Assembly: GCA_963971535.1 (NCBI GenBank)
Contig: OZ020589.1
Coordinates: 54,999,743 to 55,063,742 of the forward strand
Source: Notolepis coatsorum
Lineage: Eukaryota; Chordata; Actinopteri; Aulopiformes; Paralepididae
Length of the DNA: 64,000 nucleotides
Direction of reading: 5' to 3'
Shown: positions 1-64,000 of the stretch, piece after piece
Layout of the letters: the number at the start of each line of letters is the position of its first letter
How positions within the stretch are numbered: the first letter of the stretch is position 1
Translations under genes and position numbers: made by a program
Notes under the pieces: generated by a model
The model's input: only the letters and a program-made list of their open reading frames with translations
Database searches by the model: none
Told to the model about the DNA's origin: nothing

Positions 1-229
1 GGGTCTTCACAGCACGTCATGTGACATATGCGCCAATCGTGTGACAGCGGTTCTCCGTCGTTACAGCCTCGTCTGCACAGAGAATTCCACCCCAAAACGC
101 TCGTCTAAACGCAAAATTAAAAGTGAAACCGCAAGATGACTTTTGCAGTTTCTGTTCACAAAACGCTTGTCTAAACGTAGCCTCAGTCTTGCTTTAGGTG
201 TTTTGGACTACAACACTGGTAATTGGGTA
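1..229. other. Unassigned flank
   Basis: No gene, RNA or recognisable transposon end is visible. The motif AACGCTCGTCTAAACG and a close variant occur near 98 and 163, so a degenerate short repeat may be present. The minisatellite begins at about 230. Confidence 0.4.
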
Positions 230-734
230 TTTGGGGTTTAACCCTTTCACTACCAGACTACAGAAGGTGAACCCTTTCACTAACACACTACAGAAGGTTA
301 ACCCTTTCACTACCACACTACAGAAGGTTAACCCTTTCACTACCACACTACAGAAGGTTAACCATTTCACCACCACACTACAGAAGGTTAACCTTTCACC
401 ACCACACTACAGAAGGTTAACCTTTCACTACCACACTACAGAAGGTTAACCTTTCACTACCACACTACAGGTTAACCTTTCATTACCACACTACAGAAGG
501 TTAACCTTTCACTACCACACACAGAAGGTTAGCCCTTTCACTACCACACTACAGAAGGTTAACCCTTTCACTACCACACTACAGAAGGTTAACCCTTTCA
601 CTACCACACTACAGAAGGTTAACCCTTTCACTACCACACTACAGAAGGTTAACCCTTTCACTACCACACTACAGGTTAACCTTTCACTACCACACTACAG
701 AAGGTTAACCCTTTCACTACCACACTACAGAAGG
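230..734. repeat. 29-30-bp minisatellite (block 1)
   Basis: About 17 head-to-tail copies of a unit built on TTAACCCTTTCACTACC followed by ACACTACAGAAGG. Some units lack one C or the AGAAGG part. The same unit forms the much longer array at 25003-26390. Each unit starts with TTAACCCTTTCACT, the end sequence of the piggyBac-like MITEs elsewhere in the window (29580, 33277, 60534), so the array may have grown from such an end. The short ORFs through it are artefacts of repetition. Confidence 0.95.
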
Positions 735-785
735 TTATATACTCGTACTGGAATCGCGTCCTGCTCTTACGCCATACTGAGATAT
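734..785 (+). repeat. DIRS left inverted terminal repeat
   Basis: 52 bp that read as the reverse complement of 9378-9429 with only a few mismatches. Shared core words include TATACTCGTACTGG and ACGCCATACTGAGATAT. Confidence 0.9.
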
Positions 786-1145
786 ACCTCATCTCATGTA
801 CCTAGTGTACTCCATCAACGAATAAAAAACAAATACACCCAGCACCTGCCAGGCCTCGCCCTAGTGACGTACTATATAGTACTAGGCATGGTCACCACTC
901 GCTCTTCCTCTATTTTCGTTTCCATCATAGCGGATGCGTGCACCCTATGCAACTAGTTGTTGCATAGGGTTTAGAGAAATTGCGTAATATTGAGTGCTTA
1001 CCGGAGATTTGCTTACCCCTGGAATCTTCGGGGCATGTTCCAACGACACGTCGGGTCTATTCTGATGTTTCCTCGTCTTGTGGCAGCAGATCGAGGGACA
1101 GCATGCAAGGTTTGGCTATCGAGCCGGCTCGTACACAGATAGGCC

Positions 1146-3575
1146 CTGTGTTTCAAGTTCAAGTTTCAAGTTCAAGTTTCTTTAATATTTGTCATACAGA
1201 AGTACAGAATACTTTTATACAAAATGCTTCTTACTGTTACGCTCCAGAGACTGCGCAAGACAAGATAAGTATGAAATAAAATAACATAGTAAAATTAGAA
1301 GTAAAAAAAATGAGGTCACAGTGTTCAGTTTAGACATATGTACAATGTTCGATGCAGAATAGACGTAGTTACCATACAATATACAATACTGTGCAGTGTA
1401 CTAATATACAATACTATATAGTGCAAGGCAGAAATGGGACGAGGTGCAATTTAGGTACAATTCACAGTAGGTGTACGAGTTGTAGTGCAAATCCTTTATC
1501 AATAAATATAAAGTGTAAAGTGTGTTTGTGTGATCTAAAGTGTGGAGAGTGGGTGCTGCAGTGTGTTGTTTGTTTGAGTGAGTGTGTGCGTGTGGGTGTG
1601 TGTGCTGTGTGCATTTGATGGTTGTTGCATAGTGTTTATTGTTCGTTTAGCAGCCTGATGGCCTGGGGATAGAAGCTTCTTCTGAGTCTTTCTGTGCTCG
1701 CCTTAAGACTCCGGTATCGCTTGCCTGACCGCAGCAGTTCAAAGAGGCAGTTGTTCGGGTGGCTCGAGTCCTTAATAATTCTCTTAGCCTTCCCCTTGCA
1801 CCGCTTGTTGTAAATGTTCTGGAAGGTGGGAAGCCCCCCTCCAATTGTGCGTTCGGCTGAACGTGTCACTCTTTGTAGTCTGCTACGGTCTTGTGCAGTG
1901 CTATTCCCAAACCAGGAGGTGATGTTGCCGGTCAGGATGCTCTCTATTGTACATGAGTAGAAGTTCCTAAGGATCTTCTGACTGACTTGGAACTTCCTTA
2001 GGCGCCTGAGGAAGTAGAGGCGTTGTCGTGCCTTCTTCACAACACTGTCAATGTGTGTGGTCCATGTCAAGTCCTCGGATATGTGGGCTCCGAGGTACTT
2101 GAAACTGTTCACTCTCTCAACCGGTGCCCCGTCGATGCTGAGGGGGCTGTAGTCCTTGACCCCCGACCTCCTGAAGTCCACAATCATCTCTTTTGTTTTG
2201 CTGACGTTCAGGGAGAGGCAGTTCTCCTGACACCACTGTGACAGGTTCTCTACCTCTTCCAGGTAGGCCCTTTCGTCGTTGGCAGAGATCAGGCCCACCA
2301 CTACTGTGTCATCAGCAAATTTGATGATGGTGTTGTTGTTCCGCTGTGCTACGCAGTCATGTGTGTACAGGGAGTAGAGGCGGGGGCTCAGAACACAGCC
2401 CTGGGGGGCCCCTATGTTGAGCGTGATGGATGAGGAGGTGCAGTTGCCGGCTCTTACCACCTGGGGTCTGCCCGTCAGGAAGTCCAAGACCCACTGGCAG
2501 AGGTCATAGTTCAAGCCCAGGTCCCTGAGCTTGGCTATGAGTTTGGAGGGGACTATGGTATTGAATGCTGAGCTGTAGTCGATGAACAGCATTCTCACAT
2601 AGTTCCCCTGCCTCTTGTCCAGGTGTGATGCTGCTGTGTGCAGCACATGGGCTATGGCGTCCTCCGTGGACCTGTTGGGGCGATATGCAAATTGCAGAGG
2701 GTCCAGGTTGATGGGGAGGGAGGAACAGATGTAGCCCTTCACTAGCTTCTCAAAGCACTTCATGGCTATGGAGGTGAGGGCTACAGGGCGGTAGTCGTTG
2801 AGGCAAGCGGGCGTAGATTTTTTGGGTACAGGGATGATGGTGGACTTCTTCAGACAGGTGGGGATGACAGCCTGTTCCAAGGACAGGTTGAAGATGTCAG
2901 TGAATACCGGGGCCAGTTGGTCGGCACAGACTTTTAGGACGCGGCCGGGGATGCCGTCCGGTCCTGCTGCCTTCCTGATATTCACTTTTTTAAAGATCCG
3001 TCTCACCTCATGCTCTGTTACCCTGAACACTGAGTCTCCATCAGCAGACCCCCCCCCCCCATTGCTGTGGTTTGTAGGCTGGTGTTGTTATTCACAGCCT
3101 CAAACCTCGCATAGAAGGAATTGAGATAATTTGCTAAGGAGATGTCACTGTTCAGTTTGAGGGGGGTGCCTTTGTAGTCTGTCATTGTTCTGAGGCCCTG
3201 CCACATGCCTCTAGAGTCAGCCTGTTCAAACTGAAGTTCAACTTTATCCCTGTAACGCCGTTTTGCCTCTATTACTGCTCTCCTGACGTTGTATCTTGCC
3301 ATCTTGTGTTCTTCCATGTTGCCTGTCACCAGCCCGGTGTTGTATGCTGATGTGCGCACTTTCAGAGCCTCACGGACGGATTTGTCTACCCAGGGCTTTT
3401 GATTTGGGTAGATTTTAATTTTGGTGGAGGGGATTGTTTCTTCTACCAGAGTACAGACATAGTCAATTACCGTTTCGGTGTATTCGTTAATATTGGCTGT
3501 GTTATCACGGAATACACTCCAGTCTGTGCATTCAAGTGCAGCTTGGAGTGACTCCTCTGCGTCACGGCCCAACGC
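1146..3575 (-). mobile_element. Rex1/CR1-group LINE, 5'-truncated, inserted in the DIRS element
   Basis: A minus-strand non-LTR retrotransposon. Its 3' UTR ends at 1146-1190 in GAACTTGAAACTTGAA-type tail repeats, and its coding part runs from 3572 down to 1636. The same 3' end recurs at 5508-6316, 12735-12866, 27810-29235 and 57386-57957, so this is a multicopy family. The 5' end is truncated in the linker between endonuclease and RT. GGCCC at 1141-1145 and near 3568 may be the target duplication, but this is not certain. Rex1/Babar is my preferred clade; L2 or another CR1-group family is possible. Confidence 0.85.
1636..3572 (-). pseudogene. LINE ORF2 fragment: linker plus reverse transcriptase
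   Basis: Two overlapping frames (3572-3018 and 3030-1636) make one coding region. The upstream 184 codons match the region between endonuclease and RT in CR1-group LINEs. The downstream 464 codons hold the full [59 protein letters not shown] and the catalytic FADDT, then the thumb and C-terminal region ending RLLNEQ. The frame changes in a C-rich run near 3050-3060, probably a slippage indel. The endonuclease is missing. RT would nick-prime and copy its own RNA; this copy cannot do so without an endonuclease. Confidence 0.85.
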
Positions 3576-3873
3576 TTAACCTCTCGCGAGACCACCGGCG
3601 TTCGCTTGAGACTTTGTTTGTACTTTGGCAAAAGAAAGATGGCGGCGTGATCGCTTTTACCGAATGGACTAAGAGCCTGTGACTTGTACCCATTCTTAAA
3701 TTGCGAGTATACATGGTCTAATATGTTCTCGCCTCTGGTGTGTCATCAGGCATTGATGCTAGTGTTAGTAATGCTGTTTTTTTGTTACACAACCGAGTTG
3801 TGTGTCGGCGGGCGGGATGTTTTGGTGAACGTTCCCCTAAAGTGGACGGTTTCCAAGCGATCCTGGAGCGCGC

Positions 3874-3938
3874 TGCTAACACTAATGCTAACACTAATGC
3901 TAACACTAATGCTAACGCTAATGCTAACACTAATGCTG
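3874..3938. repeat. 12-bp microsatellite (GCTAACACTAAT)n
   Basis: Five nearly perfect copies of GCTAACACTAAT inside the DIRS leader/gag region. Confidence 0.9.
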
Positions 3939-3975
3939 AAATGCTGGGCACTGTTCTAATGTTCCCCGCCGTGGG

Positions 3976-5515
3976 ATGTTGCCGCTTTTCCCTCCTCTTA
4001 ACCGGTTCATTGATGAAGGTCAGTCGGTAGCTAATGTGGGGGGTTTTGCTGAGTCCTATTTACCCTTTTTAAGGGTGAATGGGTTGACAACAGGGTGCAG
4101 GGCGGGTGTGCCATGGCTAAGTAGCCAGGTAGCATCGATCCTGTGCCCCGGCGGGGTTGGACGGTGTCCCACCCGGAAGCCGACGCTTGAGAGCGAGTCG
4201 GCCCGGCGGGTGGCAGTATGGACTGATGAGAGGTATACTGCTGCAGGATGGAATTTAGCGGCGGCCAGTGTTGTGGCTCAGCTGACAACAGCTCAGCTGT
4301 CCACATTAGCGTCGGGTAGTGGGGCTGCAGGACCAGCCGACACTGAAAACATTTTGCATGTTTTTGGTGTTATAGAGATCTTGACTCGCAAGCTATAACT
4401 GCGGGGAGGATTAGGATGCTATCAACGCTTGTTAATAGGCATTTCTGGTTGGAGCAATCTCCTCTTGGGGAAGAAGAAAGGTTTTTCCACAGAGGGACTC
4501 TTTGGTCGTTCTGCGGAGACGCAGGCGTTTGTTGATCTAGGTCCCACACGCCTCACGCTATGCAGCCAGAGGTTGGAGCACGGCCTCGTCAGCGACTGTG
4601 GCGAGGCCCTCGACAGGCGGCCATGTTTCCCCCGCCAGTGGTACCCTGGGCGGAGAGTCAACAGGGGTCCACAAGGCCGACAGCCTTGGCGGCCGAGGGA
4701 TCGGCCATGTTGGATGTACTCGGCTTGGAAGATACAAGCCGTTGTCATTCTGCCGCGAACAGCCCGCTCCCCGATCACTCCTCTCCCCGTCACCAGCTCT
4801 GATCGTTTTCCTTTGGCTGCGGGCCGCGAACCTTCTTTGAAGCGCATGCGGCCCCACGTTTCGCTTCTCATGGGGACATGGGCTGACACCCAGTTGATGG
4901 CTGAGCCTGGGTCTGTCCGTGAGAATGTTGTGCTGTCACGTGGCTCCTGCGCCACACGTTGTGTGATTGGTGAGCCTGGTGTTACGGCTGCCACTATTTA
5001 CAGTGGTCAGCAGGGGGACTCGAGGCCTCTTCGTATGAATGCTCAGCACGGGTTACCCCGACCTCGCCTTCGCCAGGCGGGGTATCACGTTGATGCCTCC
5101 CACTCCCGCAAGATCGGTAGTGGTCTGCAAAGAAGAGGCGTGCGTGATTTGGGTGGTTCAATGTCAATGTTACCACAGTAGCAATATCACTGCAGGGCTA
5201 CGGTGTGTAGGAACCCATGGGGTCCTCACGCCTTGCATGTCTAGCTGTAGAACAACTCCTCAGCATGCACTAGAGGGGTGTTCAGGGGGGGAGCATTTGT
5301 CAACCAGTTTGATGGCAGCTTCTCCCGTATCAAACCGGCCCTTTCTGTCGGGGTCCCCCCTTGGGTGCGACCGCCCTTTCCGCTTTGGCGGGTTCAGAGG
5401 CTACGCACAGCGGGAGGGACCGGGCCACCTATCTACTGTTCCTTGCGGCCCAGCGTCAGTTGACGGCGGGTGCGCTCTGGGATTATTATCACATATGGCG
5501 ACATATGTTCCTTAG
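3976..5515 (+). pseudogene. DIRS ORF1 (gag-like) remnant
   Basis: Open segments at 3976-4398, 4429-5181 and 5039-5507 lie where DIRS elements have their first ORF, upstream of RT. They are broken by stops and frame changes and no enzyme motif is present. The stretch with residues VWTDERYTAAGWNLAAA near 4215-4275 is the most protein-like part. Assignment as gag rests on position in the element rather than on a diagnostic motif. The end is cut by the LINE inserted at about 5508. Confidence 0.5.
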
Positions 5516-6316
5516 GAACTTCTACTCATGCACAATAGAGAGCATCCTGACAGGCAACATCACCTCCTGGTTTGGGAATAGCACTGCACAAGACCGTAGC
5601 AGACTACAAAGAGTGACACGTTCAGCCGAACGCACAATTGGAGGGGGGCTTCCCACCCTCCAGAACATTTACAACAAGCGGTGCAAGGGGAAGGCTAAGA
5701 GAATTATTAAGGACTCGAGCCACCCGAACAACTGCCTCTTTGAACTGCTGCGGTCAGGCAAGCGATACCGGAGTCTTAAGGCGAGCACAGAAAGACTCAG
5801 AAGAAGCTTCTATCCCCAGGCCATCAGGCTGCTAAACGAACAATAAACACTATGCAACAACCATCAAATGCACACAGCACACACACCCACACGCACACAC
5901 TCACTTAAACAAACATCACACTGCAGCACCCACTCTCCACACTTTAGATCACACAAACACACTTTATATTTATTGATAAAGGATTTGCACTACAACTCGT
6001 ACACCTACTGTAAATTGTACCTAAATTGCACCTCATCCTATTTCTGCCTTGCACTATATAGCATTGTATATTAGTACACTACACAGTATTGTATATTATA
6101 TGGTAACTCAGTTACGTCTATTCTGCATCGAACATTGTACATATATCTATACTGAACACTGTGACCTCATTTTTTTTACTTCTAATTTACATGCTATACT
6201 ATGTTATTTTATTTCATACTTATCTTGTCTTGCACAGTCTCTGGAGCGTAACAGTAAGAAGCATTTTGTATAAAAGTATTCTGTACTTCTGTATGACAAC
6301 TATTAAAGAAACTTGA
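5508..6316 (+). mobile_element. Rex1/CR1-group LINE 3' fragment in the DIRS element
   Basis: Plus-strand copy of the same family as 1146-3575. It holds the last ~110 codons of ORF2 (5509-5846, from [15 protein letters not shown] to RLLNEQ) and a 3' UTR ending in ATTAAAGAAACTTGAAG. The 5' end is truncated in the RT C-terminal region. DIRS sequence resumes at 6317. The ORF 5361-5846 is a chance fusion of DIRS sequence with this fragment. Confidence 0.88.
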
Positions 6317-6326
6317 AGAATGCCGT

Positions 6327-7150
6327 TTGGTGGGGTGGTTGGAGAGAACGTTGAGGCTGGGGCTTGTTTTGCAGTTCGCACAACCCCACCCTCCGTTCTC
6401 AGGTTTGGTGCAGACCCTATTATCAGGGTCAGCAGCAGTGACAGCTCTGGCCGACGAGATCCAATCTCTGTTGGCGAAGCAGGTCGTAGTCGTGGTCCCG
6501 AGAGAGGACGCAAAGTCAGGCATCTACTCCCATTATTTTCTGGTGCCCAAAAAAATGGGAGGGATCAGACCTATACTGGATCTGTCCGCGTTCAATCATC
6601 TGATTGTGGCGAGACCATTCAGAATGTTGACCGTCAAACATCTGCTACTTGCTGTCAGAGTGGGAGACTGGTTCACCTCCATAGACCTGAAGGATGCGTA
6701 TTTTCACATCCTGATTTTCCCTCCTCACAGGAAGTTCCTACGGTTCCTGTTTCAGGGCGTAGCGTCCGAATACCAGAGGTTGCCGTTCGGCTATTCTCTG
6801 GCTCCCCGCACATTCACCAAGTGCGTAGAGACTGCGCTGGAGCCTCTACGTCGTCAGGGAATACGAATTCTATTCTATCTCGACGACATTCTGCTCCTCA
6901 GCCGGTCGGAGGAGGTCGCCAGGTCTCATACCAGGCTGGTGGTGGAATTCCTCACCAAGCTGGGTTTTGCTGTGAACTGGAAGAAGAGTACGCCTCTTCC
7001 CAGTCAACAGGTGGAGTACTTGGGCTTGACATTGAGGTCGAGGCCCATGATTGTAACCCTCTCGGAGCAACGGAGGGTGTCTATCCTCCACGCGCTCTGG
7101 GGTTTCCGTCCCGGGAAGACGGTCGCGGCGCTGCAAGTGATGCCTGCTCG
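6327..7150 (+). pseudogene. DIRS reverse transcriptase
   Basis: The first ~275 codons of an open frame running to 7895 form a DIRS-type RT. Visible motifs are KKMGGIRPILDLSAFN (palm), DWFTSIDLKDAYFHI (first catalytic Asp), QRLPFGYSLAPRTFTK, and YLDDILLLS with the catalytic DD pair, then NWKKSTPLPSQQVEYLGL. After about 7150 the frame no longer reads sensible protein and the element continues in another frame, so one or more frameshifts separate RT from RNase H. Confidence 0.9.
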
Positions 7151-7152
7151 GT

Positions 7153-7707
7153 ATGATGGCATCTGCTCACGAGGTGGTCCCTCTTGGCCTCCTCTTCATG
7201 AGGAGGATACAGAGGTGGTTCTCCAGTATGGGAATAGACTCTGTGAGGGACAAACAGAAACGGTTGACAGTTCCTTTGTCGATATGGGGGGATCTCGCCC
7301 ATTGGAGGAGGCCTGGTATCCTCACCAATGGGGTCCCCATGGGCAGCAGGCGCTCACACGTCACGGTCTTCACCGACGCTTCCCTCACGGGTTGGGGAGG
7401 GACGTGTCGGACCAACGCAGTGGGGGGCAGCTGGATGATCCATGCTGCCCGGTCTACCCTGCACATCAATGTTTTGGAATTGAGGGCGGTCCTCCTGGTC
7501 AGAATGGACAGTATGACGGCAGCAGCGTTTATCAACAGGCAGGGTGGAACACGATCCATCCGCCCGCACTGGGCGGCGGTCGAACTCTGGCTATGGCCAG
7601 CTCTAAACCGGCTGCGCAGTCTGAAGGCGCTCCACATCCCTGTGGGCGCGGATATGATATCTCGGGCGGTCCTCGTTCCGGCGAGTGGGAACTGCGCCAA
7701 GATATAG
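7153..7707 (+). pseudogene. DIRS RNase H domain
   Basis: A separate frame downstream of RT holds an RNase H fold signature: FTDASLTGWGG with the first catalytic Asp (about 7369-7400), VLELRAVLL with the Glu (about 7471-7500), and RMDSMTAAAFINRQGG with the next Asp (about 7500-7550). RNase H removes RNA from the RNA-DNA hybrid during reverse transcription. It lies in a different frame from RT, unlike a working DIRS element where RT and RNase H are one polyprotein. Confidence 0.85.
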
Positions 7708-8195
7708 TCAGGCAGATCTGGGATTGCTTCGGGGAAGCTTCAGTGGATCTGTTTGCGAGCAGACAATCTCACAAGTGCCCCTTGTGGTTCTCGGTCAGTC
7801 GGGAAGATCATCCCCCCTTGGGGGTGGATGCCTTCTCAATGTTTCCATGGCCGCCTTGCCTTATGTACGCCTTTTCCCCCCTACACATCTGTTGAGTCAG
7901 TTGTTGGAGCGGATACGGAGGGAGCGCAGGACCGTGATCCTGGTCGCGCCGGACCGGGGCACAGCGGTGTGGTTCCCGGTCCTGATCCAGCTACTGGTAG
8001 CCCCGCCGTGGCCTATTCCTTGGTCGGCGGGGGCCCTCTCTCAAGCACACGGGTCGCTGTTTCAGCCCCCGGTGATATGCCAACCCCTGATGGTTTGGCT
8101 GGTGAGAGGCTAAGTCTGGAGAGGATGGACCCTTCTGTGGTTGACACCATCCGGAATGCGCATGCTCCCTCCACTGTCGCGCTTTACGCGGGTAG
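7708..8195 (+). pseudogene. DIRS linker region between RNase H and recombinase
   Basis: Fragments in shifting frames read VDLFASRQSHKCPLWFS and LLVAPPWPIPW, which are typical of the region between RNase H and the tyrosine recombinase of vertebrate DIRS elements. Its function is not known. Frames change at least twice here. Confidence 0.65.
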
Positions 8196-9155
8196 GTGGC
8201 GTGTATGTTCCAAGAGTGGTGTAAGGCGGGGGGGAGGGACCCGGTGTCCTGCCCCCTGGATGCTGTCCTTATTTACCTTCAGTCTCTCCTTGATAGACTG
8301 TCGGCCTCGACGGTGAGGGTATATGCAGCAGCTATATCCTCTTATCATGAGGGATTTGAGGGTGTTGTTTTGTTCAGCCACCCTCTTGTGAGGCGTTTCC
8401 TGCTTGGCGCTCGACGCGTTAAGCCGGTAAAATTCTCTTTGGCTCCGAGCTGGTATCTTCAATTGGTCCTCGTCGGTTGTCCTTGGCCCCGTTTGAGCCT
8501 CTTGAGCAAGCGCCGTTGGAACAGCTGTCGTTCAAGACTGCGTTCTTGCTGGACGTCACCTCCGCTAAACGCATGGGTGAGCTTTGTGCTCTCTCGGTAC
8601 GGCCAGAGTGCCTGTCTTTTCGTTCCGATTGCGGTGCCACTCTGCGGCCTAATCCTGTCTTCGTGCCTAAAAATATCCGGAGTTCTTTCCGCTCCAGGGA
8701 TATTGTGGTTCAGGCGTTTCATCCACCTCCTCGCTAGTGAGTTGGAGGCGGGCCTTCACCTGTCATGTCCGGTCCGGGCTTTGGGGGTTTACCTCAGCCA
8801 TACTCAGGGCCTCAGGGATACCGATCAGCTCTTTGTCTGTTACGGTGGCTCTCGTGCTGGTAAGGCACTGTCGAAACAGCGCCTGTCCCATTGGTTGTGC
8901 GAGGGCATTGCCCTTTGCTACACGTTGGCCGGGCTGGCTCCCCCTGGCGGAGTCAGGGCGCACTCCACTTGTGGGGTGGCGGCCTCTGCCGCTCTACTGG
9001 GTGGGGCCTCGGTGGAGGACATCTGTGCTGCGGCTTCATGGTCCTCACCGGGTCCCTTCGTAAGGTTTTACCTCATGGACATGACCGGGGGTTCTGTCTC
9101 CCAGGCGGTTCTGAGGTCTGTGACCTCTCCTGCTTCCCGTCCTTTAGTGGGGTAG
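8196..9155 (+). pseudogene. DIRS tyrosine recombinase, frameshifted and lacking a catalytic Arg
   Basis: The N-terminal core-binding part (RLSASTVRVYAAAISSYH) is in one frame. The block with the first catalytic Arg (SAKRMGELCALSV) lies in another frame (8477-8737). The first frame then resumes with the C-terminal catalytic part: RAHSTCGVAAS at about 8959-8990 and the nucleophile Tyr in FVRFYLMD at about 9058-9080. In DIRS recombinases the box reads H-x-x-R; here a TGT Cys codon replaces Arg, as a CpG-to-TpG change would give. Two frameshifts and the lost Arg make it inactive. Confidence 0.85.
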
Positions 9156-9377
9156 CAGGAGTGTGTGGGTGTGGGCCACAATGTGTTGTGTCACACGTGG
9201 TTCCGCCTGTGCTGTGCGTTCAAGAGGTTCTAGTTCCCTCTTGTTCGCACTCGGTGGAGTTGACTGCCGCCCCCTCTTCATTAGGAATAGTGGGGTGACG
9301 GGACTCCCCTCCCCCCTGATGTGGGCTTACGGGTCCTCAGGGGGTGCATTTGTCGGGCCTCGCGTCCGCTCTACCCC

Positions 9378-9464
9378 ATATCTCAGTATGGCGTAATAGC
9401 GGGACGCGATGCCAGTACGAGTATATAACAATAGGTTATGTATATAACCTAGTTATATGAGTAC
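9378..9464 (+). repeat. DIRS right inverted terminal repeat with extension
   Basis: 9378-9429 is the reverse complement of the left ITR. It is followed by 9430-9464, whose reverse complement matches 24969-24999 in the second DIRS fragment. An asymmetric right ITR is a known feature of DIRS1 elements, used to template the circular intermediate. Confidence 0.8.
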
Positions 9465-9614
9465 CAGTGGAGGCTGCTGACCAAAGCTTTAGGTGAAGCA
9501 CAAATTATTATATTATATATTAAATTATATTTTTTAAACATCCCCAACGCTGCAACACCCCCATTCCTCCCAGGTGTCAGGCTCCTCATTCGCTTCCATT
9601 CATTTTGGGGACGT
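9465..9614. other. Unassigned spacer with a possible DNA-transposon end
   Basis: It starts with CAGTGGAGGCTGCTGA, which resembles the terminus of a common fish DNA transposon. No matching opposite end was found in the window. The rest is AT-rich. Confidence 0.3.
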
Positions 9615-10105
9615 ACAGTATACAGTGGCTCGGCGGCCCCTGATCAAACCAAGCAGACCATGTACAGTATACAGTGGCTCGGCGGCCCCTGATCAAACCA
9701 AGCAGACCATGTACAGTATACAGTGGCTCGGCGGCCCGATCAAACCAAGCAGACCATGTACAGTATACAGTGGCTCGGCGGCCCCTGATCAAACCAAGCA
9801 GACCATGTACAGTATACAGTGGCTCGGCGGCCCCTGATCAAACCAAGCAGACCATGTACAGTATACAGTGGCTCGGCGGCCCGATCAAACCAAGCAGACC
9901 ATGTACAGTATACAGTGGCTCGGCGGCCCCTGATCAAACCAAGCAGACCATGTACAGTATACAGTGGCTCGGCGGCCCGATCAAACCAAGCAGACCATGT
10001 ACAGTATACAGTGGCTCGGCGGCCCGATCAAACCAAGCAGACCATGTACAGTATACAGTGGCTCGGCGGCCCGATCAAACCAAGCAGACCATGTACAGTA
10101 TGGCT
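9615..10105. repeat. 46/49-bp minisatellite
   Basis: About ten copies of a unit containing TACAGTATACAGTGGCTCGG, then CGGCCC(CTG)ATCAAACC and AAGCAGACCATG. Two length variants (with and without CTG) alternate. ORFs through it on both strands are artefacts of repetition. Confidence 0.95.
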
Positions 10106-10463
10106 CGGGCCCATCAAAAAATAACACAGTATGCTATGACTGGCCCCTGTAAATGTCCTAACACAACCCCCTCAATGTACAGTAAATGACCAAGTATGGT
10201 TGTCAATATTCCAATGTACAGTTTTGTTTGTACAGTTGTACAGTGTATGTCCCCCACCCCCACCTCCAATGTACAGTCCCGTCCCCCCCCCTACCCAACC
10301 TCCTCCAATGTACAGTTTCTATGTCAAATGTATATACTCCCTTTTCTGGACTATTTTTATATCACAAACAGTACTATATTTGCAAGTCTGGTACATGTCA
10401 TAAATGTATAGATGTAGCAGTACCGTCTATCTGTATGTCATGTATGTCATATATGTTATGATG
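10106..10463. other. No gene; scattered AATGTACAGT motifs
   Basis: The word CAATGTACAGT recurs at about 10173, 10212, 10267 and 10308, as decayed relatives of the preceding minisatellite. The stretch TCAAATGTATATACTC followed by a CACAAACAGT motif (10325-10375) recurs at 13749-13800 and 13986-14016. Confidence 0.5.
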
Positions 10464-10912
10464 AATTGAAAATGGGGGACCCTGATGTAAACAAGACGAA
10501 AGTATTTCTCTGGTCTGCATCCCCTTAACAATTGTATGTATTGAGCTGTACTGTACTGTACCCATTCTGCAATCTGTTAATAAAGTTTTACAATTCAATT
10601 CAATTCACGGCAGAATGTGTAGACAATAGACAGACAGTGAAAACAAAGTTCTCCTCCAAGTCCTGTGGGTATTGTCTCCTCAACGTTTCTGCAGCTGAGC
10701 TTTTGTATTGTATGTATTGTATGTATTGAGCTGTACTGTACTGTACCCATTCTGCAATCTGTTAAAGTTTTCAATCAATCAATCAATTCAATCAAGCGAA
10801 TTGCAGTTCTGCTCAATGAATGAATCCGAGAGGAATCCGAATGTCCCCTCTAACTAGTGCTATATGCTTCATTGCGTCATTAATAAAGTTTTCAATCAAT
10901 CAATCAATCAAA
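10464..10912 (+). repeat. Three LINE-like 3' tails ending in (CAAT)n
   Basis: A segment with GAGCTGTACTGTACTGTACC, CATTCTGCAATCTGTTAATAAAG and a CAATT/CAAT tail occurs at 10464-10605, 10700-10795 and, shorter, 10855-10912. It also occurs inverted at 12058-12205. AATAAAG near the end and a short-repeat tail suggest the 3' end of a non-LTR retrotransposon or SINE; the family is not identified. Confidence 0.65.
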
Positions 10913-12057
10913 CAATGCCGTTTGTTTAGACATTCACAAGACTTGCATAACGTTACAACTGCACGGCGGCAGTTTCAACAACATTATTATTGTCTCTTAC
11001 CTTAGATGAGCCGCGCCTGCTGCATACATCCCACAACGTCATCTTTTCCATTCATTCATCCAGATAGGGCGGCGGCATTGTTGTTATTGATATCATCTTC
11101 ATCAATGCCATCAGCCCTGTTTAGACATTCACAAGACTTGCGTAACGTTAGCTAGCAAGCAAGCTAGTCGACAATATCTCGTTCCTCCATTGCAGCGCTA
11201 TCTACAGTACTAGAGCATTCAAAGTGCCCGCGAGGCGATGACGTTGTTGTTGTTGTGACGTTTAGCTTTTATCGCAGGTGTATATATATATCATCAAACG
11301 ATGCACAATAAGTTCATGAACTATAACAAAACACTCCACCCTGGGCCTGATAGCTGCGGTGGTAGCCCTTTAGCTACATTAGCTCCAACAAGTTATCTTC
11401 TTAAACTGAGATAAAAATTATTTTGAAAACAAGCTCGCTGCAGAGCCACAGTACGGCACAAGATAAACCATTATCTGATTGGGCCACAAGGCTGTCAATC
11501 ATGCTACAGATGAAGCCTTTAGTTTTCATGCACGCTTTGCCACGACGCGCGCGCGGTGATATCACGTCGTTTTAATTAATTAGGACCCCAGGCTGCTGTT
11601 CTGTTTTATGCCGCCAGGAGGCGCAAAGTCGACCGGCGGCGGTCTATTGAGTATTGACTTCCTCATTCATCACTGTGCCTTTGTGTCGATAACATGAGCC
11701 ACTGTCAACGTTGGGACGGCGCGAGACTGAGAGAGACTTTATTGTGAAGCTAGCGAACATTGCATTCCTTATTAATTTCAGTAACGTTATGTTTTCAAAG
11801 AATTAAGGACATGTCAACAACAGGGTGGATCTGGAATGCAACTGAAAACTACGATGGCTTTGTTATTACACGACGAACGAGGTAACGTAACGTTTACTCC
11901 AGGGACAACGGTGGAAATAATGAATGAATGAATGAAATAACTTTATTTAACAGATTGCACGGAATGTTTGTGTCATTATACTTATTTCAGTATGGCTGCC
12001 TGTAACCATTGATGACCACTTTCAAAAGAAAATGACTAATTTCTGTGCAGTGATAGA
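10913..12057. other. No convincing gene
   Basis: The motif GTTTAGACATTCACAAGACTTGC occurs in part at about 10925 and 11118. An 80-bp stretch at 11440-11520 resembles 23650-23730. An ATG at 11811 opens 24 codons that end at a GTAACG donor-like site near 11881; it could be a first exon of the SWIM/YqaJ-like gene whose remnant starts at 12413, but support is weak. At 11920-11975 a short LINE-like tail lies on the minus strand. Confidence 0.35.
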
Positions 12058-12205
12058 GTATTGATTGATTGATTGATTGATTGAAAACTTTATTAACAGA
12101 TTGCAGAATGGGTACAGTACAGTACAGCTCAATACACACAATTGTTAAGGGGATGCAGACCAGAGAAAGACTTTCGTCTTGTTTACATCAGGGTCCCCCA
12201 ATCAA
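12058..12205 (-). repeat. LINE-like 3' tail, inverted copy
   Basis: Reverse complement of the 10464-10605 element, starting with TTGATTGATTGATTGATTG on the plus strand and ending near CAGGGTCCCCC. It retains the GTACAGTACAGTACAGCTCA block. Confidence 0.7.
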
Positions 12206-12412
12206 TTCACCTAATGTTAGTGTACAGAGACTGCAGATGTAAATGAGCTCATAGCTATATCTGGTACAATGCATTGTACATTGTCCCTTCAGTGGCACTG
12301 TTTTTGCACTTTTTGATTTTAGCCTGTGGTGGTGATTAGCTGTTAAAGTGAAGCTTCTTATGAGTGGTTGTTTATTTATTCTATACTAATTTCAATTATA
12401 TTTATGTCTTAG

Positions 12413-12655
12413 GTTTTGCACTCTCAGCGGCTAAGGGAAGCTCCACTCGAGCCATGGGTTATCCTTCATTCAAGTGGCAAAGTGGAGACTGCCCATTGCA
12501 CATGCATGGCTGGCGTGGCAGAATCTTGTAATACAAATCCTACGGCTGGTATACATTCAGAGCTAGAAGAATCACAGCTTCGAAGATCCATGACGTGGTG
12601 TCCATCAGTGTCACCAAGCCAGCCATCTCTACTGTCAATGCTGTGACCTCACATC
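12413..12655 (+). pseudogene. SWIM zinc-finger / YqaJ-domain gene remnant
   Basis: After an acceptor-like TTATGTCTTAG, the frame reads VLHSQRLREAPLEPWVI, then HCTCMAGVAESC. This matches the SWIM-type zinc finger (CxCx...CxH) of a multicopy family of fish proteins that fuse SWIM to a YqaJ-like nuclease domain. The expected CxH half is lost at ESC. In a shifted frame from about 12553, residues RARRITASKIHDVVSIS resemble the start of the YqaJ domain. The two halves are joined out of frame and the rest is missing, so this is a decayed fragment. The call is from recognised motifs, not from a search. Confidence 0.6.
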
Positions 12656-12734
12656 CTGACACATTGTCATACTGACTGTTTCGTTACATCTGTTCTAGCA
12701 ATGTTGTACCAATGTTTACCACTGTTTTCCATAT

Positions 12735-12866
12735 GTTCAAGTTTCAAGTTTCTTTAATAGTTGTCATACAGAAGTACAGAATAATTTTATACAAAATGCT
12801 TCTTACTGTTACGCTCCAGAGACTGTGCTAGACAAGTAAAAATAGAGGTCCCAGTGTTCAGTCATT
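12735..12866 (-). mobile_element. Rex1/CR1-group LINE 3' end fragment
   Basis: About 130 bp nearly identical to the 3' end at 1160-1300, starting with GTTCAAGTTTCAAGTTTC on the plus strand. It is followed at 12885-12925 by a short piece (AATTGAAAATGGGGGACCC) of the LINE-like tail family seen at 10464. Confidence 0.85.
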
Positions 12867-12925
12867 TGTCATATAGCAACTATTATGAATTGAAAATGGG
12901 GGACCCTGATGTAAACAAGACAATT

Positions 12926-13724
12926 TTTCTGTTTGATATCTCAATGTTTTGTAATAAAAAAAATTATTCTGATTGGACAAGAGATAACAATTATTTGCAT
13001 CTTTATTGTAACAAATGTATGAACAGTCAGCAATAGATGTCAAATGATTTACAGTAATATCAAGTAACAAGTGACTTATATCTCGACCATTAGCCAATGG
13101 AAATGCATCTTCAGAAATAGGATCAGAGAAACAAGACTGACACAAAACCAAATAGGGAACAGGTATTAGTCAGCTAGGTAAGATTGGATTACAACTGAGC
13201 TCAACATGATTAGAACACAGACTCAGAATTTGTATATTTACAGTTGAATCATTGTATATTACATTTGCACTCTGGTTGGATGCCAAACCTCTTTTCATTG
13301 TACTGTACTTGTGCTGTATAATGACAATACATTTTAATCTAATCTAATCTTTAGACAAGGTTTAATAAGGTGCAAGGTTCAAAGTAATCAATTATTAGTA
13401 TCAATTTATTTGTCTAAAGATGATCCATGATCCTTTTTGATGACTGAGAGTGTGAACTCTCAAATGGCAACGATAAATACTACAGTAGGTGGTGGACAAT
13501 TAGCATTTCAATGGTGTGGGGGTTGCAGTCTAGAGCGTGGAACTCTAAACCTCCTCCCAGAGGGCAGTAGCTCATACTGGAGTAGTGGCAGTATGTGGAA
13601 AGGACTACCCCATTGGATGTGGTTTGAGCTATCAGGTAATGGTATTCTTGAGGATGCAAGGCTGGAAGTTAGACAGCATACTCACAACAGTTTGGCTCAG
13701 CACCAACAACCCATTTTCTTTCAC
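12926..13724. other. No gene seen
   Basis: AT-rich sequence without recognisable coding or structural features. AATCTAATCTAATCT at 13336-13351 is a short TAATC repeat, possibly another LINE tail. Confidence 0.4.
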
Positions 13725-14105
13725 TCTAAAGTACAGTTTATTCCCCCTCAAATGTATATACTCTATTATTACTATATACTATTTTTGTATCACAAACAGT
13801 GCTGTATATTTCTAGACCTCTTCCAATGTACAGTTTATATGTCTGAGGAGAAGACTGGTACTCATCATCTTCGTCTCCACAAAGTAGGCTACTGGGGGGT
13901 CTACTGTATATGAGACATATTTCCTTTAGAGTGAAAGAAAAATGACATGTGAACAAGTATGTTGTGTGCCAGGTTAATGTACTCTACTATTTTTGTATCA
14001 CAAACAGTGCTGTATATGTACAGTTTAGCCCCCCCCCCAACAGTGCTGTATATTTGTAGACCTCTTCCAATGTACAGTTTATATGTCTGAGGAGAAGACT
14101 GGGTC
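13725..14105. repeat. Degenerate tandem/dispersed repeat
   Basis: Two copies of CCAATGTACAGTTTATATG plus TCTGAGGAGAAGACTGG (13824-13860, 14068-14102) and of TTTTTGTATCACAAACAGTG (13783, 13990). The same words appear once at 10325-10375. The short ORFs overlapping them are not credible genes. Confidence 0.6.
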
Positions 14106-15092
14106 TCGGGCTGCCTGTCCTGTTCTCCTCCTCCTTCTCCTTCAGCTGAGCCTCCAGCTCCTCGCACCTCTTGGCAGCCAGATATGGACACATGGAACAC
14201 ACACAATCACACATGCACAAGTACACAAACATAAACACAATGACCATCAGACCATCAGTCCATTAGTACATTAAAACCAGACACTGTCTGCAGACTCTTT
14301 ACATCTTTACTACCGTAGGCTCCATCACCTTGGAACAGATAATACTTGTGCAGGCTCTATCACAACATTATAGAAATATGTGTTTGTTATTAATCAAGCA
14401 GGCTTGGATCCCATACATGTAGGTTTAACAATAGAGATGTTTACAGGCTCAAGACAGTTTTCTGCTCTGTTGTGAGTCCTGTTTGTTTAAACAGAGAAAG
14501 ATTTTAACCTTGTCTGGCCAACAGTACCACTTTCTGGCCTGTGATTGTCTCTCTCTGGCCTGTGGTTTTGATTGTGACTGGCTGGCTGTATTCCTACTTG
14601 TTTGCAGTCCATTTTGCATTTTGTTACAATGTTGCCAACATCTGCATAGAGCAGGAGATCATAATGAGTTTCCCACACATTGCAAAATGAAATTCAAGGA
14701 CTTTCAAGTACTTTCCTTCTCAGCCCTTCACCATACGGCCGTGTTGCTAGCATTCGCATACAACCCCCCCCCCCCCTACATTTACATGTAAATGCAGGAG
14801 GGGGGGGGGTGTATGCAGCCACACTACAGTATACCACACTACCGGATCTCCTCGCTGGTAAACAAGAATACCCTGAAGACTAGTTAGAAGTTAGATTTGA
14901 CACGTTTTAATATATACACTTTGACTGCTGAATTTACACGTAAAGATAACAGTAGAAATAAGTCAAATGAGCAGACATATAAAATCACAGTTTTTCACAT
15001 TAGGATCTAACATCCTTTAGGCCACCTTGTTTATGGTTTGATTCAGTTTTAGTAGAATGTAAAATACATGAATGATGAAATGAGCACATAAA
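14106..15092. other. No gene; contains a C/G-tract palindrome
   Basis: Unremarkable sequence apart from the inverted repeat at 14755-14815, listed separately. Confidence 0.4.
14755..14815. repeat. C-tract/G-tract imperfect palindrome
   Basis: GCATACA followed by a run of 13 C, then TACATTTACATGTAAATGCA, then a run of G and TGTATGC. The arms pair across the central ACATTTACATGTAAATG, giving a hairpin with a G:C-rich stem. Confidence 0.85.
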
Positions 15093-15496
15093 GTGCAGAC
15101 ATACTATAAAATCCTATCTACATGGGTGTTCCAGGTTAGTGTGTTATCGACAAAAATCCCAAGATATTTATATGAAGAGACCTGTGAGATGGACTGTGTG
15201 TGGATGACCACAGGCCTGTGGTCCCCAACACCTCTGGGGTCAAACACCATCTCCCCAGTCTTCTTAACATTTAAAACCAGACAGTTATTGTCGCACCAGT
15301 TTACAAACCTCTGGATTTCCAAATAATAGTCAGCTAGGTCACTGTCATTCTTAATTAGAGCTAAAATGGCAGTGTCATCAGAAAATGTTATGAAGCGGTT
15401 GTTAGGATAGATGCTTCTGCACTCGTTTGTATATAAGGTAAAAAGCACAGGTGAACTTACTATACCCTGGAGAGCTCCAGTGCTCAGGGTTCTAGA
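15093..15496 (-). pseudogene. LINE reverse transcriptase fragment (divergent Rex1/CR1-group family)
   Basis: The minus strand from 15448 to 15104 encodes 114 codons of RT palm and thumb: ITFSDDTAILALI with the catalytic DD, FVNWCDNNCLVLNVKKT and SYKYLGIFVDNTLTW. It differs in sequence from the 1636-3572 family and so is a second CR1-group family. About 75 bp of it (15123-15195) recurs at 15550-15620 and 18455-18525, showing local duplication. Confidence 0.8.
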
Positions 15497-16487
15497 TTCT
15501 GAAAGAGTGCCGTTAACACTGACCCGCTGAGAGAAATTGTACAGACAGGGTGGGTGTTCCAGGTTAGTGTGTTATCGACAAAAATCCCAAGATATTTATA
15601 TGAAGAGACCTGTGAGATGGACAGCACCCGACCGATCCACTTCTGCTGCTCCACGGTGAGAGCTGCAGGCCAGGCCTGCGACAGCAGCTGTAGGCCGACA
15701 CACACAGTAGAGTTCAAGTTCAAGTTTCTTTATTAGTCGTCATACAGAAGTACAGAATACTTTTATATAAAATGCTTCTTTCTGTTTTGCTCCAGAGATT
15801 GTGCTAGATAAAAATAGATAAGTATAAAATAAGTATAAAATATAAGTCAAGTACGTAAACAAAAGTGTTCAATATATATACATATATACAATGTACAATG
15901 CAGAGTAGGTTGAGTTTAGATTCCCTGACTAAAAGTGATATAATCACAGAATTTGCCATATAAAACTCACCTCTGCACTGTCAGCAGGCAATAGGGCCAT
16001 CAGTGAAGCCATCCTCCAAACACTGCTGTGCTCTGAGGATCAAAAATAGAGAATTGAGGGGGTGGAGAGAATCCTGGCCATCAGGGGAGAGGGGGATCCA
16101 GACACTCAGCTGGGAGACTCCTGTGTCAGGATCAGAAGAACACCTCACATCAATAGTGACGCTTCCAGCATTGGTGGCTTAATCAGCTGGTCAGAAGATG
16201 TGTCAGAGCCACCTCTCACCTGCTCCCTAAGCACCTCCGAGGTGAAGAACTTCATCAACACCCCCATGGAGGTTCTCAACTGGCCTTGCCACACACAAAG
16301 CATCGAGAGGGTTGTTAAAATGGTGACTGAGGCCTCTGCTAAGTACTTTTCACAAGAAAAAAGGGATGGAGGGATCAGGGCCCAGGAGACCAGCAGGAGG
16401 CTGATGTCCAAGAATGAATCCAAGCAGGACTTGTGCAACCTGATCAAATTTAAGAAGATAGAGGATTGATGGAGCCCCATGGATTTT
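15496..16487. repeat. ~990-bp direct repeat, left copy
   Basis: Matches 18401-19388 almost throughout; by eye the differences are a few substitutions and a 4-bp indel. The two copies directly flank the L1 fragment 16488-18400. Inside are a short LINE RT piece (15550-15620), a Rex-like LINE 3' end on the minus strand (about 15713-15990, starting GTTCAAGTTCAAGTTTC), and the ORF 16062-16469. Confidence 0.92.
16062..16469 (+). CDS. Unrecognised 135-codon ORF, left duplicate
   Basis: An open frame encoding a charged protein with the conserved-looking stretch WPCHTQSIERVVKMVTEAS near residues 74-92. A CHTQ-x-VER-x2-K-x-VTEAS motif occurs in uncharacterised, repeat-associated animal proteins, so this may be the C-terminal end of a transposon- or host-derived gene; I cannot assign a function. 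The frame is open through the preceding AGAATTGAGGG, so the true start may be an upstream exon. A near-identical copy is at 18963-19370 and a decayed one at 19400-19610; three related copies suggest a once-real coding unit. Confidence 0.45.
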   Translation: MERILAIRGEGDPDTQLGDSCVRIRRTPHINSDASSIGGLISWSEDVSEPPLTCSLSTSEVKNFINTPMEVLNWPCHTQSIERVVKMVTEASAKYFSQEKRDGGIRAQETSRRLMSKNESKQDLCNLIKFKKIED

Positions 16488-18400
16488 TTTTTGATCAAAT
16501 TTTTTATTATTATTCACACGAAACAAGACAACACATTAACCACAATCACAATACATAGAACTTCACAAGAAAATAACAAAAACAATAATAATAATACAGA
16601 CTAACAATTATACAGACAAGAGAAAAGAAAACAGAGTTCAACCTTCTAAATTTAATTCCAAGGGGTACTATCTAATAAATGGTCTTTCCCAGTGTTCAGC
16701 CCCGATTCCCGGCCGTGTGACCCTATATTAATAAAACGTACATCTCCAATCCACCACAAGGACCATTTTTTGAGAACACGACCCGAAAACAGAGCAATGA
16801 ACCTTCATGAAAAAACAAAAACCTGTAGAGGTGTTCCATAGACTCACAGAGACCGTGTAAAAGTGGCCAAACAGTGAAGAAATAGTTAAATAGCTGCCCC
16901 CCCATAATATCCCCAGCTAAACTCAAGATGACAAGACAAAGGACAAGACAGACAAAAACATTTCCTCCTCCCCCTCCCAAGAGACCGCCGGACTCACCCG
17001 AACACGCACCCCAACCCCGCTCAGCCGCACACTGCGGTCTTTACCTTCTCAGCTGCTGCGAACCACAGGTCAATTCCAGCCTGCCCCACCCCAATCACCC
17101 GGGCTGTGGATATCTCAAGATAAATCACATCCAATAGAGTTAGGGACCAGTTAATCATTGTAAGCTTCTCAGGCTCCTTCCATCTCATTGCTATTAGCTT
17201 CTTCGCTGCTGTGACGCCCGCTAGGACAACCCTTTTCAGTTGTACGGACGCGGGTAGTGTCGTTATATCGTTCAGGAGTAGCGTAACAGCTGTGAATGGG
17301 ATAGTTAAGCCACACAGATCTGAAAGTTTGTCCGTTATTGACCTCCAGAAGCGGGCCACTGGTGGGCAATCCCAATACATATGCATATAAGTGCCAGTGG
17401 CCTTTTGAGAGCACAAAGTGCACCGAGAGTCGGTTATCAGTCCCATAGCATATAGCTTCCTAGGTGTAAGATAGGTCCTATGAATATAATTAAAATTAAT
17501 TTGCTGGTGATTGGGGTTGCGGGAAGATAATGCCACATTTGCCCAAACATCATCCCAGTCAAACTCGGGGTCCAACTCCGGGATATCCACACGCCAGATT
17601 GTATCCAATGATAAATTTTTATACGTGGATTGAATTAAGAGCGTATAAAAGTCGGAGACAAACCCTCTGGATGTCGTCCTGTCCACTATGAGCCTGAGGA
17701 AGGGGTGTGGGTGCAAGGCTTGAGCCCACGGTACGCCATGCGCCCTCAGTGCTGACCTTAGTTGAAGGTAAAGAAAGAAGGACTCGCCGGGAAGATCATA
17801 AAATTCTCTTAAGTCCTGAAACGCACGGAGGCCGTTCTTATCATAAATATCCTCCAGAGTATGCACTCCCCTCCTTTGCCATTGAGGAATATTAACCGGC
17901 TTGTGTCCAACAAGTAATTGCTGGTTATTAAAAATTGGAGAGTCCAGGTGCCAAGGGCATTTAACCCCACACGACCTCTGTACATTACGCCACGTTTGGA
18001 TCACGTGAGTTATGATCGGTCCATACCTCAGCCGGCATTTCGAAATAGAGACAGTGGAGTACACTACATCCTGCAATCTTAGCGGAGATACCGCCGCCGC
18101 TTCTAAGGAGCGCCACGATACAGCCTCTACAGGGTCTAGCCAGCACATCAGAGGTCTCAGTGAAAAGGACCAGAAATAAAGTTTAAAATCAGGGATTGCG
18201 AGGCCCCCATCTTGTTTTCTACGTTGAGTAGTAGCCCTTTTGATTCTCGGGCGTTTGTTATTCCAGACAAACTTAGATACCATCGATTGTACCTTGCGCC
18301 AGTGGTCTATTGGAGGGGGCAGGGGGAGCATTGAGCTAATAAAATTTATCCTAGGCAGGATGTTCATTTTGATTATGGAAGCCCGGGCTTGTAAGGAGTT
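16488..18400 (-). mobile_element. 5'-truncated L1 retrotransposon
   Basis: Minus-strand L1 with its A-rich 3' end at 16488 (T-rich on the plus strand) and the last ~460 codons of ORF2. It is flanked immediately by the two ~990-bp direct repeats, which have the geometry of a target-site duplication but are far longer than usual. Confidence 0.88.
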
Positions 18401-18405
18401 ATTCT
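17021..18405 (-). pseudogene. L1 ORF2 C-terminal region
   Basis: An open frame encoding the part of ORF2 after the RT active site: MNILPRINFISSMLPLPPP, FVWNNKRPRIKRATTQRRK, GLAIPDFKLYFWSF, then NYIHRTYLTPRKLYAMG and a Cys-rich end CTLCSQKATGTYMHMYWDCP. This is typical of teleost L1 (Swimmer-like). The frame stays open into the flanking duplicated DNA (to 18628) by chance. Endonuclease and RT core are missing, so it is inactive. Confidence 0.88.
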
Positions 18406-19388
18406 GAAAGAGTGCCGTTAACACTGACCCGCTGAGAGAAATTGTACAGACAGGGTGGGTGTTCCAGGTTAGTGTGTTATCGACAAAAATCCCAAGATAT
18501 TTATATGAAGAGACCTGTGAGATGGACAGCACCCGACCGATCCACTTCTGCTGCTCCACGGTGAGAGCTGCACGCCAGGCCTGCGACAGCAGCTGTAGGC
18601 CGACACACACAGTAGAGTTCAAGTTCAAGTTTCTTTATTAGTCGTCAAAAGTACAGAATACTTTTATATAAAATGCTTCTTTCTGTTTTGCTCCAGAGAT
18701 TGTGCTAGATAAAAATAGATAAGTATAAAATAAGTATAAAATATAAGTCAAGTACGTAAACAAAAGTGTTCAATATATATACATATATACAATGTACAAT
18801 GCAGAGTAGGTTGAGTTTAGATTCCCTGACTAAAAGTGATATAATCACAGAATTTGCCATATAAAACTCACCTCTGCACTGTCAGCAGGCAATAGGGCCA
18901 TCAGTGAAGCCATCCTCCAAACACTGCTGTGCTCTGAGGATCAAAAATAGAGAATTGAGGGGGTGGAGAGAATCCTGGCCATCAGGGGAGAGGGGGATCC
19001 AGACACTCAGCTGGGAGACTCCTGTGTCAGGATCAGAAGAACACCTCACATCAATAGTGACGCTTCCAGCATTGGTGGCTTAATCAGCTGGTCAGAAGAT
19101 GTGTCAGAGCCACCTCTCACCTGCTCCCTAAGCACCTCCGAGGTGAAGAACTTCATCAACACCCCCATGGAGGTTCTCGAATGGCCTTGCCACACACAAA
19201 GCATCGAGAGGGTTGTTAAAATGGTGACTGAGGCCTCTGCTAAGTACTTTTCACAAGAAAAAAGGGATGGAGGGATCAGGGCCCAGGAGACCAGCAGGAG
19301 GCTGATGTCCAAGAATGAATCCAAGCAGGACTTGTGCAACCTGATCAAATTTAAGAAGATAGAGGATTGATGGAGCCCCATGGATTTT
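18401..19388. repeat. ~990-bp direct repeat, right copy
   Basis: Near-identical partner of 15496-16487. It includes the Rex-like 3' end (about 18618-18880) and the second copy of the 135-codon ORF. Confidence 0.92.
18963..19370 (+). CDS. Unrecognised 135-codon ORF, right duplicate
   Basis: Same protein as 16062-16469 with one visible substitution (EVLEWP for EVLNWP). It was copied as part of the ~990-bp direct repeat. Confidence 0.45.
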   Translation: MERILAIRGEGDPDTQLGDSCVRIRRTPHINSDASSIGGLISWSEDVSEPPLTCSLSTSEVKNFINTPMEVLEWPCHTQSIERVVKMVTEASAKYFSQEKRDGGIRAQETSRRLMSKNESKQDLCNLIKFKKIED

Positions 19389-19399
19389 ATCAATAGGCT

Positions 19400-19610
19400 A
19401 CATTGAGACGTTTGTTAAAATGGTAACAGAGGTTTCTGCTGAGTAGTTCTGGAAAGAGCTCACCTATTTATGGCTGACGTTGACTTTAAGTTTGTGTTTG
19501 TAGGTTGGTGGCTAAAGCAGTACAGTAGGAGATCTTGCCATCCAAGAATGAGTCCAATCAAGATATTGGAACCTGGCAAAGTTCAAGAAGTCAGGAGATC
19601 GAGATTTAGA
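19400..19610 (+). pseudogene. Decayed third copy of the 135-codon ORF end
   Basis: GTTTGTTAAAATGGTAACAG and AAGAATGAGTCCAATCAAGA parallel the region of 16062-16469 that encodes VVKMVTEAS and MSKNESKQD, but a TAG stop and an insertion break it. It sits directly downstream of the right duplicate, so the ORF family was tandem here before the L1-linked duplication. Confidence 0.6.
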
Positions 19611-20164
19611 ACTTAGGTGTTTGTGTGCATTACAAATACAATTTATAATTTGTTAGTATTATTATTATTGATCTTTGGAATTGTATCCAGTTATATACAG
19701 TTCACTTGTTAATACATTTGATGGCTTTGTCATTATACAATACCAATGGGTTCAAATGGTAAAATCAGCCATTTTGAAATCCAAAATTATGCAGGTTATA
19801 TTTATCCTATCCCAAAAATGACCTCATATGAATGAATGAATTCCCCATTAAGAAACACATCATTTAGACACCTTGCATGTTAGGAATTCCTTCAGATTCA
19901 TGTTATCATCCATGTATGGCCAAGGGGTGAAAAAACTATAGCAGACACCCGCCGAAGGGCATTGATTAGGGAGACGTTCTTCCATGTCCAGACTTACCCA
20001 TTCCATGACAAAGTCTATTCATGTTGGAATGAAAAAAGGTCACATCAAGTTAAAATATATTTTCATATTGTATGAAAAAAAGAAGGTAAGATTCAGACTG
20101 AACAGACATTTCTCTTAGGGGATGGATCAATAAAGTATATATCCATGTAATTATGACTACTTAC
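19611..20164. other. No gene seen
   Basis: AT-rich sequence with no recognisable feature. Confidence 0.4.
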
Positions 20165-20640
20165 ACTGTTCCGTGTCGACTGACGCTTGGACCAGCTCTG
20201 CGTCAGATGGAGAACGCGGCCCCGCTGCAGCTGTGGTGGCGGCAGCTGCCTCCTTGCGGTCACGGAGACGAACGTAGCGGACGACGTCCTCCATAATTTT
20301 TGTCTTCGCCGGCGTCTTTCGTACGTAGGCGACATAGCTAAGCAAATGTGAAGATGCATGCTTTGAGTGCTTGGCATTCCAATAACACACAACTAACCAC
20401 ACAACATTATATTAATCGATTGAATTTAATTTGTATACGTTCAAACATACCGGACAGTATTGGGGTCCTTTGACTGGTACAGGTCCTGCAGGGTCTCACT
20501 CTTGTACTGGCCGAAGCCAACAAGGGCCAGGCCCTCCTGCCCGGGCAGGAGACACCTCTCTTTGGCCGACTAGAATGCCCGGATATAGTGGACCAACTCC
20601 ATAAAGTCCACATAGGCACTCGAGTAGCGAGTTAAGGCAT
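20165..20640 (-). pseudogene. Two exon-like segments of an unrecognised gene
   Basis: On the minus strand an acceptor-like TGTCTTTAG at about 20642 precedes a frame reading YVDFMELVHYIRAF, a TAG stop, then GLALVGFGQYKSETLQDLY, ending at a consensus donor GTATGT near 20450. After ~100 bp an acceptor TTTGCTTAG opens a second frame reading YVAYVRKTPAKTKIMEDVV and RYVRLRDRKEAAAA, ending at donor GTAAGT near 20163. The order, splice sites and protein-like composition support real but decayed exons. I do not recognise the family. The in-frame TAG suggests a pseudogene. Confidence 0.5.
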
Positions 20641-21440
20641 CCTAAAGACAGATACAATGAGACAGTTCAGTTATTAGACAGTTCAGTTATAGAAGTTTTC
20701 TATTTGTACCTACCCCTAGCAGACTGTACAGCATGTATTGTGTTTAATTACACTTGCTTGACTTGCTCACAATAGAAACACACAGTAATACAGTAGATGC
20801 TTTGTTTTATCCTATCCTTACGGGAATTCGTTTGGTGCCATTAATTCACATTACCTGGCATTAGCAATAGAATGACAAACAGCAAGATGCATGTCATGTC
20901 AGCATGTATTGTGTTCAATTACACTTGCTTGACTTGCTCACAATATAAACACACAGTAATACAGTAGATGCTTTGTTTTATCAAGCGCGCACACACGGTG
21001 TTATAACCAAATAACTCGAGTAGCGAGTTAAGGCATCCTAAAGACAGATACAATGAGACAGTTCAGTTATTAGACAGTTCAGTTATAGAAGTTTTCTATT
21101 TGTACCTACCCCTAGCAGACTGTACAGCATGTATTGTTCAATTACACTTGCTTGACTTGCTCACAATATAAACACACAGTAATACAGTAGATGCTTTGTT
21201 TTATCAAGCGCGCACACACGGTGTTATAACCAAATAACTCGAGTAGCGAGTTAAGGCATCCTAAAGACAGATACAATGAGACAGTTCAGTTATTAGACAG
21301 TTCAGTTATAGAAGTTTTCTAGTTGTACCTACCCCTAGCAGACTGTACAGCATGTATTGTGTTCAATTACACTTGCTTGACTTGCTCACAATATAAACAC
21401 ACAGTAATACAGTAGATGCTTTGTTTTATCAAGCACGCAC
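20618..21440. repeat. Three tandem copies of a ~220-bp unit
   Basis: Units beginning CTCGAGTAGCGAGTTAAGGC start at about 20619, 21018 and 21239. The first interval is longer (~400 bp) because of inserted sequence. Each unit includes the acceptor-like site and first ~24 bases of the exon-like segment above. Confidence 0.9.
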
Positions 21441-21785
21441 ACACAGTGTTATATTAACAAACGCATTCATCAATAGTAATATATAGCGTGCACGCACGCA
21501 CACACACAACGCACACACACGGTGTTATAACCAAATAGCGCTCTGATTAACAAATAGTAATATATAGGTTTCTTTAGACTAGAATAAGTTAAATTAACTT
21601 ACCGTCTCTGGAAAGTTTAACGCTGGTCTGTAACGCTGTGACTGAGCTATAATCCAAATGTTGAAAGAGTGCCAACACAGATCCAAAAACAGTTTAACCT
21701 ATTGGTAAACAAACGCATTGTTGAAAATATACACTGACTGCTGTTGTGACATGGTTTAAGATAGTATTGACTAGTTTACTAGTCG
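21441..21785. other. No gene; CA-rich stretch
   Basis: Contains a short CACACA/GCACGCACGCAC stretch at about 21490-21520. No coding feature is seen. Confidence 0.4.
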
Positions 21786-23220
21786 CCGCCCAGCTTCATC
21801 AACATCTGTCCAACCATGAGCTCTACGAACCCCTTCAGTCAGCCTACTAAGCACATCACAGCACAGAGACCGCCCTCATCAAGATCACTAATGACCTCCT
21901 CCTTGCTGCAGACTCCGGACACATCAGCCTCCTCATCCTTCTCGACCTCTCCGCGGCGTTCGACACAATATCCCACTCAGTCCTCCTCAAATGCCTCTCC
22001 GACAACCTAGGCATCACCGGTACAGCTCTGTCATGGTTTCATTCATATCTCACAAATAGATCTCAGTTTGTCAGCGTCAGCGGCTCATCCTCCCCCCCGG
22101 CCCCAGTCAACCACGGTGTCCCCCAGGGCTCTGTGCTGGGTCCCCTACTATTCACCATTTACATGCTCCCCCTCGGTCATATTATACGTCACCACGGACT
22201 CAACTTTCACTGTTATGCAGATGATACTCAGCTCTACATCAGCACCTCACCATCCTCCCAGCTCCCCCCACAGTCTGTAGTCAACTGCCTCCACGCTATA
22301 AAAACCTGGATGGCAACCAAATTACTTAAACTCAACAGCAAAAAGACAGAGCTCATGGTTGTGGCCCCCAAGGCACTACTCGGGAAGGTTGGAGATCTCC
22401 TCCTCCACGTTGACGGCTGTTCCATCTCCCCGTCTCTCGAAGTCCGTAACCTGGGCGTCACCCTTGACTCCACACTTTCATTTCACTCCCACATCAAATC
22501 TGTCACCAAGTCTGCCTTCTACCACCTCAGGAACATCTCCCGTCTCCGACCCTTACTCTCAGACTCTGTGGCGGAGACCCTGATCCACTCATTTGTCACC
22601 TCCCGGTTGGACATCTGTAATGGAGTCCTGTTCGGGGTACCCAGCAAAGCCCTAGACAGGCTCCAGTATGTCCAGAACTCAGCTGCCAGGGTTCTCACTC
22701 ACACCAAGCCCTGGCAGCACATCACCCCCACCCTCATCTATCTCCACTGGCTTCCAGTCAGGTTCCGCATCACCTTCAAACTCCTGCTCCTCACCTACAA
22801 ATCCCTCCATGCCCTCGCCCCCCAGTACCTGTCTGATCTCCTCCACCAGTACACTCCATCCCGGAATTTACGATCCTCTGATCTAGGTCTCCTCTCCATC
22901 CCTCGCACCAGGTTACGGACTTTTGGGGACAGAGCCTTCAGCGTGGCGTCCCCTACCCTCTGGAACTCTCTCCCCCCCGAAATCCGCAACGCCCCAACCC
23001 TGGACACCTTCAAATCCGCTCTAAAAACACACCTCTTCACCAAGGCTTTCCCCATCAGTTAGTTTTAGATTAAATTAGGTCCATTATCCCCTACTTTCCC
23101 TCATCCCCTCTTCCCCCTCCCCCCCTACTTTCCTTGCCCTATTTTTTGTCCTGATTGTAAAGCGACCTTGGGTTCTATGAAAGGCGCTATATAAATTTGA
23201 TTTATTATTATTATTATTAT
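21786..23220 (+). mobile_element. L2-clade LINE, 5'-truncated
   Basis: Plus-strand element with the second half of ORF2 and the characteristic L2 3' end: TTGTAAAGCGACCTTGGGTT, then AAGGCGCTATATAAAT and an ATT-repeat tail at 23203-23220. It is truncated inside RT. Confidence 0.9.
21800..23062 (+). pseudogene. L2 reverse transcriptase, C-terminal part
   Basis: The first part (21800-22130) shows [19 protein letters not shown] and [13 protein letters not shown]. The frame 22133-23062 follows with [11 protein letters not shown] (catalytic DD), [25 protein letters not shown] and the C-terminal block [19 protein letters not shown] to [12 protein letters not shown]. An early TAG near 21848 and the lack of a 5' half mark it as dead. 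RT is intact from the active site to the natural stop. Confidence 0.88.
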
Positions 23221-23263
23221 TTACATTTGAAAAATAAACGCGACTCCAGTTGCAAAACAAAAG

Positions 23264-23409
23264 TCTTCTTTTCTTCTTCTTCTTCTTCTTCTTCTTCTTC
23301 TTCTTCTTCTTCTTCTTCTTCTTCTTCTTCTTCTTCTTCTTCTTCTTCTTCTTCTTCTTCTTCTTCTTCTTCTTCTTCTTCTTCTTCTTCTTCTTCTTCT
23401 TCTTCTTCT
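23264..23409. repeat. (TTC)n microsatellite
   Basis: An almost pure TTC tract of about 140 bp. The poly-Ser and poly-Glu ORFs here are artefacts. Confidence 0.98.
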
Positions 23410-24141
23410 CCTAAATGTGGATACAGCAGCGCAGCATCCACAAACTCACAACAGCGCCACTATATGGCCAAAATAATACATGGTTTAACAAATGGTGGTT
23501 TAAATGCATTAACAAAAAGCCGGCGCGTCGGGGAGATGTCACCAGCTGTGTGAGAGCGCCCCCGCTGGTCATTGTTACCATTAACCATGCAAACGGCCCC
23601 CAAACGGCGCACAAACAGTTGTTCCATGACTTTTCATGGCTGTATCTGTAGCTGCAGAGCCACAGAACAGCAAAAGAGAAACCATTAGCTGATTGGTGGA
23701 TTGAATGATTGACAGCATTGTTATCCATTCAATGGCAAGAGTTTAACTGCACAGACCGTGCTTAGATGAAGTTAATAGCCTATTTTGATTGGCTGTTATT
23801 TATTATTTATTTAACAATGGGTCAACCTGTGAAGTATTCTGCACGAATAATTACTGCAGGCAATACTGCAGTGCAGGCCTGCTCAGAGCTGTCAATTTTG
23901 GCAATTTTTGAAAAAAAAAAATTCACTGGCGTTTTTTTACAGAGGAAAACATTTATAATAAAAAAATAATAATAATAATAAAAAAAATATATATATATAT
24001 ATAGGTATGTAAATTAATAATAATTATGAATTATGAGTGAATTTGTGTGACGTACGTGGGTTGGTCATTATCATTGTTACTGTATTAGGAGACCATGTGA
24101 ACATCAGATTAGTATCATGAGTTGGGTTATGTTGTTCTTGG
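23410..24141. other. No gene; AT-rich tracts
   Basis: 23650-23730 resembles 11440-11520 (GCTGCAGAGCCACAG and GATTGACAGC). An AAT/AT tract lies at 23955-24003. Confidence 0.4.
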
Positions 24142-24747
24142 TGGTGTGATGTGTCATCTTTTAATGCTGCCTCTTCTCTTCTTCCCAGAGACCACTCATC
24201 CTCCTGATTGAGCTGATTGCACCTGCTTGATTACACCTGTGGGCAGTTAGTGGGATGAGTGAATATAAGCGGGAAGATGACACACACACAAAAGTCTCAT
24301 TGCTGGAAGTCACTTGCCTTATGGTGGAGTGGGGAGGCTGCTGTCTCGCCTATCTATGGCCTAAAACAACACTGTGTGGCACGGTGCCATTTTATCACAT
24401 GGAGTGTGGGTTAGACTCCACAGCTGTGGTGGCCTGGGTTGGGCCCAAGGTTGTATCGTAGCTACTGAGTGTTTGTTTGTGTACCTGTATGTATTGTTTG
24501 TCCTCCCTTACCTTTTCCCCTTCTTGCATTATGGTGGAGGTTTGAATTCCTACCACCATAAGTATGTACTTTACTGGTTGGAAAACGTCTTGTGTTGTGT
24601 CTTCTTTCGCCTACACCTGGGACCTTGATTTTGAACATATTTACTGAGAGGGGCTGCTTTTGCTCATGTGCCGCCCTCCAGTTGTTGTTATCAGACCTGC
24701 GTACATGACAATTTGTATTTCACGTGTTGTCATAGAGAAACCTCCAC
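24142..24747. other. Unassigned, possibly a solo LTR
   Basis: Starts TGTGATGTGTCATC. It has GATTACACCTGTGGGCAGTT followed by a TATAAG motif near 24266 and moderately T-rich sequence to about 24720. The look is of an LTR promoter region, but neither a partner LTR nor clear ends or target duplication were found. Confidence 0.25.
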
Positions 24748-24749
24748 TG

Positions 24750-24999
24750 ATGAGTACTGGCTAAGCGTCCCGCTCTTAGCGTGCCCTGAATTCCCTTGGG
24801 GTAACTTTTCTTTGGAAACGAGTGGTACCACGCCTAGTACTAAGTATGTCACTAGGGCGGGGCCTGGCAGGTGCTGGGTGTATTTGTTTTTTATTCGTTG
24901 ATGGAGTACACTAGGTACATGAGATGAGGTATATCTCAGTATGGCGTAAGAGCGGGACGCTTAGCCAGTACTCATATAACTAGGTTATATACATAACCC
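24750..24999 (-). mobile_element. DIRS terminal fragment with its own inverted repeats
   Basis: 24800-24976 is the inverse of the left end of the 734-9464 DIRS element (compare TTTATTCGTTGATGGAGTAC with 804-828). GAGTACTGGCTAAGCGTCCC at about 24752 pairs with its reverse complement at about 24951-24972, giving ~28-bp inverted ends. 24969-24999 matches the extension at 9430-9464. It may be a short non-autonomous DIRS derivative or a rearranged relic. It abuts the minisatellite at 25003. Confidence 0.7.
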
Positions 25000-25002
25000 T
25001 TC

Positions 25003-26390
25003 GTTAACCCTTTCACTACCACACTACAGAGGGTTAACCCTTTCACCACCACACTACAGAAGGTTAACCTTTCACCACCACACTACAGAAGGTTAACCTT
25101 TCACTACCACACTACAGAAGGTTAACCTTTCACTACCACACTACAGAAGGTTAACCTTTCACTACCACACTACAGAAGGTTAACCTTTCACTACCACACT
25201 ACAGAAAGTTACCCATTTCACTACCACACTACAGGTTAACCTTTCACTACCACACTACAGAAGGTTAACCCTTTCACTACCACACTACAGAAGGTTAACC
25301 TTTCACTACCACACTACAGAAGGTTAACCTTTCACTACCACACTACAGGTTAACCTTTCACTACCACACTACAGAAGGTTAACCTTTCACTACCACACTA
25401 CAGAAGGTTAACCTTTCACTACTACACTACAGGTTAACCTTTCACTACCACACTACAGAAGATTAACCTTTCACTGCCACACTACAGACGGTTAACCCTT
25501 TCACTACCACAACACAGAAGGTTAACCCTTTCACTACCAAACTACAGAAGGTTAACCCTTTCACTACCACACTACATGTTAACCTTTCACTACCACACTA
25601 CAGAAGGTTAACCCTTTCACGACCACACTACAGAAGGTTAACCTTTCACTACCACACTACAGAAGGTTAACCTTTCACTACCACACTACAGAAGGTTAAC
25701 CTTTCACTACCACACTACAGAAAGTTACCCATTTCACTACCACACTACAGAAGGTTAACCTTTCACTACCACACTACAGAAGGTTAACCCTTTCACTACC
25801 ACACTACAGAAGGTTAACCTTTCACTACCACACTACAGAAGGTTAACCTTTCACTACCACACTACAGGTTAACCTTTCACTACCACACTACAGAAGGTTA
25901 ACCTTTCACTACCACACTACAGAAGGTTAACCTTTCACTACCACACTACAGGTTAACCTTTCACTACCACACTACAGAAGGTTAACCTTTCACTGCCACA
26001 CTACAGAAGGTTAACCCTTTCACTACCACAACACAGAAGGTTAACCCTTTCACTACCAAACTACAGAAGGTTAACCCTTTCACTACCACACTACATGTTA
26101 ACCTTTCACTAACACACTACAGAAGGTTAACCCTTTCACGACCACACTACAGAAGGTTAACCCTTTCACTACCACACTACAGAGGGTTAACCCTTTCACC
26201 AACACACTACAGAAGGTTAACCTTTCACCACCACACTACAGAAGGTTAACCTTTCACTACCACACTACAGAAGGTTAACCTTTCACTACCACACTACAGA
26301 AGGTTAACCTTTCACTACCACACTACAGAAAGTTACCCATTTCACTACCACACTACAGACCGTGAAAGAGTTAAAGTGTTCTCTGTACAT
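25003..26390. repeat. 29-30-bp minisatellite (block 2) with higher-order structure
   Basis: About 47 copies of the unit at 230-734. Marker variants recur at a fixed distance: AGAAAGTTACCCATTTCAC at about 25203, 25723 and 26331, and a CACAACACAG variant at about 25507 and 26027. This shows a ~520-bp higher-order unit. The array ends in CCGTGAAAGAGTTAA, like the right end of the piggyBac-like MITE. Confidence 0.95.
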
Positions 26391-26676
26391 TGATGTTAGT
26401 TACCTTGTTCTGACTTATTTGCCTATTGTTGATGCAGAGACCAAATAAGACCACTGATGCACTTTTAAAAAGTAAGTAATTAATCTCTTCACTGACATAT
26501 TCATGCTGATTAATAAATAACGTTGTAATCTAAGCTATTTGAAATAAACGTACATCCAGCGTTTTGACTCGTACACCCTGCTATGTGAATCTATTTGGAA
26601 AAGAGTGTGTAGACTATATTCCCGTGGTAATTGAACCAGACGACAGACACTTGTTCACATTGTGCAGAAATGTTTC
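26391..26676. other. No feature seen
   Basis: Nothing recognisable. Confidence 0.4.
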
Positions 26677-27160
26677 CTGGGCGGCCGGATAGCGCAGCGG
26701 ACTAAGCGTCTGTCTACCACCGCAGAGACAGTGGGATCGAATCCAGCTGCGGTGCCTCCGGCTTGGTCGGTCGTCCATACTGACACAATTGGCAGTGTCA
26801 GCGGGTGGGAAAGCCGGTGGGGTGGGTCCTGGTCATTGTAAACAGTGACTCCTACAGTTCGGTCGGGGCGCCTGCACAGCGAAGGAAGGATCTGGAGGGA
26901 GGTAGTGTGACCTTCCACACGTTACACTCCCCCAGTGAGAGTCCACGCTGCCAGGTAAAAAGAAGCGGTGGGCTGGCTACACATGTGTCGGAGGAAGCAT
27001 GTGATAGTCTCTGCCCTCCCAGACCGATGGTAGGGGGCAGAGCACGCAACGACCAGGAAGGGGGGATTGGGAATTGGCACAACGACTAACATTGGGATGG
27101 GAGAAAAACTGAAAAAGGAGGGGGGAAAAGATAATACAAAAAAATAATTTTTCCTATACA
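26677..27160 (+). mobile_element. tRNA-derived SINE
   Basis: The head has a pol III A box (TAGCGCAGCGG, 26690-26700) and a B box (GGATCGAATCC, 26734-26744) at tRNA-like spacing. A long body follows (GTGTCGGAGGAAGCATGTG near 26985) with an A-rich end AACATTGGGATGGGAGAAAA and an A/T tail to about 27160. A TTTCCT word on both sides may be the target duplication. The SINE is non-coding and would be moved by a LINE. Confidence 0.85.
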
Positions 27161-27214
27161 TTTGCAGCTCCCTTTTTCTAAAATGGCTTGTTTAGTGGGG
27201 TTGTTGCATGGAGC

Positions 27215-27260
27215 ACTGTTAGCCACCAGGGGGCTCAGGGGGTGGAGCGGTCGCCTGGTG
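27215..27260 (+). mobile_element. Second tRNA-derived SINE, 5' part
   Basis: GGGCTCAGGGGGTGGAGCGG resembles a tRNA 5' region with an A box. The SINE is cut at CGCCTGGTG (27252-27260) by the Mutator-like MITE and continues at 29263. Confidence 0.65.
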
Positions 27261-27809
27261 GCGTGTATGCTTTCTACAACGCAGTTGTGTTTCCGGGTTC
27301 CTCTGATTGGCCGCTGACCTATGCTATTACGCCCCCCTTTACACTCTCGCGCTGTGAAGCGCCAGCGGGGCGAGGCGGTGGTTTCTCCCCGGCTCCGTGC
27401 GCCGCGCTGCCGCCGGCTTGTCTCACATGACTCGGTCCAGCTCCAGCAGCAGCGGCCGTCTTCCGCCTGCGGTATCCTCCCTCCGAGGCGGCTCGTTCTT
27501 ATTATTATCCCCCATTGTTCAGGTCGACATGGTCGCACAAACTCCCGTTGGAGGAGTAGTGGGGGAGAAGAAGAGGAATATTTTTAAATAGCAAAAATTA
27601 TCGACTGGCAACTCTGTGCTCGTCAGACCTGCAGCTGCTGGTACTGTATGGAGAGAGAGGCACACAACAACAGACAGACAGCTCAGTGATTGAAACCTAC
27701 GTGTTGGTGCGACCATGTCGACCTCGCGCTGGCGCTTCACAGCGCAAGAGTGTAAAGGGGGGCGTAATAGCATAGGTCAGTGGCCAATCAGAGGAACCCG
27801 GAAACACAA

Positions 27810-29235
27810 GTTTCAAGTTTCTTTAATAGTTGTCATACAGAAGTACAGAATACTTTTATACAAAATGCTTCTTACTGTTGCGCTCCAGAGACTGTGCAAG
27901 ACAAGATAAGTATGAAATAAAATAACATAGTAAAATTAGAAGTAAAAAAAAGAGGTCACAGTGTTCAGTTTAGACATATGTACAATGTTCGATGCAGAAT
28001 AGACGTAGTTACCATACAATATACAATACTGTGCAGTGTACTAATATACAATACTATTATACAATACTATATAGTGCAAGGCAGAAATGGAGAAATGGGA
28101 CAAGGTGCAATTTAGGTACAATTCACAGTAGGTGTACGAGTTGTAGTGCAAATCCTTTATCAATAAATATAAAGTGTAAAGTGTGTTTGTGTGATCTAAA
28201 GTGTGGAGAGTGGGTGCTGCAGTGTGTTGTTTGTTTGAGTGAGTGTGTGCGTGTGGGTGTGTGTGCTGTGTGCATTTGATGGTTGTTGCATAGTGATTAT
28301 TGTTCGTTTAGCAGCCTGATGGCCTGGGGATAGAAGCTTCTTCTGAGTCTTTCTGTGCTCGCCTTAAGACTCCGGTATCGCTTGCCTGACCGCAGCAGTT
28401 CAAAGAGGGAGTTGTTCGGGTGGCTCGAGTCCTTAATAATTCTCTTAGCCTTCCCCTTGCACCGCTTGTTGTAAATGTTCTGGAGGGTGGGAAGCCCCCC
28501 TCCAATTGTACGTTCGGCTGAACGTGTCACTCTTTGTAGTCTGCTACGGTCTTGTGCAGTGCTATTCCCAAACCAGGAGGTGATGTTGCCGGTCAGGATG
28601 CTCTCTATTGTACATGAGTAGAAGTTCCTAAGGATCTTCTGACTGACTTGGAACTTCCTTAGGCGCCTGAGGAAGTAGAGGCGTTGTCGTGCCTTCTTCA
28701 CAACACTGTCAATGTGTGTGGTCCATGTCAAGTCCTCGGATATGTGGGCTCCGAGGTACTTGAAACTGTTCACTCTCTCAACCGGTGCCCCGTCGATGCT
28801 GAGGGGGCTGTAGTCCTTGACCCCCGACCTCCTGAAGTCCACAATCATCTCTTTTGTTTTGCTGACGTTCAGGGAGAGGCAGTTCTCCTGACACCACTGT
28901 GACAGGTTCTCTACCTCTTGCAGGTAGGCCCTTTCGTCGTTGGCAGAGATCAGGCCCACCACTACTGTGTCATCAGCAAATTTGATGATGGTGTTGTTGT
29001 TCCGCTGTGCTACGCAGTCATGTGTGTACAGGGAGTAGAGGAGGGGGCTCAGAACACAGCCCTGGGGGGCCCCTATGTTGAGCGTGATGGATGAGGAGGT
29101 GCAGTTGCCGGCTCTTACCACCTGGGGTCTGCCCGTCAGGAAGTCCAAGACCCACTGGCAGAGGTCATAGTTCAAGCCCAGGTCCCTGAGCTTGGCTATG
29201 AGTTTGGAGGGGACTATGGTATTGAATGCTGAATG
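27810..29235 (-). mobile_element. Rex1/CR1-group LINE, 5'-truncated, inside the MITE
   Basis: Same family as 1146-3575, minus strand. Its 3' UTR lies at 27810-28290 and its ORF2 at 28297-29235. It interrupts the right TIR of the MITE; CAA on both sides (27807-27809, 29236-29238) is the only visible target duplication. Confidence 0.9.
28297..29235 (-). pseudogene. LINE reverse transcriptase, partial
   Basis: About 310 codons from [20 protein letters not shown] through [20 protein letters not shown] and the C-terminal end RLLNEQ. The frame is intact from the truncation point to the stop and closely matches 1636-3030. The ORF extends upstream (to 29340) only through SINE sequence, which is not part of the protein. 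Confidence 0.88.
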
Positions 29236-29262
29236 CAACTGCGTTGTAGAAAGCATACACGC

Positions 29263-29475
29263 CGCCTGGTGATCGGATGGTTCCCGGTTCGCTTCCTCTC
29301 TTCCCCGGGCAGCGTGTCGAACTGTCCTTGAGCAAGACACTTAACCCCTAATTGCTCCTGATGAGCAGGTTGGGCACCTTGCCTGGTCGCCTCGGCCTCC
29401 GTCGGTGTGTGAATGTGAGGAACAAATTGTAAATCACTTTGGATAAAAGCTGTTATATATATATATATATATGTG
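29263..29475 (+). mobile_element. Second tRNA-derived SINE, 3' part
   Basis: It resumes after the MITE with the 9-bp duplication, then a B box (GGTTCGCTTCC, about 29286), AGCAAGACACTTAACCCCTA, and the common fish SINE end CACTTTGGATAAAAGC followed by an AT repeat (29451-29472). Confidence 0.8.
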
Positions 29476-29579
29476 CACCATTTACCATGTTCACCATTCA
29501 CAAGAGAACTAGTCGGCAGCAGCCTTGAGGTGCAGGGAAAATAACCTGCTAGAATTCAGATGTCACGTTATCCCTTTAA

Positions 29580-29729
29580 CCCTTTCACTGCCACACGACG
29601 ACACACAGTACATTTCGCAGAGTACATTTTGCTCAAACCGCGGAGCTAATGATGCTAATGATGGAGCATCACCGTCGGTTGTGTGATAGTAAAGGGCTAA
29701 CCTTCTGTATTGTTGTCACAGTGAAAGGG
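29580..29729. mobile_element. piggyBac-like MITE, copy 1
   Basis: 150 bp flanked by TTAA (29576-29579, 29730-29733). The ends are CCCTTTCACTGCC on the left and ACAGTGAAAGGG on the right. CCCTTT-type ends and TTAA duplication are the hallmarks of piggyBac-family elements. It has no coding capacity and shares its interior (GATGGAGCATC.CCGTCGG) with copies at 33277/60346 and 60534. Confidence 0.8.
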
Positions 29730-29749
29730 TTAAAGGATGATTACACTCA

Positions 29750-31775
29750 ATATCCAGCAACACCCTGGACAGGCTCCAGTATCTCACCCCACCCTCATCC
29801 ACCTCCACTGGTTCCCAGTCAAGTCCTGTATCTCTTATAAGATCCTCATCCTTCCATGCCCTTGCTCCCCCAGCACCTGACCTCTGACCTCCTCCACTCC
29901 TCCACCTCCTCCTTGCTCCCCCAGCACCTGACCTCTGACCTCCTCCACCTCCTCCTTGCTCCCCCAGCACCTGACCTCTGACCTCCTCCACCTCCTCCTT
30001 GCTCCCCCAGCACCTATCTGACCTCCTCCACCTCCTCCTTGCTCCCCCAGTACCTATCTGACCTCCTCCAACTCCTCCTTGCTCCCCCAGTACCTATCTG
30101 ACCTCCTCCACCTCCTCCTTGCTCCCCCAGTACCTATCTGACCTCCTCCACCTCCTCCTTGCTCCCCCAGTACCTATCTGACCTCCTCCACCTCCTCCTT
30201 GCTCCCCCATTACCTATCTGACCTCCTCCACCTCCTCCTTTCTCCCCCAGCACCTATCTGACCTCCTCCACCTCCTCCTTGCTCCCCCAGCACCTATCTG
30301 ACCTCCTCCACCTCCTCCTTGCTCCCCCAGTACCTATCTGACCTCCTCCACCTCCTCCTTGCTCCCCCAGTACCTATCTGACCTCCTCCACCTCCTCCTT
30401 GCTCCCCCAGCACCTATCTGACCTCCTCCACCTCCTCCTTGCTCCCCCAGCACCTATCTGACCTCCTCCACCTCCTCCTTGCTCCCCCAGTACCTATCTG
30501 ACCTCCTCCACCTCCTCCTTGCTCCCCCAGTACCTATCTGACCTCCTCCACCTCCTCCTTGCTCCCCCAGCACCTATCTGACCTCCTCCACCTCCTCCTT
30601 GCTCCCCCAGCACCTATCTGACCTCCTCCACCTCCTCCTTGCTCCCCCAGTACCTATCTGGCCTTCTCCACCTCCTCCTTGCTCCCCCAGTACCTATCTG
30701 GCCTCCTCCACCTCCTCCTTGCTCCCCCAGTACCTATCTGACCTCCTCCACCTCCTCCTTGCTCCCCCAGCACCTATCTGACCTCCTCCACCTCCTCCTT
30801 GCTCCCGCAGCACCTATCTGACCTCCTCCACCTCCTCCTTGCTCCCCCAGTACCTATCTGACCTCCTCCACCTCATCCTTGCTCCCCCAGTACCTATCTG
30901 ACCTCCTCCACCTCCTCCTTGCTCCCCCAGCACCTATCTGGCCTCCTCCACCTCCTCCTTGCTCCCCCAGCACCTATCTGACCTCCTCCACCTCCTTCTT
31001 GCTCCCCCAGTACCTATCTGACCTCCTCCACCTCCTCCTTGCTCCCCCAGCACATATCTGACCTCCTCCACCTCCTCCTTGCTCCCCAGTACCTATCTGA
31101 CCTCCTCCACCTCCTTCTTGCTCCCCCAGTACCTATCTGGCCTTCTCCACCTCCTCCTTGCTCCCCCAGTACCTATCTGGCCTCCTCCACCTCCTCCTTG
31201 CTCCCCCAGTACCTATCTGACCTCCTCCACCTCCTCCTTGCTCCCCCAGCACCTATCTGACCTCCTCCACCTCCTCCTTGCTCCCGCAGCACCTATCTGA
31301 CCTCCTCCACCTCCTCCTTGCTCCCCCAGTACCTATCTGACCTCCTCCACCTCCTCCTTGCTCCCCCAGTACCTATCTGACCTCCTCCACCTCCTCCTTG
31401 CTCCCCCAGTACCTATCTGACCTCCTCCACCTCCTCCTTGCTCCCCAGCACCTATCTGACCTCCTCCACCTCCTCCTTGCTCCCCCAGTACCTATCTGAC
31501 CTCCTCCACCTCCTCCTTGCTCCCCTAGCACCTATCTGACCTCCTCCACCTCCTCCTTGCTCCCCCAGTACCTATCTGACCTCCTCCACCTCCTCCTTGC
31601 TCCCCAGCACCTATCTGACCTCCTCCACCTCCTCCTTGCTCCCCCAGTACCTATCTGACCTCCTCCACCTCCTCCTTGCTCCCCCAGTACCTATCTGACC
31701 TCCTCCACTCCTTCCTCAGACACGGATCTGCTCTCCATCCCACACACCCGCCTACAAACCTTGAGATTCAGCTAT
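29750..31775 (+). mobile_element. L2 fragment expanded by an internal minisatellite
   Basis: 29757-29880 (GGACAGGCTCCAGTATCTC, CCTCATCCACCTCCACTGG) matches L2 ORF2 coding sequence equivalent to 22650-22820. 31716-31775 (GATCTGCTCTCCATCCCACA) matches the part equivalent to 22880-22920. Between them is the 40-bp array. Confidence 0.85.
29880..31715. repeat. 40-bp minisatellite born inside L2 coding sequence
   Basis: About 45 copies of a unit reading TTGCTCCCCCAGTACCTATC then TGACCTCCTCCACCTCCTCC. The unit corresponds to the L2 segment at about 22815-22855 (CCCCCAGTACCTGTCTGATC). The 40-bp period is not a multiple of three, so the ORFs through it are meaningless. Confidence 0.95.
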
Positions 31776-32110
31776 TATTATTACTACTGTATTCATGTAT
31801 ACTGTAAAGCTATTATTATTACTACTGTATTCATGTATACTGTAGCTATTATTACTACTACTGTATTCATGTATACTGTAAAGCTATTATTACTACTACT
31901 GTATTCATGTATACTGTAAAGCTATTATTATTACTACTGTATTCATGTATACTGTAGCTATTATTACTACTACTGTATTCATGTATACTGTAAAGCTATT
32001 ATTACTACTACTGTATTCATGTATACTGTAAAGCTATTATTACTACTACTGTATTCATGTATACTGTAAAGCTATTATTATTACTACTGTATTCATGTAT
32101 ACTGTAAAGC

Positions 32111-32146
<36 letters not shown>

Positions 32147-32335
32147 TGTATTCATGTATACTGTAGCTATTATTATTACTACTGTATTCATGTATACTGT
32201 AAAGCTATTATTATTACTACTGTATTCATGTATACTGTAAAGCTATTATTATTACTACTGTATTCATGTATACTGTAGCTATTATTATTACTACTGTATT
32301 CATGTATACTGTAAAGCTATTATTATTATTAGTGC
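31776..32335. repeat. 35/38-bp AT-rich minisatellite
   Basis: About 15 copies of AGCTATTATTATTACTACTG plus TATTCATGTATACTGTA, with or without AA. One unit has an expanded ATT run at 32112-32146. Confidence 0.93.
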
Positions 32336-32436
32336 ATGCTCTGTCTATATCATTACCATGTAAAATATTCTCTAAAACCTCACAAAATGCATAACATACT
32401 CTTCTGTTTTCTCTTGTGGCAGCTTATTTATTGAAC
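32336..32436. other. Short unique spacer
   Basis: No feature seen between two minisatellites. Confidence 0.4.
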
Positions 32437-33035
32437 AGGGTGCCATGGTAACTGAATATAAGTATGGCACATCACAGTCTAAAGGGTGCCATGGTAACTG
32501 AATATAAGTATGGCACATCACAGTCTAAAGGGTGCCATGGTAACTGAATATAAGTATGGCACATCACAGTCTAAAGGGTGCCATGGTAACTGAATATAAG
32601 TATGGCACATCACAGTCTAAAGGGTGCCATGGTAACTGAATATAAGTATGGCACATCACAGTCTAAAGGGTGCCATGGTAACTGAATATAAGTATGGCAC
32701 ATCACAGTCTAAAGGGTGCCATGCTAACTGAATATAAGTATGGCACATCACAGTCTAAAGGGTGCCATGGTAACTGAATATAAGTATGGCACATCACAGT
32801 CTAAAGGGTGCCATGGTAACTGAATATAAGTATGGCACATCACAGTCTAAAGGGTGCCATGGTAACTGAATATAAGTATGGCACATCACAGTCTAAAGGG
32901 TGCCATGGTAACTGAATATAAGTATGGCACATCACAGTCTAAAGGGTGCCATGCTAACTGAATATAAGTATGGCACATCACAGTCTAAAGGGTGCCATGG
33001 TAACTGAATATAAGTATGGCACATCACAGTCTAAG
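32437..33035. repeat. 46-bp minisatellite
   Basis: Thirteen very uniform copies of GGGTGCCATGGTAACTGAAT plus ATAAGTATGGCACATCACAG and TCTAAA. It ends 29 bp before the thrombospondin exon. Confidence 0.95.
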
Positions 33036-33063
33036 TGGCCTCTCTCCTGTTGCACCTGTTCAG

Positions 33064-33203
33064 GGTGCGTTTCTACGAGGGTCCTCAGATGGTGGCAGAC
33101 ACAGGCATCATCATAGACGTCACCATGAGAGGAGGCAGACTGGGCGTCTTCTGTTTCTCCCAGGAGAACATCATCTGGGCCAACCTGCGGTACCGCTGCA
33201 ATG
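33064..33203 (+). CDS. Thrombospondin C-terminal domain exon (thbs3/thbs4/comp group)
   Basis: A 140-bp exon with a good acceptor (TGTTGCACCTGTTCAG before 33064) and a donor GTAAGG at 33204. It encodes [37 protein letters not shown] and ANLRYRCN. This is the highly conserved end of the lectin-like C-terminal domain of pentameric thrombospondins, secreted calcium-binding matrix glycoproteins. It would be the penultimate coding exon; the usual next residues (an acidic PED-containing tail) belong to a last exon not found in the window. GPQ-VAD-G-IID is closest to my memory of thbs3, but the paralogue is not certain. Reading frame and splice sites are intact. No other exon of this gene is visible in 33 kb upstream or 30 kb downstream. 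Confidence 0.88.
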
Positions 33204-33276
33204 GTAAGGTCTCCCTCCCTCGCTGACACTGCTCAGCTAACCGTGGAGAAGTCGCAGCGTTCTTTTAGGGCATTAA

Positions 33277-33329
33277 CCCTTTCACTGCCACACGACAGAA
33301 GGTTAACCCTTTCACTGTGACAATACAGA
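33277..33329. mobile_element. piggyBac-like MITE, copy 2, left part
   Basis: Begins after TTAA (33273-33276) with CCCTTTCACTGCCACACGAC. Interrupted here by the L1 insertion. Its right end lies at 60245-60346, followed by TTAA (60347-60350). Confidence 0.75.
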
Positions 33330-33345
33330 AGGTTAGGTTAGGTTT
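33330..33345. repeat. L1 target-site duplication, left
   Basis: AGGTTAGGTTAGGTTT, identical to 60097-60112. Confidence 0.88.
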
Positions 33346-33517
33346 TTTTTTTTTGTATTTTATTTTTTTTATTATTTTTTAAACAAACACATAAACAAAC
33401 ATGACAACACACAATAGGATATACAAATACACATATGCTCCAGCTCATACCCCCCTCTCCCGGACCCCCCATTGGATAATCCAACCATTATAATTTGTTC
33501 CTAACCAGACACTACCA

Positions 33518-35225
33518 TTATATGCTAGCTTTTATTCTCTCCACCACTTCTAACCACATTGCCATTTTGGATTCATTGAGACCCAAAATTCTAGCTGTTG
33601 ATATTTCTTGATAAATCACATCGAGATATGTAAGAATCCAGACCTTCCGGCAACTTTTTTCCGGTTGAAACCATCGTGATGCTATCAGCTTTTTAGCCAC
33701 TGTGATACCGGATAAAACCAATCTCTTTAGCTGTGGAGGTACTGCATGCTCAAAGACATCATTCAGTAATAATACAGATGGGTGTACAGGTATATCCAGA
33801 GTTAAGAGATTTGACAATTGCTGGGTCACTTCTTTCCAAAATATCTTAACTGGTGGGCAGTCCCAGTACATGTGCATAAATGTCCCTTCGTCCCCATTTG
33901 TACATAAGGAGCATTTGGAGACTTGTTTAAGACCCATTTTGTTCAGTCTTATAGGAGTTAAGTATGTCCTGTGAATATAGTTAAGATTGATTTGTTGATG
34001 GTCCGGGTTCCTTGATGCAAGGCGTACATTTGCCCAGGCTTCTTGCTAGTCAAAGTCTGTCTCCAGGTCTGGTATATCCCTCCTCCAGACTGAGTCTAGA
34101 TGTAGGGTTTCATACGAGGCCGTTAGTAATTGATGATACAAATCTGAAACAAAACCTCTCGATGTCTCTCTTTCATAGAAGAATTTGTGGTATCTGTGGT
34201 GTACAATTGGTATCCTTAATGGAACACCATGAGCCTTCAAACATGCCAATAACTGCGTAAAAATAATATGAGGACTTGGTGAGATAATTTTCTTTGCATA
34301 TTTCATCAAAACTACAAAAACCCTGTTTGTTGAAAACGTCTCCTAATGTGTGTATGCCTTGGTTTTCCCATCTAGGGAATCTTATAGGTTGTTTTCCAAT
34401 CAAGAGTGCATTGTTATTGAATAAGGGAGTATGATTATGCCATTTATGTGGGATAGAGTCTTTTTTTTGTGTTTCACGCCATATCCGGATTGCATGAGTG
34501 ATTATGGGGCCAAATTTCCGTTCGCATTGCTTAATTGATAATTTAGTGTATACTATGTCCTTCAGCCTATGTGGAGCTACTATATTTTCTTCTAAATTTC
34601 TCCAGGATACTGATGCTTGGGGATCAAACCATGTTGTCAGTGGTCTTAAAGTGTATGCCTTAAAATAGTGGTGGAAATCTGGAAATGCCATACCACCGTC
34701 TGCTTTGTTTCTCTGTGCGGTGGATCTTTTTATACGTGGTGGTTTGTTATTCCAAATAAATTTGTATGTGGAGGAGTGTAATTCTTTCCAGTAACCCTTT
34801 GGAGGGGGTAACGGTAGCATTGAGCTGAAGAAGTTGATTCTAGGTAGGACGTCCATCTTAACTATTGATATCCGTGCTTGTACTGAGTTTTTAAGTTTTG
34901 ACCACCTGACAAGGTCGTATTTGATTTTGTTTTGGATTTTTATGTAATTGTGCTTCACCGTTTGGCTTATGGTAGGCAATATTTCAACTCCCAAACATCT
35001 AAAGTGTTTTACCATCGGTATCTCTTCTGGGAGGGTTATATTTCTTTTTGCAGGGGCGTTAAGTGGGAGGAAGGCCGACTTCGGCCAATTTATCCTAAAT
35101 CCCGATAAATCTCCAAAGTCCTCAATCAACTTGAGAAGATGAGGCAATGCGGTGTTGGGGTTTTGCATGAACAGTATTACGTCGTCCGCATATAAACTAA
35201 TTTTGTGTTGTGTGCCCTTGATTAC
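33518..35225 (-). pseudogene. L1 ORF2, C-terminal half
   Basis: It resumes the RT after LTR element 1: LYADDVILFM (catalytic DD), FRINWPKSAFLPLN, then MDVLPRINFFSSMLPLPPP, FIWNNKPPRIKRSTAQRNK and the C-terminal Cys-rich CSLCTNGDEGTFMHMYWDC. Frame changes occur near 34240 and a TAG near 34047 interrupts the frame before 33937-33518. It directly continues the protein ending at 46036. Confidence 0.88.
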
Positions 35226-35230
35226 GATTG
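35226..35230. repeat. LTR element 1 target-site duplication, left
   Basis: GATTG, repeated at 46031-46035. It lies inside L1 ORF2, which fixes the element's outer boundaries. Confidence 0.92.
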
Positions 35231-35899
35231 TGTAAAGTGTCACAGCCAACTAAGTGACACTGGGTAGTATGACATCCTGATCTTATATATGATTATGGGG
35301 AATGTCTGTAGATTCTTCCTGGACAATGGAATAGAAACATGTTATGTGTAAACACTCCTCCTCCTCTGATTGGAGCTATGTATGTGACCTGTATATCTGT
35401 GGCCCTGAGTCAAGAGCAGGCCCGAGCTGAGAGCAAGTCGGCACAGTTTAAACCTGTCCTGTCTGCATAGAATAAAACCAATGATTGGTACAGGTGTATT
35501 GTATATTTATATATATATATACAATATATACAATGCAATATACAATAGTATATTGATGTATTACAGGTATGTAGTACGCAGTACAGGTATATTGTGTATT
35601 GTAGGAACACAGGCCAGTTATTCCCTCTCAATAATGACTACAGCCCAGAGGAATGTACGGGGGCCTCTCTGTTCAAGAAGGGACTTTCCACAGCAGAGAC
35701 AGAGGGAGGAAGAAGGGGAGTCAGGAAGTTAACCCTTACAGTGAGCCAGCAGAACAGACATGCTCTGTTCCAGCAAAAACGTTACAATTACTTTTCGAGT
35801 TACGGCCCAGTGGAGTACAATGGGAGGAGAGCCAGTCCCCACGTACCGTGCATTGACTGGCTGGTGAAATGACATCACGGTGACAGCGCTGTATTTAGA

Positions 35900-35934
35900 C
35901 CAATAAGCAGAAGAGATCTGGGGCCCTTTATAAA
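35900..35934 (+). promoter_or_regulatory. LTR promoter: CCAAT and TATA box
   Basis: ACCAATAAG at about 35899 and TTTATAAAGG with TATAAA at 35929-35934, ~30 bp before a likely start at ATCACAGGCAG. The same motifs are in the right LTR (TATAAA at 45138-45143). Confidence 0.75.
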
Positions 35935-36094
35935 GGCCAACTGGTCAGATCACAGGCAGATTTTACACTGAGCTGGAGAGATAGGAAGATGTTGCTTGCG
36001 GGCACAAGCCGTGCCAGATGAGATGTTTTGTGTTATACTTCTTTTAAACTGTAATGGATATTTCCGCTCAAGTCTTTTTCTGTAACTTTATTGA

Positions 36095-36100
36095 AATAAA
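36095..36100 (+). terminator. LTR polyadenylation signal
   Basis: AATAAA followed by a T-rich segment (ATGACTTTTTATAATCC). The right-LTR copy is at 45304-45309 and would end the element's transcript. Confidence 0.7.
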
Positions 36101-36821
36101 AATGACTTTTTATAATCCATTGAGTTCTTGGACTGATTCCTGCCAGCAATGCCAGCAAATACCAGCCGCGCCCTGATTTCCTCTGAGGTGACTATGTCCT
36201 GAAATACAGATTGAATCAATTGACTGGTTAATGCTTTTCAGCTAAAAAATATATATATATATATGTATATGCTATGTACTGATAAGAAATACTATGCATG
36301 TAGATGGGTGTTGTTTGCGGGTTCCGGTGTCTCTGTGTCCAGACTGACTCTGTCTTATGTGGGACCTCGACCGTCTGAATCACTGCAGGGTTCAAGACGG
36401 TCGGTTCCGCTGACGGAGGAGGAGGAGGAGGACAGGAGGGGCCGGGGAGTGCAAACAATGATTACGTGTTAGTACAGTGGTAATACTTATTAAACGATGA
36501 AATAATATCATCAAGCTTTCAAATGAGCAGTATTACAGACCATTCCTCACAAATGAGGACGGTGATGGTGGATGATATAATAGTTCTCCTAGACAATACA
36601 TTCGGTTTATTTCAAACAAGAAGAGATTAACAACTCTTCATGATTACATTTCATATCAACTGGATATCACAAGACCAGTGACTTGAAGTAATCTAGACAG
36701 AAATAGTCAATTGACTCGAGAACTTGGCGAGTTTAGCACCTCGCCGGGGGATATCGAGCGGCCGCGGGTTTATATCTCGAGTAGGCGATTGAGATATATA
36801 GAGGCGACCTGTAGCTTAACA

Positions 36822-36835
36822 TGGCGTCCCTGGGT
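36822..36835 (+). other. Primer binding site, tRNA-Asn type
   Basis: TGGCGTCCCTGGGT directly after the LTR is the complement of the 3' end of animal tRNA-Asn including CCA (14 of 14 bases). The match then breaks (TAGGGC against GGGC). tRNA sequence is from memory. Confidence 0.82.
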
Positions 36836-37329
36836 TAGGGCTGAGATCGGTAAGATAACAGCCAAAATAAAATAAACTAGAAATATTGGAAAAAAAAAAA
36901 AAAAAACGGAGAACCGAGTTTTAGAATACACCAGTCAAAGGATATTGATCTGTAGGGCCCTCGATGGAGAGCAGTGGCAAATTAAAGGCATCTGCATAGT
37001 GGGGGCATTGCTGGTGGAGCGGTTGAGCCCGCAAAATTGGATTAAAGAAAAAAAAAAAGGGGTAAAGAAAACCCTCTCTCTAAAATGTCTGGCAGTTTAG
37101 AGAGACATCAGCGAAGCCAAAACGGCCGAAGAAGACAGGACTACTGTCAAAAGCCTCTGGAGTAAAATTAAATTACAGATTTGGAAAAAATTAAAGTAGA
37201 AAGCTCTACTGGCGACTCGAGTGGAAGGCTCTACTCGGGGATATCACAAATGAATAGAAAGGGGGGGGGGAGTTACAAGTGCAACATAATTTCGTGCTTT
37301 GCCCACAGGAAGTGAACTGGACCTAGCCA
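36836..37329 (+). other. LTR element 1 leader
   Basis: A/G-rich, with poly-A tracts at 36890-36906 and 37050-37058 and no ORF. ACAGATTTGGAAAAAATTAAAG plus the following CTCTACT (37175-37215) recurs in altered form at 41170-41215, just before the 111-bp array. Confidence 0.6.
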
Positions 37330-38100
37330 GACGAGAGCCAACTACCAAAGATACTGTATGCAAGGAGGGGAGACTGTATGTGAAGCGAAGTCAAAACGAC
37401 CGTTCACAGAAAGGCGAACTGGATGGCTCCCTAGCCCAAAGATACTGTTTGTAAGGAGGAGAGACTGTATGTGAAGCGAAGTCAAAACGACCGTTCACAG
37501 AAAGGCGAACTGGATGGCTCCCTAGCCCAAAGATACTGTTTGTAAGGAGGAGAGACTGTATGTGAAGCGAAGTCAAAACGACCGTTCACAGAAAGGCGAA
37601 CTGGATGGCTCCCTAGCCCAAAGATACTGTTTGTGAGGAGGGGAGACTGTATGTGAAGCGAAGTCAAAACGACCGTTCACAGAAAGGCAAACTGGATGGC
37701 TCCCTAGCCCAAAGATACTGTTTGTAAGGAGGAGAGACTGTATGTGAAGCGAAGTCAAAACGACCGTTCACAGAAAGGCGAACTGGATGGCTCCCTAGCC
37801 CAAAGATACTGTTTGTGAGGAGAGGAGACTGTATGTGAAGCTAAGTCAAAACGACCGTTCACAGAAAGGCGAACTGGATGGCTCCCTAGCCCAAAGATAC
37901 TGTTTGTGAGGAGGGGAGACTGTATGTGAAGCGAAGTCAAAACGACCGTTCACAGAAAGGCGAACTGGATGGCTCCTTAGCCCAAAGATACTGTATGTGA
38001 GGAGGGGAGACTGTATGTGAAGCGAAGTCAAAACGACCGTTCACAGAAAGGCGAACTGGAGAGCCAACTACCCAAAGCTACTGTATGTGAGGAGAAGCCA
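37330..38100. repeat. 91-bp tandem array in LTR element 1
   Basis: Eight copies with starts of ACTGTATGTGAAGCGAAGTC near 37374, 37465, 37556, 37647, 37738, 37829, 37920 and 38011. A few unit-specific substitutions are present. The repeated 61-codon minus ORFs are repeat artefacts. Confidence 0.95.
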
Positions 38101-38370
38101 AAACGGCCGTTCACAGGACTGCAAGCTAACTAGCTCACCATCGGCTAACAAGCCAGTGCTAACACCCATGAGCTGGCCCTAGCCAGACGGAAGCTAACTA
38201 GCACGACATCGGCTAACAAGCCAGTGCTAACACCCATGAGCTGGCCCTAGCCAGACGGAAGCTAACTAGCACGACATCGGCTAACAAGCCAGTGCTAACA
38301 CCCATGAGCTGGCCCTAGCCAGACGGAAGCTAACTAGCTCACCATCGGCTAACAAACCAGTGCTAACACG
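38100..38370. repeat. 68-bp tandem array upstream of the zinc-finger ORF
   Basis: About four copies containing CATCGGCTAACAAGCCAGTG, with starts near 38139, 38207, 38275 and 38343. The last copy runs directly into the ATG at 38371, so this array is the immediate 5' leader of the ORF. Confidence 0.93.
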
Positions 38371-40254
38371 ATGTCTCACAATCATTCCCACATCATAGAG
38401 GAGGAATCACCCTCGGATGAGGGATTGGGAGTGTCCATACCCGACCTGGGTCTGGACTACCTAGGAGAACGGGAGGAACACCCAGAGTCCCCTGAAACGT
38501 TTGCGGGAAGTGAGGAATTCACAGATCCAAGCAAATCACAATACCCAGAGCTGCCGGCTGTACAGCAAGCAGTAATTGGCACAGAAAATAAACCTTACTG
38601 CTGTGACCAGTGTGGAAAGAGCTTCAAGACGAAGCGTCACCTTAAAGGTCACCACTTGGTGCACACAGAAGAGAAACCTTACTGCTGTGACCAGTGTGGA
38701 AAGGGCTTCAAGGCGAAGCGTAACCTTACACTACACCACGTGGTACACACAGGAGAGAAACCTTACTGCTGTGACCAGTGTGAGAAGACCTTCAAGAAAA
38801 AGGGAGAGCTTAAAATTCACTGTACGGTACACACACGAGAGAGACCTTACAGCTGTGGCCAGTGTGGAAAGAGCTTCAAGACAAAGACATGTCTTAACCA
38901 ACACTGTACGGTACACACACGAGAGAGACCTTACAGCTGTGCCCAGTGTGGAAGGAGCTTCAAGACAAAGGCTCACCTTAAATGTCACCACATGGTACAC
39001 ACAGGAGAGAAACCTTACTGCTGTGCCCAGTGTGGGAATACCTTCAAGACGAGGGCAGAGCTTAAACAACACCACCGGGTACACACAGAACATAAACCTT
39101 ACGGTTGCGCCCAGTGTGAGAAGGCCTTCAAGACGAAGGGAGAGCTTAAAATTCACTGTACGGTACACACACGAGAGAGACCTTACAGCTGTGGCCAGTG
39201 TGGAAAGAGCCTCAAGACAAAGACATGTCTTAAACGTCACCACATGGTACACACAGGAGAGAAACCTTACTGCTGTGCCCAGTGTGGGAAGACCTTCAAA
39301 ACGGAGGCAGAACTTAAACAACACCGCACGGTACACACAGAAGAGAAACCTTACTGCTGTGATCAGTGTGGAAGGAGCTTCAAGACGAAGACTCACCTTA
39401 AACATCACCACCTGGTACACACACGAGAGAGACCTTACAGCTGTGGCCAGTGTGGAAAGAGCTTCAAGACAAAGACATGCCTTAACCAACACCACATGGT
39501 ACACATGGAAGAGAAACCTTACTGCTGTGACCAGTGTGGAAGGAGCTTCAAGACGAAGACTCACCTTAAACATCACCACCTAATACACACAGAAGGGAAA
39601 CCTTACTGCTGTGACCAGTGTGGGAAGACCTTCAAGACGAAGGCAGAACTTAAACAACACCACACGGTACACACAGAAGAGAAACCTTACTGCTGTGACC
39701 AGTGTGGAAAGAGCTTCAAGGCGAAGCGTAACCTTACACTACACCACATGGTACACACACGAGAGAAACCATACTACTGTGACCAGTGTTACATGAGCTT
39801 CCGGAACCTGCAAGGGCTTAAGAGACACAGACGGCGGAGGCAGCCATGCAAGGTGCCAACCTGCTTAACGGGGGCAGTAAGGGGTTATGTGTCTCGCTCA
39901 AGAACACTGCGACACACTATCAAAGACGAGTGTGGAAATGGAAAAAACCAAGAAGACGATGTAGTCATTCTTCCTCTTTATGAGGCGCCAGGCTCCACCT
40001 CAAAACGAGTATCTCCCTCCACTGACATAGAGGCGTTCAACTCTCTAGACGAGTACCTAAAGGCCAAAAACATCAATTATGAGCACTGTTCCATTTTCTA
40101 TGGCCCAGAAGAGGAGGATGGCGACATTCAGATGAAGGATCAGAACCCGAGGCCACAGATGACACCTTCAGGTGAAACTGAGTCTGAGCCTGAACAGGAT
40201 GGGGAGCTAAATACCTCTGAAACTGAACACAGTTCTGATTACTCAACATATTGA
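38371..40254 (+). CDS. Poly-C2H2 zinc-finger protein carried by LTR element 1
   Basis: An uninterrupted 627-codon ORF. Residues 1-73 are an acidic N-terminal region (EEESPSDEGLG, DYLGEREEHPESPE) with no KRAB, SCAN or BTB domain that I recognise. From residue 78 there are 14 canonical C2H2 fingers at a strict 28-residue period with TGEKPY/TRERPY-type linkers. A fifteenth (about 470-490) keeps both Cys and one His, then runs into HRRRRQPC. Residues 495-627 form a Ser/Glu/Asp-rich tail. DNA-contact position -1 is Thr in most fingers, while positions 2, 3 and 6 vary, and some fingers (2 and 14; 6, 9 and 13) share contact residues, which points to internal duplication. It is expected to be a nuclear DNA-binding protein. 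It lies between the LTRs, has no introns, and would be transcribed from the LTR or a downstream promoter. Origin by capture of a host gene transcript is an inference. Confidence 0.93.
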   Translation: MSHNHSHIIEEESPSDEGLGVSIPDLGLDYLGEREEHPESPETFAGSEEFTDPSKSQYPELPAVQQAVIGTENKPYCCDQCGKSFKTKRHLKGHHLVHTEEKPYCCDQCGKGFKAKRNLTLHHVVHTGEKPYCCDQCEKTFKKKGELKIHCTVHTRERPYSCGQCGKSFKTKTCLNQHCTVHTRERPYSCAQCGRSFKTKAHLKCHHMVHTGEKPYCCAQCGNTFKTRAELKQHHRVHTEHKPYGCAQCEKAFKTKGELKIHCTVHTRERPYSCGQCGKSLKTKTCLKRHHMVHTGEKPYCCAQCGKTFKTEAELKQHRTVHTEEKPYCCDQCGRSFKTKTHLKHHHLVHTRERPYSCGQCGKSFKTKTCLNQHHMVHMEEKPYCCDQCGRSFKTKTHLKHHHLIHTEGKPYCCDQCGKTFKTKAELKQHHTVHTEEKPYCCDQCGKSFKAKRNLTLHHMVHTREKPYYCDQCYMSFRNLQGLKRHRRRRQPCKVPTCLTGAVRGYVSRSRTLRHTIKDECGNGKNQEDDVVILPLYEAPGSTSKRVSPSTDIEAFNSLDEYLKAKNINYEHCSIFYGPEEEDGDIQMKDQNPRPQMTPSGETESEPEQDGELNTSETEHSSDYSTY

Positions 40255-40680
40255 GTAATAGCTCAAGAGAAGCTAGCACAAGGAGACGCTAGCTCACCAA
40301 AGGGGCTTCAATGGCCCAAATGATGGAAAGAGAAGTAAGGACCCCCGGTCAAGATCCAGGGGATAAGATGGTGGAGAAACTAACCCCCGATCAGCAAGCA
40401 GAGATAAGGGCAACAAAGGGAGAAATTACCTTCTGGGGCCCTGACACATGACACTCAAGCAAGTGCAACCTGCACTTGACGGGAAAAACATGGGGGAGAA
40501 ACTAACCCCAGAGCAGCAAGCAGAGATGAGGGCAACAAAGGGAGAAATGACCTTCTGGGGCCCTGACACAAGTGACTCAAGCAAGTGCGAACTGCACTTG
40601 ACATACAGCTCATCTGTCAAGAGGAATAATATAAAGTGTTATTGTCATTTAGGAAGAAACATGACATAGAATACTACATG
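40255..40680 (+). repeat. ~127-bp duplication downstream of the zinc-finger ORF
   Basis: GGAGAAACTAACCCC, AGCAAGCAGAGATRAGGGC and CTTCTGGGGCCCTGACACA occur twice (about 40370-40460 and 40493-40575). The 73-codon ORF at 40448-40669 overlaps the second copy; no function is suggested. Confidence 0.75.
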
Positions 40681-41189
40681 CATTTTGTATATATTCTAAG
40701 TATAATATGTAAAGATGTCCGTCCTTGCTCTAAACCCAGAGTAAAGTAAAGTGAATTTGTCATCTATTTCATTCAGAAGGGATTTCCTGACAGCAACCAT
40801 TTGGTGGGTTAGCACCCTACCAGCCATATCAGCTGCATGAGATGTACACTCACCAGCGCCTATGGGTAAAAAATTGAGACTCTGCAAACTCTCATCAAGC
40901 TTAGCACCTTGACGCGGGGGGACAGAGCGAGCATCAGGGTCTCTGTATCCGACGGGCCTATCAGATTTGTGGGGACTTGGAAGCCTCAGCACACAGGACG
41001 CTGTGGTGCTTAGGCGGCCAAGTCACTGGTTTATAGGTCTGTCAAAACGGATTGGAGGTTCCGGGGCTAAGAACATGAGTTCAAGTGAGTTGGGCTTTAT
41101 ACTATTTAAATAGGTATCAAAAGCCGAAAGAATATGAACCGAAATGACTGCTGTCAGGTGCCTCTGGAGTAGAATTAATTACAGATTTG
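40681..41189. other. LTR element 1 interior, one unassigned minus ORF
   Basis: A 98-codon minus-strand ORF (40992-40696) has balanced protein-like composition (residues AADMAGRVLTHQMVAVRKSL) but no family I can name. It could be a relic of retroelement coding sequence. It ends before the 111-bp array. Confidence 0.35.
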
Positions 41190-42975
41190 AAAAAACCAAA
41201 CGTAGAAGGTTCTACTCAAAGAAAGAATCACACTTAAAGTATATTTTTGTGATTGCAGTGAACGATCACTCATGACTAAAAAATTACGTAATGTTTTCTT
41301 ACAGTCAAAAACGTAGAAGGTTCTACTCAAAGAAAGAATCACACTTAAAGTATATTTTTGTGATTGCAGTGAAAGATCACTCATGACTAAAAAGTTACGT
41401 AATGTTTTCTTACAGTCAAAAACGTAGAAGGTTCTACTTAAAGAAAGAATCACACTTAAAGTATATTTTTGTGATTGCAGTGAAAGATCACTCATGACTA
41501 AAAAGTTACGTAATGTTTTCATACAGTCAAAAACGTAGAAGGTTCTACTCAAAGAAAGAATCACACTTAAAGTATATTTTTGTGATTGCAGTGAAAGATC
41601 ACTCATGACTAAAAAGTTACGTAATGTTTTCTTACAGTCAAAAACGTAGAAGGTTCTACTCAAAGAAAGAATCACACTTAAAGTATATTTTTGTGATTGC
41701 AGTGAAAGATCACTCATGACTAAAAAGTTACGTAATGTTTTCTTACAGTCAAAAACGTAGAAGGTTCTACTCAAAGAAAGAATCACACTTAAAGTATATT
41801 TTTGTGATTGCAGTGAAAGATCACTCATGACTAAAAAGTTACGTAATGTTTTCTTACAGTCAAAAACGTAGAAGGTTCTACTCAAAGAAAGAATCACACT
41901 TAAAGTATATTTTTGTGATTGCAGTGAAAGATCACTCATGACTAAAAAGTTACGTAATGTTTTCTTACAGTCAAAAAACGTAGAAGGTTCTACTCAAAGA
42001 AAGAATCACACTTAAAGTATATTTTTGTGATTGCAGTGAAAGATCACTCATGACTAAAAAGTTACGTAATGTTTTCTTACAGTCAAAAACGTAGAAGGTT
42101 CTACTCAAAGAAAGAATCACACTTAAAGTATATTTTTGTGATTGCAGTGAAAGATCACTCATGACTAAAAAGTTACGTAATGTTTTCTTACAGTCAAAAA
42201 CGTAGAAGGTTCTACTCAAAGAAAGAATCACACTTAAAGTATATTTTTGTGATTGCAGTGAAAGATCACTCATGACTAAAAAATTACGTAATGTTTTCTT
42301 ACAGTCAAAAACGTAGAAGGTTCTACTCAAAGAAAGAATCACACTTAAAGTATATTTTTGTGATTGCAGTGAAAGATCACTCATGACTAAAAAGTTACGT
42401 AATGTTTTCTTACAGTCAAAAACGTAGAAGGTTCTACTCAAAGAAAGAATCACACTTAAAGTATATTTTTGTGATTGCAGTGAAAGATCACTCATGACTA
42501 AAAAGTTACGTAATGTTTTCTTACAGTCAAAAACGTAGAAGGTTCTACTCAAAGAAAGAATCACACTTAAAGTATATTTTTGTGATTGCAGTGAAAGATC
42601 ACTCATGACTAAAAAGTTACGTAATGTTTTCTTACAGTCAAAAACGTAGAAGGTTCTACTCAAAGAAAGAATCACACTTAAAGTATATTTTTGTGATTGC
42701 AGTGAAAGATCACTCATGACTAAAAAGTTACGTAATGTTTTCTTACAGTCAAAAACGTAGAAGGTTCTACTCAAAGAAAGAATCACACTTAAAGTATATT
42801 TTTGTGATTGCAGTGAAAGATCACTCATGACTAAAAAGTTACGTAATGTTTTCTTACAGTCAAAAACGTAGAAGGTTCTACTCAAAGAAAGAATCACACT
42901 TAAAGTATATTTTTGTGATTGCAGTGAAAGATCACTCATGACTAAAAAGTTACGTAATGTTTACTTACAGTCGAA
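41190..42975. repeat. 111-bp tandem array with splice-acceptor-like motifs
   Basis: Sixteen nearly identical copies (starts of GTCAAAAACGTAGAAGGTTC at 41304, 41415, 41526, 41637 and so on). Each unit contains TTTTTGTGATTGCAG and, after a branch-like TGACTAA, GTTTTCTTACAG on the plus strand. The long minus-strand ORFs (37 codons per unit) arise because 111 is divisible by three. Confidence 0.96.
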
Positions 42976-44429
42976 ACCTAAGTAGAAAAATAGGTACCAG
43001 GTCACCTGAACTAGAAATAACCTAATGTTTACTTAAAATCAGAATAAGTCCTGCATAAATCCTGCTACTGTGATGGAAGTGGAACTGGCGTAATAATACA
43101 GGCTGGTGTTATCAGCAGGAGCTGAGTCTATAAGAGGCTACATAGCCTGAATCTACAAGCTGGCTAACTAGCCGGAGCTAATACCAGACATAAACAGTAA
43201 CTAACTACCCAGTCTGGACCGAGACAAGCACAACACAGGGTAGACCCCCTGTGCAAGAAGGAAGTGGACGGAAACAACAGTCCGAAAGGTCTGTGAACAA
43301 TGTGCGCTGGTAAGGGGGACAAAACCTGAACCAGTACCATCGAGACGAATAGCAGGCTGAAATAGCCATTGCGAGCAGGCTGAAATAGCCATTGCGAGCA
43401 GGCTGAAATAGCCATTGTGAATAGGAGCGAATAGCAGGCTAACTAGCCATTGCTAAAAGGACGAGGCTACTCACATGATCAGACAGGTATATGATAACCT
43501 TGGACATGCCGGAAGTAAGAGGATGTTGGTATACCTGAGAACTAACAACATTCTCATACCTAAAGCCAAACAAAGAGCGATAACAGTCCGAAAGGCCTGT
43601 GAACAATGTGCGCTGGTAAAGGTGCGCTGGTAAAGGGACAAAACCTGAACCAGTGCCACACTCTTAGACGGGGGGGGGGGGGGGCTGTCCCCCGGAGTCA
43701 GCGGACGACGCAGCGAATGGCAAGAAGGAATATACTGACTCAGGTCAGAAATCGGAAATGGAGGAAGACCGGGATAGGTCAAGCTCCAGAGCATCCTCAA
43801 GGTCCTCATCTAGACCTCCCAGACCTCCCAGACCTCCCAGACCTCCTAGACCTCCTAGACCGGACAGAGAGACATCGGCCTGGACCCAGGTTACAGGGCA
43901 ACGAGAGCCCTGAATGGACCTGAAAGAGAGAAAAGAAATGAGTCCTCTGTGGACTGTATCTGTGATGTCCTGCGAGGCCTACGGACAGGGTCACACGACC
44001 AGGCCAACCACACTTCAATAGAGGACTGATGCTACAATTCTCGGGGACCCGTGGGGGTCGCCCGAGAAGTGACAAATCAACCTACCTCAAACTATGGGAG
44101 AGATCCAAGAGGTCAGAGGGGGTGACCCCAAGATGACCAAGATGACCAAGATGACCAAGATGACGAAGACGACAACAACCTGGGTGCATCGGCCGGGAAC
44201 AACAGATGCAAGTCTTCCCGCCGGATACCAAGCAACAACGTGACCCCTATCCTGTCGAGCCGTCCAGCCAGGGAACAACAGATGCAAGTCTTCCCGCCGG
44301 CTACCAGGGTAACAAGGTACCAAGATGGCAGAGGGGGTGTGGAGAGTCACAGCCACGTGACCCCACAATCGCCATCTCGTCCCCCAGTACAGACGCTATT
44401 AAGACAATGGAAAATGACCGACCAGGATG
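42976..44429. other. LTR element 1 interior, 3' part with short repeats
   Basis: It includes four copies of a 23-bp GAGCAGGCTGAAATAGCCAT unit (43355-43430), a G-run (43661-43683), a CTCCCAGAC array (43815-43860), an AAGATGACC array (44132-44165) and a duplicated ACAGATGCAAGTCTTCCCGC (about 44203, 44278). No credible gene is visible. Confidence 0.6.
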
Positions 44430-44439
44430 ACAGAGGGGG
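44430..44439 (+). other. Polypurine tract of LTR element 1
   Basis: ACAGAGGGGG immediately before the right LTR, in the position where plus-strand DNA synthesis is primed. Confidence 0.7.
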
Positions 44440-46030
44440 TGTAAAGTGTCACAGCCAACTAAGTGACACTGGGTAGTATGACATCCTGATCTTATATATG
44501 ATTATGGGGAATGTCTGTAGATTCTTCCTGGACAATGGAATAGAAACATGTTATGTGTAAACACTCCTCCTCCTCTGATTGGAGCTATGTATGTGACCTG
44601 TATATCTGTGGCCCTGAGTCAAGAGCAGGCCCGAGCTGAGAGCAAGTCGGCACAGTTTAAACCTGTCCTGTCTGCATAGAATAAAACCAATGATTGGTAC
44701 AGGTGTATTGTATATTTATATATATATATACAATATATACAATGCAATATACAATAGTATATTGATGTATTACAGGTATGTAGTACGCAGTACAGGTATA
44801 TTGTGTATTGTAGGAACACAGGCCAGTTATTCCCTCTCAATAATGACTACAGCCCAGAGGAATGTACGGGGGCCTCTCTGCTCAAGAAGGGACTTTCCAC
44901 AGCAGAGACAGAAGGAGGAAGAAGGGGAGTCAGGAAGTTAACCCTTACAGTGAGCCAGCAGAACAGACATGCTCTGTTCCAGCAAAAACGTTACAATTAC
45001 TTTTCGAGTTACGGCCCAGTGGAGTACAATGGGAGGAGAGCCAGTCCCCACGTACCGTGCATTGACTGGCTGGTGAAATGACATCACGGTGACAGCGCTG
45101 TATTTAGACCAATAAGCAGAAGAGATCTGGGGCCCTTTATAAAGGCCAACTGGTCAGATCACAGGCAGATTTTACACTGAGCTGGAGAGATAGGAAGATG
45201 TTGCTTGCGGGCACAAGCCGTGCCAGATGAGATGTTTTGTGTTATACTTCTTTTAAACTGTAATGGATATTTCCGCTCAAGTCTTTTTCTGTAACTTTAT
45301 TGAAATAAAAATGACTTTTTATAATCCATTGAGTTCTTGGACTGATTCCTGCCAGCAATGCCAGCAAATACCAGCCGCGCCCTGATTTCCTCTGAGGTGA
45401 CTATGTCCTGAAATACAGATTGAATCAATTGACTGGTTAATGCTTTTCAGCTAAAAAATATATATATATATATGTATATGCTATGTACTGATAAGAAATA
45501 CTATGCATGTAGATGGGTGTTGTTTGCGGGTTCCGGTGTCTCTGTGTCCAGACTGACTCTGTCTTATGTGGGACCTCGACCGTCTGAATCACTGCAGGGT
45601 TCAAGACGGTCGGTTCCGCTGACGGAGGAGGAGGAGGAGGACAGGAGGGGCCGGGGAGTGCAAACAATGATTACGTGTTAGTACAGTGGTAATACTTATT
45701 AAACGATGAAGTAATATCATCAAGCTTTCAAATGAGCAGTATTACAGACCATTCCTCACAAATGAGGACGGTGATGGTGGATGATATAATAGTTCTCCTA
45801 GACAATACATTCGGTTTATTTCAAACAAGAAGAGATTAACAACTCTTCATGATTACATTTCATATCAACTGGATATCACAAGACCAGTGACTTGAAGTAA
45901 TCTAGACAGAAATAGTCAATTGACTCGAGAACTTGGCAAGTTTAGCACCTCGCCGGGGGATATCGAGCGGCCGCGGGTTTATATCTCGAGTAGGCGATTG
46001 AGATATATAGAGGCGACCTGTAGCTTAACA
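44440..46030 (+). repeat. LTR element 1, right LTR
   Basis: 1591 bp, same length as the left LTR and differing at about four bases by eye. Followed by the GATTG duplication (46031-46035). Confidence 0.93.
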
Positions 46031-46035
46031 GATTG

Positions 46036-48081
46036 GTTCTATGGATTGGGATTGTCTTATATATTGTGCTAAAGGCTCTAATGATAGATCGAATAGTCCG
46101 GGACTAAGAGGGCAACCCTGTCTGGAAGACCGTGATACTGGAAAGATTTCGGAGGTGATTGTACCTGTTGTAATCATGGCCGATGGGTCTTTGTATAATA
46201 CTTTAATCATATCAATGAATCCTTTTCCTAACCCCATCCTTTCTAATACTGCCCATAGATACGACCATTCCAACCTGTCAAAAGCTTTCATTGCATCCAG
46301 GGACAGCATCGCCTTAGGTGTGTTGTCTTCCTTGTTAGCATCTAGTACGTGTAGTAATCGTCTTATGTTATCAGTGATCAGGCGGCCTCTTATGAAGCCT
46401 GTTTGGTCCGGATGAATTAAAGACGTCATATGCTTTTGTAGTCTGATGGCTAATACCTTAGAGTACAGTTTGATATCGGTTCCGAGGAGGCTTAAAGGTC
46501 TGTAACTACCGCACTCGGTGGGGTCTTTGTCTTTTTTGAGGAGGACTGTTATGAGTGCAATATTGTCATTCTTATGGAAGTTCCCCTCCTTGACTGAGTA
46601 TAAAATCATATTTAGTAATAAGGGTCCAATTATGTCCCAACAAGAGAGGTACATTTCTGGTGGGATACCGTCTCTTCCAGGGGCCCTACCACTTTGCATT
46701 TCAGATATGGCCTCCCTAAGTTCATCTAGTGTGATCGGTGTTTCTAACTGTTTAGCGTCATCCTCTGAAAGTTTAGGGAGGTTAATTTGATTAAGATATG
46801 TGTCCATTTTGTTTTGATCGAAGGTCGTTTCTGATTTGTATAAGTTGGAGTAGAATTCTTTGAATGTCGTGTTTATTTCTTTGGGTTCTGTAACAAGTCC
46901 TTGTTGTGCTCTAATGGTAGTTATATCTGCAAATTTTGCGTTGACTCTTAATCGCATAGCTAATAGGTGACTTGGTTTGGAACCTTGGGAGTACTGCTGT
47001 TGTCTTGTGCTACGTATTTGCAATTCAGATTGTTGTCTGTATATGGCGTTAATCTCTTTTTTTAGTATATTGACTTGATTTTCCAGTTGAACCGAGTTGT
47101 TGTATTGTAAAGAATTAAATAACGTTGAGTAAAGCGTTTCCAGTTCAGCCAGTTTTGAGCATCGATTCTTGCGTATTTGGGAGGAAAAGCTATCAGTGAA
47201 ATCCTTGATCATTCCCTTTGTCGACATCCATAATATTCTGGGGTCCTGCACCGAATTCGCATTTATCCGTAGGAATACCGTAAGAGCTTCTTTGATTTGT
47301 GTAATGAATTCCTTGTTATTAAGCAGCATCGTGTTAAATCGCCATCTTGGGGCTCGGGATGATAGTATACCAAATGTTCCTTTAAGAGTAAATAACAGTG
47401 ATCAGACAATGCATTGGGTATCATTTCCACATCGTAATTATCAAATAGTCTCGGGGTTGTGAAAACGTAATCTATTCTGGATAATGTATTATGTCTCGCA
47501 GATCGACAAGAGTACTTCCGGGTCATGGGGTTGAGTGATCGCCATAAGTCATTTACACCTGTAATCTTCGACCAATCCTTTAATGCATTAGATGCATTTT
47601 TTTGTTCGTTGGAAAAGGAGGGGTTTGATTTGTCCATCCTTGGATTCCAAATGGCATTAAAATCCGCACCGATTATAAATGAGTATTCGGGAAGGTCTAA
47701 CATTGCTCTGGTAAGTGTAGTGAAGAAACTAACTTCGTATAAATTTGGGGCGTATACCGCTACCAACGCTATTTTTCTGTTCTTGTGTAAAATCTTAGCT
47801 ATAGTTATCCGACCATCTGCATCAGACCATACTCCCTTCAATTCAATATTCAACTTCCGTCTAACGACTATGGCTACTCCCCGAGTTCTCGTTCCAAAGG
47901 AGTGACTGATGTTATGATATGTGTTGTCCGCTAACATATCTATGTCTTTCTCTAAAATGTGCGTTTCGCTTAGCAGAGCTATGTCCACCTGTTCTTTTTT
48001 CATCAGTGTGAGCACGCTTTTTCGTTTGTGTTGTTTATTTATTCCACCAGTGTTCCAGATCATTATGTTCAAACTAGCCAT
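46036..48081 (-). pseudogene. L1 ORF2, endonuclease and N-terminal reverse transcriptase
   Basis: From 48081 the frame encodes an apurinic-type endonuclease: MIWNTGGIN, LLSETHI, VAVYAPN, FIIGADFNAIWNP, SRIDYVFTTP and ALSDHCYLL (the catalytic Asn, Glu, Asp and His motifs are recognisable). A -1 type frame change near 47388 moves to the RT frame (47329-46036): [60 protein letters not shown] and [20 protein letters not shown]. The protein is then cut by LTR element 1 and continues at 35225. Confidence 0.92.
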
Positions 48082-48779
<698 letters not shown>

Positions 48780-49483
48780 TCATCTGCAAGCGTCATTGTT
48801 TACAGCAGCTCGGGAAGCACGCTGGATACTTGGAGTCAGTAGCTCCTCCTGAGCGTCATGAAAGATGTTTTCTTCGCCTCCACTCAGCCAGTATGTAATA
48901 CGGGGATTCCTGTACAGAGTTCCATCAATATAAAGTTTATCCATGAACATACGAGCATTCCGTTTGTTTTTCTTCGCATCCGCCATGACCGGGTAGAGCA
49001 GCCTGCGTCTACTCATGATCTCTGCCGGGAACTGGTCACTGATGGAATATTTGGATCCTTTCAACTCTCTACCGTTGGACATAATAGCAGATTTCATCTT
49101 TGAATCGATGACTTTGGCCACGATGGGACAGGGCCTCTGCTGGTCGACTTTGGCTTTCCCCAGGCGATGGACTCTGGAAAAGCAGATAGCTTCGGTTTCA
49201 ACCGACTTCATTTTCAGGTTATCTGACAGGAATAACCTAAAAAGTTCCTTGGATCTCTGGTGAGTTTCATTTTTAGTTTCAGGAAGACCGTGAATTATTA
49301 TGTTGTCTCTCATGCTTCTACATTGTAGGTCAAGAATGTTATTAGCCATGTTGAAATTTTCTTTTTGGAGATTACCCGTCAAACGTTGTAGTTTGTTTAC
49401 GTCGATCCTGAGTGAGGCATTGTCTGCCTTTAGCACCTCGATGAGTGAGTTGTTGTACTCCACAGAAGCTTTTAACTCCTTGA
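48780..49483 (-). pseudogene. L1 ORF1, coiled coil to C-terminus
   Basis: About 235 codons. An N-terminal coiled coil (SVEYNNSLIEVLKADNASL, VNKLQRLTGNLQKEN) is followed by an RRM-like domain (RSMRDNIIIHGLPE, ICFSRVHRLGK, PCPIVAKV) and the C-terminal domain (ISDQFPAEIMSRRRLLYPVM). This is an L1 ORF1p, an RNA-binding nucleic-acid chaperone. LTR element 2 interrupts it at 49484; its N-terminus is at 59937-59744. The start codon at 49550 belongs to LTR sequence. Confidence 0.9.
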
Positions 49484-49488
49484 CATTG
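49484..49488. repeat. LTR element 2 target-site duplication, left
   Basis: CATTG, repeated at 59739-59743 inside L1 ORF1. Confidence 0.88.
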
Positions 49489-49709
49489 TGTGAGGTTCGC
49501 CTCTTCCCTGGACCTTTATTTCCCTGTCTCCTCACCTCTCCAGCCCCCACCCTCGCGTTCTTTTACCCTCGTCTGCTCTTCAGCAGCCCACACCCTTGGA
49601 CTACCTGTCATTCTGTGTTTGATTGGTCCGTGCCGAACACACACTTCTAGTTCGAGTATCAATTACCATCACGCACCTGATGTGTATTCTAATTAGCGCC
49701 CCTGTGGGC

Positions 49710-49750
49710 TTTAAATACCTCGCTCTTCCCCTCAGTCCTGGTCGGGTCGT
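49710..49750 (+). promoter_or_regulatory. LTR promoter and self-primer sequence
   Basis: TTTAAATA at 49710-49717, initiator-like TCAGTCC with its A at 49734, then CTGGTCGGGTCGT (49738-49750). The last block is the reverse complement of 55603-55615. The right LTR has the same arrangement (58302-58342). Confidence 0.8.
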
Positions 49751-49921
49751 TCCGTATCATATCTCAATCTGTAAGCTCCTACGGGAGTTTCCCTATCTGT
49801 CTGAATGCTGTTCCATCTCCGGCGTTAGACGAGGTGCAAGCCTTCGCCACCTGTCGCCGTTTGCCTGGAGTGGGACACAGTACTGCGCTCTCTAATACTC
49901 TACGGGAGGTATTCCAGTGTT

Positions 49922-49926
49922 CCACT
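49922..49926. repeat. LTR element 3 target-site duplication, left
   Basis: CCACT, repeated at 54367-54371. The undisrupted right LTR (58501-58530) shows the empty site with a single CCACT. Confidence 0.92.
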
Positions 49927-50233
49927 TGTTATGTACTAGAGGCTGGTCACTCCTGTGTCACCAGGGCATGTAGGTGAGGGCTGCCAATTAGCCAATTAGT
50001 GCTGATTGGTTACCTGCTGGGGAGCTTCAAAGGCAGACCCAGTAACACACATGCACGGTCTGTGCCTAGTGAAAGAGCTGTCAGGTTCTTACAGTCCTTG
50101 TCCGTTGGGTTACCAGTACATTAGTTTATAGTTATATTAGTAGTTCTTTGGTTTAGTAGCATTTTGAGTTAGAGCACAGGGTTTTGGTGTTGATTACACA
50201 TAGGTTGCGTACCCATGAGCCAGGGTCGTAACA
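49927..50233 (+). repeat. LTR element 3, left LTR
   Basis: TGTTATGTACTAGAGGCTGG to AGCCAGGGTCGTAACA. Differs from the right LTR by TTAGTTT/TTCGTTT and a one-T indel near 50162. Confidence 0.93.
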
Positions 50234-50235
50234 GT

Positions 50236-50253
50236 TGGGGGCTCGTCCGGGAT
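50236..50253 (+). other. Primer binding site, tRNA-Pro type
   Basis: TGGGGGCTCGTCCGGGAT, 18 bases complementary to the 3' end of tRNA-Pro, two bases after the LTR. The same site is known from gammaretroviruses and other elements. Confidence 0.93.
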
Positions 50254-51076
50254 CTTTTACCCCTAGAACTTTGTTTGGTGATTTTTTTTTGTGTTGCACG
50301 GGGTGTCATCATATTATGGTTTGGGTGGTGTTCGTTACACATGGTGTAACGTGGGGGCTGAGCCATTTTCATCAAACAGGTGAGTATGCCGTATTTGTTT
50401 GTAATTTGATGTGACTACTTATGCTGTTAAAATATATAGTTTAGTAGGCACCACATGTAGATAGGGATATTATTTTCTGGTTGTTGGTTAGCGTCCGGTG
50501 CACCGCGTACTCCTGGGGCGGTCAATGAAATGATTGTATATGATCTTTGACTGGTAGCAGGTGTGGTTGAAGAAAGTTAGGTCTACAGGGCATTAGTTTA
50601 AGGGTAGGTAGGTTAGGGCGGCCAGGAAACACAGGTAGTGTGGTAGGGCTTGATTTAGTGTTTCTTAGGGTAGACATGTGGTAGGCCGGGGTTTTCTGCA
50701 GTTTAGACGTAGAAGCATATGTGGTCACATCAAGTTAGAAGGCGCACCTGTTTGGAATATTTTGTTGGATTTATTTTGTTTGTTTAAGTGTTTGGTGAGC
50801 ATACCTGGTAGCACCTAACACCCTGCGTGTATGACACGTCTATTTAGGGTGGGTGTGTTTTAAAAAAAAAAAAATTTGTTTGTTTGTGCAACCTGGAAAG
50901 GTGCGCTCCGTAGAGCTCACATTTCCACCGCGTTCCCTTCTGGTTGTTATTGTTGGCAATTAGCATTATTCATGGTTCTTCAGTGGTTCTTCGTTGTTCT
51001 TCAGTGGTTCGTTGGGGGGGTCTTCGTGGTTCGTTAGTGGTTCTTCGTGTCTGTGAGGTTGGGTGTGTAGCTTGGG
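50254..51076 (+). other. LTR element 3 leader
   Basis: T/G-rich untranslated region with no ORF. TTCAGTGGTTC and related words repeat at 50970-51050. Confidence 0.6.
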
Positions 51077-51094
51077 GTGTCTAGTTCAGTGACA

Positions 51095-51940
51095 ATGGCT
51101 TCCATCAGGGACTTTGTTGATCGCCCGTCTCATGACTTATTAGACAAATTTTCCAAAGAACAACTGCTCGAGCTTGCTGTGCACTACAAGGTCGAGCTTA
51201 CTCCCAGTGAGAAACGTTTGAAACCATCTGCCTTGGGTGCTTTTAGGGTTTTGCTCATTAGGGAACAGGTGCTTGAGGAGAGGGTGGAGGAGCCTCCTTT
51301 GTCTGACGTGTCTCCGCTATTACCTGGTGTAGAGGGTGAGTGGAGGATTAGGGAGTTGGAGTTTAAAGAAAGGCAGCTAGAGCGAGAGCGTGAGGAGAGG
51401 AAAGAGGAGCGTGAGCTTAAGGAGAGAGAGAGGAAAGAGGAGCGTGAGTTTAAGGAGAGACAAATGTTGCTGGAGCACGAGCGTGCGCAGAAGGAGCTTG
51501 AGTATAAGCATGCTGCCTTACAGGCGGGTGTTCTGCATCCAGAGTCACGTTCCGGTTTTGATGTAGGCAGGAATATTAGGATGGTGCCTCCGTTTTTTGA
51601 GAAAGACATGGAAAGATATTTTCCCCTTTTTGAACGGGTGGCAACCACATTGAAGTGGCCTGATACCGCCTGGACACTGCTGCTGCAATGTGTTTTGGTT
51701 GGTAGGGCGCAAGAAGCCTACACTGCTCTGTCCCTTGAACAAAGCGCTGATTATGAGCTGGTTAAAGCTTCCATTTTGAGGGCTTATGAGTTGGTCCCTG
51801 AGGCCTATCGTCAGCTTTTAGAGGTTATCGTAGGTCCGAGGGGCAGTCTTATGTTGAGTTTGGAAGGGAGAAGGAGAACCTGTTTGACAGGTGGTGCACT
51901 TCTCAGAAGGCAGAGTCAAGAGAGCAGCTTAGGCAGTTGA
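51095..51940 (+). pseudogene. LTR element 3 gag, frameshifted
   Basis: The likely start is the ATG at 51095 (MASIRDFVDRPS), with 51077 also possible. A highly charged coiled-coil segment (about 51350-51510: repeated KERER, EEREL) is followed by a capsid-like segment (KDMERYFPLFERVATTLKWP, WTLLLQCVLVGRAQEAY, YELVKASILRAYELVPEAYR) that resembles the SCAN-related capsid C-terminal domain of Gmr1-like elements. Near 51810 a one-base loss shifts the frame; the remaining capsid continues in the frame of the next ORF, so no full Gag is made. The ORF end to 51940 is out-of-frame reading. Confidence 0.82.
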
Positions 51941-53922
51941 TTCTCCTAGAGGAATTTAAAAGATGTGTTCCTGATACCGTTTCCACACATCTAAATGAGT
52001 GTGGGGTATCGAAGATAAGCGACGCCGCTGTCTTCGCCGATGAGTTTGTGTTGACACACAAGTCTGTGTTTTTGGAGGACTACCGTGTTGAGTCCGGGGA
52101 TAGGCGTCCTGTTCAGGGGGGCCGTTTCCCAAAACCGGTGTCTGCTGGTCAATTAACTTCACCTCCTAGGCGGGGTGGTTCTGCTGGTGCATTCCCAGAA
52201 GGGATTATCTGTTTTTACTGTAAGGAACCTGGTCATATCGTTGCTGGATGCCCGGTGCTTGAGCAGAAAAATGTCAGAACCGTGGCTCTGGTAGAGACCA
52301 TATGCAGGACGCCTATGCCAACGTTAGATGGGGATGGGGAAGGTATCAAACGTGTGGACAAAGAGCTCGAGGGTTCCCCGAGGTTTATGATGAATGGATT
52401 TGTTTCCCTGACTAATGCACTAGAGTCCAAACAGGCTATAACAATTTGGAGAGATACCGGTGCTTTTCAGTCCCTCATTCTGGAGGGGGTTTTGCCATTT
52501 TCAGAAAACTCTTCTTTTCATTCCGATGTCGTTGTTCTGGGCTTTGGGGGTGGATTTGTGGATGCACCTTTGCATGAGGTCACGCTCAATTCTCCCTTAG
52601 TATCAGGCAATGTTGTTGTGGGGGTATGTTCTCACATTCCCATAAAGGGGGTGTCCTTCATTCTAGGGAATGATTTGGCTGGTGACAAAGTGTTGGCTAC
52701 TCCGGTTGTAACTCCCATTCCTGTGGTTTCTGAGGTCTCTAATGAGCTGGCACAGAAACATCCAGGAGTGTTTCCTGTGTGTGCTGTGGCACGAGAAATG
52801 TCAACGGACAAAAGTGATGTTGTTGATACTTCGACTTGGGACATTACACTTAGTGACACATTCTTTGTTGAATTAAAAGGTGCACCTGTTGAGAATTTTG
52901 GAAAGCACACTGTGGATGTACCTCTGCATAATGATTCTCTTGATTGTGGTTTTGTGTTAGGCCCGGTGGTGAAACCAGAGTTGACAGGCGTGCCGGAGAA
53001 ACATGTGACAGGAGATGATATGGCAGCGCAGTGTCTCAAGGTCTTCCCAGCCTGTACGGTGGCTGAGGCCACGGACGAATTGGAGGAGGAGTGTGGGAAG
53101 GATGCTATGAGAGGTGCTGTTTTTTTATGTGACACCGTTCTAGTTGGAGGGGCTACTAAGCTTGATTTAGGCTGCCAGCCTTCCCACAATAGCTCTATTG
53201 TCCCTAATGTTTCGCTTGTGGGCAGGGATGGTCCCAGTATGTCAGTTGATGATTCTGACATTGATCCACATGTCCACACTGATTCTCTGCCATGCACTTG
53301 GTGTGATGGTCAACCTAGTTACCTGTGTCCTGTGGAGCAGGAGCCGCCTTCGCGACCTGGTCTGTTGAGTGGCAGCCATTTTGATTTTGATCAGGACAAA
53401 GTTATTTTGGGTGACGCCATTTTAGATGGTGTTCCAGACGTTATTGTGACTGTCGTACGGCCAGGTTCCCGGTACACTGGGGCTGTACCTGAGGCGGTAC
53501 AGCCTACTCTGGATGTTCACGGTGTGCAGTATCCTGAACTGCCAGTGCCAGGTGGGATGGATATGGGTGCGGTGGTGGTATCAGTGATTTATGGTTTTGT
53601 TGTGCTGTGTTCTGTTCTGTTAAGCGCAGTTCTCAGGTTGATTTTGGTTTGCAGTATAATTTTGACAGATCGGTATCGGTGGTCGTGTTCGACAGGGGCC
53701 GACCCGGTTCTTGCCTTGAACCATTTTTATGTTTACGTTGGATCCTCCAGTTTACCCCTTGTTGGGTATACAGACCATAACCCTTTGGTTTTTCTTCGCA
53801 GCATGGTGAATTCGAACCATCGTTTGATGCTATGGAGTTTGTTCCTCCAGGCGTATAACTTGGATATTCGCCACATTCGTGGGAGGGACAACGTGCTAGC
53901 AGACGCCCTCTCACGATCATAG
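51937..53922 (+). pseudogene. LTR element 3 gag end, zinc knuckle, protease and RNase H tail
   Basis: This ORF holds the end of capsid (HLNECGVSKISDAAVFADEF), a CCHC knuckle (CFYCKEPGHIVAGC, about 52210-52251), a retropepsin-like segment with active-site DTGA (about 52455) and FILGNDLAG (about 52660-52690), then a region of unclear function with two FP-C-V boxes. At about 53560-53670 is a hydrophobic run of ~30 residues. From about 53760 it is the RNase H C-terminus (GYTDHNPLVFLRSM, NLDIRHIRGRDNVLADALSR). RT, most of RNase H and any integrase are absent. The frame remains open across the deletion. Confidence 0.82.
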
Positions 53923-54047
53923 TACCGGTGTTTGTGGTACCCGTTATCGCTGTTGTGGTAGAGGCCCTGACACCTAAGGGGTCACAGTTGTTTTTTGTTT
54001 TGGTTTATGGGTTGTTGTGTAGTGGTTGCCTCTTGGGCAACCAGTTT

Positions 54048-54058
54048 GGTGGGGGAGG
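54048..54058 (+). other. Polypurine tract of LTR element 3
   Basis: GGTGGGGGAGG immediately before the right LTR. Confidence 0.75.
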
Positions 54059-54366
54059 TGTTATGTACTAGAGGCTGGTCACTCCTGTGTCACCAGGGCA
54101 TGTAGGTGAGGGCTGCCAATTAGCCAATTAGTGCTGATTGGTTACCTGCTGGGGAGCTTCAAAGGCAGACCCAGTAACACACATGCACGGTCTGTGCCTA
54201 GTGAAAGAGCTGTCAGGTTCTTACAGTCCTTGTCCGTTGGGTTACCAGTACATTCGTTTATAGTTATATTAGTAGTTCTTTGGTTTAGTAGCATTTTTGA
54301 GTTAGAGCACAGGGTTTTGGTGTTGATTACACATAGGTTGCGTACCCATGAGCCAGGGTCGTAACA
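54059..54366 (+). repeat. LTR element 3, right LTR
   Basis: 308 bp, matching 49927-50233, followed by CCACT (54367-54371). Confidence 0.93.
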
Positions 54367-54371
54367 CCACT

Positions 54372-54955
54372 CCAGACTCCGCGCCAGACGCGCTCTTCAC
54401 TCCAGACTCCGCGCTAGACGCGCTCTTCACTCCAGATGCGCATCCAGACGCGCATCCAGACGCACTCCAGACCTCCGCGCCAGATGCGCTCTCCGTACCG
54501 GCGCGTACTCCAAGCAGACGCGCACCACTCAGACCTCCGCGCCAGATGCGCTCTCCGTACCGGCGCGTACTCCAAGCAGACGCGCATCACTCAGACCTCC
54601 GCGCCAGATGCGCTCTCCGTACCGGCGCATACTCCAAGCAGACGCGCACCACTCAGACCTCCGCGCCAGATGCGCTCTCCGTACCGGCGCGTTCTCCAAG
54701 CAGACGCACACTCCGAACCGGCGCGTTCTCCAAGCAGATGCGCTCTCCGTACCGGCGCGTTCTCCAAGCAGACGCACACTCCGAACCGGCGCGTTCTCCA
54801 AGCAGACGCACACCCCGAACCGGCGCGTTCTCCAAGCAGACGCACACTCCGAACCGGCGCGTTCTCCAAGCAGACACGCACCACTCAGACCCCGCGCCAG
54901 ATGCGCTCTCCGAGCCGGCGCGCTCTCCTCCAGACGTCTAGCCTGCGCGCTCCTA
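54372..54955. repeat. LTR element 2 minisatellite A (left LTR)
   Basis: Units of CTCCAAGCAGACGCGCACC, ACTCAGACCTCCGCGCCAG and ATGCGCTCTCCGTACCGGCG, in ~60-bp and ~30-bp forms. Also present at 58520-59095 in the right LTR with a different copy arrangement. The Arg/Pro/Ser-rich ORFs in several frames are repeat artefacts. Confidence 0.93.
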
Positions 54956-55014
54956 CTCCATCCCTGTAAGCAGCTCTGACCCTCGCCCTGTTCCAAGGCC
55001 CGAACCCTGTTTTC

Positions 55015-55372
55015 TCTGTCCCTGTCCCCAGCCCGCCTCCGCGGGCCTCTGTCCCTGTTTCCCCTCTCTAGTCCTCCTAGTCCTCCCTGTCCAGTCCTTC
55101 TAGTCCTCCTAGTCCTCCCTGTCCCCAGCCCGCCTCCGCGGGCCTCTGTCCCTGTTTCCCCTCTCTAGTCCTCCTAGTCCTCCCTGTCCAGTCCTTCTAG
55201 TCCTCCTAGTCCTCCCTGTCCCCAGCCCGCCTCCGCGGGCCTCTGTCCCTGTTTTCCCCTCTCTAGTCCTCCTAGTCCTCCTTGTCCAGTCCTCCTAGTC
55301 CTCCCTGTCCAGTCCTTCTAGTCCTCCTAGTCCTCCCTGTCCAGTCCTCCTAGTCCTCCCTGTTCCTGCCCT
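55015..55372. repeat. LTR element 2 minisatellite B (left LTR)
   Basis: A ~105-bp higher-order unit (CCCAGCCCGCCTCCGCGGGC plus CTAGTCCTCCTAGTCCTCC blocks), about three copies. Also at 59170-59510 in the right LTR. Confidence 0.92.
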
Positions 55373-55602
55373 GTTCCCTTGCCCTGGCCCAGTCCTTTAG
55401 CCTTTCCCTTAGCCTTCCCCTTAGCCAGCTCGCCTCTTAAAGGCACTGTGCCCTTTCCCAAGTTCTTGTTTTCCTGTAAGTTGTGTTCTCCCTTAAAGGG
55501 ACAGTGCCGTTTTCTGTTGTTTTCAATAAATGCCCAGTTCTTGGCTTACTCTCATACCTGTCTTGTGTTGTGCGATTGGGGTCGGTTACAAACCATAACA
55601 GT

Positions 55603-55615
55603 ACGACCCGACCAG
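55603..55615 (+). other. Self-priming primer binding site of LTR element 2
   Basis: ACGACCCGACCAG, two bases after the left LTR, is the exact reverse complement of CTGGTCGGGTCGT (49738-49750), which lies ~4 nt from the predicted RNA 5' end. No tRNA 3' end that I know fits, as a tRNA site would start TGG. Confidence 0.8.
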
Positions 55616-57385
55616 TCGACGACCCCAGCCAGCACAGACGGTGTATGTTGAGTTTGCCTTTTTTTTGTTCCCTCTAGTTCCCCTGTTAGCCTTGTTAGTT
55701 CCCCTGTTGATTCCCCTGTTAGCTCCCCTGTTAGCCCCTGTTAGCTCCCCTGTTAGCCTGTTAGTCTCCCCTGTTAGCTCCCCTGTTAGCCTTTGTTAGC
55801 TCCCCTGTTAGCTTCCCTGTTAGCTCCCCTGTTAGCCTGTTAGTCTCCCCTGTTAGCTTCCCTGTTAGCCTCGTTAGCTCCCCTGCAGCTTGCCAGGCCT
55901 CTACTACCAGCATGGCCCCGGTCTGCTAGCTTAGCCCCGGCTGCTAGCACAGCCTCTATGTTAATGCAGCCCTTGCAGCTAGCATAGGCCCTGTAGCTAG
56001 CCATGCCCAGGCAGCTAACCCGGTCCCTCTGCATGGCCTCCACTTTTTGTGTAGTTTCCCCACTGCTAGGACTGCCCTTTCAGCTAGCAAGGTCAGTTTT
56101 CCCCACTGCTAGGACTGCCCCTTCAGCTAGCAAGGTCAGTTTTCCCCACTGCTAGGACTGCCCCTTCAGCTAGCAAGGTCAGTTTTCCCCACTGCTAGGA
56201 CTGCCCCTTCAGCTAGCAAGGTCAGTTTTTCCCCACTGCTAGGACTGCCCCTTCAGCTAGCAAGGTCAGTTTTCCCCACTGCTAGGACTGCCCCTTCAGC
56301 TAGCAAGGTCAGTTTTCTCCCACTGCTAGGACTGCCCTTTCAGCTAGCAAGGTCAGTTTCCCCATGCTAGGACTGCCCCTTCAGCTAGCAAGGCCAGTTT
56401 TTCCCCACTGCTAGGACTGCCCCTTCAGCTAGCAAGGTCAGTTTTCCCCACTGCTAGGACTGCCCCTTCAGCTAGCAAGGTCAGTTTTCTCCCACTGCTA
56501 GGACTGCCCTTTCAGCTAGCAAGGTCAGTTTCCCCACTGCTAGGACTGCCCCTTCAACTAGCAAGGTCAGTTCTCTCCCACTGCTAGGACTGCCCCTTCA
56601 GCTAGCAAGGTCAGTTTCCCCACTGCTAGGACTGCCCCTTCAGCTAGCACGGTCAGTTTTCTCCCACTGCTAGGACTGCCCCTTCAGCTAGCTAGGTCAG
56701 TTTCCCACAGCTAGGACTGTCCTTCCAGCTAGCTTGTTCTCTCATGCTGGTCCAGCCCTGTCTGCCAGCCTAGCTCCGGCAGCTAGCGCAGCCTCTATGT
56801 TAATGTAGCAGTACAGCTAGCATAGGCCCTGTAGCTATCAGTGCCCTGGCAGCTACCCTTTCCCTCTGCTAGCCCCTTCCCTGTTCCCCTCTCCAGTGCC
56901 CCTGTTCCAGCCCTGTCTGCTAGCCTAGCTCCGGCAGCTAGCGCAGCCTCTATGTTAATGTAGCAGTACAGCTAGCATAGGCCCTGTAGCTATCAGTGCC
57001 CTGGCAGCTACCCTTTCCCTCTGCTAGCCCCTTCCCTGTTCCCCTCTCCAGTGCCCCTGTTCCAGCCCTGTCTGCTAGCCTAGCTCCGGCAGCTAGCGCA
57101 GCCTCTATGTTAATGTAGCAGTACAGCTAGCATAGGCCCTGTAGCTATCAGTGCCCTGGCTGTTACCCCTCAGCTCCTCTAGTTACCCCTCAGCTCCTCT
57201 GGTTACCCCTCAGCTCCTTTAGTTACCCCTCAGCTCCTCTAGTTACCTCTCAGCTCCTCTGGTTACCCCTCAGCTCCTCTAGTTACCCTTCAGCTACCCT
57301 AGTTACCCCTCAGCTACCCTAGTTACCCCTCAGCTACCCTAGTTAACCTTCAGCTACCCTGTCCCTTTGCTAGCCCCACTTTTGT
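55616..57385. repeat. LTR element 2 interior: tandem repeats
   Basis: In order: a GTTAGCTCCCCT-type ~12-bp array (55676-55880); TTTTCCCCACTGCTAGGACT plus GCCCCTTCAGCTAGCAAGGT, period 43 bp, about 15 copies (56040-56715); about two and a half copies of a ~165-bp unit with CTAGCCTAGCTCCGGCAGC (56755-57160); and a ~20-bp GTTACCCCTCAGCTCCTCTA array (57160-57360). GACCCCAGCCAGCAC at 55620 sits where a related autonomous element would begin gag, but no start or ORF remains. Confidence 0.9.
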
Positions 57386-57957
57386 TCAAGTTTCAAGTTT
57401 CAAGTTTCTTTAATAGTTGTCATACAGAAGTACAGAATATTTTTGTACAAAATGCTTCTTACTGTTGCGCTCCAGAGACTGTGCAAGACAAGATAAGTAT
57501 GAAATAAAAACATAGTAAAATTAGAAGTAAAAAAGAGGTCACAGTGTTCAGTTTAGACATATGTACAATGTTCGATGCAGAATAGACGTAGTTACCATAC
57601 AATATACAATACTGTGCAGTGTACTAATATACAATACTATATAGTGCAAGGCAGAAATGGAGAAATGGGACGAGGTGCAATTTAGGTACAATTCACAGTA
57701 GGTGTACGAGTTGTAGTGCAAATCCTTTATCAATAAATATAAAGTGTAAGTGTGTTTGTGTGATCTAAAGTGTGGAGAGTGGGTGCTGCAGTGTGTTGTT
57801 TGTTTGAGTGAGTGTGTGCGTGTGGGTGTGTGTGCTGTGTGCATTTGATGGTTGTTGCATAGTGATTATTGTTCGTTTAGCGATTATTGTTCGTTTAGCA
57901 GCCTGATGGCCTGGGGATAGAAGCTTCTTCTGAGTCTTTCTGTGCTCGCCTTAAGAC
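57386..57957 (-). mobile_element. Rex1/CR1-group LINE 3' fragment in LTR element 2
   Basis: Same family as 1146-3575. It carries the 3' UTR and the last ~30 codons of ORF2 and is truncated at GCCTTAAGAC. The word CGATTATTGTTCGTTTAG is locally duplicated at about 57869-57897. Confidence 0.88.
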
Positions 57958-58080
57958 AGGTTTGTTGTAGCTTCCCCTGCTAGCATGGCCCAGTACTTTT
58001 TGTTTGTTGCCTTGTTTTGTCCCCTGCCACTCTGTCTGTATTTTTGGGTCGCCCGGTGGCTCCCGTGGAGGGGGGAGTAC
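57958..58080 (+). other. LTR element 2 interior 3' end and polypurine tract
   Basis: The last internal ~120 bp ends with GGAGGGGGGAG (58067-58077) and TAC just before the LTR. No ORF is retained. Confidence 0.7.
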
Positions 58081-59738
58081 TGTGAGGTTCGCCTCTTCCC
58101 TGGACCTTTATTTCCCTGTCTCCTCACCTCTCCAGCCCCCACCCTCGCGTTCTTTTACCCTCGTCTGCTCTTCAGCAGCCCACACCCTTGGACTACCTGT
58201 CATTCTGTGTTTGATTGGTCCGTGCCGAACACACACTTCTAGTTCGAGTATCAATTACCATCACGCACCTGATGTGTATTCTAATTAGCGCCCCTGTGGG
58301 CTTTAAATACCTCGCTCTTCCCCTCAGTCCTGGTCGGGTCGTTCCGTATCATATCTCAATCTGTAAGCTCCTACGAGAGTTTCCCTATCTGTCTGAATGC
58401 TGTTCCATCTCCGGCGTTAGATGAGGTGCAAGCCTTCACCACCTGTCGCCGTTTGCCTGGAGTGGGACACAGTACTGCGCTCTCTAATACTCTACGGGAG
58501 GTATTCCAGTGTTCCACTCCAGACTCCGCGCCAGACGCGCTCTTCACTCCAGACTCCGCGCTAGACGCGCTCTTCACTCCAGACGCGCATCCAGACGCGC
58601 ATCCAGACGCACTCCAGACCTCCGCGCCAGATGCGCTCTCCATACTGGCGCGTACTCCAAGCAGACGCGCACCACTCAGACCTCCGCGCCAGATGCGCTC
58701 TCCGTACCGGCGCGTACTCCAAGCAGACGCGCACCACTCAGACCTCCGTGCCAGATGCGCTCTTCGTACCGGCGCGTACTCCAAGCAGACGCGCACCACT
58801 CAGACCTCCGCGCCAGATGCGCTCTCCGTACCGGCGCGTTCTCCAAGCAGACGCACACTCCGAACCGGCGCGTTCTCCAAGCAGACGCACACCCCGAACC
58901 GGCGCGTTCTCCAAGCAGACGCACACTCCGAACCGGCGCGTTCTCCAAGCAGACGCACACCCCGAACCGGCGCGTTCTCCAAGCAGACGCACACTCCGAA
59001 CCGGCGCGTTCTCCAAGCAGACACGCACCACTCAGACCCCGCGCCAGATGCGCTCTCCGAGCCGGCGCGCTCTCCTCCAGACGTCTAGCCTGCGCGCTCC
59101 TACTCCATCCCTGTAAGCAGCTCTGACCCTCGCCCTGTTCCAAGGCCCGAACCCTGTTTTCTCTGTCCCTGTCCCCAGCCCGCCTCCGCGGGCCTCTGTC
59201 CCTGTTTCCCCTCTCTAGTCCTCCTAGTCCTCCCTGTCCAGTCCTTCTAGTCCTCCTAGTCCTCCCTGTCCCCAGCCCGCCTCCGCGGGCCTCTGTCCCT
59301 GTTTCCCCTCTCTAGTCCTCCTAGTCCTCCCTGTCCAGTCCTTCTAGTCCTCCTAGTCCTCCCTGTCCCCAGCCCGCCTCCGCGGGCCTCTGTCCCTGTT
59401 TTCCCCTCTCTAGTCCTCCTAGTCCAGTCCTCCTAGTCCTCCCTGTCCAGTCCTTCTAGTCCTCCTAGTCCTCCCTGTCCAGTCCTCCTAGTCCTCCCTG
59501 TTCCTGCCCTGTTCCCTTGCCCTGGCCCAGTCCTTTAGCCTTTCCCTTAGCCTTCCCCTTAGCCAGCTCGCCTCTTAAAGGCACTGTGCCCTTTCCCAAG
59601 TTCTTGTTTTCCTGTAAGTTGTGTTCTCCCTTAAAGGGACAGTGCCGTTTTCTGTTGTTTTCAATAAATGCCCAGTTCTTGGCTTACTCTCATACCTGTC
59701 TTGTGTTGTGCGATTGGGGTCGGTTACAAACCATAACA
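58081..59738 (+). repeat. LTR element 2, right LTR
   Basis: 1658 bp from TGTGAGGTTCGCCTCTTCC to GGTTACAAACCATAACA. It contains TATA (58302-58309), the self-primer sequence (58330-58342), minisatellites A and B, and AATAAA (59663-59668). It differs from the left LTR mainly in repeat copy number and a few substitutions. Followed by CATTG (59739-59743). Confidence 0.92.
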
Positions 59739-59743
59739 CATTG

Positions 59744-59937
59744 TTTGTCAGCTGTTCGAGTAGATCAAGCTTCTGGAGTTGATGTTGAATAGATGTTAAA
59801 GACTCACGGATGTTGCTGGTTGGGTCATCCGCATCACTCAAGCCCAGCTCACTTCGGGTGCGTTTGGTATCGGGTTTGGTGCCCGCCATAGCGTTTTCTT
59901 TATAAAACGCGTCAATATAGGCTTCCAGTCCCTCCAC
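59744..59937 (-). pseudogene. L1 ORF1, N-terminal part
   Basis: Reads MEGLEAYIDAFYKEN, then MAGTKPDTKRTRSELGLSD and LTSIQHQLQKLDLLEQL. MAGTKP at 59889 is a likely alternative start. It continues in frame with 49483 once LTR element 2 and one CATTG are discounted. It is the disordered N-terminus and start of the coiled coil. Confidence 0.85.
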
Positions 59938-60064
59938 CGTCTCGTTAACAGGTGAATCCAGGTTGGAAAAAGTTAAGTTTATCTCTGATCAAAGCATATA
60001 TAATGGCATTTTAAAGGGAAGTTTTGGCACGGAGTGCAGCTCAGCACTTCAATCAGCAGCCATC
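59938..60064 (-). promoter_or_regulatory. L1 5' UTR remnant
   Basis: Short 5' UTR. On the minus strand it begins with AAGATGGCTGC (plus 60055-60065), similar to the YY1-type start motif of mammalian L1s. Regulatory role is inferred. Confidence 0.5.
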
Positions 60065-60093
60065 TTGTCTGTTACGGTGGCTCTCGTGCTGGT
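60065..60093. other. 29-bp DIRS-derived filler at the L1 5' junction
   Basis: TTGTCTGTTACGGTGGCTCT plus CGTGCTGGT is identical to 8833-8861 in the DIRS recombinase region. It lies between the natural-looking L1 start and the target duplication. Confidence 0.8.
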
Positions 60094-60096
60094 CTC

Positions 60097-60112
60097 AGGT
60101 TAGGTTAGGTTT
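60097..60112. repeat. L1 target-site duplication, right
   Basis: AGGTTAGGTTAGGTTT, identical to 33330-33345. Confidence 0.88.
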
Positions 60113-60244
60113 ACTTTATTTGATCAAGGGGGGACAGCGTACATTAATAAAACATTTTACAAATGTAAATGCACCCAATTTGAGCCAAAAGGCTCATTTC
60201 CATTGGCAGTCCCCCTGCCAGAAGGTACAGGCTCAAATCCTGTG
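60097..60244 (-). mobile_element. LINE-like 3' end fragment
   Basis: On the minus strand this reads toward AATAAAGTAAACC with an AACCT-repeat tail, as at the end of a non-LTR element. The L1 target lies in this tail. Family not identified. Confidence 0.5.
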
Positions 60245-60346
60245 TGAAAAAGGGTTAGCAATGCGGATGCGGAGCTAATGATGGAGCATCGCCGTCGGTT
60301 GTGTGATAGTAAAGGGTTAACCTCCTGCCGTGTGGCAGTGAAAGGG
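60245..60346. mobile_element. piggyBac-like MITE, copy 2, right part
   Basis: Continues the MITE begun at 33277: GCGGAGCTAATGATGGAGC, CATCGCCGTCGGTTGTGTG and the right end GTGTGGCAGTGAAAGGG before TTAA (60347-60350). Confidence 0.75.
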
Positions 60347-60350
60347 TTAA

Positions 60351-60780
60351 GGGAATTCGGAGAGGTCTTATAAACCTCAAACTGGTCTTAAATGTAAATA
60401 AAACTAAATTCACGATTCGAGATACAAAGAAAACATGGACCTCGATGATTTACATATTCCAACTGCAAATATTGAAAGGGTCACGGAATACAGAATATCT
60501 GGGAATCTGGCTTAACGACAAATTCACATTTAACCCTTTCACTGCCACACGACAGAAGGTTAACCCTTTACTATCACACTAATGATGGAGCATCGCCGTC
60601 GGCTGTGTGCTAGTAAAGGGCTAACCTTCTGTATTGTCGCAGTGAAAGGGTTAACCGGCTGTCGTGTGGCAGTGAAAGGGTTAAGTACCACATCTGTAAC
60701 CTTACTAGCAAAATCTGGACCATGGGGATGTGATTTACAGACACGCTGTTGTCACCACACTGCCCTTATTTAGACCCACT
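60351..60780 (+). pseudogene. LINE reverse transcriptase fragment split by a MITE
   Basis: 60351-60530 encodes LVLNVNKTKFTI and a decayed EYRYLGIWL-like block ending FTF. 60685-60780 continues with HICNLTSKIW and DVIYRHAVVTTL, in frame once the MITE and one TTAA are discounted. This matches the region after the RT active site in a jockey-group LINE. It then passes into the 51-bp minisatellite. Confidence 0.72.
60534..60680. mobile_element. piggyBac-like MITE, copy 3
   Basis: 147 bp, CCCTTTCACTGCCACACGAC at the left and its reverse complement GTCGTGTGGCAGTGAAAGGG at the right, flanked by TTAA (60530-60533, 60681-60684). The interior includes further inverted AACCTTCTGT/ACAGAAGGTT words. The best-preserved copy in the window. 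Confidence 0.88.
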
Positions 60781-63700
60781 CTGCCCTGAGGCTTATTACT
60801 GGTGATTAACTACAACACTCAGCTCTTAGACCCACTCTGAGGCTTATTACTGGTGATTAACTACAACACTCAGCTCTTAGACTCACTCTGAGGCGTATTA
60901 CTGGTGATTATCTACAACACTCAGCTCTTAGACCCACTCTGAGGCTTATCACTGGTGATTATCTACAACACTCAGCTCTTAGACCCACTCTGAGGCTTAT
61001 CACTGGTGATTATCTACAACACTCAGCTCTTAGACCCACTCTGAGGCTTATTACTGGTGATTATCTACAACACTCAGCTCTTAGACCCACTCTGAGGCTT
61101 ATTACTGGTGATTATCTACAACACTCAGCTCTTAGACCCACTCTGAGGCTTATTACTGGTGATTATCTACAACACTCAGCTCTTGGACCCACTCTGAGGC
61201 GTATTACTGGTGATTATCTACAACACTCAGCTCTTAGACCCACTCTGAGGCTTATTACTGGTGATTATCTACAACACTCAGCTCTTAGACCCACTCTGAG
61301 GCTTATTACTGGTGATTATCTACAACACTCAGCTCTTAGACTCTGAGGCTTATTACTGGTGATTATCTACAACACTCAGCTCTTAGACTCTGAGGCTTAT
61401 TACTGGTGATTATCTACAACACTCAGCTCTTAGACTCTGAGGCTTATCACTGGTGATTATCTACAACACTCAGCTCTTAGACCCACTCTGAGGGTAATTA
61501 CTGGTGATTAACTACAACACTCAGCTCTTAGACCCACTCTGAGGCTTATCACTGGTGATTATCTACAACACTCAGCTCTTAGACTCTGAGGCTTATTACT
61601 GGTGATTATCTACAACACTCAGCTCTTAGACCCACTCTGAGGCTTATTACTGGTGATTATCTACAACACTCAGCTCTTAGACCCACTCTGAGGCTTATTA
61701 CTGGTGATTATCTACAACACTCAGCTCTTAGACTCTGAGGCTTATTACTGGTGATTATCTACAACACTCAGCTCTTAGACTCTGAGGCTTATTACTGGTG
61801 ATTATCTACAACACTCAGCTCTTAGACCCACTCTGAGGCTTATTACTGGTGATTAACTACAACACTCAGCTCTTAGACCCACTCTGAGGCTTATTACTGG
61901 TGATTATCTACAACACTCAGCTCTTAGACCCACTCTGAGGCTTATTACTGGTGATTATCTACAACACTCAGCTCTTAGACCCACTCTGAGGCTTATTACT
62001 GGTGATTATCTACAACACTCAGCTCTTAGACCCACTCTGAGGCTTATTACTGGTGATTATCTACAACACTCAGCTCTTAGACCCACTCTGAGGCTTATTA
62101 CTGGTGATTATCTACAACACTCAGCTCTTAGACTCTGAGGCTTATTACTGGTGATTATCTACAACACTCAGCTCTTAGACTCTGAGGCTTATTACTGGTG
62201 ATTATCTACAACACTCAGCTCTTAGACCCACTCTGAGGCTTATCACTGGTGATTATCTACAACACTCAGCTCTTAGACCCACTCTGAGGCTTATTACTGG
62301 TGATTATCTACAACACTCAGCTCTTAGACTCACTCTGAGGCTTATCACTGGTGATTATCTACAACACTCAGCTCTTAGACCCACTCTGAGGCTTATTACT
62401 GGTGATTATCTACAACACTCAGCTCTTAGACCCACTCTGAGGCTTATTACTGGTGATTATCTACAACACTCAGCTCTTTGACCCACTCTGAGGCTTATTA
62501 CTGGTGATTATCTACAACACTCAGCTCTTAGACCCAATCTGAGGCTTATTACTGGTGATTATCTACAACACTCAGCTCTTAGACCCACTCTGAGGCTTAT
62601 CACTGGTGATTATCTACAACACTCAGCTCTTAGACCCACTCTGAGGCTTATTACTGGTGATTATCTACAACACTCAGCTCTTAGACCCAATCTGAGGCTT
62701 ATTACTGGTGATTATCTACAACACTCAGCTCTTAGACTCTGAGGCTTATTACTGGTGATTATCTACAACACTCAGCTCTTAGACCCAATCTGAGGCTTAT
62801 TACTGGTGATTATCTACAACACTCAGCTCTTAGACCCACTCTGAGGCTTATCACTGGTGATTATCTACAACACTCAGCTGTTAGACCCTGAGGCTTATTA
62901 CTGGTGATTATCTACAACACTCAGCTCTTAGACCCACTCTGAGGCGTATTACTGGTGATTATCTGCAACACTCAGCTCTTAGACTCTGAGGCTTATTACT
63001 GGTGATTATCTACAACACTCAGCTCTTAGACCCACTCTGAGGCTTATCACTGGTGATTATCTACAACACTCAGCTCTTAGACCAACTCTGAGGCTTATCA
63101 CTGGTGATTATCTACAACACTCAGCTCTTAGACTCTGAGGCTTATTACTGGTGATTATCTACAACACTCAGCTCTTAGACCCACTCTGAGGCTTATCACT
63201 GGTGATTATCTACAACACTCAGCTCTTAGACCCACTCTGAGGCTTATCACTGGTGATTATCTACAACACTCAGCTCTTAGACCCACTCTGAGGCTTATTA
63301 CTGGTGATTAACTACAACACTCAGCTCTTAGACCCACTCTGAGGCTTATCACTGGTGATTATCTACAACACTCAGCTCTTAGACCCACTCTGAGGCTTAT
63401 CACTGGTGATTATCTACAACACTCAGCTCTTAGACCCACTCTGAGGGTAATTACTGGTGATTATCTACAACACTCAGCTCTTAGACCCACTCTGAGGCTT
63501 ATCACTGGTGATTATCTACAACACTCAGCTCTTAGACCCACTCTGAGGCTTATCACTGGTGATTATCTACAACACTCAGCTCTTAGACCCACTCTGAGGG
63601 TAATTACTGGTGATTATCTACAACACTCAGCTCTTAGACCCACTCTGATGCTTATTACTGGTGATTATCTACAACACTCAGCTCTTAGACCCACTCTGAG

Positions 63701-64000
63701 GCTTATTACTGGTGATTATCTACAACACTCAGCTCTTAGACCCACTCTGAGGCTTATTACTGGTGATTATCTACAACACTCAGCTGTTAGACTCTGAGGC
63801 TTATCACTGGTGATTATCTACAACACTCAGCTCTTAGACCCACTCTGAGGCTTATTACTGGTGATTATCTACAACACTCAGCTCTTAGACTCTGAGGCTT
63901 ATTACTGGTGATTAACTACAACACTCAGCTCTTAGACCCACTCTGAGGCTTATTACTGGTGATTATCTACAACACTCAGCTCTTAGACCCACTCTGAGGC
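60781..64000. repeat. 51/47-bp minisatellite derived from LINE coding sequence
   Basis: More than 60 copies to the window end of AGACCCACTCTGAGGCTTAT, TACTGGTGATTATCTACAAC and ACTCAGCTCTT. A 47-bp variant lacks four bases (AGACTCTGAGG). One frame reads LRLITGDYLQHSALRP, the RLITGD motif that follows the region encoded at 60740-60780 in related LINEs, so the array grew from the LINE. Confidence 0.93.

Follow-up and report, generated by a model that had tools for sequence, protein, structure and literature searches.

Zinc-finger arrays of the PRDM9 type combine near-identical finger backbones with diversity at the residues that contact DNA, and large retrotransposon derivatives (LARDs) have long LTRs and a long interior that lacks pol. 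The retroelement described here, from the fish Notolepis coatsorum, resembles the former in that the diversity of its C2H2 fingers is concentrated at contact residues -1, 2, 3, and 6, and the latter in its long LTRs and long, pol-less interior. It differs from PRDM9 in having neither a PR/SET nor a KRAB domain and in being spread by a retroelement, and from LARDs in having an intact long ORF.

Closer to it are LTR elements that carry host-type genes. Some epsilon-like endogenous retroviruses (ERVs) of fish carry extra ORFs, e.g. for CNPase or macro-domain proteins (PMC4977317, citing Basta et al. 2009); the likeness lies in host-type genes within an LTR element (a macro domain occurs in one copy here, C1a), and the difference in a long C2H2 array that varies by copy and in the lack of any pol in the copies that we examined. 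LTR-mediated retroposition, including in zebrafish, and the maize element Bs1, as described in PMC5408686, illustrate how template switching can place a cellular mRNA between LTRs for recopying, whereas the present case involves 304 marker places in one genome and arrays that differ between copies. On the host side, knockdown of FiNZ-ZNFs in zebrafish raises the expression of LTR elements (PMC10547256). Like the sequences reported here, FiNZ-ZNFs and KRAB-ZNFs form big, fast-evolving families of C2H2 arrays tied to LTR elements, but as described there they are host genes that restrain retroelements, whereas the gene in question lies within the element and has no KRAB domain by Pfam. The hallmark of FiNZ-ZNFs is an N-terminal sequence of 28 residues.

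A search of the openly licensed literature returned no LTR element with a C2H2 array in the titles and abstract openings among the matches listed. As far as that literature shows, a host-type gene in an LTR element is known, and a many-copy family with copy-specific finger arrays is new. Zinc-finger genes are known as a means by which hosts counter retroelements; in the present case it is a retroelement that carries and multiplies such a gene and, it seems, reshuffles it. Provided that the proteins are made, they could benefit the element, repress its rivals, or give rise to host regulators, and the hundreds of natural variants within a single genome allow a direct test of the idea that lineage-specific ZNF families arise inside the very elements they supposedly police. 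We conclude that the locus is probably a member of a family of non-autonomous LTR retroelements by which a C2H2 zinc-finger gene is spread and shuffled.

Anatomy of the element and its insertion site

The window, i.e. the whole stretch of DNA that was analysed, comprises 64,000 nucleotides of N. coatsorum contig OZ020589.1, and the element occupies positions 35231–46030 of it, with all internal features on the forward strand. A preliminary description had proposed that this segment moved as one unit, interrupting L1 ORF2, and the LTR pair, the duplication of GATTG on both outer sides (35226–35230 and 46031–46035), and the restored empty site bear this out: when the flanks are joined without the insert and with one GATTG, a single 807-codon L1 ORF2 reverse-transcriptase frame runs across the junction. 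The LTRs (35231–36821 and 44440–46030), then called equal, are indeed 1591 bp each yet not identical, with four differences between the 5' and the 3' copy (LTR positions 442, 474, 1272, and 1499); if substitution rates are taken as 2.2e-9 to 1e-8 per site per year, these four substitutions place the insertion at ~0.1–0.6 million years ago. Each LTR starts with TGT and ends with ACA, and a CCAAT box (35900), a TATA box (35927), and a polyadenylation signal (AATAAA, 36095) follow one another in the 5' LTR in the expected order.

Directly 3' of the 5' LTR lies the tRNA-Asn-type primer binding site of the earlier reading (TGGCGTCCCTGGGT, 36822–36835), which corresponds to the complement of a tRNA-Asn 3' end. 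The polypurine tract also noted there exists but is short (AGAGGGGG, 44432–44439, read by eye); the same tract precedes the 3' LTR of other copies. With TG...CA repeats, a target-site duplication, a primer site, and a polypurine tract, the insert is an LTR retroelement, and probably a non-autonomous one.

The leader contains a predicted intron (36850–37308; donor TCG/GTAAGA, acceptor TTGCCCACAG/G, from weight-matrix scores), a 91-bp tandem array of 8.3 copies (37345–38094) that is also present in other copies of the element, and a 68-bp tandem array of 3.6 copies (38123–38369) that ends just 5' of the zinc-finger ORF (38371–40254). Downstream of the ORF are a remnant of the family's 811-codon ORF (40299–40388; 80% over 30 residues), a 111-bp tandem array of 16 copies (41198–42976), and a non-coding 3' segment common to other copies (42977–44431). 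The ORF-bearing segment is bracketed by a direct repeat (37139–37189 and 41146–41195; score 65 vs a shuffle maximum of 34), a trace that recombination or template switching might produce upon insertion. The claim that the interior has no gag-pol holds insofar as, of eight pieces of the interior that were scanned (seven in sense orientation, with at least 60 codons, and one antisense), none has a Pfam match reaching the cut-off and none revealed a pol, but the 30-residue remnant of the 811-codon family ORF is nonetheless present.

The ORF itself is, as first reported, intact over 627 codons and encodes 14 canonical C2H2 fingers between the LTRs. Its protein consists of an acidic N-terminus (residues 1–77), the finger array (78–462), and an acidic C-terminus, with a degenerate C2HC finger at residues 471–493 (read by eye); Pfam recognizes C2H2 finger families only, and KRAB, SCAN, and PR/SET domains are absent. 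Homolog searches with the termini returned no match for the C-terminus at E<=0.001 among 108 candidates and none for the N-terminus at E<=1 among 1621 candidates. Of 7921 candidates scored against the full ORF, 7899 matched it through the fingers, with an identity of at most 51% among the best 120 of the 7899; the top BLAST match among those 120 is a herring PRDM9-like protein. Searches of viral contigs, prokaryote contigs, and Rfam found no relatives, and an AlphaFold model restricted to the C-terminus gave no useful information (mean pLDDT 39).

Copies with and without the zinc-finger gene

A 24-base marker from the C-terminal coding sequence, with up to two mismatches allowed, occurs at 304 places in the 3.42-Gb source genome (reversed control, 0), which excludes the case, considered at the outset, that only one copy of the ORF exists. 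A protein search with the C-terminal domain yielded 11200 first-look candidates, the best 150 of which all have at least 95% identity over 132 residues and include 147 without an internal stop. Open frames of at least 300 codons are found at 139 of these 150 places and of at least 400 codons at 124, and in 65 the frame length agrees with that of the window modulo 28, the finger period; these counts are a minimum and not a fair sample because the 150 places are the best by protein score.

The LTR query, for which 40 of the 3497 first-look candidates were scored, gave at least 82 match rows; several copies diverge over the initial third of the LTR, and their matches start at LTR position 534. 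The exact junction between LTR and primer site occurs at 41 places (reversed control, 0), and at 11 of the 41 one of the top-150 ZNF places follows 1.9–5.1 kb downstream on the same strand, vs ~0.01 expected by chance. Across 30 ORF loci from the search with the C-terminal domain, the segment after the ORF was found at all 30, the N-terminus at 24, the 68-bp region at 22, the 3' segment at 18, and the LTR at none; the LTR was not to be expected there since only 1.5 kb on each side was covered.

LTR pairs were analysed at 14 places, i.e. the window and 13 pairs picked from the LTR match rows. LTR identity within pairs is 98.8–100%, and a 5-bp duplication is readable by eye at nine of them (GATTG, TGTCC, ACACT, CATGT, CTATG, CTAAA, GATAG, GTGAG, and GCGAT); it was not seen or not readable at C6a, C23a, C24b, C1b, and C23b, with two cut by the stretch end. 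Five of the 14 enclose the ZNF: the window (C13, 627 codons), C1439 (471), C1a (1025), C8a (789), and C24b (420), the last with a frameshift that breaks the N-terminus. A further place chosen by its ORF (C21, at 23.26 Mb) has an LTR pair with a diverged LTR body, a primer site, and an AATGG duplication. The expectation that several copies would hold the ORF between LTRs with differing target-site duplications is thus borne out (C13, GATTG; C1439, TGTCC; C1a, CTAAA; C8a, GATAG; C21, AATGG). Upstream of three more ORF-chosen places lie leader and LTR pieces, leader pieces, and the 91-bp array only, respectively; for the first of them, a search of one additional stretch did not reveal the second LTR.

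These insertions also bear on two other readings. If the ZNFs formed a host cluster that grew by segmental duplication, with the LTRs secondary, one might point to six same-strand ZNF pairs less than 30 kb apart among the best 150 places; those places are, however, spread over 37 contigs, in other copies the ORF comes together with the leader, arrays, and 3' segment, and no two of five insertions with a ZNF have the same 5-bp duplication, with the empty site restored in the window, all of which makes such an origin very improbable. Misassembly, for its part, could be invoked for repeats this large, which can confuse assembly, but the ZNF lies between LTRs at five further places and the window contains no N, so that we regard an artefact of this kind as having next to no credibility.

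As to whether the interiors of other copies are empty, the answer is mixed, with the ORF in the five LTR-pair places named above and missing from the remaining nine. Among the latter, short ORFs that start with LAQEEL repeats are present in C6a, C24a, C6b, C45, and C1b, a LAQEEL ORF of 810 codons in C21a, and an ORF of 811 codons in both C1534 and C23b; C23a has no ORF of 180 codons. From this variety we conclude that the interior is modular. No partner element or pol was found in the 14 places, where ORFs of at least 180 codons are of the ZNF, LAQEEL, 811-codon, C1a, and array-derived (MQGGETV...) types only. In C1a, a single ORF begins with the N-terminus of the window's protein, continues with a macro domain (PF01661, passing its cut-off with E 6.9e-8; PDB macro domains also match) and a stretch that is 81% like part of the 811-codon ORF, and ends with the fingers and, again, the C-terminus of the window's protein; in C24b the end of the 811-codon ORF recurs 3' of the ZNF.

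Such arrangements invite the reading that the fingers are a Gag-like module, joined into the family's own polyprotein and aiding RNA packaging or DNA targeting, with which the C1a fusion and the 811-codon remnant kept 3' of the ZNF in the window are both consistent. We consider this unlikely: searches of Pfam and of PDB sequences do not identify the 811-codon ORF as Gag or capsid, and no such fusion is evident in five of the six LTR-enclosed ZNF copies.

Possible use of the zinc-finger protein

Whether the gene does anything for its carrier was approached through selection and translation. Among the variants in the five LTR-selected copies of the ORF, 6 are silent and 13 are replacements, for a ratio of 0.63 (p 0.40). 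Their C-terminal divergence (23/1507) is lower than that of the segment after the ORF (61/2364) and of U5 (82/3097), higher than that of the leader (12/1861), and equal to that of the 3' segment (24/1802). The C-terminus in 30 copies and the N-terminus in 13 copies gave lower pN/pS values (0.287 and 0.379, respectively), which were set aside because those copies were top-ranked by protein similarity, a ranking that favours few replacements. The LTR-selected copies, which are unbiased in this respect, give no proof of selection, and any function of the ZNF is putative. From its estimated start, the leader contains 47 upstream ATGs, or 44 after the predicted splice, and none of their frames overlaps the ORF; the upstream ATGs might block translation of the ORF, and because there are so many, translation needs proof. 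A crude recognition-code scan of the LTR, the arrays, and the ORF did no better than shuffles, which says little because only 18 of 42 motif positions are informative.

Several of these observations would fit a passive passenger, i.e. a host zinc-finger transcript that was captured once and has been copied along since, useless to the element, with frames still open through youth and arrays that differ through slippage of the 84-bp unit. The variant counts in the LTR-selected copies, a C-terminal divergence within the range of other segments, the many upstream ATGs, and the young LTR pairs all agree with it, as does the fact that ZNF-less copies multiply too, with LTRs that are 99–100% identical (C24a, C6b, C45, C1b, and C1534). 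On the other side stand the frames of at least 300 codons at most of the best 150 places, a set ranked by protein score, and the concentration of variation at contact residues described below, which slippage alone does not predict but which may predate capture, having arisen in the host gene. We regard this account as a substantial possibility, though we lean away from it.

Divergence of the finger arrays

The arrays diverge far more than the rest of the element. Across the five LTR-paired ZNF copies, the C-terminal DNA is 97.8–100% identical (97.8–99.5% for the other four against the window) and other element segments are 96.3–99.5% identical, except for the U5 part of C24b (89%), whereas their arrays have 5, 9, 10, 14, and 20 fingers, counted in any frame, and have at most two consecutive contact types in common.

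In the window array, contact codons -1, 2, 3, and 6 differ by 1.54 bases per pair of fingers vs 0.41 elsewhere, and only 4 of 20475 four-position sets are as extreme as the contacts, or 4 of 7315 when the zinc ligands and the fixed F/L are left out. The finger pattern applied to the wider set described below, with its 133 different finger DNAs, itself requires zinc ligands and F/L, making the invariance of those positions uninformative; when just the free positions are compared, the set of positions 2, 3, and 6 comes first of 455 and the set of all four contacts 29th of 1365. To judge from this variation, the protein is most likely a DNA-binding one whose array selects the target.

For the family as we understand it, i.e. 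a non-autonomous element that spreads and shuffles the gene, the following course of events would account for these arrays. The LTR would drive an RNA of the element, which partner proteins acting in trans would reverse-transcribe and integrate, so that the gene travels along. If a pair of element RNAs is reverse-transcribed together, switching between templates inside the 84-bp finger repeats may swap fingers and alter their number, giving each lineage another array; the differences among arrays are observed, and the switching is the putative step. It is further possible, though doubtful, that the family acts as a diversity generator, in which co-packaged RNAs recombine their arrays, selection acts on the contacts, and hundreds of specificities are scattered through the genome, where they might defend or steer the element or feed host ZNF families.

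The wider set of 33 places, in which finger counts accept any frame and some ORF-chosen stretches cut the array, comprises 348 fingers with 58 contact combinations in 27 distinct arrays. The same array occurs within four groups of places, ten of the 33 altogether.

Reading frames of related copies

A single open frame in copy C1a, one of the LTR-pair copies related to the main element (stretch L017:2-2986, minus strand), unites the acidic N-terminus and the C-terminus of the window's zinc-finger protein with a macro domain, a segment resembling part of the 811-codon family ORF and C2H2 fingers. The 811-codon ORF itself (stretch L027:3807-6239, plus strand) was found in two further LTR-pair copies, C1534 (LTRs of 1952 bp each, with 0 differences) and C23b, and was assigned to no family. 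Long ORFs composed of six-residue LAQEEL/LAQEKL repeats (810 and 467 codons; stretches L022/L023 and L024/L025) have at their end a segment related to it.

LTRs, leader and flanks of the zinc-finger ORF

Each LTR of the main element carries one GGGACTTTCC (35680-35689 and 44889-44898), an NF-kB-type site. Within the 91-bp array (37345-38094) of the predicted spliced leader, each upstream ATG starts a frame just 1 or 3 codons long, and the two lengths mostly alternate. The ORF-bearing segment is bracketed by a diverged direct repeat (37139-37189 and 41146-41195).

Neighboring nested elements

At 49489-59738, one LTR element is nested within another. The inner element (49927-54366; LTRs of ~307 bp, CCACT duplication, tRNA-Pro-like primer site) lies in the 5' LTR of the outer and contains a SCAN-domain ORF (Pfam E 2.2e-11); the outer is marked by a CATTG duplication, and its interior (55601-58080) is mostly tandem repeats.
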